NCBI RefSeq assembly: GCF_947489565.1
Contig: NZ_CANLEA010000001.1
Coordinates: forward strand, 62,001-126,000
From: an uncultured Kordia sp.
GTDB taxonomy: Bacteria; Bacteroidota; Bacteroidia; Flavobacteriales; Flavobacteriaceae
Direction of reading: 5' to 3'
DNA length: 64,000 nucleotides
Part shown: one piece after another, positions 1 through 64,000 of the stretch
How the letters are laid out: each line of letters opens with the position of its first letter
Numbering within the stretch: the first letter of the stretch is position 1
Program-made: the position numbers and the translations under genes
Notes under the pieces: model-generated
The model's database searches: none
Told to the model about the DNA's origin: nothing
The model's input: only the letters and a program-made list of their open reading frames with translations

Positions 1-1128
1 GCAATGGTGACGACGCATTGGCAACATAATTACCCAATTCCGACATACTTAATTGGTATTGCGGTTACAGATTATGAAGTGTTCTCGCAAACTGTTGAGA
101 GAGATGGATATAGCTTTGATATTGTAAATTATGTATATCCAGAATCAAAAGAAAAAGCAGAAGAGTACACGAAAGTAACTGTTGAAATTATGAATCTTTT
201 CCAAGATTTATTCGGAGAGTATCCGTATAAAGATGAAAAGTACGGTCATGCAGAATTTGAGTATGGCGGAGGAATGGAGCATTCTACAATTTCATTTATG
301 GGGAACTTTAGCAGATCATTAATTGCACATGAATTAGCACACCAATGGTTTGGAAATAAAGTGACTTGTGACTCTTGGAATGACATTTGGTTAAACGAAG
401 GTTTTGCTACGTATTTATCTGGTTTGGTTGAAAATCACTTTGATGGTGAAGAAGACTTTATCAATTGGAAACGTGGAAAAATTGCAGATATCACAACTTC
501 AAGAGCTGGTTCCGTATATGTAGAAGATGAAAAGTTAGACAATCCTGGACGTATATTTAGCTCTCGCTTAACGTACAATAAAGGAGCAATGGTGATTCAC
601 ATGTTGCGCCAACAATTAGGAGATGCTGTATTTTTCAAAGCTATCAGAAATTATTTGAATGATGAAGAATTAGCGTACGGATATGCTAATACAGATCAGT
701 TACAAACACATTTAGAAAAGGCAAGTGGACAAGATTTACAAGAGTTTTTCAACGATTGGATTTATGGTCAAGGATATCCTTCCTATGATGTAGCTTGGTA
801 TCAAGGTGCTAAAGATGAATTGAACATTACAATGAATCAAGCGCAATCAAGCAAAAAAGTAGACTTCTTTGAATCAAAAGTACCTTTCTTAGTATTAGGA
901 ATGAATGGAGAAGAGGAATACATTACGATTGATCATACTTTTGATGGACAATCTTTTGCAGTAAATTTTGACTTTGAAATTTCTGATATCATTATTGATC
1001 CAAAATTCGATTTAATCTCTCGAAATAACAGTGTTAGAATTGATATTGAAGCTGTTGCTGAATTAGAAATTCAATCTTCTATCAACAATACAGCAAATAA
1101 AACTACCTTAGTTACTGCTAAAAAATAA
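1..1128 (+). CDS. M1 family zinc aminopeptidase, C-terminal part (5' end outside window)
   Basis: This is the catalytic and C-terminal part of an M1 (gluzincin) aminopeptidase, which removes N-terminal residues from peptides. The reading frame is open from base 1, so the annotated Met at base 4 is probably internal and the real start lies upstream. The zinc site HELAH is at codons 109-113 counted from that Met (bases 328-342), followed about 18 residues later by NEGFATY, which supplies the third zinc ligand; the order HExxH-x18-E is diagnostic. A GGGMEH segment just before it resembles the GxMEN substrate-binding motif with His in place of Asn. The tail has no T9SS sorting domain that I can see. 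The gene is followed by a 120-bp gap and rseP on the same strand. Confidence 0.93.
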   Translation, partial: AMVTTHWQHNYPIPTYLIGIAVTDYEVFSQTVERDGYSFDIVNYVYPESKEKAEEYTKVTVEIMNLFQDLFGEYPYKDEKYGHAEFEYGGGMEHSTISFMGNFSRSLIAHELAHQWFGNKVTCDSWNDIWLNEGFATYLSGLVENHFDGEEDFINWKRGKIADITTSRAGSVYVEDEKLDNPGRIFSSRLTYNKGAMVIHMLRQQLGDAVFFKAIRNYLNDEELAYGYANTDQLQTHLEKASGQDLQEFFNDWIYGQGYPSYDVAWYQGAKDELNITMNQAQSSKKVDFFESKVPFLVLGMNGEEEYITIDHTFDGQSFAVNFDFEISDIIIDPKFDLISRNNSVRIDIEAVAELEIQSSINNTANKTTLVTAKK

Positions 1129-1212
1129 TACGACACTACATCGTTTCTGAATAAATATGGTGAAATCCAATTATTAGCGTGCTGCTATCTTTTTTAAGTA
1201 ATCATAAAAGCT

Positions 1213-1220
1213 TACTTTTG
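1213..1220 (+). promoter_or_regulatory. Possible -7 box for rseP
   Basis: TACTTTTG fits the Bacteroidetes -7 consensus TAnnTTTG and lies 29 bases before the rseP ATG. I see no clear TTG at the matching -33 position, so this is a weak call. Confidence 0.35.
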
Positions 1221-1248
1221 TGCGTTCTATAAACATTTTATATTATAA

Positions 1249-2580
1249 ATGGGAGTATTTATTCAGATTACATCGTTTGTCCTTATCATTTCAATTCTTG
1301 TAATTCTTCATGAATTAGGGCATTTCATACCAGCAAAACTTTTTAAAACAAAGGTTGAAAAATTCTATTTATTCTTTGATCCGTGGTTTTCTATTGTAAA
1401 AAAGAAAGTAGGAGATACGGTTTATGGAATTGGATGGTTACCCTTAGGTGGTTATGTGAAAATTGCTGGAATGATTGATGAAAGCATGGATAAAGAACAA
1501 ATGGAACAACCTCCACAACCTTGGGAATTCCGTTCGAAACCAGCTTGGCAACGTTTAATCATCATGTTAGGAGGAGTTATTGTAAACTTCTTATTGGCTT
1601 GGGTGATCTATATCTCAATCTTTATGTATTATGGCGAATCTTACGTTCCTGTAGACAAAATAGAGCACGGTTTACATTTTGATAGTGTTAGTGAAAAGAT
1701 TGGACTCAAAACGGGCGATAAAATTATTGCCATAGATGGAGACAAAGTTGAAAAACTAGATAAATACCTTAATATTGATTTATTACTTGGTGATGAAGTA
1801 ACGGTAATTCGTAACGGAAAAGAAGTAACGGTTGCACTAAGTGATGAAGGAAAAAAAGCAGCCTTAGACAGTAGAGGAAAGCAAATTATCATTCCACGAT
1901 ACAATACATTAGTAATTGGAGAAGTTGTAGATAGTACAAATGCAAAAAAGGCAGGTTTACTAGCAGGAGACAAGGTTATCAAAGCTAATGGAAACACTTT
2001 TGAGTTTTGGGATGAATTTAGTGATGAAATAGGAAGAAATAGAGGAAAATCTATTGCCATTCAGGTAATGAGAAATAATGAATTGATAGACATTAACGCT
2101 CAAATTCCAGATAGTCTTGGTTTAGGAGTGAGACCAGATTTAGAACTTGCTCAAGAGAAACTATCTATTACACGTGAATATGGCTTTTTTGAAGCAGTGC
2201 CAAGAGGTTTTGAAGAAACTATCAATGTATTAGTCCGTCAGGTAAAACAGTTTAAATTAATCTTTAATCCAGTCATTCAAGGATACAAAAAAGTAAAAGG
2301 TCCTATTGGAATCGTAGAAATGATGCCTTCACAGTGGAATTGGTACTTCTTTTGGAGCTTTATGGCGATGTTCTCTGTATGGTTAGCCTTTTTAAATATC
2401 TTGCCTATACCGGCTTTAGATGGTGGCCATGTGATGTTTTTATTATACGAAATCATTGTGGGGAAAGCTCCATCGCAAAAAGTTATGGAAATAGGGCAAA
2501 TTATTGGATTCGTACTCATTATGAGTTTAATGGTTGTGATCTTTGGAAATGACATTTGGAACCTCATAAAAGGTAATTAA
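1249..2580 (+). CDS. rseP: RIP metalloprotease RseP (site-2 protease)
   Basis: Inner-membrane zinc metalloprotease of the site-2 protease family, which cleaves transmembrane helices, classically anti-sigma factors. The first membrane segment carries HELGH at residues 21-25. GGYVKIAGM follows at about residue 72, a hallmark of the family. Two PDZ-like regions fill roughly residues 130-290, and the second zinc half-site (NILPIPALDGGH) sits near residue 390 in a C-terminal membrane segment. The length of 443 aa is normal. It stands as a single gene between the peptidase gene and tRNA-Asn. Confidence 0.95.
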   Translation: MGVFIQITSFVLIISILVILHELGHFIPAKLFKTKVEKFYLFFDPWFSIVKKKVGDTVYGIGWLPLGGYVKIAGMIDESMDKEQMEQPPQPWEFRSKPAWQRLIIMLGGVIVNFLLAWVIYISIFMYYGESYVPVDKIEHGLHFDSVSEKIGLKTGDKIIAIDGDKVEKLDKYLNIDLLLGDEVTVIRNGKEVTVALSDEGKKAALDSRGKQIIIPRYNTLVIGEVVDSTNAKKAGLLAGDKVIKANGNTFEFWDEFSDEIGRNRGKSIAIQVMRNNELIDINAQIPDSLGLGVRPDLELAQEKLSITREYGFFEAVPRGFEETINVLVRQVKQFKLIFNPVIQGYKKVKGPIGIVEMMPSQWNWYFFWSFMAMFSVWLAFLNILPIPALDGGHVMFLLYEIIVGKAPSQKVMEIGQIIGFVLIMSLMVVIFGNDIWNLIKGN

Positions 2581-2633
2581 TCAATAGGAATCGAACAGAA
2601 TTAAAAAGTTTTTCAAATTTTTAAAAAAAATGT

Positions 2634-2663
2634 TTGTTCGAAATAAAAAATAGCATATATTTG
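2634..2663 (+). promoter_or_regulatory. Promoter of tRNA-Asn (Bacteroidetes type)
   Basis: TTG at 2634-2636 and TATATTTG at 2656-2663 are separated by 19 bp, which matches the Bacteroidetes sigma-A consensus TTG-N19-21-TAnnTTTG exactly. The tRNA begins 22 bases after the -7 box. Confidence 0.8.
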
Positions 2664-2685
2664 CCCTCGCAAAAAGCAATAACAC

Positions 2686-2759
2686 TCCTCCTTAGCTCAG
2701 TTGGTTAGAGCATTTGACTGTTAATCAAAGGGTCCTTGGTTCGAGCCCAAGAGGGGGAG
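2686..2759 (+). tRNA. tRNA-Asn (anticodon GTT)
   Basis: A 74-base cloverleaf. The acceptor arms TCCTCCT and AGGGGGA pair with one G-T wobble. The D-loop contains AGCTCAGTTGGT, the anticodon stem TTTGA/TCAAA encloses a loop with GTT, and the T-arm has CTTGG-TTCGAGC-CCAAG. No CCA is encoded. Its last bases recur near the right edge of the window (59741-59772), so it is a candidate integration site for the island between. Confidence 0.96.
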
Positions 2760-2771
2760 CAAAGCTTTCGA

Positions 2772-2798
2772 AAGCCATCCATTAGGGTGGCTTTTTTT
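2772..2798 (+). terminator. Terminator after tRNA-Asn
   Basis: AAGCCATCC and GGGTGGCTT form a 9-bp stem with one wobble around a 4-base loop, followed by seven T. Confidence 0.8.
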
Positions 2799-3085
2799 AT
2801 GCGCTTACTTCTCGTGAAATTAACAATTCTTTTTACACTTATATTTTTTGATACCACTTTAAATTTTTCTGATCTACTGCTGCTTTTCAGAAAAACAAAG
2901 AATCCTATTGTCTAAAAAAGTCAATATTTTCAGAAAACAAGATACACTTTTGTATTTACGACATCACAATCAAATATGGACACTTAAAACGAGTCATATT
3001 TTAGGTATCCATACAAGAGTAAAATAAATCTTAAAAATCTTCTTAACATTTAATTAGTAGGAAAAAACACAAAATTTAGCTTAAA

Positions 3086-3118
3086 ATTCAACGCTTATTT
3101 GAAAAATTCGACGCTTAT
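3086..3118 (+). promoter_or_regulatory. Direct repeat of ACGCTTAT, likely LytTR binding site
   Basis: ATTCAACGCTTAT (3086-3098) and ATTCGACGCTTAT (3106-3118) repeat at a 20-bp period, about two helical turns. LytTR proteins are known to bind pairs of direct repeats. The same pair with the same spacing lies before the LytTR gene at 60065. From 2760 to 3085 I see only the tRNA terminator and AT-rich sequence. Confidence 0.6.
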
Positions 3119-3232
3119 AAAATAATGTTGTGTAAAAACAGAAAAGTATTTTCCTTTAATACCCAAAGACTAAAACGAGCTTCCTTTTCCCCAATCCTTT
3201 TTAAAGGAATTATTAATAAAAAACGTATTGTA

Positions 3233-3631
3233 ATGATGTTAAAACAAAAAGAATCAAAGCATAAGATCAGAGATACAAAAAACTATCTTTTGGTGGGCAC
3301 CAAACATCAAGGTGAGTACATAGAAAAATCAAAAATCGTATACATAGAAGCCTGTGAGTGTTACTCATGGATATATCTGAGCAATGGCTTAAAAGTACTT
3401 AGTTGTAAATCTATAGGTTATTATGAGCAGCTATTCTCAGAGAACAATTATTCCCGTACCCATCGTTCGTATTTAATTAATCTTTCTCATTTGAAAAGCT
3501 ATGAGCCACGCTATCGCTTGGTACATCTAAAAGGAGAAATTGTCTTACCTGTGAGTCACCGAAAGAATCGAACGATTTCTAAAATGGTAAGTAACCAGGA
3601 ATCTAGTACTCCATTTAAAATGGCAGTGTAA
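3233..3631 (+). CDS. LytTR-domain transcriptional regulator (copy 1)
   Basis: A 132-aa protein made almost entirely of one LytTR DNA-binding domain, with no receiver domain. Typical features are IVYIEACECYSWIYL, RTHRSYLINL and the ending LPVSHRKNR. The frame stays open to 3125, but I place the start at 3233 because the paralogue at 60065 aligns from there and the roughly 110 bases before both ATGs are visibly homologous untranslated leader. The gene lies 53 bp before the rhs pair in the same direction and may control it. Its own promoter has a direct repeat of the presumed site, which suggests autoregulation. Confidence 0.87.
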   Translation: MMLKQKESKHKIRDTKNYLLVGTKHQGEYIEKSKIVYIEACECYSWIYLSNGLKVLSCKSIGYYEQLFSENNYSRTHRSYLINLSHLKSYEPRYRLVHLKGEIVLPVSHRKNRTISKMVSNQESSTPFKMAV

Positions 3632-3684
3632 CAACATACATCTTCAAAAAACAAAAACTAGTAAGTAACTAAAATTAAAACTTT

Positions 3685-6600
3685 ATGAAAAAACTGATTA
3701 TTGTAAAATTGTGCATGCTTTTTTGTTGCTATTTGGGTTTTTCTCAAATAAGCAACACAGAGTACAGTACACCAGCGGTTATTCCTCAAAGCCCAGAAGT
3801 AGCATCACTGCTTCGTTACAGTGAAGTACCTGTTTCGTATTACAACGGTATTCCAAATGTTGGCGTACCCATTTATACGCTTCAAGGGAGAGAGCTATCA
3901 GCTCCTATTAATTTATCATATCATGCAGGAGGACATCGTGTCACCGAAGAAGCAAGTTGGGTTGGACTGGGCTGGAGTCTCTCAGGAGGTGGTCAGATCA
4001 GTCGAACGGTTAAGGGACATCCTGACGATCATGGTCAGTATGGGTTTATCACTAATCCTTATACGGTAGATTATATCAAGCTTGTATGCGATGGTGATCC
4101 ATCAGTGGCGAATGATACTAATGGATGTGTATATTACACAGGAGAAGAGGCAATCACACAACGCTTTGATTACGAGCCAGATGATTTTAACTACAGTATG
4201 TTTGGTCAATCTGGACGTTTTATGTTCAACCAAGAAAGAGATGCCACCAATCCTAAAGGTGAAATCGTTCAATTTCCGAATAAAAATGTCATTATTGAGC
4301 CTAATTACGATGGATACAAAATCATAGGTTGGACTATTACTGACACTAATGGAATTGTTTATGAATTTGTAGAAGGTAATGTATTTGAAACTGCCGAGAC
4401 ATTTCAAAAGAGTGCAGGCGCAATAGAGCTTTCTACTCAAGATGGTAATAGTAACAGTTATATAGAAACATGGGATTTGGTAAAAGTAACCAGTCCAAAT
4501 GGAGATATCATTACTTTAGAGTATGATCATCCAGTTTTAGATGGTTTTTCATCAGCATATCCTTACAATGATATTACCACTGCTCAAGGATCACAATCAC
4601 TCATTGTACACAGCAATGGAGTTGCTTTAGGAGATCAAGACAGAAAGCGTATCGAGACATTTTCTGTGACTAGACGTCATTATACGCTCCTTTCAAAAAT
4701 TACCAGTAGTAAAGGCTCTGTACATTTTATACGTGATACAGCCAATCGATTAGATACTCAATCTACTAAACAACGATTAGCATCTGTAGAAGTATACAAT
4801 GTCGATAATGACCTTACTCAGCGTATTAAGTTTACCCATGGATACTTTAATAGCCAACCAGTCTCAAGGAATGAGTTTATAGGGTCTAATATAGCCGATA
4901 TAGCCGCAGGAGCAGATAGCTTTTTAAATAAACGCTTGTACTTGCAAAAAGTTACTTTTGAAGGACATTATGATGGATATAATTCAGCTGATGATTACAG
5001 CTATAGCTTTGGCTACAATACAGAAACTATGTTGCCAGATAAGCGCTCTTACGCACAAGATCATTGGGGATATTATAATGGCAAGAGCAATAGTAATTTA
5101 ATTCCTTATCATGGCGCCGGAAATACCCAAAAAGCAAACCGTGAGGTTGATCCAGATTATAGTAGTGCGTGCATATTAAACAGTATTACGTACCCTGAAG
5201 GCGGAGTTACCAAGTTATATTATGAAAATAACCGAGGAGACGTCTATCATGTTGATACGCCTCCCTATTTAGAAGAAAAAGTAAAAGTAGCAGCACTTGC
5301 GACCAATCCACATAGCATCACCGAAAATGGAAATGCTACAACGTATGTATTCTGGTCAAATAATTTTGCGGTAAGTAACAATGCAAAACCCTCAGCGAGT
5401 GATCCAAATAAAGTACAAATGGAGTATTTCGGATTCTCCAATCGTTGTGACAATGTTGACGCCATATATACAGGAACAGATCAAATATGTGACTCCATGT
5501 TCTTTGAATTATACGAGGTAAATGGACTCAGCGAGACACTTGTTCAGCGTTATTCTATTTGGGAATCAGGTTCATTACTTGTTGATAAAAATGCAACCTA
5601 TAAAGTAAAAATAGAAATTACTTCAGATGGAGATAATTACAATCTTATCGATCATTACAGTGATGTCACTTTTTCATGGTTTGAAGAAAATCCAAATCAG
5701 AACGGCGAAGTATTTGATTATTTCGGAGGCATTCGAGTAAAAGCCATCAAAACCTATGATAAGCGTAAACTTGCCTCTTATAAAAGTTTTGAATACAGTG
5801 ATGGCTATATCGTAAGTCAACCATTTTATTTTTCAATTGGAAGTAATGATGTTCGTAAATATGTTTCCCAAAGTTGGGTTCCATTACAAACCACACAGTC
5901 AGGATATGCAGGATATAAAACGGTTGTAGAAAATATCCATGAGGTAGCCACTGAAACAGGTTATAGTACTTTAGATGCAGGAAGTTCTGGAATGCGACAA
6001 GTGCGACGTACGTTTTCAGCAGCCTCTACAGATATCGCTTTTCCAGGAGCACCATACACGCAAGAATGGGTTGGTGGTCATCCACTACTAGAAGAAGTGA
6101 CAGGAAAGAGCAGTTCGACTACTAGCTATGTCACTTTTGCTAGTGAAAATATAGATAATATTAGAGGTTTTATCTTGCAAAGAGAATATCATTTATGGCC
6201 TTTTGATTTGGCAAGTCATAACGCTATTGTTACCTGTATGAATGGAGGTAACTGTAATATTTCAAGGAATATCTACAATATATGGCCAGGACAAAAATTT
6301 CCAGACAGACAAACGGTGGTCACTAAAGAAGGAACACGTGAGCTATCACAAGTCACTGAAACCTTCTATGAGAGTGTTCCCAATCATCACAATCCCACCA
6401 AAACTAGTTTTACCGACAGTAAAGGTGATGTGTATGAAACAGTGATTCGTTATCCTTATGAGGAGAATATCACAACACTCCTTGCAGAGAATAAACTCAA
6501 TTTTCCGTTAAAGACACAGCAGTATAAAGAAGGCATACTCATGCAAACAGCGATCACTGAGTTTGGAAGTTTTACAGGAAGTGATCCAGTAGCGAATCCA

Positions 6601-7059
6601 ACAAATGTGTTATTGGCATCTATGTCTGGAGCAAAAAAGACAAATACCCTTGAAGAGCGTGTTACCTATCATGGATATAACAAATATGGACAGGTACGTG
6701 AGGTATCAAAAACTGATGGTACGCATATCACCTATATATGGGGCTATAATTACAATTACCCTGTAGCAAAAATAGAAAATGCTACCTACGGGCAGGTATC
6801 TGCCATTGTAAATGAAGACAATATTCAAAATCTTACAGGATCAACTTTAGAAAATACACTTAATGAGCTGCGAGGTGGATTGCCTAATGCAATGGTCAGC
6901 ACCTATGTATATCAACCCCTAGTTGGTGTTACACAAACCACGGATCCTAGAGGAAGAAATACCTATTACAAATATGATGGTATGGGGCGTTTAAAGCATG
7001 TATTGGATCATGACCAGCATGTATTAAGTACGAACAATTATCACTATAAGAATAATTAA
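3685..7059 (+). CDS. Secreted RHS/YD-repeat-type protein (first of pair)
   Basis: A 1124-aa exported protein. It has a Sec signal peptide (about residues 1-20, ending GFSQ), then the Bacteroidetes opening with EVASLLRYSEVPVSYYNG and GLGWSLSGGG, and ends in YD-like repeats (DPRGRNTYYKYDGMGRLK). Proteins of this kind form the upstream part of RHS shells. It has no RHS core (DHLGN...PFG) or toxin tip of its own. Only 16 bp separate it from the larger rhs gene, so the two are probably co-translated and form one surface structure. Known: RHS shells encapsulate toxins. Inferred: the split-shell arrangement here. Confidence 0.82.
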   Translation: MKKLIIVKLCMLFCCYLGFSQISNTEYSTPAVIPQSPEVASLLRYSEVPVSYYNGIPNVGVPIYTLQGRELSAPINLSYHAGGHRVTEEASWVGLGWSLSGGGQISRTVKGHPDDHGQYGFITNPYTVDYIKLVCDGDPSVANDTNGCVYYTGEEAITQRFDYEPDDFNYSMFGQSGRFMFNQERDATNPKGEIVQFPNKNVIIEPNYDGYKIIGWTITDTNGIVYEFVEGNVFETAETFQKSAGAIELSTQDGNSNSYIETWDLVKVTSPNGDIITLEYDHPVLDGFSSAYPYNDITTAQGSQSLIVHSNGVALGDQDRKRIETFSVTRRHYTLLSKITSSKGSVHFIRDTANRLDTQSTKQRLASVEVYNVDNDLTQRIKFTHGYFNSQPVSRNEFIGSNIADIAAGADSFLNKRLYLQKVTFEGHYDGYNSADDYSYSFGYNTETMLPDKRSYAQDHWGYYNGKSNSNLIPYHGAGNTQKANREVDPDYSSACILNSITYPEGGVTKLYYENNRGDVYHVDTPPYLEEKVKVAALATNPHSITENGNATTYVFWSNNFAVSNNAKPSASDPNKVQMEYFGFSNRCDNVDAIYTGTDQICDSMFFELYEVNGLSETLVQRYSIWESGSLLVDKNATYKVKIEITSDGDNYNLIDHYSDVTFSWFEENPNQNGEVFDYFGGIRVKAIKTYDKRKLASYKSFEYSDGYIVSQPFYFSIGSNDVRKYVSQSWVPLQTTQSGYAGYKTVVENIHEVATETGYSTLDAGSSGMRQVRRTFSAASTDIAFPGAPYTQEWVGGHPLLEEVTGKSSSTTSYVTFASENIDNIRGFILQREYHLWPFDLASHNAIVTCMNGGNCNISRNIYNIWPGQKFPDRQTVVTKEGTRELSQVTETFYESVPNHHNPTKTSFTDSKGDVYETVIRYPYEENITTLLAENKLNFPLKTQQYKEGILMQTAITEFGSFTGSDPVANPTNVLLASMSGAKKTNTLEERVTYHGYNKYGQVREVSKTDGTHITYIWGYNYNYPVAKIENATYGQVSAIVNEDNIQNLTGSTLENTLNELRGGLPNAMVSTYVYQPLVGVTQTTDPRGRNTYYKYDGMGRLKHVLDHDQHVLSTNNYHYKNN

Positions 7060-7075
7060 AAACAGCCGTAGACAA

Positions 7076-10000
7076 ATGAAAAAACACATATATACCTTAC
7101 TACTGATTTGTGGTTTTATAACGATCATAAATGCACAGAGTACAGCTCCATTTGGTCCAGTGAATTGTGATACGTATTATTACGATTTAGACCGTGATGG
7201 TTTTGGAGGACAGACCATGTATACAGGAAGCGCAGAAGTGACTCCTGAATTTAGAGAACTTAATAAGCTAGTTTGTAATAGCAGTGACTGTGATGATAGT
7301 AATCCGCAAATAAACCCAAATACCAATTGGGCAATACTAATTGATAGTGATGGCGATGGTTTTTATGTAATTGGAAGCGTAGAGAAAACCTGCGTGCCAA
7401 GTGATCCCAATGCAGTGCTTATTGGAGAGAATGCTATCCTTGAAAACTTTTCGTACTTACAACTTGATTGTGATGATACCAATGGAAGTTTGAAACAATC
7501 AACACTTTATTATGAGGATATCGATGGTGATGGTTTTGGAGATATTGAATCTGTGATTTTATCTTGTTCAGGAAGTATACCAACCGGTTATGTAGTAAAT
7601 GCTGGCGATAGTTGTCCTGATGTGTCGGGAGATTATAATGGCTGTCCTGATGTTACTACTGTAGAGGGAATCAATCAAAATAAAAATTATGTCCATAGCA
7701 TCAGCTATCAAAGACCAGTACATTTAATAGAGTTATCAAATCTAGCAGCGAAAGATAAGATAGAACAGGTGACGTATTTTGATGGTATGGGACGCGCTCA
7801 AATGCAAGTGGCTATTGGACAATCACCAAAAGATGGAAGAGATATCAAAACAATTATCTCTTATGATAGTTATGGACGCGCAAATACAGGCTTCTTACCG
7901 TATGTAGGTACACAAAGAGGTGGTGGTTTTGTAAATAAACAAGTAGGAGGAGCTCCCAATACAGATGCTGAGATCAATGCAGAAATTAAAGAACAACAAC
8001 AGTTTTATCACAATAAATATCCAGAGGATGTACAAAGCTTTACCACCAGCAATGGAGGACTAACTATGTTAAATAATCTGGAGAACATTCCTGAAGAGTT
8101 ATTGGATGATATTGCAAATAACACCCCAGAGACAGGATTGTTATATCCGTCCTACACAACCAATACCTATGATGAAATAGATAGACCTATCCAAACGGCA
8201 GCCCCTGGAAAAGACTGGTCGTTGGATTTTAATCATACCATTAAGATGGAATATGATTTAAATGATGAAACTATTGACGGGGTAAAACGTTACGATGTAT
8301 CACATCCAGCTAATGCGCCAGAGGATATTGTACTATCAGAAGGGCAACCGTACTCTACGGGAACGTTATATAAGAGTATTACCAAGGATGAAAACTGGCA
8401 ACCAAACCAGCAGTATGCTACTGATCATACTACGGAAGAATTTAAAAATAAATCTGGTCAGGTAGTTTTAAAGCGTACCTATAATGGAACACAAGAATTA
8501 AATACCTATTACATCTATGATGACTTTGGAAATCTAACCTATGTATTGCCTCCAATGGCTTCAGCACAGCCAGATATCAATTCGAATAATACGCTTGAAA
8601 AGTTCTGTTATCAGTACAAGTACGACCATAGAAATCGATTGATTGAGAAAAAAATTCCAGCCAAAGGATGGGAATACATTGTCTATGACAAACTAGATCG
8701 TCCAGTGCTTACCCAAGATGTAAATCTAAGAGGAAGCAATACATGGCTATTTACCAAATACGATGCCTTAGGAAGGGTGGTTTACACAGGAAAGTATATC
8801 GACAATACCAATATCACTAGAGTGAGCTTACAAAACATTGCTTCATCTAATACTAACTTGTATGAGACTAAAAGTAATACAGTTTCTACACTGGTAGGAG
8901 ATACTTATATTTTCTATAGCAATAGTGTATTTCCAAATATCGGATTAGAAGTATTAACAGTGAACTATTATGATAATTACTTTTGGGATGTAGGAACTTC
9001 TTTTGAAGCAAATTATAACCTTAACAATAATGATGGAGTCACCACTACAGGAATTGAACAAAAGAAATCAACGGGACTGACAGGTTCATGGACAAATTCA
9101 GGATTTGCTACTGAAGGAGCAATTTATGGCGATGGATACATTCAATATACTATAAAAGGAACAGAGAATCAGCGTGTAATGGTTGGACTCTCTCATGAAG
9201 CAACCGCTGGACCAATTCATTATAGTTCCATCAACTATCGTATCTATACAGGATATGGAACCGATGGTCGTATTCGTGTCTATAAAGACGGGAACTTAGA
9301 ATCTTTTCCGAATACCTATTGTGTTATTGGAGATACCTTTAGAGTAGAACGCTCTGGGAATCAGATTCTATTTAAAAAGAATGGAGAAACCTTTCATGCA
9401 GTAACAACGGATTATACTGGAACACTTGTTGGAGATGCATGCTTCTATGATCCTGACACTGCTATTGAAAACGTATATATTGGATATTCCGTAATGGGAC
9501 AAACCTTTACACAAAACGTAAAAGGATTGGCAACAGGAAGTAAAGTACGCGTATTAGATACGGGTGATTGGATTACAACGGTATCGTATTATGATGAAAA
9601 AGGACGAGCAATTCATACAGCGTCTCACAACACCTATTTAGACACGAATGAAGCAGTAAGTAGTTTGTTAGATTTCACCGGAAAAGTACTCAAATCAAAT
9701 ATGACACATAAGCAAATAAGCAATGATCCTGTAGTAACCAACGATGAATATATTTATGATACCAATAACAGATTGTTGTATCAAACCAAACAAATCAATA
9801 ATGAGGACAAAGAGCTTATTGCTAGAAATCATTATGATGAACTTGGACAATTAGTTCAAAAGCAAGTTGGAAGTAGTTTGCCTGAGATTAGTAGTTATGA
9901 GAATGTAAATAACATTACCCAAGACAAAGACAAGCTTACCAAAACATCTGCTAATGGATGGGATAGTGGAGTCAATACAACTACAACCATTATGGGTGAT

Positions 10001-12079
10001 GGATACCTAAGCTATATGCTACCTCAATCCACTAAAACGATGATGGTTGGACTCTCTGATGTAGTAGGTGATGATAGCTATCAGAGTATTAAATATGCCA
10101 TCTATACCACATCTGTTGGAGGGATTCATATTCGAGAGAATGGAACTACACTTTGGAATGTCTCCACCTATGTAGGAGGTGATACTTTTAAAATAGAGCG
10201 TCGAGGAAGTACAATCTATTATCTAAAGAATAATGAGATCTTCTATATCTCAAACTCAGTGGATAATGGAACAGCACTGCTTGGTGATGTAGCCATGTTC
10301 CACAATGATGGAAATATCAAGGATTTAGTACTTATCGATCTTGAAAAAGAGCTACAAGAGGTAGATTATACTTATAACGTACGCGGTTGGCTTAAAGGTA
10401 TTAATGATGTAAAAAATCAGGGAGACGATCTCTTTAGTTTTGCCTTAAAGTACAACGACACCAGTGATCCAACCAAACAGTTATTCAATGGAAATATCTC
10501 TAGCACATTATGGAAAACCAAAGGGCAAGATAGCTCACTAAAAGATTATGTTTATGGCTATGATCCGCTGAATAGAATCATTAGTGGTATGGACAATACT
10601 GGAAACTACAACTTAGACGAAGTGGAGTATGATATGAATGGGAACATCAAACGTTTACAACGTAGTGGACACAGAAATGAGGCTTTTACTGATTTTGGAG
10701 TCATGGATCAATTGGTATATGAGTACAATGGAAACCAATTAGAAAAAGTAACGGATGCTACGAGTATCGACTTTGGATTTAAAGATGGAACTAATACAGG
10801 CGATGATTACAGTTATGATGCCAATGGAAACATGGTGGAAGATAAAAATAAAGGGATTACTAGCATCACTTACAATCATTTAAATCTTCCGACACAAATT
10901 ACATTTGATAATGGGAGTACAATTACGTACTTTTACGATGCAGCAGGTATAAAGCAACAGAAAATTGTAAATGACCAGAGTAATGAAAGTCAACAAGACA
11001 CGTATTACGCTGGAAATTACATTTACAAAAAATCAAATGCACAAACCGCTGCTGCACTTACGTTCTTTAACAGTGAAGAAGGCTATATAGAGCCGCAATT
11101 TGATCCAAATAAGCCAACAAAGATAACTGGTTTTAACTATACGTATCAGTACAAAGACCATTTAGGAAACATTCGACTTTCCTATGAAGACATTGATGGA
11201 AATGGAGTTATCAAAGCAGATACAGAAATCAAGGAAGAGAATCATTATTATCCTTTTGGACTCAAACATAAAGGGTATAATAACCAGATTACTGGAAGAG
11301 ATCATCAGTATGAATTTGCAGGAGAAGAGCTTGAAGAAGATTTAGGAAAAAATACAGTTGCATATCAATGGAGAGATTATGATCCTGCAATCGCTCGTTT
11401 TAACAAAATTGATAGATTTTCTGAAAAGTATACTGATTTAACTCCATATCACTTCTCTGCCAATAGTCCTTTGTATTTTAAAGAAATTAAAGGAGATAGT
11501 ATTAGGCTAGTTTTTGATAACGATAGAACAAAAATAAAATACGAGACAGAGGTTAATAAAGGTACTGGAGGTTTTTATGAAGTGCAAATTGACTCTGACG
11601 GAAAAGTTACTGGCTTAAAAGCAACAGACAAAGAAGGGGAAATGACAGAAGAGCAAAAAGCATTTTATGAACTATATAAAAATGTTGCTGATAGTGAACA
11701 TGCTGTAGAAATGAAAGTATGGGGAAGGTCTGTTGATGTTAATGTTGGAAGCTGGGCTCTTAGTAAAATAGATATGTCAGATATCCAAGCATTTGATGAA
11801 GCGGGAGAAGGAGGTTCTACCAGTGCTGGTGCTCTTATTCATGAAACTGTAGAGCAACATGAAAAAATTAAAAATGGTTTTAGACCCGGAGAATTAGCAA
11901 CAGAAGGTTATGCTCCTGCACATGAAATAGCCATACAGGCAGAAAATAGAGTAAATGGAAATGTTAGAAATGGTAATGAGTATACTGAAAAAGATGGAAC
12001 CGTAACTGTGCAGAGAATAATTCCAAATACATTAACAGGTAAAAATAAAGTTACAAAGAAGAAAAAGAAAAAATCATAA
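7076..12079 (+). CDS. RHS repeat protein with core domain and C-terminal toxin-like tip
   Basis: A 1667-aa protein. After a signal peptide (ending NAQS) come aspartate-rich calcium-loop repeats (LDRDGFGG, IDSDGDGFY, IDGDGFGD) up to about residue 190, then a DUF6443-like YD region. Two copies of a lectin- or SPRY-like module follow (about 660-810 and 955-1095; both contain GDGYxxY and GDTFxxER). The RHS core comes next (YQYKDHLGNIRLSY, then YYPFGLKHKGYNN). The last 200 residues or so after NSPLYF are a variable tip. The tip is acidic and lysine-rich at its end, with IHETVEQH and APAHEIAIQAEN, possible metal ligands, but I do not recognise the family. A small lipoprotein gene follows 3 bp downstream, as expected for immunity. 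Confidence 0.88.
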   Translation: MKKHIYTLLLICGFITIINAQSTAPFGPVNCDTYYYDLDRDGFGGQTMYTGSAEVTPEFRELNKLVCNSSDCDDSNPQINPNTNWAILIDSDGDGFYVIGSVEKTCVPSDPNAVLIGENAILENFSYLQLDCDDTNGSLKQSTLYYEDIDGDGFGDIESVILSCSGSIPTGYVVNAGDSCPDVSGDYNGCPDVTTVEGINQNKNYVHSISYQRPVHLIELSNLAAKDKIEQVTYFDGMGRAQMQVAIGQSPKDGRDIKTIISYDSYGRANTGFLPYVGTQRGGGFVNKQVGGAPNTDAEINAEIKEQQQFYHNKYPEDVQSFTTSNGGLTMLNNLENIPEELLDDIANNTPETGLLYPSYTTNTYDEIDRPIQTAAPGKDWSLDFNHTIKMEYDLNDETIDGVKRYDVSHPANAPEDIVLSEGQPYSTGTLYKSITKDENWQPNQQYATDHTTEEFKNKSGQVVLKRTYNGTQELNTYYIYDDFGNLTYVLPPMASAQPDINSNNTLEKFCYQYKYDHRNRLIEKKIPAKGWEYIVYDKLDRPVLTQDVNLRGSNTWLFTKYDALGRVVYTGKYIDNTNITRVSLQNIASSNTNLYETKSNTVSTLVGDTYIFYSNSVFPNIGLEVLTVNYYDNYFWDVGTSFEANYNLNNNDGVTTTGIEQKKSTGLTGSWTNSGFATEGAIYGDGYIQYTIKGTENQRVMVGLSHEATAGPIHYSSINYRIYTGYGTDGRIRVYKDGNLESFPNTYCVIGDTFRVERSGNQILFKKNGETFHAVTTDYTGTLVGDACFYDPDTAIENVYIGYSVMGQTFTQNVKGLATGSKVRVLDTGDWITTVSYYDEKGRAIHTASHNTYLDTNEAVSSLLDFTGKVLKSNMTHKQISNDPVVTNDEYIYDTNNRLLYQTKQINNEDKELIARNHYDELGQLVQKQVGSSLPEISSYENVNNITQDKDKLTKTSANGWDSGVNTTTTIMGDGYLSYMLPQSTKTMMVGLSDVVGDDSYQSIKYAIYTTSVGGIHIRENGTTLWNVSTYVGGDTFKIERRGSTIYYLKNNEIFYISNSVDNGTALLGDVAMFHNDGNIKDLVLIDLEKELQEVDYTYNVRGWLKGINDVKNQGDDLFSFALKYNDTSDPTKQLFNGNISSTLWKTKGQDSSLKDYVYGYDPLNRIISGMDNTGNYNLDEVEYDMNGNIKRLQRSGHRNEAFTDFGVMDQLVYEYNGNQLEKVTDATSIDFGFKDGTNTGDDYSYDANGNMVEDKNKGITSITYNHLNLPTQITFDNGSTITYFYDAAGIKQQKIVNDQSNESQQDTYYAGNYIYKKSNAQTAAALTFFNSEEGYIEPQFDPNKPTKITGFNYTYQYKDHLGNIRLSYEDIDGNGVIKADTEIKEENHYYPFGLKHKGYNNQITGRDHQYEFAGEELEEDLGKNTVAYQWRDYDPAIARFNKIDRFSEKYTDLTPYHFSANSPLYFKEIKGDSIRLVFDNDRTKIKYETEVNKGTGGFYEVQIDSDGKVTGLKATDKEGEMTEEQKAFYELYKNVADSEHAVEMKVWGRSVDVNVGSWALSKIDMSDIQAFDEAGEGGSTSAGALIHETVEQHEKIKNGFRPGELATEGYAPAHEIAIQAENRVNGNVRNGNEYTEKDGTVTVQRIIPNTLTGKNKVTKKKKKKS

Positions 12080-12082
12080 ACA

Positions 12083-12415
12083 ATGAAAAAATCAAGTTTA
12101 ATATTACTATTAATAACCTCAATATTTTTTATTGGATGCGAAAGAAAAGAGTCTAAAAACTGTAATGAAAATATAGAGTTTAAAGATGCATTTATGTCTA
12201 GTGTTTCTAAAATAGAAGAATACACTTCTGGGAAGGGAACAAGAAAAGATTTTGATAATAGTTTAAAATTTTTGTCTAAATATGTGAAAGTTTCTTTTGA
12301 AGATATGATGAATTATTCAAATGAATATACCAATATTAATGTATTCAAAAAAGATAAAGAAAATTGGTTAAAATGGTATGAAGAACAAAAATGTAATTAT
12401 ATCAAATTTCAATAA
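12083..12415 (+). CDS. Small lipoprotein, putative immunity protein for the RHS tip
   Basis: A 110-aa protein with a lipoprotein signal (lipobox FFIGC, Cys about residue 19), so the mature form would be anchored in the periplasmic or outer membrane. The remainder is charged and mostly helical with no family I recognise. The role is inferred from position: it starts 3 bp after the toxin-bearing rhs gene, is smaller and more AT-rich, and a terminator follows at once. A periplasmic anchor would fit a toxin that acts in the envelope or enters through it. Confidence 0.7.
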   Translation: MKKSSLILLLITSIFFIGCERKESKNCNENIEFKDAFMSSVSKIEEYTSGKGTRKDFDNSLKFLSKYVKVSFEDMMNYSNEYTNINVFKKDKENWLKWYEEQKCNYIKFQ

Positions 12416-12445
12416 AACTAATTCTATAACTATTTTTTAGAAAAA

Positions 12446-12476
12446 AAACCGCTCACAATAGATTTGTGGGCGGTTT
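12446..12476 (+). terminator. Terminator of the rhs-immunity operon
   Basis: AAACCGCTCACA and TGTGGGCGGTTT form a 12-bp stem (one wobble) with a 7-base loop, ending in a short T run. Confidence 0.75.
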
Positions 12477-12638
12477 TGCTTTTCAGCATATTCAGTTATT
12501 TTATCCAAAGTTTTTCACTCTTCTCAAGTAAGTGCTCTGTTAAACCCGTCTTGTGGGTAATGGTACAGATTAGTTGATTAACTAATTTAAAACTATAATT
12601 AATTGTAAAACAGTAAATTATAAATAGATTTATACTGT

Positions 12639-12702
12639 AAAAGGATGAACATTATGTTCATCCTTTTCTTTTTTAACGCATTTAAAGGTTTTAAAATGCG
12701 TT
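12639..12702 (+). terminator. Tandem terminators inside the IS1 5' region
   Basis: A perfect 12-bp stem (AAAAGGATGAAC/GTTCATCCTTTT, 5-base loop) followed by T-rich sequence, then a second stem (AACGCATTT at 12675-12683 with AAATGCGTT at 12694-12702) followed by five T. Placed before the transposase gene, they would block read-in transcription from outside. Confidence 0.7.
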
Positions 12703-12741
12703 TTTTTCATCTTAGTGGTTCAAATTAGTTGATGGAAAAAT

Positions 12742-13413
12742 ATGAAGTGTAAAAAGTGTAAAGGTCTAGCAGTTAAAAATGGCAAACAATCAAGCGGTAA
12801 GCAAAGTTATTATTGTAAGGCTTGTAAGCACAGTTTTCAAAGAAGCTATAATTATAATGCTTACAAAATTGATACGAATAAAAATATTTATCAGTTGCTA
12901 AGAGAAAGTGTTGGTGTTACTGCAACTTCTCGTCTACTTTCTATATCAAAGACTACGATCATTAAACGCATAAAACAGATGGGTTGTTTGATAACAAAAC
13001 CGTTATTTAATGAACATCATCAATACTATGAACTTGATGAAATGCGAGTAGTAGTTGGCTATAAATTAAATGAAGCTTGGATTACCTATGCAATCAATAG
13101 ATACACCAAAAAAATCATCAACTTTATTGTAGGTAGAAGAACCAAGCGAAATATTTCTGTAATTACAAAATCAGTGCTTCAACTCTACCCGAAAATGATA
13201 TTTACTGACCGATTAAAAACATATAAAAGCTTAATTCCCAAAACTCAACATGACACGAGAAAGAAAAATACAACAGTCATTGAAAGACACAATTTAACCT
13301 TACGCACACACCTAAAACGTCTCTCAAGAAGAACAATTTGTTTTAGTAAAACCTTTGAGATGCTAGAAGCGACCTTAAAACTCTATCTTTGGGGTTATCA
13401 ATTAAAGTTTTGA
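12742..13413 (+). CDS. IS1-family transposase (copy 1)
   Basis: A 223-aa single-frame transposase. The N-terminal zinc ribbon has CxxC pairs (MKCKKCKG, YYCKACK), followed by a helix-turn-helix (ATSRLLSISKTTIIKRI) and a DDE core with YELDEMRV, FTDRL and ERHNLTLRTHLKRL. Classical IS1 makes this protein by frameshifting between InsA and InsB; here it is one frame. It differs from copy 2 at 15 positions, all within the first 115 residues. Confidence 0.92.
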   Translation: MKCKKCKGLAVKNGKQSSGKQSYYCKACKHSFQRSYNYNAYKIDTNKNIYQLLRESVGVTATSRLLSISKTTIIKRIKQMGCLITKPLFNEHHQYYELDEMRVVVGYKLNEAWITYAINRYTKKIINFIVGRRTKRNISVITKSVLQLYPKMIFTDRLKTYKSLIPKTQHDTRKKNTTVIERHNLTLRTHLKRLSRRTICFSKTFEMLEATLKLYLWGYQLKF

Positions 13414-13421
13414 GAAATATT

Positions 13422-13697
13422 CTATACTTTGTTGATCATATCAAGTAACGCTCTTTTATTTCCTTTGTAACTTTTGTTGAGTAAATTATTCTCATATTCA
13501 TAATAGTTAATCATCGCTTTTTTGTAGCCAATAATAATTTTTTCACTTATAGGGTTTTCTGAAAATGCAAAAAAGATAATATGAGCATCAGGAGAATTAA
13601 TACTCGATGGAAATTTACTGTGTTTTATCCAATCAGTAAATGCTTTTATATCGGTATCATTGAAATTAGTAGTAGTGACAAATTTTTTAAAAGTCAT
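13422..13697 (-). CDS. Hypothetical protein, YozE/SAM-like small helical domain
   Basis: About 91 aa from the Met at 13697 (MTFKKFVTTTN). A longer frame starts at 13754, but its first 19 residues are hydrophobic and unlike the rest. Content such as FTDWIKHSKFPSS with a following Y-rich helix recalls the short YozE/sterile-alpha-like domain. That is a weak resemblance. It ends 8 bp from the IS1 transposase stop, convergently, so the IS end abuts or overlaps this gene's terminator. Confidence 0.6.
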   Translation of the reverse strand: MTFKKFVTTTNFNDTDIKAFTDWIKHSKFPSSINSPDAHIIFFAFSENPISEKIIIGYKKAMINYYEYENNLLNKSYKGNKRALLDMINKV

Positions 13698-13784
13698 TAT
13701 ATAAATATGAATTATTTCAAAAATACAGAATTGTATTAAAAAAAACACCTCCATCTTTCAGGAAGTGCTTAAAATATTTAATTG

Positions 13785-14210
13785 TTATTTGAGCCACAAC
13801 TCGTAGCTCTTCTCATAACCTATCCAATTGTTGTTCATATCAAAACCACGATTGGCAAGTTCCCAACGAATCATTAGCTTGAGCGGAATTTTTGTATGAA
13901 GAATAAACCTAAGTAATTCGCCATTCATTGTGGAAAACACACCACGCAGTTCTTCCCACATGCCCACATAATCTTCATCCATACCAATCATTTTCAAATG
14001 TTCGTATGAAATATTGGAATAATCTTGTGGTAATTTTTCAAATGTTTCCCCTTTAAAAGTTGGATGATTCTTTGGTACAACCAAATAATCTCCACGACTA
14101 CTTTGAATCACACCAAATTGTGAGCCTTCTACTCGATGACTAAAATTTAGCCAAATAGCATGATCAATCGCTTTTGTTAGACTTGGATGTCTGGGGAGTT
14201 TGTTTTCCAT
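13785..14210 (-). CDS. Hypothetical protein of the mobilizable element
   Basis: 141 aa, soluble, with no recognised domain. It contains VIQSSRGDYLVVPKNHP and a helical C-terminal half. Its start overlaps the end of the preceding minus-strand gene by 47 bp, so the two are probably translationally coupled. It belongs to a minus-strand run of small accessory genes that reaches from 18 kb down to 13.4 kb. Confidence 0.65.
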   Translation of the reverse strand: MENKLPRHPSLTKAIDHAIWLNFSHRVEGSQFGVIQSSRGDYLVVPKNHPTFKGETFEKLPQDYSNISYEHLKMIGMDEDYVGMWEELRGVFSTMNGELLRFILHTKIPLKLMIRWELANRGFDMNNNWIGYEKSYELWLK

Positions 14211-14538
14211 TAGCTTTTGGTTTTTGTGGTTCTGTTTTTACAGTTTTCACTTCCTTTCTTTTTTCAAGAATCTCTTTACTCCAATTATAGGTTACATAGC
14301 TAATGACAAACATATCATCAGCGATAACATTTAGGAGTTCTTCATTTTCCATTTCTACTAGGTTGTATTCTTTCGGAATACTTCCGTTGTAAATAGAAGT
14401 GATGATTTCAATGAGTTCTTTTCGTTTGAAGTATTTAATCAACAGGGAAGTGACTTCTAGTGTATTATTTTCAGTACTTGATCTTCTCTTTAAAATTCCT
14501 GAGAAGATTTTTAATAATGATTTTTTTGTATCATCCAT
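14164..14538 (-). CDS. Hypothetical protein sharing a domain with the 14756-15361 product
   Basis: 124 aa. Residues about 30-95 (FKRKELIEIITSIY ... EELLNVIADDMFVI ... NWSKEIL) match the pattern of residues 30-95 in the neighbouring 201-aa protein (FSREELLKILDFMF ... KELLEVIDDELYIL ... QWEQEL). The two are therefore diverged copies of one small helical domain. The C-terminus is a basic, low-complexity Lys/Thr/Pro/Ser tail, likely disordered. Function unknown. Confidence 0.65.
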   Translation of the reverse strand: MDDTKKSLLKIFSGILKRRSSTENNTLEVTSLLIKYFKRKELIEIITSIYNGSIPKEYNLVEMENEELLNVIADDMFVISYVTYNWSKEILEKRKEVKTVKTEPQKPKANGKQTPQTSKSNKSD

Positions 14539-14576
14539 AATGTTTAAATTTTTAATTGTGTTTGTGGAATATTATT

Positions 14577-14759
14577 TTAGGTTAAATACACAGGAATGAT
14601 CCTAAGATATTTTTCATCATGCATCGCTAACTTTTTAACTGTAGCTAGAGAAGACTTAGCATCTTCAACCGATACATAGTATTTCTGATTATTGAAGTTT
14701 ATGAGTTCCTTGGTATGTAACTCTGGATTGATATACGCGAGAATAAATACCATAATCAT
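14577..14759 (-). CDS. Small hypothetical protein, related to the C-terminus of the upstream product
   Basis: 60 aa. It starts with an ATGA overlap on the stop of the upstream 201-aa gene. Residues 27-58 (KYYVSVEDAKSSL ... LRIIPVYL) follow the same pattern as the last 35 residues of that protein (RFFETVEDAFEMM ... VHILERYK). So the upstream protein looks like a fusion of this module and the 124-aa module. Function unknown. Confidence 0.55.
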   Translation of the reverse strand: MIMVFILAYINPELHTKELINFNNQKYYVSVEDAKSSLATVKKLAMHDEKYLRIIPVYLT

Positions 14760-15361
14760 ATTGCTTTGTATCGTTCCAAGATGTGAACTTCATCTTTTTG
14801 AAATGTTCCATTTTCAACACCAGAGTGCATCATTTCAAATGCGTCTTCTACGGTTTCAAAGAAACGTTTGGGAGGACTATCAACTTCATACACATTTTCT
14901 TGGGACACACTAACATCATAGATACCATATACTCTAGTAATTTTTCCTGCTTTTTGTTGCAAAGACATATAATTGCTGATGTCATACTCATCCCATATGA
15001 TAATATCTTTTTGACCTAGATAATGTGTTTGATGTCCTAATTGTTCCAAGGTATTGTAAACACCACGAGGATTAATATGATCATGAGTAGATAGTTCTTG
15101 CTCCCACTGATTTATGTAGTGACGAAGAATATATAACTCATCATCAATGACTTCCAAGAGTTCTTTATGACTTGCTGTGTCTAAGTCTTCTACTTGTTGC
15201 AATCCAATATCTCCAAACATGAAGTCAAGGATTTTCAAAAGTTCCTCACGCGAGAAGAAATTTTCAAAGAAGGAACTCATTTGCGGATGCTTTTTCTCTG
15301 TAAGCTGTTGTTCGTAACAAGACAAAAAATGTCTTAGTACCGTTTGCGTTGTAATATTCAT
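14756..15361 (-). CDS. Hypothetical two-module protein of the mobilizable element
   Basis: 201 aa, soluble and acidic. The N-terminal module (about 20-95) is shared with the 124-aa protein at 14164-14538 and the C-terminal module (about 165-201) with the 60-aa protein at 14577-14759. The middle contains a YIxQWEQEL helix and a strand-rich part (DIIIWDEYDISNY). Function unknown; the repeated use of the modules suggests a family private to this type of element. Confidence 0.65.
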   Translation of the reverse strand: MNITTQTVLRHFLSCYEQQLTEKKHPQMSSFFENFFSREELLKILDFMFGDIGLQQVEDLDTASHKELLEVIDDELYILRHYINQWEQELSTHDHINPRGVYNTLEQLGHQTHYLGQKDIIIWDEYDISNYMSLQQKAGKITRVYGIYDVSVSQENVYEVDSPPKRFFETVEDAFEMMHSGVENGTFQKDEVHILERYKAI

Positions 15362-15388
15362 TTGTAAAAAGTTTTAAAAGTTTGTGAT

Positions 15389-15598
15389 TTAGTTTTCTTT
15401 TACTTCGCAGTGATTCATAATCGTTGCGAGTAAATAGTTGTAATCTTTCGATTTCGCTTCTTCAATGACAGCATCAATTTCTTCACGAGTCCAGCCTTCT
15501 TTTTTGGCTTGTGAGCCAAAGAGTCCCATGATGACATAGGCGTTTCCGTCTTTTCCGACAAGGTCTAAGTTGACCGTTTTGTTTACGATTTTTTTCAT
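15389..15598 (-). CDS. Small hypothetical protein
   Basis: 69 aa, start MKKIVNKTVNLDLVGKDGNA. It is rich in charged helix (WTREEIDAVIEEAKSKDYN) and recalls small plasmid or ICE accessory proteins seen beside DUF2958 genes. It begins 3 bp after the DUF2958 gene ends, in the same direction. Confidence 0.6.
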   Translation of the reverse strand: MKKIVNKTVNLDLVGKDGNAYVIMGLFGSQAKKEGWTREEIDAVIEEAKSKDYNYLLATIMNHCEVKEN

Positions 15599-15601
15599 GT
15601 G

Positions 15602-15901
15602 TTATGTAATTTTAGTGAGTAAATCTTTGAATGGTACTTCTTTGAAGTAGAGATCGCGTTCAATGGTCAGTCCAAATGGGCGTTGTATTGCTTCCATTTC
15701 ATCAATAGAGAAATATCCCCATTCATCGAATGCTAATCCTGTAACATAGCCATAGCAGATGCTTGTTTCAGGATCATATTCAGTTGCGTACCATGTTCCT
15801 GATCCAGCAGGATCAAAGAATTTGGCAATAACAAGAGGATCTTTCTTTTGCGGACCAACTTCTTTGAATCGCTTTTGTAATTCATCATTGATGAGTTTCA
15901 T
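15602..15901 (-). CDS. DUF2958 domain protein
   Basis: 99 aa covering a complete DUF2958 domain: the conserved PLVIAKFFDP, TWYATEYDPE, YGYVTGL, GYFSIDEME and IERDLYF segments appear in order. DUF2958 proteins are common on plasmids and integrative conjugative elements; their biochemical role is unknown. It lies between the Dam-type methylase and a 69-aa gene in the same minus-strand operon. Confidence 0.82.
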   Translation of the reverse strand: MKLINDELQKRFKEVGPQKKDPLVIAKFFDPAGSGTWYATEYDPETSICYGYVTGLAFDEWGYFSIDEMEAIQRPFGLTIERDLYFKEVPFKDLLTKIT

Positions 15902-15934
15902 AGATATTAAATTTTAAAGGTTTGTATTTGTTTT

Positions 15935-16729
15935 TTAGATTGCGTAGTTTGCTACGAGTACCTCAGTCTTTCGAGGTCTGGTTTCTCCTGCTTGTGCTTT
16001 TTTGGCAGAAAGAGGCTTATCAAAAGATTTGATGTGCCAACCGTTTTTCTTGATGTATTCTTGGAGTATTTCTGATGGATACGAGGAAAGCAGAAACTTT
16101 CCTTTTACACTCTTAAGAGTGTTTAATAAATTCTTGTAATCAACTTCAGTGTATCCGTCATAGTGACCTTGATTACTATTAATGTATGGCGGATCAACAT
16201 AATGGAACGCATCTTCAGTGTCACGAGAAGTAATTACCTGACAGGCATCATGTGATTCAATTTGAGTGTTCTCCAATCGCTTTACAATGTCATCAGTAAA
16301 CTTGATTTTCTTTTGCTTAAATGCTTTTACCTGACTAGCACAGCGAGAATATCCAAATGATCCAACTTTTGAAGCAAATCCTAATTGGGTTGCGATGTAA
16401 AATGCCCAAGCGATCTGCAATTTTGAAAACAGATGTGGCATTCGATAAATGGTAAGTGCTACTTTATAACTTGCACGTGAAAAGGGTGTTGCTTCAATTT
16501 TTTGTTTAAGGTTGTCAAAGTCTGTTTTACAGACTTCATAGAAAGTCACAATAATGTTATTGCTGTCATTTATAATTTCAGACTCGGCAGGCTCTTTGGC
16601 AAAGAATACCGCTCCACCACCGAAGAAGCTTTCAGTATATATTTTATGAGGATGAATCAATGGAAGAATATGTTTGAGCATATTGATCTTACCACCGTAG
16701 TAGGATATAGGAGTTTTAAGTTTTGACAT
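15935..16729 (-). CDS. DNA adenine methyltransferase, Dam/D12 class
   Basis: 264 aa, N6-adenine methylase of the D12 class. Substrate-entry motif YYGGK is at residues 10-14, SAM-binding motif I FFGGGAVFF near 35, catalytic motif IV DPPY near 178, and the C-terminus has the family's SSYPSE segment. No restriction partner is adjacent, so it is probably an orphan methylase. Orphan methylases on mobile elements often protect against host restriction. It is transcribed with the DUF2958 gene. Confidence 0.9.
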   Translation of the reverse strand: MSKLKTPISYYGGKINMLKHILPLIHPHKIYTESFFGGGAVFFAKEPAESEIINDSNNIIVTFYEVCKTDFDNLKQKIEATPFSRASYKVALTIYRMPHLFSKLQIAWAFYIATQLGFASKVGSFGYSRCASQVKAFKQKKIKFTDDIVKRLENTQIESHDACQVITSRDTEDAFHYVDPPYINSNQGHYDGYTEVDYKNLLNTLKSVKGKFLLSSYPSEILQEYIKKNGWHIKSFDKPLSAKKAQAGETRPRKTEVLVANYAI

Positions 16730-16796
16730 ATACAGGACAATGGGATTAGAGAAATAATGAAGTCTGTATAAATCTTTTTAAATTGTTGAAGTGTCG

Positions 16797-18014
16797 TTAT
16801 AAAATCGTATCTGCACTAAAGGGAACTGATGGTTTGCCATCAATCATTAATCTTAGGTATATAGAATAGTTGGCTAGGGAAGTGAAGTCAGTAGTACTAA
16901 AGACAGGATAAAATTCTTTTGCCATTAAGTTGGCATCCGTAATTCCAAGTCTGAAGCATACAATCGTTCCCACGTTTCCAAGCACACTATTACGTACTTC
17001 AATATTTAATTGATGGAGAAATTGGTTGGCGAGAATAAGTCCAATTTTGAACTTACGAATCTGCGCAAGCATTTCAGAGATAAGTTCGGTACTCGATAAA
17101 ATTTGAAACTCATCGATATATAAAAAATAGGGAACTCGCTGATGCTCTGGAATATCAATTCGAGAGAAACAAGCAGATGCTAGGGAAGTCAGAAGTAATC
17201 CGCCAAGAATATTGGCAACATCGCTTCCAACGTGTCCTTTAGCCAGATTGATAATCAAAATTTGATTTGTATCTATGATTTTTCTAAGCGAAATCTGTTC
17301 ATCATTTTCAACAAGAACTTTTTTGATGATTCGATGCGATAGTAATGCACCAATCTTATTCATAATTGGAAGCAGATCATTCGGTTTATACTTTGGAAAT
17401 TCTTTCTCCCAAAAGAGGAGAATCTCCTCAGATGAAATATGTGTAAGGCATGAGTTTCGATATGACGTATCATGCATGATTCTTAAAATATCAGACAAAT
17501 TTGCTTTTGGTTGTTCCAAGAGAGAAAGTAAAATCATTCTTAGAATGTGTTCCATTTTCATTCCCCAAGCTGACTTCCAATTACGCTTAAATATTTCTAA
17601 AATATTAGATACAACAAGGGAACGTTTTGCAGCACTTACTTTCCTTAGCGGATTATATCCAAACGGTATTTCAGGATCAGTCACATCAAAATAGATAAGT
17701 TTCCGATCTGGAAAACGATCTTGAATGTTTGCTACAATTTCAGTTGAAGCATCTCCGTGCAAGTCCAAAAATGTAAATCCACGCCTAGCTTCTACATCTT
17801 GCATCATCAGTACTTTTAATAGTGTCGTTTTACCACTTCCACTTTTGCCAAAGCAATAAAAATGTAACATTCTATCTGCCTGTCTGATGCCAAATAATTT
17901 TCCATCACTTCTAAAATTAGTTCTTGCGAAATAGCTGATATCGTTCAAATTATTGAAAAAGAACATGGCTTTATGGCTAGTAAATGAATAAGGATATTGA
18001 GTTGTATTTGTCAA
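16797..18014 (-). CDS. VirD4/TraD-like ATPase (type IV coupling protein family)
   Basis: 405 aa. Walker A GKSGSGKT is at residues 56-63, TFLDLHGD at about 77, and Walker B FLYIDEFQ near 298, followed by EMLAQIRKFKIGLILANQ. This is the DUF87/TraM-recognition arrangement of conjugative coupling ATPases. I see no clear N-terminal membrane segments. It is one of two coupling-protein-like ATPases in this element (the other is at 25312-26766), which is unusual for a mobilizable element. Confidence 0.83.
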   Translation of the reverse strand: MTNTTQYPYSFTSHKAMFFFNNLNDISYFARTNFRSDGKLFGIRQADRMLHFYCFGKSGSGKTTLLKVLMMQDVEARRGFTFLDLHGDASTEIVANIQDRFPDRKLIYFDVTDPEIPFGYNPLRKVSAAKRSLVVSNILEIFKRNWKSAWGMKMEHILRMILLSLLEQPKANLSDILRIMHDTSYRNSCLTHISSEEILLFWEKEFPKYKPNDLLPIMNKIGALLSHRIIKKVLVENDEQISLRKIIDTNQILIINLAKGHVGSDVANILGGLLLTSLASACFSRIDIPEHQRVPYFLYIDEFQILSSTELISEMLAQIRKFKIGLILANQFLHQLNIEVRNSVLGNVGTIVCFRLGITDANLMAKEFYPVFSTTDFTSLANYSIYLRLMIDGKPSVPFSADTIL

Positions 18015-18371
18015 TTTTCATGGACAAAAAAAGGAACTACTTGCTTTTTTTAAATGCTATGGTAATTTTTAGAAATGCTTGAAGATATTTTTTGCGTGCT
18101 AACTTATACCTATTATATCATATTTAGACGTATCAAAAATCTTTGGCTAATCATCGTAAGGGGAGCATACAGTCCTTGCAAAAAAATCATTTATGAAATA
18201 CACTATTACAAGCTATTTTAATACAAACAAAATTCCGTTGGGCGAAAGCCTCGTTATTACTTTTTTGTGATAACTAAAACGACAGCGGCGAGTTTTTTCA
18301 TTTTTTCTAATTTTTGAATTGGAAATATGAAAGACCCGCTCAGATCGTTTTTGGCGGGTCTTTTATGTTTT
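18015..18371. other. Non-coding region between coupling ATPase and recombinase; inverted repeat
   Basis: No gene seen. It contains GTTATTAC (18253-18260) and GTGATAAC (18267-18274), an inverted pair with one mismatch, flanked by CTCG and CGAG. The strip is GC-richer than its surroundings. It could be a recombinase attachment core or an oriT-like site. The call rests only on its place before an integrase gene. Confidence 0.4.
18330..18364 (+). terminator. Hairpin terminator before the tyrosine recombinase
   Basis: AAAGACCCGC pairs with GCGGGTCTTT around a 14-base loop, followed by more T. It overlaps the first codons of the longest frame at 18327, which is why I use the downstream start for the recombinase. 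Confidence 0.65.
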
Positions 18372-19265
18372 ATGAATATTCAAAAATCTATAGCGACTTA
18401 TTTAAACTGGAAAAGTGGTCACACCAAACACAGTTATGTTCCTTACAAACGTCAATTAAAACTATTTGCTGAATACCTAGAAAATCGTGGAATAACAGTA
18501 TTAAATATGATTACCAATGACCATATCATTGCTTACCATAACTATATGGAAGAAACTGGATATAAAGATGCTACTATCGCATATTCCGCTAGAATCCTTA
18601 GAAACTATTTTTGGTTTTGGAAGGGAAGAAAAGAGACTAGCGTAATCAATGAAGAAATTAAACCTCCAAAATTTATAAATACTGAAAAAGATGTTGTTAC
18701 AGAGGAAGACTTTGAACAATTAACGATGGTACTTGATGATCGTTATGCAGAAGATTTAGTTAAGAAATTAGTGCTACATCTTTTATGGGATACTGGAATG
18801 CGAGTGAGTGAACTCTTAGATATCAAACTTACTGATATTAGCAAACAAGGGAAGCAAGGACTTAGAACTGCCAGAGTTAGAACTCGAAAATCTATGCGAT
18901 ATAATTTAGTTGTTTGGGGAGCAGACACCAACGTATTACTTAATAACTACTTGGGAATTCGCTTATGTATGAATACCGATAGTAAATACTTACTGATCAA
19001 TCCAAAAACAAAAGAACGATATACTCCAAGAAGCATTCAACGTTGGATAAAACAAATCACAGAGATGACTCTGATTGACAAGAACATTACTCCGCATAGT
19101 TTCAGACATGGAAAGGCTAATAATATTTTAGAACAAGGCGGAAATATGAGAGATGTATCAGCATTACTTAGACATGTATCTCCAACATCAAGTTTTCATT
19201 ACTTACAGTTATGTGAAAAGCGTTATAAGGAAACCGCAGGACGTTTTCTTAAAACCGCAGTATAA
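18372..19265 (+). CDS. Tyrosine recombinase / integrase
   Basis: 297 aa from the ATG at 18372. The N-terminal SAM-like core-binding domain is followed by the catalytic domain: arginine in LLWDTGMRVSELL, HSFRHGKA with the His-x-x-Arg pair near the end, a later His in LLRHVS, and the nucleophile in SSFHYLQL. It probably integrates and excises the mobilizable element. An in-frame upstream ATG at 18327 would translate through a terminator hairpin and is less likely. A terminator follows the gene. Confidence 0.88.
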   Translation: MNIQKSIATYLNWKSGHTKHSYVPYKRQLKLFAEYLENRGITVLNMITNDHIIAYHNYMEETGYKDATIAYSARILRNYFWFWKGRKETSVINEEIKPPKFINTEKDVVTEEDFEQLTMVLDDRYAEDLVKKLVLHLLWDTGMRVSELLDIKLTDISKQGKQGLRTARVRTRKSMRYNLVVWGADTNVLLNNYLGIRLCMNTDSKYLLINPKTKERYTPRSIQRWIKQITEMTLIDKNITPHSFRHGKANNILEQGGNMRDVSALLRHVSPTSSFHYLQLCEKRYKETAGRFLKTAV

Positions 19266-19270
19266 ATTAA

Positions 19271-19296
19271 AAACAATCCGGAGCAGATTGTTTTTT
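19271..19296 (+). terminator. Terminator of the recombinase gene
   Basis: AACAATC and GATTGTT form a 7-bp stem with a CGGAGCA loop, followed by a run of T. Confidence 0.75.
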
Positions 19297-19458
19297 GTTT
19301 GTAGCTAGTGTATAATCCATGATAAGTACCTTTAACTAGTAAGTATAGTTTATGAACTTAAATGTTTTATTACAAATTAATGCTTTGTATTAAAATAGCT
19401 AAACTTAGTATCAGATGCCAATGCCCTCAAGTAGGGTATAAAAATTTACCATTGTAAC

Positions 19459-19565
19459 GTCGTAAAATATATGGTATACGATACGTATGTCGCATAACCT
19501 TAGAAGGGTTTTACGACATACATACATCTAAATTCATAGATTATATTGGAGCAATCCTAAGGTTA
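19459..19565 (+). promoter_or_regulatory. Structured leader or origin-like region before the replication gene
   Basis: Several perfect inverted pairs share sequence and cannot all form together: GTCGTAAAA (19459-19467) with TTTTACGAC (19509-19517); GTATGTCG (19485-19492) with CGACATAC (19514-19521); TAACCTTAG (19495-19503) with CTAAGGTTA (19557-19565). The last stem ends 25 bases before the ATG at 19591. The pattern fits an attenuator-like leader or an origin region. From 19297 to 19458 I see nothing definite. Confidence 0.5.
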
Positions 19566-19590
19566 CTGGTACATTAAAATTTAATTTATA

Positions 19591-19797
19591 ATGTCAAAAT
19601 TTTATAATGTAGTAGTTAAAAAAGTAATTCCTGATAGTAAGGAAAAAGCTATTTATCACAAAGTAGGAACGGTAAAAATCACCAAAAATGGCGGTTGGTT
19701 TTTACAGATGTATCATCAGCCAAATACGGAGTTTATGATCTTTCCAAATCATAATGAAACCTTACCAGTAATTGAATTTACCGATCATGAAGCTTAA
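19591..19797 (+). CDS. Small hypothetical protein upstream of the replication gene
   Basis: 68 aa, beta-rich (YNVVVKKVIPD ... GTVKITKNGGWFLQMYHQP), with no recognised family. Its end overlaps the start of the next gene by 11 bp, so they are translationally coupled. By position it could be a regulator or partner of the replication protein. Confidence 0.65.
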   Translation: MSKFYNVVVKKVIPDSKEKAIYHKVGTVKITKNGGWFLQMYHQPNTEFMIFPNHNETLPVIEFTDHEA

Positions 19798-20299
19798 CAA
19801 TACTACCGCAGTTCCGAATGCCTTTTTTGATAAGCAAATGACTGAATTAAGCGGTTCTGCAATTCGCGTGTATTTAAAAATTATTCGTAATACCATTGGT
19901 TGGCGTGATCCAAGTGGACGTATTAAAGGACGTGATTGGATTGCTCATTCTCAATTTGAAAAAACAGGAATTTCCAATCGTAGTGTCACAAGCGCTATTG
20001 AAGAACTCCTTCAAAAAGAACTTATTACCGTTACGGATTATGTTGGCAATTCACTCAACAACCCTATAGAGCGTAAAAAAGCTAAAAGAGTCTACTACTC
20101 CATTGTAGTGGATAACCTTGAAAAAATTGCACTCCAGACCGAAAAAAACGACCAAAACAAACCGCAAGAATTGCGGACTACAAAAGAAAACTTTTTACAA
20201 AATTACAACGCAGAAAATGCAAGTCCAGACCAAAGAAGAATTAAAGAAATACTAGAGCAGGAACGGCGCAAGCAAATTCAAAGAGATTGCTGGGTATAA
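19787..20299 (+). CDS. Replication protein, phage O / RepA-like winged-helix domain
   Basis: 170 aa from ATG 19787; a longer TTG start at 19772 is possible. The N-terminal half reads like a replisome-organizer helix-turn-helix (FFDKQMTELSGSAIRVYLKIIRNTIGW ... FEKTGISNRSVTSAIEELL, given here in parts). The C-terminal third is a charged helical tail ending ILEQERRKQIQRD. Related domains start replication of phages and plasmids. With the structured region just upstream it may drive replication of the excised element. Confidence 0.7.
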   Translation: MKLNNTTAVPNAFFDKQMTELSGSAIRVYLKIIRNTIGWRDPSGRIKGRDWIAHSQFEKTGISNRSVTSAIEELLQKELITVTDYVGNSLNNPIERKKAKRVYYSIVVDNLEKIALQTEKNDQNKPQELRTTKENFLQNYNAENASPDQRRIKEILEQERRKQIQRDCWV

Positions 20300-20363
20300 T
20301 TTATTTTTTGGAGCGTGTAATTTCCCTAAAGGAAATTATAAGGGCTATCTGTTAATAATTGAT

Positions 20364-22115
20364 CTATTTGGCTATTGTATTAAAGATTTCAAGTTGATGC
20401 TTTATATTTTTGTTTAAAAAATCACTATCTAGAATATTAACTATATCAAATATTGAAATACCATAATCTAAGTATGCACTGATGATCAATTGTGATTTCA
20501 ATTTTACTTCATTAATGTTTATCTTTTCTAACTCATCTCCCTTTAAACGTAATAAATAATCGATTAATAAAGACCAAGATGCAACATCTGATTTGTTAGT
20601 ATTCATAAGAACATCTAAATTATCAAATAAGAGCTTTTCTGTTTTTTCTTTATATTCAGGATAATTGTCTTTTACTTTATAACAAGCTAAGCAGAACTGA
20701 ACAGATGTTCGTAAGTCAGGTACTTGATTTAATCCTAATGGAATGCCAATGCGGTTTTCTTCCCATATACTGATTAGTTTAGGAAAAAGAAGTTTGATAA
20801 TTTCATTTAGTTCTTTTTCAGAGTTATAATGATCTAAAAGTCCGTCAAGAATATCTACTGTAAAACAATACTTTCTGTCATCATTACTAGAGATAAACCA
20901 CCAATTTGAATTGTTAATAAGATTTTGTGACAACCAATTTAAACCAAATTTCCAAAATTTATCGAGAAATAAATCAGACTTATCATATTCAATATTATCT
21001 AATAAATTTGCTTTCTCAAAAGCTTTTAAAGTATTTAAAACATAGGCAGTTGTTAGTGGATCAGCATTCTGATCAATATTTGGAGGTTCTGCAGACCAAG
21101 ACCAAGAATTAGTCATTTGATTAATAACATAAATGATACTCTCTAAAGCTAAGTTTAAAGATTTTCCATGTTTTAATAAAAACAAAGCACCTGTAGCTGT
21201 ATGGCGAGTGTGTATTCTAATTCCAGTTTCTGGCACATAACCCGAACCTATATCTTTTTTCATACCAATACCACCATTTTTGGAAGATCTTCGATTTAAT
21301 AAGTAATTTTTGAAGTCAAGAAAAAATGACTCAAACTCGTTTATTTCAAATTTATCTAAAACATTCATAACCCAAAGACTAACAGTAACACTACCGGGGT
21401 CTTTGTGTCCATAACTTTGAGATGATGATGCTAACGATCGACCCCATACCCCTATCGGAAATCTATCTAATATCAATAATAAAAGAGCGTCTTCAATAAT
21501 CCTTTCAATATTGTTTTTAGAATATATTTCAGAACAAGTTTTGAAAATGGATTTTAGATTTGATAATTGATCATAGATAAGATCTTCTTTCTTATTCAAA
21601 GATAATGTCCAATTTTTAGTTGAAATTTTAATTGGTGAAATACTTAAATTTTTAGTTAGTGAAGACTCTTGAAGTTCTTTAATCAATTTATTACATTTTA
21701 TTTTATCCTCTACTGATAATCCAGTATTTGGAATTGGTATAAAACATTTAAAGAAATTCTTTAAATACAAAATATTATGATTTTGCATCTGATCAGTCCC
21801 ATTAGATGAAGAGCAAAAAAAGAATGCTAGGAAAGAGCGTAAGGTTCTAACAGGAAAGATTCCCAAACGAATTTCGTTATTTAATTTATCATCATCAATA
21901 TTAGCATTAATAACAAATTTTCTGTATTTCTTTATTGAATTATGCGGATTAGCTTTAAATACTTTTCTTCTGATTTGATTTTCTTTTTCTTCAAAAGATT
22001 TGATCTCAGTTCTAATAGCTAAGCCAATGTTAATATTACGATTGGTGGGCACAAGATTTTGAATAAATTCTTCATATTTCCCATCAATAACCTTAAAGAG
22101 TTTTTCACTAGCCAT
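20364..22115 (-). CDS. Large hypothetical protein with alpha-toroid (prenyltransferase/squalene-oxidase-like) repeats
   Basis: 583 aa, soluble. The central and C-terminal parts hold repeats that resemble the alpha/alpha toroid of terpenoid cyclases and related proteins: GSVTVSLWVMNVLDKF near 240, GYVPETGIRIHTRHTATGALFLL in parts near 290, and DPLTTAYVLNTLKAFEKA near 345. The catalytic DxDD of a real cyclase is not evident, so I do not assign an enzyme activity. It is transcribed against the element's other plus-strand genes and is AT-rich, as expected for late-acquired cargo. A defence role is possible but unsupported. Confidence 0.6.
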   Translation of the reverse strand: MASEKLFKVIDGKYEEFIQNLVPTNRNINIGLAIRTEIKSFEEKENQIRRKVFKANPHNSIKKYRKFVINANIDDDKLNNEIRLGIFPVRTLRSFLAFFFCSSSNGTDQMQNHNILYLKNFFKCFIPIPNTGLSVEDKIKCNKLIKELQESSLTKNLSISPIKISTKNWTLSLNKKEDLIYDQLSNLKSIFKTCSEIYSKNNIERIIEDALLLLILDRFPIGVWGRSLASSSQSYGHKDPGSVTVSLWVMNVLDKFEINEFESFFLDFKNYLLNRRSSKNGGIGMKKDIGSGYVPETGIRIHTRHTATGALFLLKHGKSLNLALESIIYVINQMTNSWSWSAEPPNIDQNADPLTTAYVLNTLKAFEKANLLDNIEYDKSDLFLDKFWKFGLNWLSQNLINNSNWWFISSNDDRKYCFTVDILDGLLDHYNSEKELNEIIKLLFPKLISIWEENRIGIPLGLNQVPDLRTSVQFCLACYKVKDNYPEYKEKTEKLLFDNLDVLMNTNKSDVASWSLLIDYLLRLKGDELEKININEVKLKSQLIISAYLDYGISIFDIVNILDSDFLNKNIKHQLEIFNTIAK

Positions 22116-22358
22116 ATATAAAAATACAATTTCTCAACTAATTATTTCACTGTTTCGACTGCTGATTCGACATCAAACAGATGATTATTGAAAAGAGCTA
22201 TTATTTTAAGGGAATTCGATCATTAATTTAATTTCTAACTGTCTGATTCGCTCACTGTTTCCATTGATACTCTCTGCTTTGTTTTAAATATTTGCTACAT
22301 ATAAATAAATGTTCATTTTCATGTTGTAAAATCAACTCCTGTTTCAGTAAAGCGTTAT

Positions 22359-22388
22359 AAAAAAAGTCCCATCCAAAATGAATGGGAC
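22359..22388 (-). terminator. Terminator on the minus strand with no annotated gene feeding it
   Basis: On the minus strand GTCCCAT and ATGGGAC enclose a loop and are followed by seven T. The nearest gene above it runs on the other strand, so the hairpin may end a small untranslated RNA made from about 22.4-22.55 kb. Confidence 0.45.
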
Positions 22389-22582
22389 ACCCATCTGTAA
22401 TAGACAGGGCTGATTTCCTTAATCTCACCTAAGGAAAGTATCAACTAATCTTAAAGTTGCTGTAACAACTATTTAAGATCTAAGTGTACTATACAAGTAA
22501 TATATGTATATGTACAGTCATTGATACTGTACCTAAGTGACTTTGTGGATAACTGAAAGTTAACCTAAAAAAGTTACAGAAT
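22389..22582. other. Origin-like region: inverted repeats and a DnaA-box match
   Basis: It contains TTTCCTTA/TAAGGAAA (22414-22437), GTACAGT/ACTGTAC (22512-22532, 7-base loop) and TGTGGATAA (22544-22552), which is the exact complement of the E. coli DnaA box TTATCCACA. It lies just before the mobilization-gene run. An origin, a promoter with an operator, or chance are all possible. Confidence 0.4.
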
Positions 22583-23008
22583 ATGAAAAACAAAAAATCA
22601 GGTGTAAAAGATGAACACCGTAAAAAATCACAGCAGTACTTAACTGCGATAAAAGAGATGATAAAAACACCATCTCTTCGAAGACTGGGTTTCGAGAAAC
22701 TACAAATTATCGATCACGAAAGCCTTCCAAAAGACCTTCACGTACAATACTTGTACATACGTTGCAGATACCACATTTTTGAATTTGAATACACATTCAA
22801 TATCGAGCATCTTGAATTTGCGAACGATTGCACAGATGAAATGGTTGCACTAGCAAAAGAGAATGATGTACCATTAAAAGCTAAAAAAGTATTTCGTTCG
22901 TGCCAGAGTGAAATACTTGTTATCGCTCCACATGAAAAAAGTAGATACACGAAAGTACTTCCACGGGCGCGCCTTGTATCTCACCAATATTTCGCGAAAG
23001 CGATTTAA
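22583..23008 (+). CDS. Hypothetical protein at the head of the mobilization operon
   Basis: 141 aa, basic. It contains RRLGFEKLQIIDHESLP, a Tyr/Arg-rich strand (YLYIRCRYHIFEFEY) and ends in LPRARLVSHQYF. I do not recognise it. It is the first gene of a plus-strand run that leads to the coupling protein and relaxase. A weak hairpin (AGCACCTC/GAGGTGCT, 23064-23087) follows. Confidence 0.6.
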   Translation: MKNKKSGVKDEHRKKSQQYLTAIKEMIKTPSLRRLGFEKLQIIDHESLPKDLHVQYLYIRCRYHIFEFEYTFNIEHLEFANDCTDEMVALAKENDVPLKAKKVFRSCQSEILVIAPHEKSRYTKVLPRARLVSHQYFAKAI

Positions 23009-23193
23009 AGACAATCGGCAATTTGAGTGGCTCTATATGGAGTTGACCAAATAAAACTTTTAACAGCACCTCTGTAACAGGAGGTGCTTATTCCACCACA
23101 TAATTTACAACAAACGCATCGTAAAAAATCCATTTGGTAACACAACCAAACAGGATAGATAAATCACACACGTATTTCAATCACATCAATTCT

Positions 23194-23319
23194 ATGAAAA
23201 CACAAAAGACAAGATCGCCAGTAGATCATAAACAAACTGCTAACAAAAGACAGTTGAACCTAAACCATCTTTTAAAAGAATGGTGGAAAAACAATCACAA
23301 CAATAACTTAAAATCATAA
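23194..23319 (+). CDS. Very small basic protein
   Basis: 41 aa from the internal Met at 23194 (MKTQKTRSPVDHKQTANKRQ); the frame is open from 23134. It is strongly basic with a WWKNNHNNN end and no known family. It sits 4 bp before the next gene. It may be a real small gene or a translated leader. Confidence 0.4.
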   Translation: MKTQKTRSPVDHKQTANKRQLNLNHLLKEWWKNNHNNNLKS

Positions 23320-23323
23320 TCGT

Positions 23324-24430
23324 ATGAAAAACAAAAATCACAGCGCCAACATCGTGTACACCAACAGCAAAGCGGATAAGCTACTGGCTGTTGAAATCCC
23401 TATTGCTACAAAAGATATTGTGATACATTCACAGGACTTAGCAGTAAAAGAACTTCCTAAGCTGAAAGATTCGCTCAAAATGTACTTACCTATGATTGTT
23501 GCACCATTTCAGGCAATCCTTGAAAATGTACATCAGCTTATCGGTGCAAAACGCGCCGTAGCAGATAAAGAAGCAATTGAAGAACAGTACGCAAAGGAGC
23601 AGCAACTGCTGACGGATAAATGTAATGATCTTAGCGAAGACCTTCGGGTAGCCAAGAAAAAAGAACGCGAATACAATAGCAACTTAGGACATGAAATTCG
23701 TAACTGGCATATTGCACTGTTCTTCTTGGTGTTGCTTTCCTTTACAGAGATTCTGTTAAATTACAAGATTTTTTTATTGATCTCCAGCACAAGTATTGGA
23801 GCATTAATATCAAGCTTGGGTCTGGCTATTTCGTTCTTCATTATTGCGCATATTTTCCCAACGATTTTAAGATATTTTGAAAGACGTTGGGTCAAATGGT
23901 GCGTGGGACTTGGCATTATTTCATTTGTTTCTGGTCTGCTCTATAGTTTTTCAAAGCTTCGTCTGAGTTACACGCAAACGATGAATGATGGTACTACTGA
24001 TAATGTTTCAGAGTTTAATTTTCTCATCATCAATTTGACGCTGTTTCTCTCTGGAGTTGCACTGACGCTCATCTACAAGCCTACGAAAAAAACGTTCTCA
24101 GATTACTATAAGCATAAGCGCATCGGGAATCAGATTAAAAACCTGAATAGGGAATACAAAGAAGCAGAAAAGCGACTGATGACACTCGAGCAGGAAAAAG
24201 GTGAAAAACTCAGCAAACTTGACGGCGTACTGCTGATGGCACACCACTACGAGCAAGTCATCTCTGCCGCCTATCTCAAAGCATTTGCACTGTGGTGCAA
24301 CGAGAACCTTATTACGCGCAAGGATAAAGTTCAACCGCAGGCATTCTTAGAAACTCCTACGCCACTGACTACCTATTTTGATAAGGTAGAATTTCAAACA
24401 AATACATCACATCAATCTTCAAACCATTAA
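23324..24430 (+). CDS. Membrane protein with coiled-coil segments
   Basis: 368 aa. An N-terminal soluble part has a coiled coil at about 85-125 (AKEQQLLTDKCNDLSEDLR). Four membrane segments follow (about 130-155, 160-185, 190-215 and 225-250), then a second long coiled coil (IKNLNREYKEAEKRLMTLEQ) and a soluble tail. No enzyme motif. In its place in a mobilization operon it may help dock the relaxosome or the coupling ATPase to the membrane. That role is inferred. Confidence 0.65.
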   Translation: MKNKNHSANIVYTNSKADKLLAVEIPIATKDIVIHSQDLAVKELPKLKDSLKMYLPMIVAPFQAILENVHQLIGAKRAVADKEAIEEQYAKEQQLLTDKCNDLSEDLRVAKKKEREYNSNLGHEIRNWHIALFFLVLLSFTEILLNYKIFLLISSTSIGALISSLGLAISFFIIAHIFPTILRYFERRWVKWCVGLGIISFVSGLLYSFSKLRLSYTQTMNDGTTDNVSEFNFLIINLTLFLSGVALTLIYKPTKKTFSDYYKHKRIGNQIKNLNREYKEAEKRLMTLEQEKGEKLSKLDGVLLMAHHYEQVISAAYLKAFALWCNENLITRKDKVQPQAFLETPTPLTTYFDKVEFQTNTSHQSSNH

Positions 24431-24441
24431 AAACACCTCCT

Positions 24442-25158
24442 ATGAAAACAACATATCTATTACTGATAACACTTCTAAGTATCGCTTTTACAAATTGCAC
24501 CGATAGCATTACGCCAAAGATGCATTTTCTCACATTTGCTATTGATCAAACAGAAGGTATTCCTTTCTCGTTATCATACGATCAGGTATTGCAACCAATG
24601 CAGGATGTACCCCTTCATGATGGCATTGAACTGTCCATTATCACAATTACGGATTTTCACTACGCTGATAAATATAGCCTGATTACAGGTACTGGAGAAA
24701 TAGGTTGGTTTGCTAATGATCATGAACGGTTACTAGAGCGAAAGAAACTCTTTGCTTCGTTTAGAGAAGCACTCACACCGTTTTATACCGATACTACGCG
24801 CACCAATCGCTCCGATATTTATCGCGTAGTGATTAAAGAAGTGAATGAACTGGCACAAAAGTCAGGAAGCAAAACACTCATTATTGATTCCAATTTACAG
24901 GAGCATAGCTTCTTTTCAGTCTACAACAAGACGCATCTGCATCAATTGTTTCATAACCTTGATGCCGTAGTAAAACGTTTTGAATCAGCGCACGTACCGC
25001 ATGATGATCTCTCAGGGATTACCGTCATTATTGCGCAGAGTCCAACACCAGAAGATCAAAAACTGTTCACTCAACTTTTAAGACTCTACAAAAATATTTT
25101 GGAACCGCGTGGCGCAACGCTACAGGTAGGTATGGATAGGCATATTCATATTAACTAA
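24442..25158 (+). CDS. Lipoprotein with a von Willebrand A-like fold pattern
   Basis: 238 aa with a lipoprotein signal (lipobox AFTNC). The mature part begins MHFLTFAIDQTEGIP, resembling the first strand and metal loop of VWA-like domains, and ends in a strand-helix pattern (ITVIIAQSPTPEDQKLFTQL). It starts 11 bp after the coiled-coil membrane protein and belongs to the same operon. Function unknown; plausibly an envelope component of the transfer machinery. Confidence 0.6.
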   Translation: MKTTYLLLITLLSIAFTNCTDSITPKMHFLTFAIDQTEGIPFSLSYDQVLQPMQDVPLHDGIELSIITITDFHYADKYSLITGTGEIGWFANDHERLLERKKLFASFREALTPFYTDTTRTNRSDIYRVVIKEVNELAQKSGSKTLIIDSNLQEHSFFSVYNKTHLHQLFHNLDAVVKRFESAHVPHDDLSGITVIIAQSPTPEDQKLFTQLLRLYKNILEPRGATLQVGMDRHIHIN

Positions 25159-25165
25159 TATCAGT

Positions 25166-25309
25166 ATGAACGATTCATTATTCCTTCGTTTTGTAAAAGC
25201 AGTCTTCGGACTGCTTTGGAAACTGTTCTTAAACCTGCTATATCTAGCAGGGCGAATACTAGAAGTATGCATTACCGCACTGAATAATCTATTAAAAAAC
25301 TACATCTAA
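25166..25309 (+). CDS. Small hydrophobic protein (47 aa)
   Basis: A short frame, MNDSLFLRFVKAVFGLLW onwards, ending NNLLKNYI. It fits neatly between two operon genes: 7 bp after the lipoprotein stop and 2 bp before the coupling-protein ATG. Most of it would form one amphipathic or membrane helix. Tight spacing on both sides is the main evidence that it is real. It may be a membrane partner of the following ATPase, which lacks clear membrane segments of its own. Confidence 0.55.
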   Translation: MNDSLFLRFVKAVFGLLWKLFLNLLYLAGRILEVCITALNNLLKNYI

Positions 25310-25311
25310 AA

Positions 25312-26766
25312 ATGAAACAGATTTATCCTATTATAGAAAATGGCTTTGAGATACTGGTAAATGGTTTGGAAGATGTACTAACGTATCTGAATCCAAATAA
25401 ACACCGACTCAAAGGACAGTTTATGCGAGCAGGGAAGATTCTCTCTTCCAGAAACAAAGGCTTTAATCTCAACGGGAAAAGCATTACACCTAAACTCTCC
25501 ATGCAGGGTGTACTTATCAATGGAGAAACAGGCAGTTTCAAAACCGCAGGTGTTGTGGTGAGAAGTGTCCTAACGGTACAGGGAAGTCAGATCATTCATG
25601 ACCCATCCAAAGAGCTTTTTGAAAAGACAAGCGGCGCATTAGCTGAAAAAGAATATCATATATTACAATTGGATTTTTCATCTCCTAAGACATCACTGAG
25701 ATTTAATCCAATGCTTAGAGCTACTAGCAAAAGCCAAATAACCCAGCTAGCGACCAATCTGGTCACCATCGGCTCAGAAGATGAAGCAGACTCGTTTTGG
25801 AATACCAAAGCCATAGAAGTACTCTATGTCCTTATTTCAATATTAAAGACCCAAGAAAAGCAGTATCAGACCTTATCAAACGTAGTATATCTCCTTGACA
25901 TGATGCAATCTACCGAGTACAAAGGACTGGTGGATCAGCTTTTTGCAAAGTATGCCAGCGAAGCACTTTTTGTGAAATATACTTCTGTTACCTCACAATC
26001 GGACAACACTTTTTCTTCTATTGTGTCCACGGCACAAAGCGCAGTGCAAATTTTTGCCTTAGATGAAAACATTGCTGAGATTACCTCAAGTGATACCATT
26101 GGAGATTTTGATTCCATCCGCAATGAACTCACAGCAATGTACTTGCATTCAAGTACTGCCAAAATGAGGTATTACAGCAAAATTACCAGCATCTTCCTCT
26201 CGCAATATTTTGAAAATTTCTTTGAGGATTTGCCAAGTAAGGAGATGCATGATGTGTATTTTCATTTGGATGAAACCCCCATTTTATCAATCAGTTCCTT
26301 AGATATTATCGCCAGTAATATTCGAAAATATCGAGGCGCATTGATGTGTGTCTGCCAGAACGCTCAGGCTCAGTTGACTGCAAAATATGGGAAACGTGCG
26401 GATGCTATTATCAGTAACCTCAGAACCAAGGTCTATTTATCAGCAGACCTGCAAACTGCTACGGCACTTGAGCGAATCCTTGGTCGTTATGAATTTGAAG
26501 ACAAGCAGGATAAAGACAAAATGAAATCGCGTGCAGTATTAAACGCTGATGAAATAATGAGTCTACCAACCAACAGGGCACTTATTTTAGTCTCTGGTAT
26601 GCGCACCATATTTGCACGTGTAAAGCCATATTTCAAAGTAAAGGCATTGCGAGAATTATCAGAACTACCGCCATACGCGTCTAATGCGCATATTGGTACT
26701 GACACCATTGCATTATTACCACTTGAAGAACTCTTTCCAAAAACAGACACTGATGAAACCAACTAG
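25312..26766 (+). CDS. Type IV coupling protein, VirD4/TraG family
   Basis: 484 aa. Walker A-like GETGSFKT is at residues 71-78, IIHDPSKELFEKTSG (the VirD4/TraG post-Walker segment) at about 95, FNPM near 130, FHLDETPIL as Walker B near 320, and CQNAQAQLTAKYG as the family's glutamine motif. Coupling proteins pump the relaxase-DNA complex into a T4SS. Its last codons overlap the next gene by 14 bp, and no T4SS channel genes occur in the window. The usual N-terminal transmembrane segments are missing; the 47-aa protein before it might substitute. Confidence 0.85.
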   Translation: MKQIYPIIENGFEILVNGLEDVLTYLNPNKHRLKGQFMRAGKILSSRNKGFNLNGKSITPKLSMQGVLINGETGSFKTAGVVVRSVLTVQGSQIIHDPSKELFEKTSGALAEKEYHILQLDFSSPKTSLRFNPMLRATSKSQITQLATNLVTIGSEDEADSFWNTKAIEVLYVLISILKTQEKQYQTLSNVVYLLDMMQSTEYKGLVDQLFAKYASEALFVKYTSVTSQSDNTFSSIVSTAQSAVQIFALDENIAEITSSDTIGDFDSIRNELTAMYLHSSTAKMRYYSKITSIFLSQYFENFFEDLPSKEMHDVYFHLDETPILSISSLDIIASNIRKYRGALMCVCQNAQAQLTAKYGKRADAIISNLRTKVYLSADLQTATALERILGRYEFEDKQDKDKMKSRAVLNADEIMSLPTNRALILVSGMRTIFARVKPYFKVKALRELSELPPYASNAHIGTDTIALLPLEELFPKTDTDETN

Positions 26767-27190
26767 TTTTACCTCAGTACATGATTATCTTGATCAACTT
26801 TTTAAAGGAGGCAATCCAAGTAAGGAAGACATTATTCTTGCCAAGAAGAACTACTGGCGAGCGTATAACACCGATTTGAAACGTAGGAAGCGATCTGCCT
26901 GTCCTACGTTCCAAATCTCCTTTTCCAAAGATGAATTGTTACGCATCAAAGAGAAACTACAACAAGGACAATCAGTATCAAAATACATTTATCAGCTGGT
27001 AAAACAGCATATTGAATCGCACACTATTCTGCCATCAAAAGTAAATACTGCTGTTATTGAACAGCAACTGTTTTTAATTAGTGAATACCTACGTGAGTTA
27101 CTCGATTATGAAGATATTGATGCAGAAAAAATCACAGAACTTGAAAACCATATTCAAACCTTAGAAACGGTAATACAAGAATCTTTATGA
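26753..27190 (+). CDS. Mobilization accessory protein (MobC/ribbon-helix-helix type)
   Basis: 145 aa from ATG 26753, overlapping both the coupling protein (14 bp) and the relaxase (4 bp). A strand-helix-helix core (FQISFSKDELLRIKEKL, then SVSKYIYQLVKQHI) matches the pattern of relaxosome accessory proteins that bind oriT. A leucine-rich helical tail follows (ELENHIQTLETVIQ). Likely role: relaxosome assembly with the relaxase. Confidence 0.75.
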   Translation: MKPTSFTSVHDYLDQLFKGGNPSKEDIILAKKNYWRAYNTDLKRRKRSACPTFQISFSKDELLRIKEKLQQGQSVSKYIYQLVKQHIESHTILPSKVNTAVIEQQLFLISEYLRELLDYEDIDAEKITELENHIQTLETVIQESL

Positions 27191-28070
27191 TTATAAAATC
27201 CAAAAGTTACAAGCATGACAAAGCCTATACAACAGTAGTAGATTATGTGATGCGAGAATCAGAGCAAGATAATAGTTTTGTCCTAACGCGATTTATCAAA
27301 GGAAAGAATCCATCTAATGCTGAAATCTCCAAACAGTTTTTAGAAAATGAAAAGCACCGTGTGAATCCACGAAAGAATAATGTAAAACTGTATATGGAGA
27401 TTCTCTCGTTCCACGCTCATAATGCGAAAGATTTGACGAATGACAAGCTCAAGAAGATTGCACGTAAATACTTGTCATTACGTAGTCCACACTCGGTAGC
27501 ACTAGTTACCGTGCATCGAAAGGAAAAAGACCATGTACATCTTCACGTATTATTAAGTGGTACAGAATACAAAACAGGGAAGTCAGTACGTATCTCACGT
27601 GATGATTTTAAGCACAAAGTGAAAATCCCAGCAGAGCAGTATGTGCAGAAGAATTTTCCTGAGCTACATCGCTCTGCCATACAGCACGATTCCTCAAAAA
27701 AAAAGTACTAACCAAGGATGCAGAATATCAAATGCAACTGCGTGGAGCAGTCTCTGATAAACAGTATTTGATTACTATTTTAAAAGACAATTACACCAAA
27801 GCATCCTCGGAAAAAGATTTCTACACCAGATTGCAGGAACAAAATATTGAATTGTATTCTCGAAATAATAAGATTGTTGGTGCAAAACTAGAAAGGAAAT
27901 TCAGATTCAAAACGCTTGGCTACGACAGAGTCTCACTTCAAGAATTAAACAAAAACCTCTCTCAAAACAAACGTTTAGACATGCTTAAGCGCATACGTTT
28001 ACATCAAGAACAACAACAACAATCAAAGGAGCGTCAGGGACGTGAAAGAACAAGAAAAAGAGGTCGTTAA
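27187..28070 (+). CDS. MobA-type relaxase in two frames, joined by -1 frameshift at A_AAA_AAG
   Basis: Frame one (27187-27711, 174 aa) is the nuclease part: N-terminal Tyr residues (YTTVVDYVMRES) and the histidine cluster HRKEKDHVHLHVLL near residue 118. It ends KKKY-stop just after a run of nine A. The following frame is open through the same A run and reads on as KKKVLTKDAEYQMQL to 28070, a helical C-terminal part ending in a basic tail. The heptamer A_AAA_AAG (27699-27705) is in the right phase for a -1 slip, as in E. coli dnaX. The two parts could instead be the result of an indel or of transcriptional slippage. Confidence 0.78.
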
Positions 28071-28085
28071 ACGCCTCTTTTTTTG
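28055..28085 (+). terminator. Terminator of the mobilization operon
   Basis: AAAAAGAGG and CCTCTTTTT enclose a 10-base loop and run into T. The stem overlaps the last codons of the relaxase. Confidence 0.8.
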
Positions 28086-28115
28086 ATTACTTTCCAAAGG
28101 TTCTAGGAGTTTCCT

Positions 28116-28168
28116 AGCAGGATCGCATTATGAAAATGAGCTTGTGATTGTCATAATGCAATCCTGCT
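28116..28168. repeat. 18-bp inverted repeat, candidate oriT
   Basis: AGCAGGATCGCATTATGA (28116-28133) pairs with TCATAATGCAATCCTGCT (28151-28168) with one mismatch and a 17-base loop. It has no T run, so it is not a terminator. A large inverted repeat beside a relaxase gene is the usual look of oriT. Confidence 0.5.
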
Positions 28169-28233
28169 CACTCACTGTCCTAAAAGTTTTCCATAGGGGA
28201 ATCATGGGATTACGACTTAGTTCAGCTAGTGAT

Positions 28234-28272
28234 AAAATGTCCTTAAAGCTTAAAGCGACTAAGGACATTTTT
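28234..28272. terminator. Hairpin, probable bidirectional terminator
   Basis: AAAATGTCCTTA and TAAGGACATTTT enclose 14 bases, with T runs on both strands. It lies between the mobilization operon and a convergent minus-strand gene. Confidence 0.65.
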
Positions 28273-28299
28273 GTATAGGATACTCTATTTTCATCTTAA

Positions 28300-28542
28300 C
28301 TATTTTTTATAATGATAGATTTCACTGTCAGTTGCGTTGACTTTATCATGACCGTTTGTAATAGTAAAATTCCAAGTATGATCAACTTCTATCTCTTCTA
28401 TTTTAACTTGATCTCCTAATAACCAGTCTTTAACTTTTTTTTCATCTAATGTGTTGATAGCAAACTCTTTTATGTCTCCATCAATAAGAATATCAAAATT
28501 TCTGTGATTAGGATAAACATGAGTAATCTGTCCAATTTTCAT
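28300..28542 (-). CDS. Small hypothetical protein, beta-rich
   Basis: 80 aa, alternating strand pattern (MKIGQITHVYPNHRNFDILI, then EFAINTLDEKKVKDWL). The length and strand pattern suggest a small beta-barrel, but no family is recognised. It stands alone between the mobilizable element and the secreted GloVer protein, with convergent neighbours. Confidence 0.55.
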   Translation of the reverse strand: MKIGQITHVYPNHRNFDILIDGDIKEFAINTLDEKKVKDWLLGDQVKIEEIEVDHTWNFTITNGHDKVNATDSEIYHYKK

Positions 28543-28707
28543 AAATAATTATTTATATATTAAATATATGCAAAGTATAGTAAAAAACTAAAAGCTTAGT
28601 ATTCCTGCTGGATATTTTATCTTATTAAGAAGTTTTTTATAAATCGAACCCACACTCCAAAAAAACTGGATTTTGAATATGTAGTACAACACACATTCAT
28701 TGTTATT

Positions 28708-31308
28708 TTATTGTTTTATAAACTTCACAGTCTGCAATTTTCCAAACACATCTTTCACTTTCAAAAAGTACAATCCATTGGATAAATTACGCACATCAAT
28801 CTTTTCTTGATTGGAATAAGAAACTAATTTTTGACCTTGAAATGAATAGATTTCTATAGTACTAATTGCTGATGGAGAACTAATTTGCAAAAAATCTTGT
28901 GTCGGATTCGGAAATACTGACACATTCAAGTTCTCCTTAAATGTTTCTGTAGACAAAGAATCATCACTTAAATCAATAATGTTAAATGCGAGTTCTGTAT
29001 TTCCATCAAAGTTAAAAGCAACATTCATAGCAGTATTACCTTGCTCAAAAGAAACCAAACTATAAGGACTTGATGTGCCTGTATAGGATGGCACTAACAA
29101 TCGTCCATCATTCATAATACTAAGCCTGTTATAAGCGATTGCACTTGAAATTCCATTAGGATTATTTCCACTTCCATTGCTATCAAATATAAGTGTAACA
29201 ATATCTGAATCAAGTTTGTATTCTGTTAAATAAGAAGATATAGGAATACCAATACTTGGGAACACCGTTTGACTTTCAATATATAAGTTATTATTAACGG
29301 TATATAATTCCGTAGGATTTCTTCCAGTTTGGTTTACTGCATGATCAAACTGATACAGAATTGAAAACACTCCAGTTGCACCATCTATTTTGAAAATACT
29401 GCCATCTGTACCATGAGAATTTTCCAATGTTCCGTAAATATCTCCACTTGGTACTTCAACAAGTCCTGCTTGACCACTTTGAGTAAGATGTTCAATAATG
29501 GTGAACTGACTTGTTTGCGTGTCAAAAGAAAACACAAATCCTTCATTATTTGTTCCGCCACTTGAGGTTACTCCGTACATAATTCCATCAGATGAAAAAA
29601 ACGATGCAACGGTATTTACTAAATCATCGGATTCATAGAGTGCATTGTAGGTATGAGTAAGCGTATTGTATGAAAAAATAGTTCCGCGATATAAAACACC
29701 GTTTCCTGCCCAACGCTTAATGCCGTAGATGATATTATCTTTTTCAAAAAGACGAATACGTTCTCCAATTGTACTGCCATCAGATAAAGTACCAAAAAAA
29801 TGAGCAAGCGAATGTGATCCATCACTTGGATCATATTCTATAAGTGTACCTTGTCCTGAAGCGAACCCACCGAACCGAGTATAGATGTAAATGAGTCCAT
29901 TAGTAGTTTCTATAAGACTTACTGGATCATTTCCGTAGCTAAACGTTTCAATGGTAGCAAAATCAATCAGTACCGAATACGCATCAGTATCAGGATCAAA
30001 ACTAAAGAACCTGTCTTCATAATTTGAACCGATATCTGTTCCACACACACCATAAATAGTTCCATCACTTGCTTTTATCATAGCGTTGGGTGTCTTTCCG
30101 TCAGTTCCAAAATCAGTTCTATTCAGTGCTGACGTTGATTGGGTAGTAGTGTCGTATTCCATCAAGTTACCATTCCCTTGATAGATTTGGTTTCCATAAA
30201 CAATACGGTTATCACTTGTTTTAAAGAGTGATGTTCGTATCACACCATCGTCGAGTCCATTTAAGGTCAGATCAATGGTGCTGTTTGCGATATCATATTT
30301 AAAAAACAATTGCTCATCACTATTGGATTGTAACAAACTTACACCATACAACTTTCCTGCATCAAAAAGTAAGGGTTCAAAACCGCGAAACGAAGCTTCA
30401 TTTCCTATGGGTTGTACATTGCTTGGAAATGAGTATACGTTATTAAACGCAACTGTAGTAAGGTCAAATTCATATATTCTTGCGCCTCCACCTGTTAAGG
30501 GATATACATAACCGTAGAGCATATTGTTTCCTCCTTCAGTTAGATTATCTGCTTTTTCTGATGCTGATAAATCATACAGTACGGAGTAGGTATTAGTCGT
30601 AGTATTAAATTCAAAAATAACTCCTTCATCATTTGTTCCTCCATAAGTAGTTGCACCATATATGTTTCCATTGCTGTGTTCCATCAAAGAATGACACCAA
30701 TCGCCAGTAGCCGTAGCAAAAGTGTGTTCAATGGCAAGTGTTGCAGTAGCTATATCGTAGGAAAACAAAATATTCGTTTGTGCTGTTGGACGACTCAGTC
30801 CATATAACTTTCCATTGCTAGTATATATCAGATCAATCACTTCACTTACTCCAATAGATGCAAGTGATACTAGCGGTGTTATGGTTTGCGAATTAATATC
30901 ATACCGAACAATGGATGTACCTGTAAAAAACTGTTGTTGCAGAGCATATATGCTTACGCTATCAGTGCAAAGTTCAGTTATATAATTAGTATCGGTTGTT
31001 CCTACGGCTTCAAAGAAATGAAGAATCTGAAAATTTTCACTCACTGGATCATATTCATATAGTGAACCTTCTCCAAGAAACCCATCCTCATCAGTTACTC
31101 CATAGTATTTACCACCAATCTCTACAATATTATCATGTGGTGGCGCACCATTATCAGTAAAGGTATATTTGGTTTGTGGCACATCATCCGTAATTTGAAT
31201 AATAGTACCAAAGCTATTAGACTGATCATTGGAAGCGAATCCAAGATAATTGGTTTGTGAAAAAGCCAGGAATGGGAAAAAGAGAAGAACAAATATAATC
31301 CGTTTCAT
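28708..31308 (-). CDS. Secreted GloVer-repeat protein with T9SS type A sorting domain
   Basis: 866 aa. It has a signal peptide (ending LAFSQ) and then many copies of a roughly 50-residue beta-propeller-like repeat built around forms such as YGVTSSGGTNNEGFVFSFD and IYGATTYGGTNDEG, the GloVer pattern. The C-terminal 75 residues or so are a type A sorting domain (VFPNPTQDFLQIS ... LSNGLYFLKV ... KFIKQ). It is therefore exported by the type IX system and released or anchored at the surface. Ligand unknown. It lies outside the transfer genes and is convergent to them. Confidence 0.88.
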   Translation of the reverse strand: MKRIIFVLLFFPFLAFSQTNYLGFASNDQSNSFGTIIQITDDVPQTKYTFTDNGAPPHDNIVEIGGKYYGVTDEDGFLGEGSLYEYDPVSENFQILHFFEAVGTTDTNYITELCTDSVSIYALQQQFFTGTSIVRYDINSQTITPLVSLASIGVSEVIDLIYTSNGKLYGLSRPTAQTNILFSYDIATATLAIEHTFATATGDWCHSLMEHSNGNIYGATTYGGTNDEGVIFEFNTTTNTYSVLYDLSASEKADNLTEGGNNMLYGYVYPLTGGGARIYEFDLTTVAFNNVYSFPSNVQPIGNEASFRGFEPLLFDAGKLYGVSLLQSNSDEQLFFKYDIANSTIDLTLNGLDDGVIRTSLFKTSDNRIVYGNQIYQGNGNLMEYDTTTQSTSALNRTDFGTDGKTPNAMIKASDGTIYGVCGTDIGSNYEDRFFSFDPDTDAYSVLIDFATIETFSYGNDPVSLIETTNGLIYIYTRFGGFASGQGTLIEYDPSDGSHSLAHFFGTLSDGSTIGERIRLFEKDNIIYGIKRWAGNGVLYRGTIFSYNTLTHTYNALYESDDLVNTVASFFSSDGIMYGVTSSGGTNNEGFVFSFDTQTSQFTIIEHLTQSGQAGLVEVPSGDIYGTLENSHGTDGSIFKIDGATGVFSILYQFDHAVNQTGRNPTELYTVNNNLYIESQTVFPSIGIPISSYLTEYKLDSDIVTLIFDSNGSGNNPNGISSAIAYNRLSIMNDGRLLVPSYTGTSSPYSLVSFEQGNTAMNVAFNFDGNTELAFNIIDLSDDSLSTETFKENLNVSVFPNPTQDFLQISSPSAISTIEIYSFQGQKLVSYSNQEKIDVRNLSNGLYFLKVKDVFGKLQTVKFIKQ

Positions 31309-31436
31309 AACAGGTTGAATTTAATGGTTTAATGAAACGAAGTTAATAAAAATGTTTATATATGTGGTAAATTATATGTTGTAATTTAATTTAAGTAGAA
31401 ATACCACTTTTACAGGGAATCAATACTGCTCCTGTA

Positions 31437-31688
31437 ATGGCTAAGAAAACACAACCTAAAGACCAAAAAGACCTTGATCCTAGAATTATACAGATTGCTG
31501 AAAAGCTAGAACGAATCCGAAAAGAAAAAGGATATACTTCGTATGAAAACTTCGCCATTGATAAAGGAATATCAAGGATGCAGTATTGGCGAATGGAGAA
31601 GGGAACAAACTTTACCTTTGAGAGTTTTTTAAAGATATTGGATGCTCATGGTATGAGTTTGAATGAGTTTTTTAATGAGTTTGAATAA
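31437..31688 (+). CDS. Xre-family helix-turn-helix regulator
   Basis: 83 aa, a single HTH_3-type domain (IIQIAEKLERIRKEKGYTS ... DKGISRMQYWRMEKGTNFTF). It heads a compact three-gene plus-strand run with an Mrr-like nuclease (40-bp gap) and a TIR protein (no gap), so it probably controls that pair, as regulators of toxic defence genes often do. Confidence 0.8.
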   Translation: MAKKTQPKDQKDLDPRIIQIAEKLERIRKEKGYTSYENFAIDKGISRMQYWRMEKGTNFTFESFLKILDAHGMSLNEFFNEFE

Positions 31689-31728
31689 AATTATACCTAT
31701 TTTTGGATAGATAATTTTATTACAAAGA

Positions 31729-32235
31729 GTGCAAATAGATTTTGATGAAATAAAAGACGGTGAACACTTCGAAGACCTAACTATTGCCTATTTTGAAGAA
31801 GAGAAACATACTAAAGGTGATATTATTGATATAGGAATTCGTCCTTCTGGTACAGGAACAGATGGTGGTCGAGACATTCTTATTAGCTTCAAAGTAACAG
31901 ATGGAATAAAATCTTTTGACAGGATTTGGATTATACAATGCAAATTTTGGAATAGAAATATTTCCACAAATGAGATTAGTGATATAAATATTCCTTCATT
32001 AATACACTCTTATAATGCTGACGGTTATTTATTAATATGTAGAAAGAAGCCAACAGCAAAACTAACTGAGCATTTTGAAAAATTAAATGACAATTGTAAA
32101 TTCAACTATAATTACCTGATATGGTCAGGAGAGCAGTTTAAAAGGCTTCTTGGAAAAAGTCCTGAGAATATTTTGGCACAGTTTTTTCCAAAATATTATA
32201 AACAGATGCTAGAAATGAAAAAACTACTTAGTTAA
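31729..32235 (+). CDS. Mrr-like restriction endonuclease domain protein
   Basis: 168 aa with a GTG start at 31729. The core GTGTDGGRDILI ... IWIIQCKFW gives a PD-(D/E)xK pattern of the Mrr_cat kind (G-x-D-x-G-x-D, then Q-x-K). The protein is little more than this domain plus a helical tail (LAQFFPKYYKQMLEMKKLL). No methylase is adjacent. Its stop is followed at once by the ATG of the TIR gene, so the two are probably made in step. Confidence 0.78.
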   Translation: MQIDFDEIKDGEHFEDLTIAYFEEEKHTKGDIIDIGIRPSGTGTDGGRDILISFKVTDGIKSFDRIWIIQCKFWNRNISTNEISDINIPSLIHSYNADGYLLICRKKPTAKLTEHFEKLNDNCKFNYNYLIWSGEQFKRLLGKSPENILAQFFPKYYKQMLEMKKLLS

Positions 32236-32697
32236 ATGAAAGCTTTTTTATCATATTCTATTAAGGATTCTGATCAAATCATTATTTCTCTATTGTCCAC
32301 ACAATTAAGAGAGAAAGGTTTTCATGTTTTAACAAGTCAAAACTTTTTTAGCGAGTACGTTGATTACACAACACAAAACGAAATAGACAGAGCTAATATT
32401 TTTATTGGTATAATTTCCAATGCTTCTCAATACCCTAAACGAGTTATTGACGAATGGAATCTAGCTGAAACTTCGGGTACTCCAACTATTTTATTAATTG
32501 AAAAAGGAGTAAATATCAATCCTGATTTTAAAGGTGATTATGTTCTTTTTGATAGAAGATATCCTAATGACGCAATTCAAGAGATTAATAGAAAAATGAG
32601 TCAATCAAAAGAAAGTTCTTCCGCTTGGCCGTGGATTATTGGAGGTGCATTAGTTTTAGGGCTAGTTAAGGTATTCTCTTCAATTAATGATGACTAA
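32236..32697 (+). CDS. TIR-domain protein with C-terminal membrane anchor
   Basis: 153 aa. The TIR core opens MKAFLSYSIKDSDQIIISL, contains ANIFIGIISNASQYPKRVIDEWNLA (given in parts; the Glu in DEW is at the usual place of the NADase catalytic residue) and ends near 120. A single transmembrane helix follows (WPWIIGGALVLGLVKVF). Bacterial TIR proteins commonly degrade NAD or make signal nucleotides during phage infection. The direct abutment with an Mrr-like nuclease gene suggests a two-protein defence unit. Confidence 0.75.
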   Translation: MKAFLSYSIKDSDQIIISLLSTQLREKGFHVLTSQNFFSEYVDYTTQNEIDRANIFIGIISNASQYPKRVIDEWNLAETSGTPTILLIEKGVNINPDFKGDYVLFDRRYPNDAIQEINRKMSQSKESSSAWPWIIGGALVLGLVKVFSSINDD

Positions 32698-33119
32698 TCA
32701 TTTATAATTCATATAAAATCGTTCTCTTCAACACTTCTTATAATTTTTTCTCGTATGAAATTTTGCGTATAATCCGTCTTCCATATGTATATAGTTATAA
32801 ATTATATTAAAAAATAATTTATTAAAAAGTGAAGATTAAAGAGCACAATAGTTAATGGGGTTTTTAAGTGATTAAGCTCACTTGTTATTCATAATTTTAA
32901 TTTTGATAAGTTTATTCCTGCATTTGCCATGATGGTTATAAGTTGGGTATTTAATGTCTTGGAAATGAATAATAAAAATAAAATTTAATAACAAAAAAAT
33001 ATTCGCAATTGTGATACCTTTTTTTGTCCTTTTCTAATCAAGCGACTTTGAATACCTTGTAAATAAAGGGATTAAGTGTTGTCCTTTTTTTTCACAGCTT
33101 AACTTTGAATCTTTATGAA
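32698..33119. other. Intergenic AT-rich stretch
   Basis: About 420 bp with no open frame that I trust and no convincing hairpin or promoter. It separates the TIR operon from a small membrane protein gene. Confidence 0.5.
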
Positions 33120-33314
33120 ATGAAAGTAACTAGATACATAGAAAATATAAAAATGAGAGTTGGAACATTGATATTATGCATGACTTTTTTACTGGTTTTG
33201 GTAGTTTATTGGATTATGCCAACTAAAAAAATGAAAGCAGTAAACGGAGAAATGGTATCACTATTAAAATCTCTTAAAAAGGAGACAAGAGATAAAGATG
33301 GAAGTAGTCCTTGA
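33120..33314 (+). CDS. Small single-pass membrane protein
   Basis: 64 aa from ATG 33120; an in-frame TTG lies at 33105. One transmembrane helix (VGTLILCMTFLLVLVVYWIM) is followed by a basic, charged tail. Its place just before a HEPN-type gene may mean that the two act together. No family recognised. Confidence 0.5.
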   Translation: MKVTRYIENIKMRVGTLILCMTFLLVLVVYWIMPTKKMKAVNGEMVSLLKSLKKETRDKDGSSP

Positions 33315-33387
33315 TTAAGGAATATAGTAAAAGTGTCAGAATGTCGTTATCAAGTTCCTCGGAACAGTCTTTGATTCTTAGTAAAGA

Positions 33388-34047
33388 ATGGGACTGATTG
33401 AAAAGAAATTAGGATACTTAATAACTATCATTGAATGCACAGAAGACTATTTAGAGTCTTTGATTAAACTTATCGAAGTATCAGAAGCGACTAGAGATAG
33501 GACATTTGCACATGAGTTCGATAACTTTTTACATTTGAGTTACCTCCATGCTACTAGTGTTGTAGAGCTAGCAGTAATTACTAAAAATCTTGAATCTGCT
33601 ATTTATATTTCAGAACAACGTTTTTTTATGAAAGCCACTAATCTCATTGTATATGAAATGATCAATACATATAACAAATATTCTATTGAATATAGAAGAC
33701 TTTCTGAAAATAATCCTAAAATGAGAACTTCTCTTAATGAGCTAAATTCAAAGCTTAAGAAGTTTAGAAAAAAATTTAATATTGATAATAAAGTAAGTAG
33801 AGTAAGAAATAAAACGATTGCCCATTTAGATAAAGATGTCAAAGAGTATACTTCAATTGTTTCTAGTTTAAATAAAAAAGACACCATATCAATGGCTATG
33901 GAGTTTTTGATGATAATTTCAAAAGTAGACGATTTATTCCATCATTATTATAATACAGATAAAGGGAAGGTATATTCTCCTTCTGAAATTGAAGATTCTA
34001 AGAAAAAATTAGATCAACTATTATCCATATCAAGGAAAAGAGAGTAA
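33388..34047 (+). CDS. HEPN domain protein, AbiU2-like
   Basis: 219 aa, nearly all helical. The segment RVRNKTIAHLDKD (about residue 143) is the R-N-x3-A-H signature of HEPN domains in AbiU2-like proteins. Proteins of this group are RNases or relatives of abortive-infection proteins. The gene is convergent with an Xre regulator and sits among other defence-type genes. There is no adjacent nucleotidyltransferase, the common partner of HEPN toxins. Confidence 0.65.
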   Translation: MGLIEKKLGYLITIIECTEDYLESLIKLIEVSEATRDRTFAHEFDNFLHLSYLHATSVVELAVITKNLESAIYISEQRFFMKATNLIVYEMINTYNKYSIEYRRLSENNPKMRTSLNELNSKLKKFRKKFNIDNKVSRVRNKTIAHLDKDVKEYTSIVSSLNKKDTISMAMEFLMIISKVDDLFHHYYNTDKGKVYSPSEIEDSKKKLDQLLSISRKRE

Positions 34048-34056
34048 CTAAATATA

Positions 34057-34449
34057 TTACTTTTTATTCCTAATTGTCTCAAGTTCCACCAATCGATTTT
34101 TCATCTTCACTTCCTGTAACTTTTCTACTCGATCTTTTTCAATAATTGAGTCCAACAGAATGGTAACTACATTCTGGTTATACTCACTCATAGCATCAAT
34201 GCTTTCCAACTTATCCAACACCGTAAGTTCAACCTCTTGCTCCTCACGAAAAAACTCTGCCATAGGAACCTCCATTGCTTCAGCTAATTTTTCAAGCGTT
34301 GATAAGTTAGGAGATACTTGGCAAGATTCTACACGGGAGTAGGTAGACGTAATTACACCTGAACGCTCCGCTATCACGACCTGTGAAAGCTTCTTTTCTT
34401 TTCGAATACGCTTAAGATTTTCAGAGAGGACTTTTTGATAATGTGTCAT
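34057..34449 (-). CDS. Xre-family regulator, divergent to the helicase-recombinase operon
   Basis: 130 aa from the Met at 34449 (MTHYQKVLSENLKRIRKEKK); a start 9 bp further up is possible. It has an N-terminal HTH_3 domain (LSQVVIAERSGVITSTYSRV) and a helical C-terminal half likely used for dimerization. It is divergent from the helicase-recombinase genes, and the shared promoter region holds a 19-bp inverted repeat that is probably its operator. Confidence 0.82.
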   Translation of the reverse strand: MTHYQKVLSENLKRIRKEKKLSQVVIAERSGVITSTYSRVESCQVSPNLSTLEKLAEAMEVPMAEFFREEQEVELTVLDKLESIDAMSEYNQNVVTILLDSIIEKDRVEKLQEVKMKNRLVELETIRNKK

Positions 34450-34507
34450 AATGCACAATTTTTAAAATGGTATGTTTTGTGTAAATGTATCGATAAACAT
34501 TGTAAAT

Positions 34508-34561
34508 AGCAAAATACACAAATATATTTTTATTAAATTGCATATAATTGTGTATTTTGCT
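34508..34561. promoter_or_regulatory. Operator: 19-bp inverted repeat in a divergent promoter
   Basis: AGCAAAATACACAAATATA (34508-34526) and TATAATTGTGTATTTTGCT (34543-34561) are inverted copies with one mismatch. Further TTTGTGTA half-sites lie at about 34476 and 34578. The left arm covers a minus-strand -7 box (TATATTTG, 34526-34519), and the right-hand half-site overlaps a plus-strand one (TATTTTTG, 34575-34582). Binding would shut off both directions. Confidence 0.65.
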
Positions 34562-34615
34562 TATATTCGCATTATATTTTTGTGTATAAACACGATAACG
34601 CTCATTTTTTTAGTT

Positions 34616-36145
34616 ATGAATCAATTTGATACCTCAAACAAGAACCACTTTATCTTTACCACTGAGCGATTGGCATTCCATATCCTTGGCGGTTTGTCCT
34701 CCTTCGGCTTGGATCGGCTTCGCGTAACGATCAAGGTACATCGAAACGAAGATGAGTTCCACGCCTTACGTCACAGCATTGATTTGTACAATGCCAACGG
34801 AGTTGAGAAGTTTGTTCGTAAGCTTGCTGAATTTCTGGAAATCGGAACTTCAGTTATTCGCAGAGCCTTGCAGGAACTCATTGCAAAATTGGAACAGCAC
34901 CGACTGGAACTGCTTGATCAAGTTGAACAAGATGAAGTTGAAGAATATCTGCTGTCTAAAAAGGAACGTCGCTCGGCAATGGATTTTTTAAAGTCTCAAG
35001 ACTTATTAGGAAAAACAAATAAACTCATAGGTAAAAGCGGTGTCATTGGAGAAGAGAATAATAGACTACTGATGTATTTGATCTTTACTTCACGTAAGAT
35101 GAACAATCCGCTCCACTGTATTTCTTTTGGAAGTAGCGGTTCAGGAAAGACACATCTGCAATCAAGTATTGCAGAACTGATTCCTACCGAAGACAGATTA
35201 AGCTTGACTTCGCTATCAAGTAATTCCTTTTATTATTTCAAGCGACATGAATTGAAACATAAACTAGTCCTTATTGAAGATTTAGACGGAGCAGATGATG
35301 TTTTGTATCCGCTTCGAGAATTACAAACCAAAAAACGTATTACCAAATCAGTGGTGCAAAAAGGAACGGGTGGACAAGGAACAACCAAGAACTTGGTCGT
35401 TGAAGGACCCGTATCAGTTGCAGGATGTACCACCAAAGAAAGTATCTATGAAGACAATTCAAATCGTTCCTTTCTCCTCTACATTGATGAAAGTGAAGAA
35501 CAGGACGAGCGTATTATGAACTATCAACGAAAGCTATCAGCGGGGAACGTTGATATTGAACAGGAATTACAAGCAGAAGCATTGTTGCAAAATGTACAGC
35601 GACTACTTAAACCTGTTCGGGTGATCAATCCTTTTGCTGAAGCACTCATACTTCCAAAGTCAGTATTTAAACCACGACGTACCAACGCCCACTACTTACA
35701 ATTCATTGAAGCCGTTACCTTCTATCATCAGCACCAACGTGAATCAAAGTTCGACTTACACACAGGAGAAGAATACATTGAAACAACCTTAGAAGATATT
35801 AAGTATGCCAACGAACTGCTTAAACCAATCTTGCTTCGTAAATCAGATAATCTAAATGGTGCAACACGCAGTTACTTTGAACGTCTTAAAACATACTTAC
35901 ACAAAAAACAAGACAGCATATTTACCAATAGGGAAATTCGCAAAGAATTTAGAATGGCAGAAAGTACGCATCGTAGGTATCAACTAGTATTACAACAAGA
36001 AGGATATATCAAACGAAGAACGGATATACAAAGTGATTCGTTTGTGTATGAAATCGTAGATGTGGACGAGTTTGGAGAATTAGAAAACAGTATTAATTCA
36101 GCACTTAGTTTTTGCCTTGAAAAACTCGAAGAACAAAGAAATTAA
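34616..36145 (+). CDS. AAA ATPase like the helicase half of mobile-element primases
   Basis: 509 aa from ATG 34616 (MNQFDTSNKNHFIF). Walker A GSSGSGKT is at about residues 171-178, LVLIEDLDGAD as Walker B near 221, then ELQTKKRITKS and VAGCTTKESIYEDNSNRSF (sensor region). This looks like the C-terminal helicase part of CHC2/toprim primases found with paired integrases in Bacteroidetes elements. The zinc finger and primase domains are absent. The C-terminal 90 residues or so resemble a winged helix. Two recombinase genes follow, so it likely belongs to a transposition module. Confidence 0.72.
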   Translation: MNQFDTSNKNHFIFTTERLAFHILGGLSSFGLDRLRVTIKVHRNEDEFHALRHSIDLYNANGVEKFVRKLAEFLEIGTSVIRRALQELIAKLEQHRLELLDQVEQDEVEEYLLSKKERRSAMDFLKSQDLLGKTNKLIGKSGVIGEENNRLLMYLIFTSRKMNNPLHCISFGSSGSGKTHLQSSIAELIPTEDRLSLTSLSSNSFYYFKRHELKHKLVLIEDLDGADDVLYPLRELQTKKRITKSVVQKGTGGQGTTKNLVVEGPVSVAGCTTKESIYEDNSNRSFLLYIDESEEQDERIMNYQRKLSAGNVDIEQELQAEALLQNVQRLLKPVRVINPFAEALILPKSVFKPRRTNAHYLQFIEAVTFYHQHQRESKFDLHTGEEYIETTLEDIKYANELLKPILLRKSDNLNGATRSYFERLKTYLHKKQDSIFTNREIRKEFRMAESTHRRYQLVLQQEGYIKRRTDIQSDSFVYEIVDVDEFGELENSINSALSFCLEKLEEQRN

Positions 36146-36176
36146 GTGTTTACTGGCTGTGACTCACCATCTCCAC

Positions 36177-36258
36177 CTCGCCACAGGTTCGCCACTTTTA
36201 AAGTGGCGAGTGTAACGTGCATATAATCAAAGAGTTGCGAATAGCTCGCCACTTAAAG
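36177..36258. repeat. Cluster of CTCGCCAC repeats with a palindrome
   Basis: CTCGCCAC (36177-36184), a near-perfect palindrome CGCCACTTT-T-AAAGTGGCG (36190-36208), and CTCGCCACTT again at 36245-36254 lie in the 170 bp between the ATPase and the first recombinase. They could be recombinase or regulator binding sites. Confidence 0.5.
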
Positions 36259-36318
36259 CAAAATACAAAAGCTAGGTCGATAATCGACATGAGAAAATAA
36301 CGCAGAACATCGTTAATA

Positions 36319-37266
36319 ATGAAGAAATTACAACTTGAAAGCGAAACCTACATAACATTATTAGCCTCATACAAAGAATGGCTTGAAGTCCTTGGCTACG
36401 GAAAGTCTACCGTATACAACCTACCGAATCATTTACGCGAGTTCTTTCATTATTTAGAACGAAAAGGACATACTGGAATTGCTACAATCAATACCCAAAC
36501 CGTTACTGATTACTATGATTATCTTTCACAGCGTGGTAATCAACGACGAGGAGGTTCTCTAAGTAAATCCTTTTTAAACAAGCACCAACAAGCCTTAAAG
36601 AAATTCTTGGACTATTTAAAAGAACACAATGCTCATGTAAATTTTGGTGTACATCTAAAACAAGAGAAAGTAAGTTATATAAATAATAAAACGATCCTTA
36701 CACAAATTGAGATCAAAGAACTCTTTGAAGCCTGTCAGTATACGCACATGGCTTCATACTTTCAATCACGAGACAAAGCTATCTTGGTTTTGTTATACAG
36801 TTGCGGACTTCGAAGAAACGAAGCGGTGCATATTGATACCGAAGACATCTTATTTCAAAAAGGACGTATCTATGTCAGAAAGGGAAAGAATTACAAAGAA
36901 CGCTTTGTGCCGATCAACAAATATAACTTGGAAATTCTCGAAGAATATGTATATGAACACCGAATGGAATTTGCAACTGACTATCAAACGGATGCACTGC
37001 TATTATCCTCCCTTGGTAAACGTATCAATGACATGACTATGGCACTCAGATTAAAAACCATTGTTGAGGCAACCCAAAATGAAGCGATCATGGAAAAGAA
37101 TATTACACTCCATACCTTACGGCACAGTATTGCAACCCACTTGATGCAAAACAACGTACCTATTCAATTAATAAGTTCTTTTCTCGGACATAGTTCTTTA
37201 GAAAGCACACAAATCTATACCCATTTAGCTGATCCTTACGCCCACAAACAACGAGTTTATGAATAA
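36319..37266 (+). CDS. Tyrosine recombinase XerC/D-like (first of pair)
   Basis: 315 aa. The N-terminal core-binding domain (YLERKGHTGIATINTQTV) is followed by the catalytic domain with LLYSCGLRRNEAVHI (Arg), HTLRHSIATHLM (His-x-x-Arg), LGHSSLESTQIYTH (His and nucleophilic Tyr). All catalytic residues are present. It overlaps the next recombinase gene by 8 bp. Paired tyrosine recombinases with an ATPase recall transposons such as Tn554 and related Bacteroidetes elements. Confidence 0.9.
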   Translation: MKKLQLESETYITLLASYKEWLEVLGYGKSTVYNLPNHLREFFHYLERKGHTGIATINTQTVTDYYDYLSQRGNQRRGGSLSKSFLNKHQQALKKFLDYLKEHNAHVNFGVHLKQEKVSYINNKTILTQIEIKELFEACQYTHMASYFQSRDKAILVLLYSCGLRRNEAVHIDTEDILFQKGRIYVRKGKNYKERFVPINKYNLEILEEYVYEHRMEFATDYQTDALLLSSLGKRINDMTMALRLKTIVEATQNEAIMEKNITLHTLRHSIATHLMQNNVPIQLISSFLGHSSLESTQIYTHLADPYAHKQRVYE

Positions 37267-38164
37267 TAAAACATACTTACAGTACCTCAAAGAGAATGGA
37301 TATTCAGAAGGAACGATTAAAACTTATGACGATACAAAGTCTCAATTTATAGCTTGGTGTGAGTTAAAAGAATATGATCCGCATACGATAAGCTACCGAC
37401 AATGTTTGGAATACGTCAAGAAATTGCAAACAGGGAAGCATGGCAAACGGCTCAGTCAGTCCACCGTCAAACATAAAGTTGGAGCATTAAAAATCTATTT
37501 CAATTATCTTATTAATCAGGAGTTACGGTTTGATAATCCAGTTCAGAATATTAACATACGTGGAGTAAAGCGAACACTCAACCACAATCTCCTTGAGTTT
37601 GCAGAACTTGAAGACTTGTATTATAGCTATCCTACGCACAATATTGAATTTCCAAGTAGTCCTTCTGTTGCTATTCGCAACAAAGTTATCACAGGATTTA
37701 TCGTCTACCAAGGAATGAATACGACCGCACTTAAATCTCTTACTGTAGATCATGTTCACGTCGAAAAGGGAATTGTGTACATACCAAGCACCCGAAAAAC
37801 CAATGGGCGAACACTCGAACTCAAATCTCAGCAGATATTACCGCTTGTTCAATATCTCGAAAAACATCGAGAGATACTTCAAGAAGAACTCCAAAACTAC
37901 TCACAAAACTTATTTCCAATTAACTCCAATCGTTTTGATATTATAAGGGTGCAACTCTACAAGAAGCTCAAACGTATTAATCACAAAATAGTCAGTCCAA
38001 AACAAGTACGTGCATCAGTCATTACGCATTGGCTATCTGAATACAACATTCGAGAAGTACAATACATGGCAGGGCATCGTTATATTTCTTCTACCGAACG
38101 CTACTTACAAGATGACCTTGAAAACTTACAAGAAGTTATTGAGAATTTGCATCCGATAAATTAA
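37259..38164 (+). CDS. Tyrosine recombinase-like protein (second of pair), catalytic site partly lost
   Basis: 301 aa. It has the same two-domain layout as its neighbour, but the first catalytic Arg position reads YQGMNTTALKSLTVD (no Arg), and the His-x-x-Arg position reads VRASVITHWL. The end, YMAGHRYISSTERYLQ, keeps the last His and the Tyr. It may act only together with the upstream recombinase as a divergent heteromeric partner. Confidence 0.8.
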   Translation: MNNKTYLQYLKENGYSEGTIKTYDDTKSQFIAWCELKEYDPHTISYRQCLEYVKKLQTGKHGKRLSQSTVKHKVGALKIYFNYLINQELRFDNPVQNINIRGVKRTLNHNLLEFAELEDLYYSYPTHNIEFPSSPSVAIRNKVITGFIVYQGMNTTALKSLTVDHVHVEKGIVYIPSTRKTNGRTLELKSQQILPLVQYLEKHREILQEELQNYSQNLFPINSNRFDIIRVQLYKKLKRINHKIVSPKQVRASVITHWLSEYNIREVQYMAGHRYISSTERYLQDDLENLQEVIENLHPIN

Positions 38165-38307
38165 ACACTTTTAGGAGTATTAAATCATTATTCTTCTTTT
38201 AAAGAATTTTTCACGTTACGGATTTCCGTAAAGAAATGATGAGTCAGTTTTTTATTTTTATCAATAATCTAGAATTTAAGTCTTTTTTAAAAATTAAATA
38301 ATATACA

Positions 38308-39462
38308 ATGCCTTATTATGCACCTCTAAAGAGAATAGAAATCACTACTCGAAATCGAATTATTGATGGTCTTCAAAGGTTAAGAACTCAATTTAGAAAC
38401 CTTAATTTCCCAAATAAAAAAGCATCTGAATCCTTGATCTTAGGAACGTGGAACATCAGAAATTTTGATGATGATCGTTTTAATTACGGACCAAGATTAG
38501 ACGAATCATATTATTATATAGCGGAAATTATTTCAAAGTTTGATGTAATAGCAATCCAAGAAGTTTGTACAGATTTGTGGCCTTTGAAAAAATTAATGAG
38601 AATACTAGGAGGAAGTTATGATTATATACTTACTGATACAACCCATAGCTCTCTAGGAGGTAATCAAGAACGTCTTGGTTTTATATATGATAAAAGTAAA
38701 GTCAGGTTTACAGGTGTCGCTGGAGAAATTGTACTACCTGAAAGATTATTAATTAGTGAGGTTACGAATAAAAAAAGGCAGTTTTCAAGAACTCCTTTCG
38801 GTGTAGAATTTCAATCAGGGTGGTTTAAATTTACATTTTCAACAGTCCATATTTATTTTGGAAGTAATGGTGTAACCACTACAAAGTATAAGAGAAGAGT
38901 CCAAGAAATAAATGCAGTAGCAAATTATCTATCCAAAGAGGCAAAGAATAGTGATTCTAATCATATTTTGGTTGGTGATTTTAATATCAAAGAACCTAGA
39001 AGTGAAGGTTATAATGCCTTAGAAAAAAATGGCTTTAGTGTTGTTAAAAATATAAAAGGGAGTAATAGAGACCAAACAAAATTTTATGACCAAATATCAT
39101 TTAGATCAAGAAAAAATGAACTTCAATTTTTAGAGCCAGAAAGAGATGATAGAGTAATTCAGTTTTTTGATAGTATTTTTCGTGAGGAAGATTTTGAAAC
39201 TTATAAGCCTATCATGAAAAAAAGAATTGAAGATAAGCTTGTTAAAGCAGAAAATGATTTAGCAGAGGCGACATCACAACGCAAAAAGAAGAAAGCAGAA
39301 GGTCAAATAAAAAGCCTAACAAAAGCTAAGTCAACTAATGAATCTTTAAAAGAATATTATGATGAATGGAAAACATTTCAAGCTAGTGATCATTTACCGT
39401 TGTGGGTTGAAATAAAAATTGATTTTAGTAATAACTATTTGGAATATCTAAAAACACATTAA
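38308..39462 (+). CDS. Endonuclease/exonuclease/phosphatase (EEP) family protein
   Basis: 384 aa. EEP motifs in order: GTWNIRNFDDD (about 46), VIAIQEVC (about 88), RLGFIYDKS, FSTVHIYFGS, LVGDFNIKEP (about 223) and SDHLPLWVEI (about 361). A basic coiled coil (KAENDLAEATSQRKKKKAEG) is inserted before the last motif. There is no signal peptide, so it acts in the cytoplasm, probably as a DNase. It is the first gene of a three-gene operon with a DEAH helicase and a second nuclease. Confidence 0.85.
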   Translation: MPYYAPLKRIEITTRNRIIDGLQRLRTQFRNLNFPNKKASESLILGTWNIRNFDDDRFNYGPRLDESYYYIAEIISKFDVIAIQEVCTDLWPLKKLMRILGGSYDYILTDTTHSSLGGNQERLGFIYDKSKVRFTGVAGEIVLPERLLISEVTNKKRQFSRTPFGVEFQSGWFKFTFSTVHIYFGSNGVTTTKYKRRVQEINAVANYLSKEAKNSDSNHILVGDFNIKEPRSEGYNALEKNGFSVVKNIKGSNRDQTKFYDQISFRSRKNELQFLEPERDDRVIQFFDSIFREEDFETYKPIMKKRIEDKLVKAENDLAEATSQRKKKKAEGQIKSLTKAKSTNESLKEYYDEWKTFQASDHLPLWVEIKIDFSNNYLEYLKTH

Positions 39463-39556
39463 AAACATTGATTCAAGTAGGTAAATACTCCGTATTATGT
39501 AGTTTTTTACTATATTAATTCGTTATTTAAGATAAAATAAAATATAGTAGATTTAT

Positions 39557-42500
39557 ATGGTACAGATTAATACACCTACAATTGAAAAACTTATCTACTC
39601 AAAAGATAATAATTTCATAAAGCAATATTATAAACAATCATCAGAAGTTAGACATTTTGAGTTTGTTCAAAAGACTCCATTTATTGTTTCTTCAGGCGAA
39701 GAATTATATTTTATTACAAGTAATCTAAATGATGAAGTGCCTGAAAATTGCACTTATTCAATATTAACGACTAGAAAGCCAACTAAAAGAGATTTTGAGT
39801 CTGGTTCTTTAAAAATTAAAAGGTGGCTAAAACATCCCTCTTTTCAAAATATGACTCCTCAAGATGTTATAAACTCTTGGGAAAATAAATTTAGATTTAT
39901 AAAAGAGGATGTTGAAAAAAATATTAATGGCTTAAGACCTCCTCAAATTGGAGCTTTATATTCAATACTAGCCCATGTTCAAAATCCTGAGGAGCGAGCG
40001 ATTATTGTAATGCCTACTGGTACAGGAAAAACAGAAACAATGTTATCTACATTAGTCGCGAATGGATGTAGTAAATTATTAGTTGCTGTACCTTCTGATT
40101 CTTTGCGTACACAATTATCAAATAAATTTATTACCCTTGGGTTGTTGAGAGAGTTTGGGATGGTAGATGACACTTGTCATAACCCTATTGTTGGTGTTAT
40201 AAATCAAAAGTTTGAGAATGAAGAAGAACTTTTAGATTTCATTTCCAAGACTAATGTTGTTATTACCACAATGAGTATTCTTGCAGGAAGTACTAATGCA
40301 CAACAACGGGTTATGTCTGATGCATTTAGTCACTTATTTGTTGATGAAGCTCATCATTCTGAAGCAAGTACATGGAAAAAATTCATAAACCTTTTTGATG
40401 ATGAAAAAATATTTTTATTTACAGCAACTCCTTTTAGAAACGATGGTAAAAATTTAGAAGGTAAATTTATTTTTAATTTTTCACTCAAAGAAGCACAAAG
40501 GCAAGGGTATTATAAGAAAATTAATTTTTTGCCAATTAGAGAGTACGATAAAAAAGAAGCTGATAAAAAAATTGCAATTAAAGCTGTGACAAAACTTCGA
40601 GAGGATATTGCAAATGGTCATCAACATATCATAATGGCAAGGTGTGTTTCAAAAAACAGAGCGATTGAAGTTTTTGAATATTATAAAGACTATGAAGATT
40701 TAAACCCTATCATGGTATACACAGGAATAGCTGGGTTAAAAGATAAAGTGACAGCAATAAAAGCAAGAGATCATAGTATTGTTGTTTGCGTAAATATGTT
40801 AGGAGAAGGCTTTGATCTTCCTGAATTAAAAATTGCTGCAATACATGATGAGAGACAAAGCTTACCAATTACTCTTCAATTTATTGGACGATTTACTAGA
40901 ACATCTTTTGAGAGTCTTGGCACTGCAAGTTTTATAACAAACATTGCTTATCCTCCTATCCAGCAAGAATTAAATCATCTATACGCAAAAAATGCTGATT
41001 GGAATTTATTACTTCCTAATATGAGTGAAGGTGCTACTGATAAGGAAATTGATTTTCAAGAGTTTTTAGAAGGATTTAATAATCTTGACGATTCAAATAT
41101 TCCTTTTCAAAATATTAATCCCGCTATGAGTTCTTTTGTTTATCGTAATAATGGGAATAATTGGAATCCAAATAATTGGAGGGAAGGAATTAATAATATA
41201 GGAACTTACGAGCATCAATTTAGTAAGCATAATCCTGAAAAAAACACATTAGTTATTATTTTAGGAAAAGTAAATAAAGTTGAGTGGGGAGATTTTGATG
41301 TAGTTCAGAATATGGAATGGAATATGGTCGTAGTTCATTGGGATTTTAGACCTGATAAAAATTTAGTATTCATAAATTCTTCCTTAAAGAACTTATCTAC
41401 AAGTAAATTAGTTCGAGCGATTTTTGGTGATAAATTTAACATGATCAATGGAATGGATATGTTTAAAATTTTTCATGACGTTAAAAGACTTACTCTTTAT
41501 AATGTTGGAGCAAGAAAAGGTACAGGACGTGACATTAGTTTCCAATCATTTTTTGGGAAAGGAGTTCAAGATGGTTTAAAACTTTTAGAACAAGGGACTT
41601 TAATAAAAAATAATGTTTTTGGAGTTGGATTCAAAGATGGGGAGAAGATATCATTAGGTTGCTCTGTAAAAGGAAAGGTTTGGTCTTATTTAAGGGGTAA
41701 TCTAAATGAGCTAACTCAGTGGTGTCAGAAAATAGGAGATGTACTAGTAGACCCAAATATTAACCCAAATACTGTATTAGAAAACACCCTTGTGCCTATT
41801 ACAATTACTGAAAGACCAAATGTAATTCCAATTGCTATTGAATGGCATCATGAAATGTATGAGTATGCAGAGAATAGGTTTGTTATTCATATTGATGGAA
41901 ATTCTTATGATTTATCTAATTCTGAATTAAATATAGTAGACACTCCTAATAATACTCCATTACGTTTCTCGTTTAAATGTGAAGATTTTAATATTTTATA
42001 TGAATTGACCTTAGGAACTAAAATGGTTGATGGAAAAGAATTAGCATTTCATGACATTATCAAAATCTCCAATGAAAACCCAATTATTTCTCACGGAAAT
42101 ATCACAGAAAGCTTAACTGATTTTCTACAAGTTTTTACACCTACAATTTGGTTTGCTAATGGAGGTCAACTATTTAAAAACAGTTATGTTGTTCCAAAAG
42201 AACAGGTTGACGTTATTCCATTAGATAATATTATTTCATACGATTGGACCGGAGTTTCCATTAATAAAGAAGCTCAAGGTATTTATCCATACGAGACAGA
42301 TTCTATACAGTATCATTTTATTAATGAAATAAGAGATGATTTTCAGATAATATATGATGATGATGGTTCTGGAGAAATTGCTGATATAATAGGGATTAAC
42401 GATGAAGATAAAAAAATTGATATACATTTATTTCATTTAAAATATGCGAAAAATGGGCGTACTGGAAATGACATAGGTAATTTTTATGAAGTATGTGGTC

Positions 42501-42805
42501 AAGCTCAAAAATCTTTAAATTGGAAATACCGAAATGGAAAGGATTTTTTCGATCATCTTTTAAGAAGAATAACCAAAACAAAAAAAGGAGTATCGTGTAG
42601 TAGAATCATTAAAGGTAGTGAGCAAAATTTAGAATTATTATTAAACGCTGCTAAATGGACAAAAGAAATGAAATTTCATATTTATATTGTTCAACCAAGC
42701 CTTGTAAAAGGTAATGGCTCTGAAGATATTATGTTACTTTTAGGAAATACATATCACTATTTACATACTGTAGGGAATGTAGAACTCAAGGTTTATTCTA
42801 GTTAA
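39557..42805 (+). CDS. SF2 DEAH-box helicase with nuclease-like C-terminal region
   Basis: 1082 aa. Helicase motifs: MPTGTGKTE (about 152), VDEAHH (about 261), FTATPFRND, VNMLGEGFDLPEL and LQFIGRFTRT. A long C-terminal half follows. Near residue 940 GEIADIIGI ... IHLFHLKYA and then YEVCGQAQKS give a PD-(D/E)xK-like pattern, though not a certain one. It sits 94 bp after the EEP nuclease and 35 bp before a small nuclease gene. Many defence systems pair such a helicase with nucleases, but I do not recognise this combination. Confidence 0.85.
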   Translation: MVQINTPTIEKLIYSKDNNFIKQYYKQSSEVRHFEFVQKTPFIVSSGEELYFITSNLNDEVPENCTYSILTTRKPTKRDFESGSLKIKRWLKHPSFQNMTPQDVINSWENKFRFIKEDVEKNINGLRPPQIGALYSILAHVQNPEERAIIVMPTGTGKTETMLSTLVANGCSKLLVAVPSDSLRTQLSNKFITLGLLREFGMVDDTCHNPIVGVINQKFENEEELLDFISKTNVVITTMSILAGSTNAQQRVMSDAFSHLFVDEAHHSEASTWKKFINLFDDEKIFLFTATPFRNDGKNLEGKFIFNFSLKEAQRQGYYKKINFLPIREYDKKEADKKIAIKAVTKLREDIANGHQHIIMARCVSKNRAIEVFEYYKDYEDLNPIMVYTGIAGLKDKVTAIKARDHSIVVCVNMLGEGFDLPELKIAAIHDERQSLPITLQFIGRFTRTSFESLGTASFITNIAYPPIQQELNHLYAKNADWNLLLPNMSEGATDKEIDFQEFLEGFNNLDDSNIPFQNINPAMSSFVYRNNGNNWNPNNWREGINNIGTYEHQFSKHNPEKNTLVIILGKVNKVEWGDFDVVQNMEWNMVVVHWDFRPDKNLVFINSSLKNLSTSKLVRAIFGDKFNMINGMDMFKIFHDVKRLTLYNVGARKGTGRDISFQSFFGKGVQDGLKLLEQGTLIKNNVFGVGFKDGEKISLGCSVKGKVWSYLRGNLNELTQWCQKIGDVLVDPNINPNTVLENTLVPITITERPNVIPIAIEWHHEMYEYAENRFVIHIDGNSYDLSNSELNIVDTPNNTPLRFSFKCEDFNILYELTLGTKMVDGKELAFHDIIKISNENPIISHGNITESLTDFLQVFTPTIWFANGGQLFKNSYVVPKEQVDVIPLDNIISYDWTGVSINKEAQGIYPYETDSIQYHFINEIRDDFQIIYDDDGSGEIADIIGINDEDKKIDIHLFHLKYAKNGRTGNDIGNFYEVCGQAQKSLNWKYRNGKDFFDHLLRRITKTKKGVSCSRIIKGSEQNLELLLNAAKWTKEMKFHIYIVQPSLVKGNGSEDIMLLLGNTYHYLHTVGNVELKVYSS

Positions 42806-42840
42806 TCAAAAATAGTTATTAATGTAAAATATTATATATA

Positions 42841-43398
42841 ATGAAAAATTTTGAGTTATTTGTTGATGAAACTGTTACTAAATGGCGTTTAAAAAAGAAA
42901 TATATTCTTGAGAACCAAGGTTTAGCAGGAGTTAGTAATAGAGAATCTGGAGACTCAGCTGAAAATTATATTCTAAGAAAAATTGGAGGACTACCTCAGA
43001 ACTATATTGGAAAAAAATCAAAAGGAAGTCAAAGTCCAGCTGATATTTTCGCAGTAGCAAGAAGAGGGCGTTTTTGGCACATAATGCTTATACAAGTTAA
43101 GAGTTCTGAAAATAAAAATAATATCTATACCCTTAATGAAGAAGACAAGAAAGTACTCAATGAGTTTGCTAAATTTTTCAAAAAAGAATTAAGAGCTTCA
43201 AAAACCATGAGTAATTATAAAAATAGTGCTGTAATTATTTCTGCTGGATATGCAGGAGTTTTTAATGATTTGAAAAATAGGAAACACTTTTTGAAAGACA
43301 CGAAACATTTTAAATCTTTTAAAAAGAATATGCCTGATATAAATAGTATTAAATTAAATTTGAAGATTGCTTTAGCTCATAGCTTGGCAACATCTTAA
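42841..43398 (+). CDS. PD-(D/E)xK nuclease domain protein
   Basis: 185 aa. The core GDSAENYILRKI ... SPADIFAVARRG ... IMLIQVKSSE reads Glu, Asp and Gln-x-Lys, a Holliday-resolvase or Vsr-like PD-(D/E)xK pattern. The rest is helical and basic. It is the third gene of the EEP-helicase-nuclease operon and would be the second, or third, nuclease activity in the set. Confidence 0.75.
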   Translation: MKNFELFVDETVTKWRLKKKYILENQGLAGVSNRESGDSAENYILRKIGGLPQNYIGKKSKGSQSPADIFAVARRGRFWHIMLIQVKSSENKNNIYTLNEEDKKVLNEFAKFFKKELRASKTMSNYKNSAVIISAGYAGVFNDLKNRKHFLKDTKHFKSFKKNMPDINSIKLNLKIALAHSLATS

Positions 43399-43463
43399 AC
43401 GTTCTTTGAATATATTTGAAAGGCTCTGAAAAACAGTAAAAGCCCTAAAAAATCCAAGCAGAT

Positions 43464-44528
43464 TTGTCTCCCTTTGGGCTTAAACATAAAGGATATAATA
43501 ACCAAATAACTGGGAGAGATCACAACTACGGATATAACGGAATTGAGGAAAGTGCCGAATTAGGACTCAATGTTCTTGAAATGGATATGCGTCAGTATGA
43601 TCCTGCTATTGCACGTTGGATAGTAATTGATCCTGTGACACATTTTGACTATTCTCCATATCAAGCGTTTGATAATAATCCTATTTATTGGGCTGACCCT
43701 AGCGGAGCTGATGCTGTTGACTTTGCAACAGATTTATTTAATAGATCTCAAAACGGAACAACATGGACAAATAATAATGATGGCACATTTTCTGATGGTA
43801 ATGGGAATAGTGTTGACTGTAATGAATGTGGAGTGCAATTTTATGAGATTGCAAAATATAAAGGAACATTACCAAATTATGATTATAGTGTAGCTTCTGA
43901 AGAATTTAAAGTTGGAGACTTTAATGTAGTACCATACTATAAAGGAAATACAATAGTTGGATATGGGGCTTCTAGAGATGGAAGGCTTGAGTATGTTCTT
44001 GATGCAGGGAGTATTGGATGGTTTCGTAATAATACATTTTTGACAAAAACATTAGCAGATTCATTTTATGTAAATGGTACTCCTGATCAAAGTACCATTG
44101 CAATGGCTTCGGGTGATGTATGGAAGGGATTAAAAAGTAAATGGGGAAAGGCTTTAAGTTCTCCAGAATATTATTTGTATGTAGCCACTTTATGGGCTGG
44201 AGGAACAAGATCAGCACCTGCAAAATCAGCAGCTAGAAATACAACAAGATCAGTTTCTCCATATAGTTTAGAGGCTACTCAATCAATTACAATTTCTAGA
44301 AGGCAATTCCAACTCCTCGTAAACGATATAAAAACTAACGGCATAAGAGTTCCTGTTGAATATTCTGTAAATAATGGAGTAAACTATATTGTGGATGGAC
44401 ACCATAGAGTTTATATTGCAAAAAGATTAGGTATAGATGTTCCTGTACGAGAAGTACAATTTCAACCAGGACATGCTATTATTGAACCAGGGAAAAATCC
44501 AGGGTATTTAAAACATATAAAATATTAA
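43464..44528 (+). CDS. Orphan RHS tip: partial core plus ParB-like nuclease toxin
   Basis: A displaced C-terminal RHS fragment without signal peptide or shell. It begins in the core motif (PFGLKHKGYNNQITGRDH, identical to the main rhs protein) and continues through DPAIARWIVIDP to the tip. The last 90 residues or so hold a ParB/sulfiredoxin-like site (VDGHHRVYIAKRLG, about residue 310). The only possible start is a TTG at 43464, so it is probably silent unless recombined into the main rhs gene, where the shared core gives homology. An immunity gene follows. Confidence 0.78.
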   Translation: MSPFGLKHKGYNNQITGRDHNYGYNGIEESAELGLNVLEMDMRQYDPAIARWIVIDPVTHFDYSPYQAFDNNPIYWADPSGADAVDFATDLFNRSQNGTTWTNNNDGTFSDGNGNSVDCNECGVQFYEIAKYKGTLPNYDYSVASEEFKVGDFNVVPYYKGNTIVGYGASRDGRLEYVLDAGSIGWFRNNTFLTKTLADSFYVNGTPDQSTIAMASGDVWKGLKSKWGKALSSPEYYLYVATLWAGGTRSAPAKSAARNTTRSVSPYSLEATQSITISRRQFQLLVNDIKTNGIRVPVEYSVNNGVNYIVDGHHRVYIAKRLGIDVPVREVQFQPGHAIIEPGKNPGYLKHIKY

Positions 44529-44529
44529 A

Positions 44530-44997
44530 ATGTCAATTTATCAAAACTCATATTTCATTGTGCCTAAAAAAGGAGAATACACTCTATTTGAAGGATTAAA
44601 CCTTAAAACTTTTTTTGAAGATGATTTTTTTGAAGATGATTTATTATGGAATAATTCTAAAATAAGCCTGAAGCAAATAGATAATTATCTGATTAAAAAA
44701 ATTGATGAAGGAGAGAGTTGGTCAAAACATTTAAAGATTTATGGGAATAATGAAGGTAATTATTTAAAAATAATTTTAGAAAATGGCTTTATTGCTTCAA
44801 TGTCATTTCGGGTTAATTTTACAATCGATTATTCAATTTTTCTTAACATAATTATTAATTTTTGTGAAATAAACAAACTCTTAATTGTTGATAATGAGTT
44901 AAATATTCTTCCATTAGATTACCAAATAATTAAAGATAGTCTTGAAAATTCTAAGGTATATAAAAATTATAAAAGCTTTGGTAATGGTACAGAATAG
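44530..44997 (+). CDS. Putative immunity protein for the orphan RHS tip
   Basis: 155 aa, acidic, soluble, with FFEDDFFEDDLLW and an IIINFCEINKLLIVDNEL segment. It starts 1 bp after the orphan toxin stop. I do not recognise a family; the role is inferred from position. Its last residues (GNGTE) and its stop codon are encoded by a copy of the IS1 terminal sequence (44980-45002), so the native C-terminus may have been replaced by an insertion. Confidence 0.65.
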   Translation: MSIYQNSYFIVPKKGEYTLFEGLNLKTFFEDDFFEDDLLWNNSKISLKQIDNYLIKKIDEGESWSKHLKIYGNNEGNYLKIILENGFIASMSFRVNFTIDYSIFLNIIINFCEINKLLIVDNELNILPLDYQIIKDSLENSKVYKNYKSFGNGTE

Positions 44998-45002
44998 TTG
45001 AT
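44980..45002 (+). repeat. Solo copy of the IS1 left terminal sequence
   Basis: A 23-base copy of the IS1 left end with one mismatch (A for T at position 15), 116 bp upstream of the complete left end at 45096. It ends the immunity gene. Confidence 0.65.
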
Positions 45003-45179
45003 GCCATGCAATCCCTAGACGGCGCTAGAATGTCTGGGTAATGGGTTAAAATGGTGCTTTTGAAAAAAAGAGAAGTTTTAATTTTGAGGCTCTCTCGGTA
45101 ATGGTACAGATTAGTTGATGAACTATTTTTGAATCATAAACATTTATAAAACAGTAAATTAAAAACAGATTTATATTGA

Positions 45180-45208
45180 AAAAGGATGGGCTTTATGTTC
45201 ATCCTTTT
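45180..45208 (+). terminator. Read-in terminator of IS1 copy 2
   Basis: GGATGGGC pairs with GTTCATCC using two G-T wobbles. The second stem seen in copy 1 is broken here. Confidence 0.55.
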
Positions 45209-45282
45209 CTTTTTTAACGTATGTAAAGGCTTTAAAATGAATTTTTTTCATCTTAGTGGTTCACATTAGTTGATAGGAAGAT

Positions 45283-45954
45283 ATGAAATGTAAGAACTGT
45301 AAAGGTCTAGCGGTTAAAAATGGTAAACAATCAAACGGTAAGCAACGGTATTACTGTAAAACCTGTAAACTGAGTTTTCAAAGAAGCTATAACTACAGAG
45401 CTTATAAAATTGATACCAATAAAAGCATCTATCAATTACTAAGAGAAAGCGTTGGTATAACGGCAACTGCACGGTTACTTTCTATATCAAAAACTACGAT
45501 TATTAAACGCATAAAAGAGAAGGCTTGCTTGATAACAAAGCCATTATTTAATGAACAGAATCAATATTACGAACTTGATGAAATGCGAGTCGTAGTTGGT
45601 TACAAATTAAATGAAGCTTGGATCATGTATGCAATCAATAGATATACCAAAAAAATCATAAACTTTATTGTCGGCAGAAGGACTAAGCGAAATATTTCTG
45701 TAATAACAAAATCAGTACTTCAGCTCTACCCGAAAATGATATTTACCGATCGATTAAAAACATATAAAAGCTTAATTCCCAAAACTCAACATGATACCAG
45801 AAAGAAAAATACAACAGTCATTGAAAGACACAATTTAACCTTACGCACACATCTAAAACGTCTCTCAAGAAGAACAATTTGTTTTAGTAAAACCTTTGAG
45901 ATGCTAGAAGCAACCTTGAAACTCTATCTTTGGGGCTATCAATTAAAATTTTAA
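45283..45954 (+). CDS. IS1-family transposase (copy 2)
   Basis: 223 aa, the same architecture as copy 1: zinc ribbon, helix-turn-helix and DDE core (YELDEMRV, FTDRL, ERHNL), all intact. It differs from copy 1 at 15 residues, none of them after residue 115. The last 200 bp or so are nearly identical between copies at the DNA level, while earlier parts differ at many silent sites. Confidence 0.92.
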   Translation: MKCKNCKGLAVKNGKQSNGKQRYYCKTCKLSFQRSYNYRAYKIDTNKSIYQLLRESVGITATARLLSISKTTIIKRIKEKACLITKPLFNEQNQYYELDEMRVVVGYKLNEAWIMYAINRYTKKIINFIVGRRTKRNISVITKSVLQLYPKMIFTDRLKTYKSLIPKTQHDTRKKNTTVIERHNLTLRTHLKRLSRRTICFSKTFEMLEATLKLYLWGYQLKF

Positions 45955-46020
45955 TAGTAACAAATAAAGATTTATTTCTGGTATCAACACTAAAAATCCA
46001 TCAAAAATATCTTCATAAAA

Positions 46021-46034
46021 ATATATAAGCGTCA
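46021..46034. promoter_or_regulatory. Shared 14-mer, putative LytTR site of the gspG operon
   Basis: ATATATAAGCGTCA occurs here, 95 bp before the gspG-like ATG, and exactly once more before the opposing operon (57452). Its complement contains the ACGCTTAT core of the direct repeats before the LytTR genes. Confidence 0.5.
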
Positions 46035-46128
46035 CATATTTCAGCTCTACATACACTATTTTAGTTATGTTGAATATTCCCCAAAATCCAACGTATTCAA
46101 CTTAAAAATAGACGTAGATATACTGTGT

Positions 46129-46551
46129 ATGAAGCTTACAAAACACTCATTATCAAATCATAAAATAAAAGCATTTAACTTGCAAGAAATTTTGATAGTA
46201 CTCGCTATTATTGGAATTTTGTTGCTGATTGCGTTACCAAACTTGATGCCTTATATAAACAAGGCAAAAGCTGTAGAAGCACAAACGCAACTCAAAGCGA
46301 TTCACTCGATGCAAACGCAATATCGCTATTTATATTCACGCTATTCGAACGACTTTAATGAGATAGACTTTGAAGTGCCACTCACAACCAATAAGGGTGG
46401 AACAGCGCGCTATTCCTATAAAATTACTGCCGCAAATAATGGAACATTCAAAGCACGCGCAGAAGCTATAGAAGACTTTGATGGAGATGGAGTTTATAAT
46501 GTTTGGGAAATTGATGAAAAAGGCAATCCCAAAGAAATTGTAAAAGATTGA
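46129..46551 (+). CDS. gspG: Type II secretion major pseudopilin, GspG-like
   Basis: 140 aa. It has a basic leader, then the prepilin site KA/FNLQE with Glu at +5, a hydrophobic helix (ILIVLAIIGILLLIALP) and a GspG-like globular part ending in a calcium-loop stretch (IEDFDGDGVYNVWEIDEKGN). Ala replaces the usual Gly at -1. It is the first gene of the plus-strand secretion operon; its stop overlaps the next start (TTGA). Confidence 0.85.
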   Translation: MKLTKHSLSNHKIKAFNLQEILIVLAIIGILLLIALPNLMPYINKAKAVEAQTQLKAIHSMQTQYRYLYSRYSNDFNEIDFEVPLTTNKGGTARYSYKITAANNGTFKARAEAIEDFDGDGVYNVWEIDEKGNPKEIVKD

Positions 46552-47030
46552 TCGTTGCTGTAAAAATCATATTAACCCTAACACTCGTGGTCATTTTTTA
46601 CCAAGATATCAAAGAAAGAAGTGTCTATTGGTTTCTATTTCCAATAGTAGCCTGTGCAGCAGGATATTTATATTTTATGAATACGTTTTTCGATCTATTT
46701 TGGAGAACGATTGCAGTGAATCTAGGAATTATAATGCTGATTTTAATTGTGCTTCAAACCTATACAAAATTCAAACTAAAAACGAGTTTACAAAAAGTCT
46801 TTGGATTGGGTGATGCCTTGTTTTTTCTGGGTTTATGTGTCGCTTTTCCAATAGCTTCGTTTATCATATTTTTTGTCTTTTCATTACTTTTTTCACTGCT
46901 GTTGCATGTTGTTCTAAAAAATAAAATTCAAGAAACATCCGTACCACTCGCTGGATATATGAGTGTATTTTTTATTGGAATTTATATAATGCATTGGACA
47001 GCATTATTGCCTAATATGTATAGTGTATGA
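46548..47030 (+). CDS. Prepilin peptidase, A24 family, short form
   Basis: 160 aa, TTG start in a TTGA overlap with the pseudopilin gene. Five or six membrane helices. The two catalytic Asp residues are in FYQDIKERSVYW (about 20) and GLGDALFF (about 87, GxGD). It lacks the N-terminal zinc/methyltransferase half of PilD or GspO, so it would cleave but not N-methylate pilins. Its substrates here carry Ala at -1. Confidence 0.8.
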   Translation: MIVAVKIILTLTLVVIFYQDIKERSVYWFLFPIVACAAGYLYFMNTFFDLFWRTIAVNLGIIMLILIVLQTYTKFKLKTSLQKVFGLGDALFFLGLCVAFPIASFIIFFVFSLLFSLLLHVVLKNKIQETSVPLAGYMSVFFIGIYIMHWTALLPNMYSV

Positions 47031-48439
47031 TGGAAGCAAAAGACTATAACATACATGTTTCGTTACAGCAGCTCATCAGCAGTTCGCAAGCGTATCACTA
47101 TCGTGTGATTCCGGTTGCAGATGAAAATGAAGTGCTGACATTTAAGTCAGAATCTACAAATGAAGCGTTGCGAAAAGAACTCTCGATTGTGTTTGATAAA
47201 GAGATTCGACTCGAATTAGAATCTGTTGAAACCATTGAGAAGTATCTGGCAACGAACTTTCGAAAAACAGCAAGCAGCAAAGCAGAAGCACTACATTATA
47301 CAGACGATTTTTTACAGAAAATCATCATTGCAGCCAAAGACATTGGAAGTAGTGACATTCACTTTGAACCGTATGAACATTCGTGTAGAATCCGTTTCCG
47401 ATTGGATGGAAAACTCAAAGAGCAATATGTAATTCCATCTACGGAATATCCTGTGATTATCAATAAAATCAAGATCAAAGCACAGTTAGACATCTCTGAA
47501 AAACGTTTGCCGCAAGATGGACGAATCACAATCAATAATGCGCAAGGCGAATTTGATATTCGTGTCTCTTCTTTACCAACCTTGCATGGCGAAAAAATGG
47601 TGTTGAGAATCTTAAGTAAAGATGCTAATCATATCAATTTGGAGGAATTAGGCTTTTCTGAAGATGAATTATACACATACAAGGAAATCATCAAAAAACC
47701 GAATGGAATTATCTTGATTTCTGGACCGACAGGTTCTGGAAAAACGACGACATTATATGCAACTTTAAAGCTTTTGAATGATTCTGAAACGAATATTTTA
47801 ACGATTGAAGATCCGATAGAATATACCTTAGAAGGAATCAATCAAGTGCAACTCAAAGAAAATATTGGGCTTGATTTTTCAAGTACACTCCGCACCTTTT
47901 TACGTCAAGATCCTGATGTGATTATGGTAGGAGAAATTCGTGATGCAAAAACAGCGAATATGGCGATTCGTGCAGCACTCACAGGACATTTGGTATTATC
48001 TACCATTCACACCAACTCGGCTTGGGCAACAGTTTCAAGATTGATAGACATGGACATTCCGCCATTTCTAATTGCAAGTACGCTCAATATGAGTGTGGCG
48101 CAACGTTTGGTTCGTAAACTTTGCAATCACTGTAAAAAAGAGCAATCTATAGAAACGGCTACTTTACCAAAAGATGTGGTTTTACCAAAAACTATTCAAA
48201 CACATCATGTTGCAGTTGGTTGTAATGCATGTTATCAAACTGGGTATTTAGGGAGAAAAGCGATTTATGAAATCATTCCAATCGGAACAGAACTCATCAA
48301 TCAGATCAAAGAAAATGAAACAGAAATTTCAGACTATCTGAAACAGAAAAATATAAAAACATTAAAAGACAACGCAATGACGCTCATTGGCAATGGAACA
48401 ACATCTATTGATGAAGCGTACGCCTTGTTATCAAACTAA
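47027..48439 (+). CDS. gspE: Secretion/pilus assembly ATPase, GspE/PilB-like
   Basis: 470 aa, ATGA overlap with the upstream gene. It has a GspE N-domain and linker, DIHFEPYE at about 110, Walker A GPTGSGKTTT at about 233-242, the Asp box TIEDPIEY, Walker B DPDVIMVGEIRD, a His box (LVLSTIHTNS) and the C-x2-C ... C-x2-C zinc module (CNHC ... CNAC). All motifs are present, so it should be active. It energizes pseudopilus assembly from the cytoplasm. Confidence 0.93.
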   Translation: MMEAKDYNIHVSLQQLISSSQAYHYRVIPVADENEVLTFKSESTNEALRKELSIVFDKEIRLELESVETIEKYLATNFRKTASSKAEALHYTDDFLQKIIIAAKDIGSSDIHFEPYEHSCRIRFRLDGKLKEQYVIPSTEYPVIINKIKIKAQLDISEKRLPQDGRITINNAQGEFDIRVSSLPTLHGEKMVLRILSKDANHINLEELGFSEDELYTYKEIIKKPNGIILISGPTGSGKTTTLYATLKLLNDSETNILTIEDPIEYTLEGINQVQLKENIGLDFSSTLRTFLRQDPDVIMVGEIRDAKTANMAIRAALTGHLVLSTIHTNSAWATVSRLIDMDIPPFLIASTLNMSVAQRLVRKLCNHCKKEQSIETATLPKDVVLPKTIQTHHVAVGCNACYQTGYLGRKAIYEIIPIGTELINQIKENETEISDYLKQKNIKTLKDNAMTLIGNGTTSIDEAYALLSN

Positions 48440-48444
48440 AAAAG

Positions 48445-50652
48445 ATGAAGAAATTAATTCTTATCATATTACTATGCTTTATGCAGTTGGCAGTTTTTGC
48501 ACAAGAGCAGCCACGTATCGAAGCTATAAAAAATCAACTGGAAACACTTGCTGTTGACAATGTTGGATTGACAGAAAATGTAAAAACAGACATTAGCGTT
48601 AATGGCGCTACGCTCAGTAGTTTTTTATTGGCAATTGCAGATATTCACAAGCTAAATTTTAATATTTCTTCTGAATTAAATAGAATTTCAGTAGCAACTA
48701 ATTTTCCAAATGTGACTGTTGGCGATTTGTTAGTCTTTTTATGTAAAGAACATGAATTGACGATTGAATTCACAGGAAATATTCTATCGATAAAAAAATA
48801 CATCAAGCCTGTTGAAAAAGTTCAGCCAAAGACGATTCCGATGACGTATGATATGAAAAATGATCGTGTGAGTTTGGATATCAAATCAGATACTTTGTAT
48901 ACGGCTTTTAAAAAAATCATGGTTAAAACTGGAAAAAACTTAAGTTTCTCGCCTGATATTGAAAATAAATTAATCACTTTTTATGTAAAAGACACTTCGT
49001 TTGATACTGCCATGGAACAATTAGCCTATGCAAATGGACTTTACATGGAAAAGGCAAGCAATGGTTTTTACATCTTCGAAAGTGATGTGCAAGCTATTTC
49101 TGATACTCAAAATGGTGCTGTAAAACCACAAGTTAGAAGAAGAAAGTCAAATTTCAACTTTAAAGTTGTAGACAAACAACGAAAAATGATAGAAGTTGAT
49201 TTTACCAATGTTCCTATCGATGCCGTAATTCACGACATTGGGAATGCTTTAGATATAGACGTGTTTACATCTACGCCGCTAACGACAGCAGGAACTGCAA
49301 GTTTTAAATCGAAACGTATTTATTTTGACGATTTATTAACGAAGATGTTTGAAAGTAATCAAAGTCAAAATATGATTGTGAATACGAACACAAATGCAAA
49401 TAGAAAGAATACAAATCAACGAGGAAATCAAAACAATCAAGCATCCAATACTGCACAAGCATTTTTCACTTTTAAGAAAGATCGAAATATGTATATTTTT
49501 GGGACAGCAAATCAACTGAGTCTCCGAGAAATTTCTATCATTCCATTAATGCATCGTTCTATTGAATTATTAACCGATTCCAAAGGCAGTTATTCCACAA
49601 GAGCCAGAAATAGTAATGTAGGGCAAAATAATACTAATTTTGGAAACAGAAATCAATTCGATTCTTTTTCAGGTGGAGGCAATAACAATAGTAATAGACC
49701 TACGTTAAGTAAAACTGGACAGTCAAATCAAGGAAAAGGTTTGGCAAATAACAATAGAAGTCAAGCGGAAGCACTGATCAATATTTTACCTGCTGATTTA
49801 ATTGCCGATTTACAGATTCAAGCTGATTTTGAACTCAATAGTTTTTATGTTAGTGGTCCAAGTTCCAGTGTAAAACGCTTTCGAAACTTTATTGAAAAAA
49901 TAGATCAACCAGTTCCAGTCATTTTAATTGAAGTCATGCTGATTGATGTGAGCAAACTATCTGTGGTAGAAACGGGAATTAGTTGGGGAATTGGTGATGG
50001 ACCAACACAAACGAGCGGAAGTCTTTTTCCAACAACCAATCTAACACTTGGTGCAAATACGGTAAATCGTGTCATTGGCGGATTTGATGGTTTTGGTTCG
50101 TTCAACTTAGGAAAAGTTGTGCCAGAATTCTTTGCCAATATCTCTGCGATGGAACAAGATGGTGATATTAAAATTCGTTCTACGCCAAAAATATCAACGC
50201 TTAACGGGCATCGCGCTACTCTGTCAAATGGAACAACATCGTATTATGCCGTTACACAACGTAATATTTATGGAACGGACAATCCGCAAACTTCAGAGAT
50301 CACCAATTATTATCCGATTGATGCTGAATTAGGAATTTCTATAAAACCAATTGTTTCTGGCGACGGACAAGTAACGCTAGATATCTTTGTCATTCAATCT
50401 ACGTTTGGAAATCGAATTGATGAAAATGCACCACCAGATATCAGTTCTAGAGAATTTAGATCTATCATAAGAATGCGCGACCAAGATATTGCAGTTTTGG
50501 GAGGAATTGAAGAAATGCAGAATAGAAATGAAGGAAACGGAGTGCCGTTCTTAGCAAGAATTCCAGTGATTAAATGGCTATTTAGCAAACGAAGAAGACA
50601 AAAATCTAAATCTAGATTAACAGTACTTATCAAACCTACGGTAATTCATTAA
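48445..50652 (+). CDS. gspD: Secretin (GspD/PilQ family)
   Basis: 735 aa. It has a signal peptide (ending VFAQ) and N-terminal STN/N-type domains (LNRISVATNFPNVTVGDLL). Two Asn/Gln-rich disordered linkers lie near residues 315-335 and 395-435. The conserved secretin domain from about 490 (VILIEVMLIDVSKLS ... RSTPKISTLNG ... DIAVLGGIEE ... VPFLARIPVIKWLF) ends in LTVLIKPTVI. It forms the outer-membrane channel. Its stop shares one base with the next ATG. Confidence 0.92.
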   Translation: MKKLILIILLCFMQLAVFAQEQPRIEAIKNQLETLAVDNVGLTENVKTDISVNGATLSSFLLAIADIHKLNFNISSELNRISVATNFPNVTVGDLLVFLCKEHELTIEFTGNILSIKKYIKPVEKVQPKTIPMTYDMKNDRVSLDIKSDTLYTAFKKIMVKTGKNLSFSPDIENKLITFYVKDTSFDTAMEQLAYANGLYMEKASNGFYIFESDVQAISDTQNGAVKPQVRRRKSNFNFKVVDKQRKMIEVDFTNVPIDAVIHDIGNALDIDVFTSTPLTTAGTASFKSKRIYFDDLLTKMFESNQSQNMIVNTNTNANRKNTNQRGNQNNQASNTAQAFFTFKKDRNMYIFGTANQLSLREISIIPLMHRSIELLTDSKGSYSTRARNSNVGQNNTNFGNRNQFDSFSGGGNNNSNRPTLSKTGQSNQGKGLANNNRSQAEALINILPADLIADLQIQADFELNSFYVSGPSSSVKRFRNFIEKIDQPVPVILIEVMLIDVSKLSVVETGISWGIGDGPTQTSGSLFPTTNLTLGANTVNRVIGGFDGFGSFNLGKVVPEFFANISAMEQDGDIKIRSTPKISTLNGHRATLSNGTTSYYAVTQRNIYGTDNPQTSEITNYYPIDAELGISIKPIVSGDGQVTLDIFVIQSTFGNRIDENAPPDISSREFRSIIRMRDQDIAVLGGIEEMQNRNEGNGVPFLARIPVIKWLFSKRRRQKSKSRLTVLIKPTVIH

Positions 50653-51848
50653 TGCTAGATACATTAAAAACATATTTGCTGTACGGAAATACTTATTGCG
50701 GTATTGAGCACAATAGTCAATACACTATTGAGGCCATACTATTGCAAAAAAAGAAAAGTGAAGTTGTTATTGATACATCTTTTGTAGCTAAAAATATTGA
50801 AGAAATAGCGCAGCATTTGCCAAAAAAGCAACACGCTTTTTTAATTGTGAATAATGATGCAGTTTTAAGTAAATATATTGAAAGTAACGAAAAACAAAGC
50901 AATCGTTTACTGTTTGAAGCATTTCCAAACTTAAAAATCAAAGACTTTTACTATGAAATAGACTCGCATGGTAGTTTTCATAACATTGCTATTTGCAGAA
51001 AATCTACGGTAGATAAACTAGTGGAAGTTTATAAAAAACACAATATTACTATTATTGGTTTTTCGCTCGGAAATGCCAAGACCTCTTTTGTGAATGATTT
51101 TATAGAATCACCGACGTATTATACGTCCAATGCATTACTGACGAAAGAAGCTAACCAAATCACAGGAATTTCACTAGTAGATACTATTCCAGAACAATCG
51201 TATTTGGTAAATGGACTGGAAGTAAAAAACACACAATTACTGACTTTTGCAGGCGCGTTATCATATATGCTAAAGTCAAAAAACACAAGCTCTAATTTTG
51301 ATGAAGAAGAAACAAAACTTGTTGAAGACTTTCATCAGAAACGTTTCTTTAGTCAATTTCTATTATTCGGCTTAGGCTTTATTTTATTGTTATTACTGTT
51401 GAACTTTTTCATCTTCAATTCCTACTATAGTGCTGTGGAAAGTATGAAACAAACTGCTGCTGTAAATGGCTCGCAAAAGGAAAGATTACTGAAACTCAAA
51501 GCTGTTGTAGATGAAAAACAAAAAACTGTAGACGATGTTTTAAAAAACTCATCTTCCAGAAGTTCGTATTATATTGATGCGATAGCAAATTCACTTCCAA
51601 ATACGATTCAATTAGCGGAATTAAAGTATCAACCAATTACCAAGAAAATTAAAAAGAATACGGCTATTCGGTTGACGCAAAATACCATCATAATTTCAGG
51701 AATATCTACCGATAGTAACCTACTTTTCAATTGGATTCAAACACTAGAAAGTTTTGATTGGATTGTAAAAGTAACACCTGTAAATTATGGATCACAATCG
51801 AAGACAACTTCAGAATTCACCTTAAAAATAGAGATGTCTGATGAGTAA
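50652..51848 (+). CDS. GspL-like inner-membrane protein (PilM-PilN-like fusion)
   Basis: 398 aa. The cytoplasmic N-terminal part (about 1-225) has an actin-like/PilM flavour, though without clear nucleotide motifs. One membrane helix follows (FLLFGLGFILLLLLLNFFIF, about 235-255). The periplasmic part has a coiled coil and a PilN-like ferredoxin fold (IIISGISTDSNLLFNWIQTL). This is the layout of GspL, which ties the ATPase to the inner-membrane platform. It overlaps the next gene by 8 bp. Confidence 0.78.
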   Translation: MLDTLKTYLLYGNTYCGIEHNSQYTIEAILLQKKKSEVVIDTSFVAKNIEEIAQHLPKKQHAFLIVNNDAVLSKYIESNEKQSNRLLFEAFPNLKIKDFYYEIDSHGSFHNIAICRKSTVDKLVEVYKKHNITIIGFSLGNAKTSFVNDFIESPTYYTSNALLTKEANQITGISLVDTIPEQSYLVNGLEVKNTQLLTFAGALSYMLKSKNTSSNFDEEETKLVEDFHQKRFFSQFLLFGLGFILLLLLLNFFIFNSYYSAVESMKQTAAVNGSQKERLLKLKAVVDEKQKTVDDVLKNSSSRSSYYIDAIANSLPNTIQLAELKYQPITKKIKKNTAIRLTQNTIIISGISTDSNLLFNWIQTLESFDWIVKVTPVNYGSQSKTTSEFTLKIEMSDE

Positions 51849-52353
51849 TAGTCTTAAAAATAAATTACTTATCGGAGGATTTGTTGTCCTGCTATTTTTG
51901 TGCTATAAATTTGCCATAGCGAATACATTTACATTAAAATCTGAACATTCAAAACTGATACAAGAACAAAAAATATTTGAAAACACACCAAAACAAATCG
52001 CGCTACTCAAGAAAAAAGAACAATACTACGATTCGCTATTAACCAAATATAAAATTGGCGGTACATCTTTGCAGAATAACTTACTCAATGTAGTTACATC
52101 ATTTTCAAAAGCTCACAACCTAAAAGTGATCGATTTTTTAGAACCACATGTATATGCTGAACAATCATTAACCATAAATACCTATTCATTTACAGTAGAG
52201 GGACATTTTAATAATATTCTACAACTTATCTACACACTAGAACAACGCACTAAATACGGTGAAGTTATTAGTGTTTGGTATGAAAAAAAGAAAAACTATC
52301 GCACTGGTAAATCTTATTTACAAGCCAAAATCGTATTGCAAAGTTTAGGATAA
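51841..52353 (+). CDS. GspM/PilO-like inner-membrane protein
   Basis: 170 aa. A short cytoplasmic start, one membrane helix (LLIGGFVVLLFLCYKFAI), a coiled coil, and a PilO/GspM-like domain with FSKAHNLKVIDFL and FNNILQLIYTLEQRT. It probably pairs with the GspL-like protein. It is the last gene of the plus-strand operon, and its stop abuts the stop of the convergent gspF-like gene with no base between. Confidence 0.75.
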   Translation: MSNSLKNKLLIGGFVVLLFLCYKFAIANTFTLKSEHSKLIQEQKIFENTPKQIALLKKKEQYYDSLLTKYKIGGTSLQNNLLNVVTSFSKAHNLKVIDFLEPHVYAEQSLTINTYSFTVEGHFNNILQLIYTLEQRTKYGEVISVWYEKKKNYRTGKSYLQAKIVLQSLG

Positions 52354-53493
52354 TTAACCTCCCAAAACCGTCCCCAATTTAAACATTGGTAAATACATAG
52401 CAATTAATATAATTCCAACCATGATTCCGACAAAAACAATAATCAACGGTTCCATGATAGTAGACATCATTTTCGATTGGCGTTGGACTTGCTCATGGTA
52501 TTGTATATTCAATCTGTCAAAAATAAACTCAGTCTGATTGGTTTGTTCGGCGACTTTTACCAAGGTAATCATCTTATCACTAAAAATAGGATGCGAAGCC
52601 AAACTTTCACTCAAAGTTGCTCCTTGTAAAATAGATTGTTCTACACTTTCTAGAGCATCTTGCAACGGATAAAAGTCAATCATCTTTTTAACCAATTGAA
52701 TACTATTGATTACAGGGACTTTGGAAGCTGATAATAACGCGACAGCTTGTGTAAACTGTGATAAATACACCGTTTTGATAAAGTTTCCAAAGAATGGCAG
52801 TTTTATAAGAAATTTATCTTTAAATCGGCGATACCATTCTTGTTTATTGAATAAAAATCGAGAGGAGAATAAGGCAATCATTCCAACCAAAATAATGAAA
52901 CCATAGGATTTCATAAATTCCGAAACGCTAATGATAAATTCAGTAATACCTGGCAATGCGACCTTATTTTGTTTGAAAATATCTTGAAACATTGGCACTA
53001 CAAATTGCAACATAAAGAGCACTACTAAAAATGCGGTACTCAATACTATAATTGGATAGGTAAGAGCACTAATCACATCACGGCGTTGTTGATTCTTTCT
53101 GCCAAAAAAACTGCCCAATTGCTTTACAACTTCTGCTAAAGTTCCAGTTTCTTCTCCAATTTTAATAGAATAATATTCGTATTCTGTAAAGGCTTTATGT
53201 GATCGAATAGCTTCCGACATGCTTTGTCCATCAACCAAATCTTCAACGACAGTTCCAAGTATTTCTTTGGCCGCTTTTTTCTTTTGTGAATTATGCAGGA
53301 GTTCCAAAGCTTCTTTTAACGAAACTCCGGCACTTAATAAAACCGCCAATTCGGTATAAAAGTCTTCTTTGAGCTTATTAGAAAACCCTTTCCCGAAAAG
53401 GACAATTTCTTTCTTCAAAATAGAAGAGATATCCGATTGCTTCTTTTGGGAAACAGCTTTTTTTGGGCTGATATTTTCTAACTTAAAACTCAT
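52354..53493 (-). CDS. gspF: Type II secretion inner-membrane platform protein GspF
   Basis: 379 aa. Two GspF domains: LAVLLSAGVSLKEALELL with YEYYSIKIGEETGTLAEVV (about 50-135), and QAVALLSASKVPVINSI with LVKVAEQTNQTEFIF (about 245-330). Three membrane helices, with the last at the C-terminus (IVFVGIMVGIILIAMYLPMF). It starts in an ATGA overlap with the upstream pseudopilin gene and is the last gene of the minus-strand operon. Confidence 0.92.
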   Translation of the reverse strand: MSFKLENISPKKAVSQKKQSDISSILKKEIVLFGKGFSNKLKEDFYTELAVLLSAGVSLKEALELLHNSQKKKAAKEILGTVVEDLVDGQSMSEAIRSHKAFTEYEYYSIKIGEETGTLAEVVKQLGSFFGRKNQQRRDVISALTYPIIVLSTAFLVVLFMLQFVVPMFQDIFKQNKVALPGITEFIISVSEFMKSYGFIILVGMIALFSSRFLFNKQEWYRRFKDKFLIKLPFFGNFIKTVYLSQFTQAVALLSASKVPVINSIQLVKKMIDFYPLQDALESVEQSILQGATLSESLASHPIFSDKMITLVKVAEQTNQTEFIFDRLNIQYHEQVQRQSKMMSTIMEPLIIVFVGIMVGIILIAMYLPMFKLGTVLGG

Positions 53494-53960
53494 GGATTCA
53501 TAAAGGTATTTGCAGTATTTCGCTTGTAAATAAAAATAGCAGCATTTCTAAATTCTTTTCCAGCAGTCAATTTAAACGCATCAATTTTATTAGAATTGGT
53601 TTCTACACCTTCAAAGTAAAATTTAGTATCTGTAACAACTACATCAAACGTATCGGTTGCTTTTTGAACCGTTGTTTTATCAAATCTATAACTCACTGTA
53701 TCAATTTCGGAGATAAAATGAAGTGTATTCTCCAAGTCATCATACTGAATATGATTGGATCGATGGGCATCTATTGTTAATGATTGTTCTAATAAAGTCA
53801 TACTTGTGGTATGCTGAAAGTTTGTTTTTATACCAAACATTTGCTTTTGTACAAGTTGTAACACAGAAAATGCAATGCCAACCACAATGACCGTAATCAT
53901 GATCACGATGATGAGTTCACTGAGTGTAAAAGCAGCTATTTTGTGTTTCTGACTATTCAT
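53490..53960 (-). CDS. Minor pseudopilin (prepilin-like protein)
   Basis: 156 aa. Prepilin site AA/FTLSE with Glu at +5, followed by a hydrophobic helix (LIIVIMITVIVVGIAFSVL). The globular part resembles GspJ/PilW in length and strand pattern (HIQYDDLENTLHFISEI). Ala at -1. It overlaps the next prepilin gene upstream by 8 bp and gspF by 4 bp. Confidence 0.8.
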   Translation of the reverse strand: MNSQKHKIAAFTLSELIIVIMITVIVVGIAFSVLQLVQKQMFGIKTNFQHTTSMTLLEQSLTIDAHRSNHIQYDDLENTLHFISEIDTVSYRFDKTTVQKATDTFDVVVTDTKFYFEGVETNSNKIDAFKLTAGKEFRNAAIFIYKRNTANTFMNP

Positions 53961-54270
53961 AATGTTCTATATGAATTATTTTGTTGGTTTCTTTATGCGA
54001 AGCTTCAAAAATGAGCTTTTTACCTTCTCGTGTTACAGAAATATACCAGTTCTCAAATTCATCATCATACGGAATTGCAATCTGATTATGAGTAGATAAA
54101 TAAGTTAGCTCCGAAATATGCGTTTTTAAGGTGTCTGTATTTTGTCTAACGGTAGTATTAAATAGTGAATTCAATAAAAAAGTTGAAATCATAAACACTA
54201 GTACAATCAATACGGTGGCAACCAAAGTTTCCATCAATGTAGCGGCTTTTATTTTTTTTAGTACAACCAT
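53953..54270 (-). CDS. Minor pseudopilin (GspI/PilV-like)
   Basis: 105 aa. Prepilin site KA/ATLMETLVATVLIV with Glu at +5, the LxETLVA pattern of GspI/PilV proteins. Ala at both -1 and +1. A short globular part (FENWYISVTREGKKLIF) follows. Overlaps its upstream and downstream neighbours by 13 and 8 bp. Confidence 0.78.
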   Translation of the reverse strand: MVVLKKIKAATLMETLVATVLIVLVFMISTFLLNSLFNTTVRQNTDTLKTHISELTYLSTHNQIAIPYDDEFENWYISVTREGKKLIFEASHKETNKIIHIEHYE

Positions 54271-55532
54271 TTCACCACTTTATAATCGAGATTCTCAAAA
54301 GGAAAACCTACGTATTCATCTATCAATTCTGTACTTGAAATTACACCATTATAAATATGATTCTGATATACAGAACCATATTGTTTCGTTATAAATCCGC
54401 TAGTATAGATACTTCCATACACATTTCCTAACAATTCTATCTGTTGTTCACAATACAAAAAACCTTCAAGTGTTGTGTTTTCTTTTAATAGTACTTGCGG
54501 TTCAAATCGATTTTTAGTTTCGTTTTGTAAATAGCAAATAATACCTTTAATACTAGTGTTCTTATCTATAAAAATATGTTTTTTGAGTTCTTGGTTAGAA
54601 GGTACTTCTACATCATCTTTAGCAGTTAAGACAAGTGCGGAAGGATACGCTAACTCACAATTTTTTCCAACACTAATTTGTTTGCTAGTAATGGCTTGAA
54701 ACGTTCCTTTGGTATTGGATTCAATCTCGATTTCTGGTGCAATCAAAATCACATCTTTTAAGCAGCTTGAAGCTGCCACTTTTATTTTTGTATCTGATCG
54801 AACTATAATATTTCCAACAAGCTTTACATCAAAAAGATCCAATTCGCCACGACTAAACACTGTTTTTACAGGTTTTGTAAATGAATTTGTGTAGGTTTTT
54901 CCTTGTTTGAGATTAATGTAAAGATCATCATCAGTTGGGAGCGGCATTTTTTGTAAAAAAGCCAGATGATTTTTTAATTGCTGCGAAAGTTTAGGAAGTG
55001 TTTCGTTACTTTTTAAAATAGTTCCATACACCAATTGACTTCCATAATACGAATTCCCAGAAATGGTTCCTGCTCTAACGCCTCTTGCCGGCAAATACGA
55101 TTTTCCCTGAATTTTGGTATTACCAACGACAATCAAAGGACGATTTGTTTCTTTTAGATACAATGCAGTTCTATCTATATTGGATTGCCAACCACTCACC
55201 AAAGCTAGTCTTTCAAATCCTTTTCCTTTGGTTTCCGTTTGCGCATATACTTTTCCATAGATGCCCCAATAGCTTTTATGAAGTTTGGAAGTTCTATTTT
55301 TTTCTTCTTCTAAGAGATTAAAAACAGTATCTTTTTTTACTGAAAAATTAGTGAGTTCTGCAAATAGAACATGCTCTGTTTGCTGAATGGTTTCTATGAG
55401 TAGATTGGACTTTTTTTCAAATAACGAATGTGAATGGACCAGCACAATAAAAACAGATAGCAATACAGCAATAATGGCCGAAACCATAATAGCAAATTGT
55501 AACGCACCGGCTTTGATTTTGTGAAATTTCAT
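54258..55532 (-). CDS. Large prepilin-like protein (GspK/PilX position) with beta-helix domain
   Basis: 424 aa. Leader and cleavage site KA/GALQF, with Phe instead of Glu at +5, as in GspK, which lacks Glu5. A hydrophobic helix follows (AIMVSAIIAVLLSVFIVLV). The large C-terminal part is not GspK-like: it reads as stacked short strands (VKLVGNIIVRSDTKIKV, GNVYGSIYTSGFITKQYGSV), probably a beta-helix similar to bactofilin or polymer-forming domains. It may cap the pseudopilus. Confidence 0.72.
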   Translation of the reverse strand: MKFHKIKAGALQFAIMVSAIIAVLLSVFIVLVHSHSLFEKKSNLLIETIQQTEHVLFAELTNFSVKKDTVFNLLEEEKNRTSKLHKSYWGIYGKVYAQTETKGKGFERLALVSGWQSNIDRTALYLKETNRPLIVVGNTKIQGKSYLPARGVRAGTISGNSYYGSQLVYGTILKSNETLPKLSQQLKNHLAFLQKMPLPTDDDLYINLKQGKTYTNSFTKPVKTVFSRGELDLFDVKLVGNIIVRSDTKIKVAASSCLKDVILIAPEIEIESNTKGTFQAITSKQISVGKNCELAYPSALVLTAKDDVEVPSNQELKKHIFIDKNTSIKGIICYLQNETKNRFEPQVLLKENTTLEGFLYCEQQIELLGNVYGSIYTSGFITKQYGSVYQNHIYNGVISSTELIDEYVGFPFENLDYKVVKWLY

Positions 55533-55535
55533 ACG

Positions 55536-56009
55536 CTATTTAGATACTGAAATAGTTTTTCGTTTTCCTTTAAAAGATATGGTGATTGACTTTTTATCTC
55601 CTTTCAAAAGTTTTACTTCTTGAATGGTTTTTCCAAGTTTAAAAAGTTGCTGCGTTCCACTAATATCAATGATGTAAATGTTTTCAGAACTTTGCTGTTT
55701 GGAAATTACACCTTTGTATGCAATTGGAGGAAAAACGACTGGATCTTTCTTTATGGTTGAAGCTTTTCTGCCTGTACTACTTGTACGCTTCTGTTGATAC
55801 GGTTTTCCTAAAAAAGGATCACGATGTTCAGTATTAATACGAAAGGTATCCTTTTCAATAGTTTGTTTTGGTGTAAAGCGAATGTCAGTATTTGAAGCAA
55901 GCGCAGGCGAATCGTCTGGACTTAGTTTTGAAAAAATCTGATAGCCAATCGTTCCCCAAATCCCTAGTACAACAGTTAATAAGATATATGTCTTCCTTTT
56001 TTTTTTCAT
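55536..56009 (-). CDS. PilP/GspC-like periplasmic linker protein
   Basis: 157 aa. One N-terminal membrane helix (TYILLTVVLGIWGTIGYQIF), a disordered stretch, then HRDPFLG and a small beta domain (IAYKGVISKQ ... IIDISGTQQLFKLGKTIQEV), which is the HR/PilP layout. Such proteins connect the inner-membrane platform to the secretin. No PDZ domain of the GspC type is present. It shares one base with the lipoprotein gene upstream. Confidence 0.75.
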   Translation of the reverse strand: MKKKRKTYILLTVVLGIWGTIGYQIFSKLSPDDSPALASNTDIRFTPKQTIEKDTFRINTEHRDPFLGKPYQQKRTSSTGRKASTIKKDPVVFPPIAYKGVISKQQSSENIYIIDISGTQQLFKLGKTIQEVKLLKGDKKSITISFKGKRKTISVSK

Positions 56010-56665
56010 TATTCTAATGAAAATGTATTGATTGTATATGGTGTTATAGATTCACTATTTATAGCGCGAACACGCCATTGATAGGTGTTTCCAGCTTCTA
56101 GTTGAACTGAAATCGAATTCTCTGTAACTGTTGAATCTAGTTCTAACTGAAGAATATTTTCAAAATTGGGACGTACAACCTGTACTTGATAACTTTCTGC
56201 ATCTTCCACTGTTTCCCAAGATAGAGTCAATGTTGTAATGTTAAGTGTAGCATTATCAGCTGGAGCAACAAGATTCACAGTATTAGAACTGATATCTGGA
56301 ACTTCAGTAATATTAGCAAATGAATATGTTGTGTAAGGTGTTGCAGAATTACTGTTTTTTGCACGGACACGCCATTGATAAGAATTACCTACTTCTATAT
56401 CTATCGAAATTGAATTTTCAGTAAGAGTAGAATCTAGTTCAAGTTGTAAAATATTCTCAAAATTGGGACGTACAACTTGTACTTGATAGTTTTCTGCATC
56501 TTCTACCGTTTCCCAAGACAACGTTAATGTGGTAATATTAAGTGCAGCGTTATCAGCTGGAGCAACAAGATTCACAGTATTAGAACTGATATCTGGAACT
56601 TCAATAATATCAGAGCAACTTATAAAAAAGAACATAACAAATATGCTGTATATATATTTTTTCAT
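56009..56665 (-). CDS. Lipoprotein with two near-identical Fn3-like repeats
   Basis: 218 aa with lipobox FFISC. Two tandem copies of a 99-residue fibronectin-III-like unit (EVPDISSNTVNLVAPADNA ... LSWETVEDAE ... YQWRVRA) differ at few positions; the DNA copies are exactly 297 bp apart. The high identity points to a recent internal duplication or copy-number change. Probable surface or periplasmic accessory of the secretion system. Confidence 0.82.
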   Translation of the reverse strand: MKKYIYSIFVMFFFISCSDIIEVPDISSNTVNLVAPADNAALNITTLTLSWETVEDAENYQVQVVRPNFENILQLELDSTLTENSISIDIEVGNSYQWRVRAKNSNSATPYTTYSFANITEVPDISSNTVNLVAPADNATLNITTLTLSWETVEDAESYQVQVVRPNFENILQLELDSTVTENSISVQLEAGNTYQWRVRAINSESITPYTINTFSLE

Positions 56666-56671
56666 CTTTTC

Positions 56672-57418
56672 TTATAATTTAAAATAATCGTCTTTTTGAA
56701 CTGCTTTTGAAGCTTTACGATGTGTATTTGGTGGACAACCTTCGGAACCACTGACAATATCAGTAATAACAAGTTTGTGTCTGTTATTTTCTTTCCAACA
56801 AAAACCTGAAGTTTGATACGCAAATACAACACTATTAGAAAGTTCTAGAATTTGTTTTTTTCCATCTAAAAAGACAAGTTGTAAACTAAATTTCTTAGAA
56901 GTGGATTGTACTAAAAAAACTTCTTCCGCCTTCTTTAGTAAACTAATATCACTTGCAGAAAATGCTACAGAAACACTCGTCACCATTTGTGCATCCTCCT
57001 TATTTTCTAAATACGAACGCAACCCTGTATTTTTTGAATTATTCAGCGCTGAGGTAATCGCAACACGATCTACAAATTGTAACAATGCATATTCGGGTTT
57101 TACTTTGACTGAATCTACATACGTAAGTGCTACTTTTTTTGTTTGTTCATTTGCTTTCGCGAAGGCCTTAAAAGTCTGTTTTGAAAACGAAACAGGTTGT
57201 ACGCTCAACTTTATTTCTTTTTTAAAAGTAGGAAGTGCAATGCTCTGATACGAATGCGAAATTACGGTTCCGTTTGACAAACCAATAGAACCTAATTCGA
57301 CATTGATTTCGGTAAGTTTTTGTGCTTTTTGATGTACAGAAATTGTTTTGCAACCAAACACTAAAAAACTAAGAAAAATAAGGGTTATTACTCTACGCAT
57401 ATAGTCAGTTTTATTCAA
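56672..57418 (-). CDS. Lipoprotein at the head of the minus-strand secretion operon
   Basis: 248 aa (start could also be Met7 at 57400). Lipobox LVFGC. No recognised domain; mostly strands, with two Cys near the end (GFCWKENN, SEGCPPNTH) that may form a disulfide. First gene of the minus-strand operon, 34 bp from the shared 14-mer. It might act as pilotin or accessory to the secretin. That role is inferred. Confidence 0.65.
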   Translation of the reverse strand: MNKTDYMRRVITLIFLSFLVFGCKTISVHQKAQKLTEINVELGSIGLSNGTVISHSYQSIALPTFKKEIKLSVQPVSFSKQTFKAFAKANEQTKKVALTYVDSVKVKPEYALLQFVDRVAITSALNNSKNTGLRSYLENKEDAQMVTSVSVAFSASDISLLKKAEEVFLVQSTSKKFSLQLVFLDGKKQILELSNSVVFAYQTSGFCWKENNRHKLVITDIVSGSEGCPPNTHRKASKAVQKDDYFKL

Positions 57419-57451
57419 AGCTAACTAAAGATATCGGGATTGTTGAAAATA

Positions 57452-57465
57452 ATATATAAGCGTCA
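57452..57465. promoter_or_regulatory. Shared 14-mer, putative LytTR site of the minus-strand secretion operon
   Basis: Exact copy of the 14-mer at 46021-46034. In the direction of the operon it reads TGACGCTTATATAT. Confidence 0.5.
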
Positions 57466-57543
57466 TTTTTTATCCAGAAACATAGGTTTTATCTTACATA
57501 AACATAGATTTGTACAATTTTTGCGCTACTAAGTAGCTTTTAC

Positions 57544-57870
57544 TTATACTGCTATTTGAAGTGGCATTTTTAGTTCTTGATTCCGAATCATTTTGGATAA
57601 CAAACGATTTTTTCGAAAACTTACAGGTAAAGTAATATCACCTTTCAAATGCACCAATCGGTATTTTAATTCGTATAATTTTATACACGAAAAGTTGATA
57701 AGATACGAACGATGAATTCGTATAAATCTAGTATTTTCCATGTTTTGTTCGTGATAGCCAATAGGTTTAGAACTAAGCATTTTTGAGCCATCTTGCAAAT
57801 GCAACCAAGTATAACTTTCATTGGCTTCTATATATACAATGTGAGATTTGTGGATGTACGTTCCTGGGAG
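57544..57870 (-). pseudogene. Broken LytTR regulator gene
   Basis: The frame encodes most of a LytTR domain (PGTYIHKSHIVYIEANESY, FIRIHRSYLINFS, LPVSFRKNR), clearly related to the intact copies at 3233 and 60065. The part that should precede it is interrupted by an in-frame TAA at 57871-57873, beyond which similarity continues only weakly (VIVTKN). No ATG is available downstream; the first usable codon is a TTG at 57804 inside the domain. I treat it as inactivated. It lies next to the secretion operon whose promoter has the presumed LytTR site. Confidence 0.72.
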
Positions 57871-57873
57871 TTA

Positions 57874-58087
57874 ATTTTTGGTTACAATTACTTATTCATC
57901 GCTCTTTCTTGAAAATAACGCTTATATTTATTAGGAGGATCAGCGCTGAAATTTAAGAAAGAGAAAATTTTTATAGCTAAAATAATATGATTTGGATTTA
58001 ATTAACATAATAGACATATTATCTAACGACTTGAAAATAAATCAGGTAGATAAGATATGAATAGCGTAAGTGAATATAGATCAGCAA
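57874..58087. other. Gap between broken LytTR gene and insertion sequence
   Basis: AT-rich with no gene. It contains one more ACGCTTAT (57919-57926), which may be part of the lost LytTR promoter, although its orientation is opposite to that in the intact copies. Confidence 0.35.
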
Positions 58088-59660
58088 GTTCGAATTTTCG
58101 AACCCACTGTTTTAGGATTCATATTAGTTTTTGAAGGTATATAATTGACAAAAAAATCTATCTTTGAAATTCATTCTGTGATGCAAATCGCAAATACAAA
58201 ATAATTCTGGTAGAAAGAGTGAAATAATTACGTTCTTTGACGTATTGAGAGATAAAAAAGGTAAAATAAGTATCTATTTTCCAATATAATTACACAGGAA
58301 CCTTACAACAATAGTTTTTGTTGTATTCTAATCGTTCTTTGTTTGATTTACTTAAGACCAGTTTAGCTTTGGCAAGTTTAGGATTTTCATGCACCTCGCT
58401 GGGGGTATAAATTTTATGCTTGTTACAGGGCTTTTCGTCATTGTAATTCTCAACAAAGAAATCGAGTTCTTGATGTATGGTAGTAGAAAGTATCTTTTTG
58501 ATTCTGAAATAATATGATTTCATAATCTTGTAGGGTCCTTCAACGATGGAGTTTGAAAACGTTACGTCTTTCAGCGCAATCTTTTTATTAATCGTAAGCT
58601 GACATTCTTGAATAAACTGATGAATGGTTTTGTTGTTGTTCTCAGTTCCACCATCAACGATAAGGTCAAGGGAACGATCTTTCAGATCAACACCAAACTC
58701 TTTTTTGATGGCTTTCTTTACTGTACCGGTTCTTATACTTGCAGATTTTTGTGTAGAAATGTCATAAGAAATAATCTTACGAGAGAAGTTGTCAACCACG
58801 GTATATATGTAAAAGGTAATATTATCAAATGTCTTGTACTGAGAAATATCCATGTGCCACGTTTCATTGGGACGAGAGGCATCATACGAACCACGTTTAC
58901 GTTTGATCTTTTGTGGTTTTCTAGCTTTTGAAAAGCCAAGTTTACGAACGTACTTGTACCATGTAGACTCAGCCATAGAGATAGCACCGTCACGAACAGC
59001 TTTACCCCAGACCGAACGAATACACCAAATCTTGTACTTAGGATTGTTCATGTAGCGTTTTAAGGTATTAATTTCCAACGAAGAAATTTGATTGGGTCTT
59101 CGTTTAAAGCATTGACCAATAATAGAGGTATTACAATAGGAAGCACGTTCATTGAGCCAAATCATGTACTTATGTTTAGAAATACCAAGAAAACGAAGTA
59201 AGATATGCTTACTGATAGGAAAGTCATCTGAGATATTCTCAAAGGCATTAAGAAAAACATCTTTGTTATTTTTGATAAGTTTCACCAAATTCTCTTTACC
59301 AATCAGATTAATGATAGTTATATAGAGTCGTGCAAATTGCACAAAAGCTTTTCTGCTAAACATTAAACGTTGATCAAGAAATAACTTTGTGTCATCTAAA
59401 GAGCTTTGAATCTTATCAGCGAATTCCCCACCAATATACTTTTGTGGGTCTTCCCTTCTCCAGTAGAAGGATGTACTTCGTGAAATGTCTTTGGTAAATG
59501 AATATGGAAGGACTTGTTCGTGGATGCCAAGAGCATATGATGTTTTGACATCGGAATGATACTTTTTATAAATCTGCATGTTCAAAAGAAATAAAAAAGG
59601 AATAAAAACTAAAATCTCTCAATATGAAAATCGAATCTTCCTCGATTCGAAAATTCGAAC
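58088..59660. mobile_element. Insertion sequence with 15-bp inverted repeats and DDE transposase
   Basis: GTTCGAATTTTCGAA (58088-58102) and its exact complement (59646-59660) bound a 1573-bp element. CAA lies on the outside at both ends (58085-58087 and 59661-59663) and could be a 3-bp target duplication. One minus-strand transposase gene fills most of it. The element is apparently intact. Confidence 0.75.
58290..59585 (-). CDS. DDE transposase with integrase core (IS3/IS481 group)
   Basis: 431 aa. The N-terminal 200 residues or so are helical DNA-binding regions. The rve core runs from about 230: WHMDISQYK (first Asp), LIVDGGTENNN (second Asp) and NSIVEGPYKIMKSYYF (Glu). All catalytic residues are present. 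No frameshift is needed to express it, unlike most IS3 members. Confidence 0.85.
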   Translation of the reverse strand: MNMQIYKKYHSDVKTSYALGIHEQVLPYSFTKDISRSTSFYWRREDPQKYIGGEFADKIQSSLDDTKLFLDQRLMFSRKAFVQFARLYITIINLIGKENLVKLIKNNKDVFLNAFENISDDFPISKHILLRFLGISKHKYMIWLNERASYCNTSIIGQCFKRRPNQISSLEINTLKRYMNNPKYKIWCIRSVWGKAVRDGAISMAESTWYKYVRKLGFSKARKPQKIKRKRGSYDASRPNETWHMDISQYKTFDNITFYIYTVVDNFSRKIISYDISTQKSASIRTGTVKKAIKKEFGVDLKDRSLDLIVDGGTENNNKTIHQFIQECQLTINKKIALKDVTFSNSIVEGPYKIMKSYYFRIKKILSTTIHQELDFFVENYNDEKPCNKHKIYTPSEVHENPKLAKAKLVLSKSNKERLEYNKNYCCKVPV

Positions 59661-59740
59661 CAAAATAAGGAAAAATACTACTGGTTCGATGCCTAAGAAG
59701 GGTCTAAAAAACAGTTAAGTCTCTAAAAATCAAATTAATG

Positions 59741-59772
59741 TGGTTCGATAATTGACTAAAAGGGGGAGCAAA
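59741..59772 (+). repeat. Fragment resembling the tRNA-Asn 3' end, candidate attachment site
   Basis: TGGTTCGA and, 12 bases later, AGGGGGAGCAAA both occur in the tRNA-Asn region (T-arm at 2737-2744, and 2752-2763) in the same order and strand, there 7 bases apart. The 12-base part is exact and G-rich in an AT-rich genome. It may be the right end of an island inserted in the tRNA gene. The rest of 59661-60064 holds the LytTR repeat and a leader. Confidence 0.5.
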
Positions 59773-59918
59773 TAAACACCTCTTGAAACTACAAAATCAT
59801 GATCGAAAATTAGATCAGAAAACAGTCATGATTTTAGATGTCTGTAGAAGAGAATATTGAGCCTTGAAAATTTCATTAACATTTTTTTAACAAGAAATAA
59901 CATCGTTTTTTGGTTAAA

Positions 59919-59950
59919 ATTCGACGCTTATTTGAAAAATTCGACGCTTA
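59919..59950 (+). promoter_or_regulatory. Direct repeat ATTCGACGCTTA, likely LytTR binding site
   Basis: Two copies (59919-59930 and 59939-59950) at a 20-bp period, nearly identical to 3086-3118 and at the same distance from a LytTR gene. Confidence 0.6.
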
Positions 59951-60064
59951 CAAAATAATGTTGCAACGAATAAGAAAGATAGTTTCCTTTAATACACAGA
60001 TACAATACTCAACTGCCAATTTCCCCAACCCATTTAAGAGAGTTATTAACTAAAAACACATTGC

Positions 60065-60466
60065 ATGATGATTCAAAAAAGACAAACCTCAAGGCAGGGC
60101 ATAACTGATCATAGAAAATACATTCGTATCGGTAGTAAGCATCAAGGAGACTACATTGAAAAGACAAACATTTTATATGTAGAAGCTTGTGAGAGCTACT
60201 CATGGCTATATCTTAAAAATGGTTCAAGAATACTTAGCTGTAAAACTATTGGATTTTATGAAGCGCTTTTTTCAACAGAAAATTTTATACGTATTCATCG
60301 TTCGTATTTAATTAATCTTTCCTATTTAAAATTGTATGAACCAAAATATAGAATCATACACCTTAAAGGCGAGATTGTTTTACCAGTAAGTCATCGAAAG
60401 AATCGCTTAATTTCAAAGATGATAAGTAATAAAGAAACAAATACACCATTTAAAATAGCAGTATGA
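60065..60466 (+). CDS. LytTR-domain transcriptional regulator (copy 2)
   Basis: 133 aa, a single LytTR domain (IGSKHQGDYIEKTNILYVEA, FIRIHRSYLINLS, LPVSHRKNRLISK), intact and close to copy 1 in sequence. The leader of about 110 bases and the tandem ACGCTTA site are conserved with copy 1. It is convergent with the PorP gene. It is a likely regulator of the secretion-like operons that carry the same motif. Confidence 0.87.
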   Translation: MMIQKRQTSRQGITDHRKYIRIGSKHQGDYIEKTNILYVEACESYSWLYLKNGSRILSCKTIGFYEALFSTENFIRIHRSYLINLSYLKLYEPKYRIIHLKGEIVLPVSHRKNRLISKMISNKETNTPFKIAV

Positions 60467-60531
60467 TGCTTCTTGTAAAAGTAGGATTAAACAAAAGCAT
60501 GAAGCTTTTTAAAAATAGAAAATCACTCAAT

Positions 60532-60583
60532 AAAAAAAGCTTATTCAATATATTTTTATAAATAGTTTAGGTAAGCTTTTTTT
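60532..60583. terminator. Bidirectional terminator between LytTR copy 2 and PorP
   Basis: AAAAAAAGCTTA and TAAGCTTTTTTT are perfect 12-bp inverted copies 28 bp apart, giving T runs in both directions between convergent genes. Confidence 0.7.
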
Positions 60584-60606
60584 AAATAATTACTAAAAGT
60601 AGTGCA

Positions 60607-61614
60607 TCAATCCTGATAATCAGGACAACCAAAACATCTCTTTTTTTCAGAATCAAACTGATAAGTAAGTGATAGTTCATATACACCGCCAGTTCGACCA
60701 ATTTGAGAAGTATTAAAATCATACGATATTCCAAATCGGAAATTGGTATACTGCAATCCTGTAAATGTGTTTACCGAAGTTAACAAATGACTGTTTCCAC
60801 TATTTTTTCCGGGATTTGTCACTAAAGTAGATCCTACAAAGAAACGCCCAACAGACAATGAAGTTCCCAAATCAAATCGGTTAAAACGACCTTGATGCAT
60901 ATAATTTCCTGTGAGTAATAAACGAGTTTCAAAAGTTAAAAAACTAATATCTATAAAATCAGTAACTAAAAATTCATATCCTGCACTGACGGAGAAAAAT
61001 GTTTCCAAAGGTGAATTTCCACCAAGGGTAAGAGAAATATTTGGTCGGTTTAAATGTTTGGCAGAAACGCCAATCCAAGCATTTTCGGTATTAAATAACA
61101 ATCCCGCAGAAATATCCCAAAAACCAATGGCACCATCACTATCAAAGAAAATTGCATCGATAGACGTAGGACTAATAGTGTTTGTTTGAATATTAATTTG
61201 ATCTTCCAGCAATAATCCTTGGAATCCAATATTTTTCCAACCTCGACCAAATTCCAATCCCGGTCTAAAATACCAGTCTTCTCCAAGTTGTACTTGATAA
61301 GCATAATTTACATTTACTTGTGAAAAAGTATATCCGCTTTGGCTTTCACGCTGATTTAAAAAACTAACACCAACACCACTATTTGCTTCAGCAAACCAAG
61401 TGCTTGCAAAACCATAATTCGTATCGATTCTAAAACCTAAAGCTGGCCATTGCGTTCTGTGTATAATTCCTATATGTGTGGTTTCTAAAAACCCAGCAAA
61501 TCCAGGGTTTAAGGTTTGTGGTACCAAAAAGTATTGTGTAAAAATAGGGTCTTGTGCTTTCATTTGAGGAACAAAGCATAAACCAATAATAAAAAGGCAT
61601 ATTTTTAATTTCAT
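60607..61614 (-). CDS. PorP/SprF family type IX secretion membrane protein
   Basis: 335 aa. It has a signal peptide (ending MKAQ), then DPIFTQYFLVPQTLNPGFAG, the diagnostic opening of the family, and an outer-membrane beta-barrel pattern to the end. SprF proteins are needed for secretion or anchoring of the SprB-like adhesin encoded beside them. It starts 7 bp after the end of the SprB-like gene, the standard pairing. Confidence 0.93.
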   Translation of the reverse strand: MKLKICLFIIGLCFVPQMKAQDPIFTQYFLVPQTLNPGFAGFLETTHIGIIHRTQWPALGFRIDTNYGFASTWFAEANSGVGVSFLNQRESQSGYTFSQVNVNYAYQVQLGEDWYFRPGLEFGRGWKNIGFQGLLLEDQINIQTNTISPTSIDAIFFDSDGAIGFWDISAGLLFNTENAWIGVSAKHLNRPNISLTLGGNSPLETFFSVSAGYEFLVTDFIDISFLTFETRLLLTGNYMHQGRFNRFDLGTSLSVGRFFVGSTLVTNPGKNSGNSHLLTSVNTFTGLQYTNFRFGISYDFNTSQIGRTGGVYELSLTYQFDSEKKRCFGCPDYQD

Positions 61615-61621
61615 ACTGTAA

Positions 61622-64000
61622 TTATAAGATTAATGTAAGTGGTCCGTTTTCACGAACAATTGTTCCAAAAAATGTTTTAGCAGTAAATGTATAATAGTAA
61701 TTTCCGTTTTCGACGAATTCTCCTTTCACCTTTCCGTCCCAACCTTGTACATTGTCTCCGGTTTCCGAATATATCAAGCTTCCCCATGTATCATAAATGT
61801 TTAATTCCATAGAATCCAGCCCAATAAAAACAGGTCTGAAACGATCGTTTAAACCATCATCATTTGGAGTAAAAGCTGAAGGCATGATCAATTTATATCC
61901 TTTTTCAATAAGCAATGTAATGACTCTTGTATATACACAGCCTTCTGGGAATGTGACCGTTTGTACAACGGTATAACCACCAGGAGCTGAGTAGGAATGC
62001 ACGGGGTTTTCTTCGTTAGAAAAATTCCCATCGCCAAAATCCCAAGAAATATTTGTGTAATCTCCTGTGGTTGTGTTTGTAAATTGTATCGGATCTATTT
62101 GAGAATAAATTCCAAAGGTTTCAAAAGCAGTAGAAGTAGTGGTAAAATCTGGATTGCTATATTCAGGAATATCGACTTCAAATGTATAACTGCTTATACA
62201 ACCTAATGCATCAGTTGCTTCTAAAATGACCAAGCCATTTTGTGAAGTTGTCATCATTTCATTATTAACACCTGTCACAATTCCGCTTGACCAATTTAAA
62301 GAAAATGGCGGAACGCCACCGGAAGGTTGTGCTGTAAAGGTTTGGCTTGCTGTGAAAGTTTCACAATTCACAACAGTTTCTGTGGTAACATCAATTACAA
62401 TGGCTGGTGGACGAATAATAGTATACGTTTCAGAAGCTTCACAACCATTTGCATCTACAACTGTAACGAAATAATCTCCTGATGTTATATCATCTAAATC
62501 TTCGGTAGTTTCTCCATTTGACCAACTAACCATAAACGGTTCAGAGCCTCCAGAAATTATTAAATTAATGGCTCCCGAACTCGCATCGTCACAATCCAAG
62601 GCATTGGTTATATTGGCGGATAAAGTTAATTCGGCGGGTTCAATAATAACAAATGTTTCCGTAATTGTGCAGGGCGTTCCATCTACAATAGTAACGGTAT
62701 ATGCGCCAGGACCTAGATTATTACGTTCTACACCTGCATTTGGATCATCTGCCCATGCAAACTCGATAGGGTCTTGTCCACCTTGAAAATTTAAATTGAT
62801 ACTTCCATCGTTTGCTTCAAAACAAGAAATCTGTTGCACAACGGGTTCAATAGTAAATATAGGCGGCTCAGCAATAGTAACCGTCACAGAAGCAGTACAA
62901 TTATTAGTGTCGGTAACCGTAATGGTATAATCGCCTGCAGATAAATCGGTTTGACTTAATCCTTCTCCAAAATTACTCCACTCAATAGTATATGAGCCCG
63001 ATCCGCCAGTAATATCTGTAATTGTGATAGAAGCATTGTTATCACCAAAACATAACAATTCAGTAGAAGTAAAAGAAATAACAATCTCGTCAGGTTGTGT
63101 CAATACCACACTTAAGGAGTCAGTACAACCGTTTTCATCTGTCACAATAAGATCATAAGTTCCACCTTCTAAATTGCTTATATTTTGATCTGTGCTTGTA
63201 TATCCATTCGGACCAGTCCAAGCATAGGTATATTCAAATACACCAGGAGCTGTTTCTGTAGGCGTTCCTCCAGTGATGTTGATATCAATTGCTCCTGAAG
63301 TTTCTCCAAAACAAGCAACATTAGTCTGACTTACCAAGGAAGCTATTAATTCGTCGGGTTCTGTAATTACAAATGATTGGGTTATTGGACCACAACCATT
63401 CGCATCTGTAACGGTTAGTTCATAGGTTGCGGCAGTTAGGTTTGAAATATCTTCATCCATAGAAAAAGCAACACCATTTCTGGTCCAATTATAAACATAA
63501 TCGAGTGTTCCACCTGTAATTGTAACCGCAATTTCACCGTCATTTTCTCCAAAACAACTAATCGGATTTTCGGTGTCTACCGTAAGTATCAATTCGTCAG
63601 GTTCCGTAATTGTATAGGTTTCTGAAAAAGGACAACCGCCTTCATCAGTGACTGTCAACGTATAATCACCAGGAACAAGATTGGAAATAGTAGCGTCACT
63701 TGAAGTAAATCCATCAGGACCTGCCCAAGAAATAATATAGGGCGCTCCAGAAGTAAACGGTACGCCACCAGTGATATTGGTAGCAATCTCACCATTATTT
63801 GCAGCAAAACAATCAATTTGAGTAATATTGATATTGGCAGAAATTGCAGGGTTGATCGTAATTTCTATCGTAAAAGGAGTTCCATTACAAATCCCAGCAG
63901 TTGGTGTTACGGTGTATGTAACAACCGCCGGAGAAGTAGTAATATTTGTTAAAGTTTGACTGATATTTGTTTGTGGCGTAGTTTCGGCACTTGCGCCTGT
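61622..64000 (-). CDS. SprB-repeat adhesin with PKD and CHU_C-like C-terminus (5' end outside window)
   Basis: At least 792 aa in this window; the frame runs off the right edge, so the Met-like TTG at 63658 is internal. It is a chain of SprB repeats of about 75-90 residues (such as ISCFGENDGEIAVTITGG ... YELTVTDANGC), then a PKD domain (ISWDFGDGNFSNEENPVHSY) and the gliding-type C-terminal domain (MPSAFTPNDDGLNDRFRP ... GWDGKVKG ... ENGPLTLIL), which targets it to T9SS with the adjacent SprF-like partner. Likely a cell-surface adhesin. Confidence 0.9.
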   Translation of the reverse strand, partial: TGASAETTPQTNISQTLTNITTSPAVVTYTVTPTAGICNGTPFTIEITINPAISANINITQIDCFAANNGEIATNITGGVPFTSGAPYIISWAGPDGFTSSDATISNLVPGDYTLTVTDEGGCPFSETYTITEPDELILTVDTENPISCFGENDGEIAVTITGGTLDYVYNWTRNGVAFSMDEDISNLTAATYELTVTDANGCGPITQSFVITEPDELIASLVSQTNVACFGETSGAIDINITGGTPTETAPGVFEYTYAWTGPNGYTSTDQNISNLEGGTYDLIVTDENGCTDSLSVVLTQPDEIVISFTSTELLCFGDNNASITITDITGGSGSYTIEWSNFGEGLSQTDLSAGDYTITVTDTNNCTASVTVTIAEPPIFTIEPVVQQISCFEANDGSINLNFQGGQDPIEFAWADDPNAGVERNNLGPGAYTVTIVDGTPCTITETFVIIEPAELTLSANITNALDCDDASSGAINLIISGGSEPFMVSWSNGETTEDLDDITSGDYFVTVVDANGCEASETYTIIRPPAIVIDVTTETVVNCETFTASQTFTAQPSGGVPPFSLNWSSGIVTGVNNEMMTTSQNGLVILEATDALGCISSYTFEVDIPEYSNPDFTTTSTAFETFGIYSQIDPIQFTNTTTGDYTNISWDFGDGNFSNEENPVHSYSAPGGYTVVQTVTFPEGCVYTRVITLLIEKGYKLIMPSAFTPNDDGLNDRFRPVFIGLDSMELNIYDTWGSLIYSETGDNVQGWDGKVKGEFVENGNYYYTFTAKTFFGTIVRENGPLTLIL

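Follow-up and report, generated by a model that had tools for sequence, protein, structure and literature searches.

A candidate one-gene helicase-nuclease beside two probably independent nuclease genes in the cargo of a Kordia integrative element

Genes of the locus and the integrative element

The window, that is, the whole stretch of DNA analysed here, comprises 64,000 nt from an uncultured Kordia sp. (assembly GCF_947489565.1, contig NZ_CANLEA010000001.1, positions 62,001-126,000, forward strand). An initial annotation had described three closely spaced genes on one strand, encoding an EEP nuclease, an SF2 helicase and a small PD-(D/E)xK protein (here PDX). Both the arrangement and the protein classes were confirmed: the ORFs lie on the + strand with gaps of 94 bases (EEP-helicase) and 35 bases (helicase-PDX), the first two proteins match PF03372 and ResIII, and a profile built on the third matches 2eo0. 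The features of the region are as follows.

13785..31688 (strand.): backbone of a mobilisable integrative element (D12 methylase, ATPase, tyrosine recombinase, coupling protein, relaxase and an 83-aa gene)
31729..34047 (+): other cargo (Mrr-type nuclease, TIR protein and AbiU2-like HEPN protein)
34472..38164 (+): gene of a 557-aa putative ATPase and two overlapping tyrosine recombinase genes, upstream of the three genes
38308..39462 (+): gene of a DNase I-type EEP nuclease, read as independent of the others (384 aa; PF03372, DNase I profile match, relatives in other company)
39557..42805 (+): SF2 helicase with a C-terminal PD-(D/E)xK-like domain, the main feature (1082 aa, single gene; ResIII, predicted model, relatives)
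39875..41026 (+): motor domain of the helicase, RadD/XPB/SauUSI-like (about residues 107-490)
42305..42802 (+): PD-(D/E)xK-like tail of the helicase (residues 917-1082; secondary structure, 17-sequence alignment)
42841..43398 (+): PDX, Hjc-like small protein of the PD-(D/E)xK (QVK) kind, likewise read as independent (185 aa; 2eo0 profile match, invariant residues)

Chance ORFs are unlikely, since the EEP protein, the helicase and PDX each have relatives in other genomes. The GC content of the three genes is 0.28-0.32, versus about 0.36-0.38 in the upstream ATPase and recombinase genes. The surroundings had been read as a defence-like cargo region next to recombinases, and this was borne out; the two tyrosine recombinases were found by the Pfam scan. 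The HEPN protein reported nearby was recovered as an AbiU2-like match (25.3 bits, cut-off 26.8), whereas the reported pair of TIR genes is one TIR gene preceded by one Mrr-type gene.

The genes at 13.8-31.7 kb of the window are largely collinear with those beside the helicase of Polaribacter glomeratus (87% protein identity). In P. glomeratus, the helicase starts 349 bases past the homologue of the 83-aa gene; in the window, the Mrr-type and TIR genes fill this spot, and the helicase is found about 8 kb beyond it. The same Kordia genome contains two further partial copies of the backbone, with none of the three genes within 60 and 56 kb. When a repeat of the tRNA-Asn end was sought as the border of the element, none convincing was found within the window.

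Domain composition of the three proteins

The helicase matches PF04851 ResIII in the Pfam scan (E 1.6e-25). SauUSI (7clg) is the best profile match of its motor (E 1.1e-19), and the motor is nearest SauUSI, XPB and RadD. The middle of the protein, about residues 525-860, is beta-rich. In the predicted model, the tail has a helix (917-928), two strands (944-949 and 953-961), a second helix (973-991) and a further strand (1037-1046), and residues E940, D943, H960, K962 and Q982 are invariant in 17 sequences. The fold order and E940, D943, K962 and Q982 agree with a PD-(D/E)xK core and H960 stands at the usual D/E place, while the tail has no match among PDB profiles. The possible nuclease pattern noted earlier in the tail is thus supported by the predicted fold order together with the five invariant residues. 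Comparisons of the middle and the tail gave nothing prominent, which does not prove a new fold. In the helicase, a RadD/XPB/SauUSI-like motor and a PD-(D/E)xK-like tail are fused into one self-contained protein. It has no dedicated model in PADLOC 2023. Identification as a named system by profile was also attempted, and the matches in PADLOC, NCBIfam and PHROGs were partial, mostly to the motor region, and none was specific. In the mostly open-access literature, none of the matches listed concerned the helicase family or the three-gene set.

The EEP protein matches PF03372 in the Pfam scan (E 5.3e-8), and DNase I is matched by a profile built from 15 relatives (E 3.7e-15). All 15 sequences share N49, E85, H181, D224, N226, D361 and H362, which we take to be catalytic positions. 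Both the family profile and the catalytic-type residues of the EEP/DNase I family are present. PDX has no Pfam match above the cut-off, and its profile of five sequences finds ST1444 (2eo0; E 7.2e-4), an archaeal protein that we take to be an Hjc-type resolvase. E41, D68 and Q85-V86-K87 are invariant in the five sequences of this alignment, which holds only four relatives besides PDX itself. PDX has the E...D...(D/E/Q)xK pattern of the PD-(D/E)xK superfamily, and its nearest match is a known member. Its single-sequence structure prediction was uninformative (pLDDT 36). Kinship between PDX and the helicase tail was also considered; hhalign aligns the active-site motifs, at a probability of 3.7%, which is not significant.

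Co-occurrence of the three genes

EEP or PDX relatives were found in the flanks of none of 29 other helicase loci (tblastn, E 1e-3), the flanks being up to 10 kb long, with one side short in several viral contigs. At the 95% level, a partner would accompany at most about 10% of helicase loci (computed for 28), a value that assumes independent loci, which close ones are not. L189 (same place as L002), L103 (a 454-aa frame) and weak or motor-only matches from the phylum sample and viral contigs were left out of the 29; L104 was counted via its 1025-aa frame, where the tblastn match spans residues 124-522 only. DNA alignments to L002-L006 (76-84% identity) run from 39549-39581 to 42803-42806, which corresponds to the helicase ORF alone; similarity to the five copies ends at most 24 bases from the ends of this ORF. 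Furthermore, among 395 phylum genomes sampled, the Kordia genome alone had strong matches to any two of these proteins. Homologues thus almost never occur together, the very observation that the initial annotation had named as refuting its proposal of a three-gene defence system, and the three genes do not hold up as one system. Its remark that no named system with this set came to its notice agrees with PADLOC, where no system matches the three. Two known types were tried and rejected: neither HamA nor HamB of Hachiman was matched in the three proteins to E 1, and the methylase and specificity functions of Type I/ISP restriction-modification are absent from them in the Pfam scan.

The two nucleases have distributions of their own. 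EEP matches are found in 52 of the 395 phylum genomes, the Kordia genome included, and most are weak; three other genomes have relatives that align almost end to end at 40-46%, and the Kordia genome also holds a paralogue at 33%. No common partner was seen among the neighbours of the EEP relatives, except in near-identical genomic pairs. Two of the five genomes of L002-L006 have an EEP match (P. glomeratus, E 2.4e-23; Maribacter arcticus, E 1.6e-7, in a 278-aa frame), none was found in the whole genomes of five helicase carriers of the family sample, and one scan of viral contigs gave no confirmed relative. Genome G388 combines a helicase match of long extent with an EEP match that is weak (25 bits) and general.

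PDX is rare. It was matched in 4/395 phylum genomes, namely its own, G057 (53%), G371 (31%) and one with a short match containing internal stops, and in 2/299 genomes of the family, its own and G467 (42%). One of 72,556 plasmid records and none of 50,697 phage records matched, and two scans of viral contigs gave no confirmed relative. None was found in the five genomes of L002-L006, although the same query does match genomes in the phylum and family samples. In G467, PDX begins 3 bases past a 1039-aa protein with AAA_21 and Ppl-like matches, and the gene run that holds it opens with a type IIG enzyme. In G371 and a Fibrella plasmid, the PDX relative lies within a longer protein, the Fibrella one being annotated GIY-YIG. 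EEP and PDX appear to be independent nucleases.

Occurrence and probable role of the helicase

Five relatives of the helicase, with 77-87% protein identity, occur in P. glomeratus, two Aquimarina, Maribacter arcticus and [Muricauda] lutisoli. Long matches were found in 7/395 phylum genomes and 6/299 family genomes, its own included in each, with at most two candidates scored per genome, so that some copies were possibly missed; the Kordia genome has one copy. Among plasmid records, 66 of 72,556 match at E 1e-20, 51 of them covering at least 80% of the query, and the copies belong to genera of Bacteroidota, Pseudomonadota and Actinomycetota (phylum placement presumed for most of these genera). 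Two of 50,697 phage records match, and nine viral contigs contain helicase frames of 975-1103 aa. With a Klebsiella plasmid copy as query, ten of 5,426 E. coli genomes match, eight of them over at least 80%, at 89.4%.

Defence genes are found near many copies. Among hand-picked neighbours, a type IIG enzyme lies upstream of the helicase in G400 (by 11 bases) and in G388, the helicase of G171 has a GmrSD-like enzyme upstream, and in G677 a type I R subunit is two genes away. The 121 neighbours of 16 helicase copies (of the 29 loci) matched 290 PADLOC families at E 1e-10, versus 22 families for the 94 neighbours of 12 EEP relatives (of 13 loci; L072, a near copy of L071, was dropped); the families are redundant, so these figures give a direction and not a rate. 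Among the matches listed for the helicase neighbours (first 25 of 290) are the GajA, HamB, UG5-nitrilase RT and AriA families, with two genes each; those of the EEP neighbours are cyclase, 2TM effector, CapH, CapP and HTH_VI, with one gene each. Gene context was read in three of the 66 plasmid records and one of the 10 E. coli records. In that one E. coli record, the copy WP_001549206.1 stands alone between gene remnants and adjoins a retron Ec78 system. The copy on a Bernardetia plasmid sits amid housekeeping-type genes.

The plan of the helicase can be compared with known systems. SauUSI carries a PLD-type nuclease and a modified-base reader. This type IV restriction enzyme (7clg) shares with the helicase the SF2 motor type and the arrangement as one ATP-dependent nuclease gene, whereas the helicase has no PLD family match in the Pfam scan to E 1. 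The motors of Type I/ISP restriction systems (LlaBIII, 4xqk; 3h1t) are related SF2 motors, but the three genes here include no methylase or specificity gene. In Nhi, the domain order places the nuclease first. Nhi is likewise described as a single-gene nuclease-helicase (PMC12904381). Hna of Sinorhizobium meliloti, a protein of 845 aa, resembles ExoDinG/XPD-type helicases (PMC13381803). It is also one gene, with an N-terminal SF2 motor and a C-terminal PD-(D/E)XK domain, and the likeness is in plan only (PMC13381803); the helicase here differs by its long beta-rich middle and HxK motif, and its motor, with ResIII and RadD/XPB matches, may be of another type. ARMADA type II also links EEP domains to defence helicases; these domains are reported to lie inside the YprA protein and are predicted to be inactive, whereas the EEP protein here is encoded by a separate gene and keeps catalytic-type residues (PMC12458937).

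The three genes are probably separately mobile passengers in the cargo of the element, and the helicase a self-contained defence-type enzyme whose motor would move along DNA and whose tail would cut it. A true three-gene defence system, recently assembled in this lineage, in which the helicase would open foreign DNA for degradation by EEP and PDX, appears improbable. The shared strand and short gaps make co-transcription possible and the low GC contents are similar; an EEP relative (33%) is also present in P. glomeratus about 21.5 kb from the helicase, on the same kind of element and beside a backbone gene. The latter speaks against a wholly random meeting, but with only two elements it is a hint only. 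The 29 other helicase loci without a partner nearby, the end of similarity at the helicase ORF and the absence of a second genome with strong matches to two of the three argue against such a system. It is still less credible that PDX is an accessory nuclease pairing with any motor protein encoded just ahead of it, in this case the helicase. The 35-base gap and the position of PDX behind the AAA_21/Ppl-like protein of G467 are consistent with this idea, but no motor family was found among the scanned genes around the G057 PDX, and the relatives in G371 and the Fibrella plasmid are embedded in longer proteins, with only four relatives aligned in all.

For the helicase itself, a role in DNA repair, element maintenance or anti-plasmid activity, the enzyme being merely resident on mobile DNA, seems rather unlikely. 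RadD and XPB, to which its motor is nearest, are repair helicases, and copies are found on plasmids, viral contigs and an integrative element; against this stand its patchy single-copy occurrence in the phylum and family samples and its defence-rich neighbours. Most likely, the helicase acts on its own as a DNA-translocating nuclease directed at foreign DNA, a defence role that we infer from its company, its patchiness and its domain plan. The SF2 motor would move along DNA with ATP, and the C-terminal PD-(D/E)xK-like domain (E940, D943, H960, K962, Q982) would cut DNA, presumably of phages or plasmids. The beta-rich middle may choose the target, which could be ends, single-stranded DNA or modified DNA. 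A bolder proposal, to which we give slightly less than even weight, is that the helicase is the first member of an undescribed anti-phage family of single genes present in several phyla. Its RadD/XPB-like translocase would pass DNA to a C-terminal PD-(D/E)xK domain with an unusual HxK active site, and the beta-rich middle would sense phage DNA or intermediates of replication. The helicase is testable soon, since one copy (WP_001549206.1) comes from E. coli itself. These analyses correct a tempting three-gene reading and offer a better target in its place: a single helicase-nuclease gene found repeatedly in defence-rich surroundings, from Bacteroidota to E. coli.

Neighbouring features in and beside the cargo region

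Several features of the window surround the EEP nuclease, helicase and PDX genes:

31729-32697, Mrr-type nuclease gene, then TIR-domain gene
34472-38164, gene for a putative ATPase of 557 aa, with two tyrosine recombinase genes
38216-38231, perfect palindrome TTACGGATTTCCGTAA, approximately 77 bases upstream of the EEP start
43464-44997, Rhs core fragment (TIGR03696, E 7.7e-14), then a small gene
46129-53493, type II secretion/type IV pilus-like cluster (pilin, prepilin peptidase, T2SSE, secretin, PilN, T2SSF)

The Mrr-type nuclease matches PF04471 (E 5.6e-6) and the PADLOC candidate family PDC-M58A (E 2.3e-9), and the TIR-domain gene (PF13676, E 2.3e-6) lies directly 3' of it. It is possible that these genes form a two-gene defence pair. 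The two tyrosine recombinase genes overlap by 8 bases, and the GC content of the ATPase/recombinase stretch is higher than that of the genes downstream; perhaps this stretch is a separate mobile unit. The palindrome is present in one exact copy in its own genome.

The tail of the Rhs core fragment shows a weak ParB-like match, and the following small gene is without known family. Together they look like an orphan Rhs toxin tip and its immunity gene. The secretion/pilus-like cluster adjoins the cargo region, immediately beyond its end.

tRNA-Asn as a possible target of the elements

2684-2763, tRNA-Asn gene of the window

In Polaribacter glomeratus, an 80-base stretch located 2.3 kb past the helicase relative is 96% identical to this gene. 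Therefore, tRNA-Asn may be the target used by the elements of both the window and P. glomeratus. No convincing second copy of the tRNA-Asn end was found within the window.

Relatives in other genomes

L092 (Marivirga plasmid), 10001-13217, helicase relative (72%)
L188 (genome G467), 1306-8582, same-strand gene run: type IIG restriction-methylase, 108-aa gene, AAA_21/Ppl-like protein of 1039 aa, PDX relative

The Marivirga helicase copy looks broken, because its alignment falls into six segments and the annotation divides it among several short genes. The run in G467 may be a defence operon in its own right.
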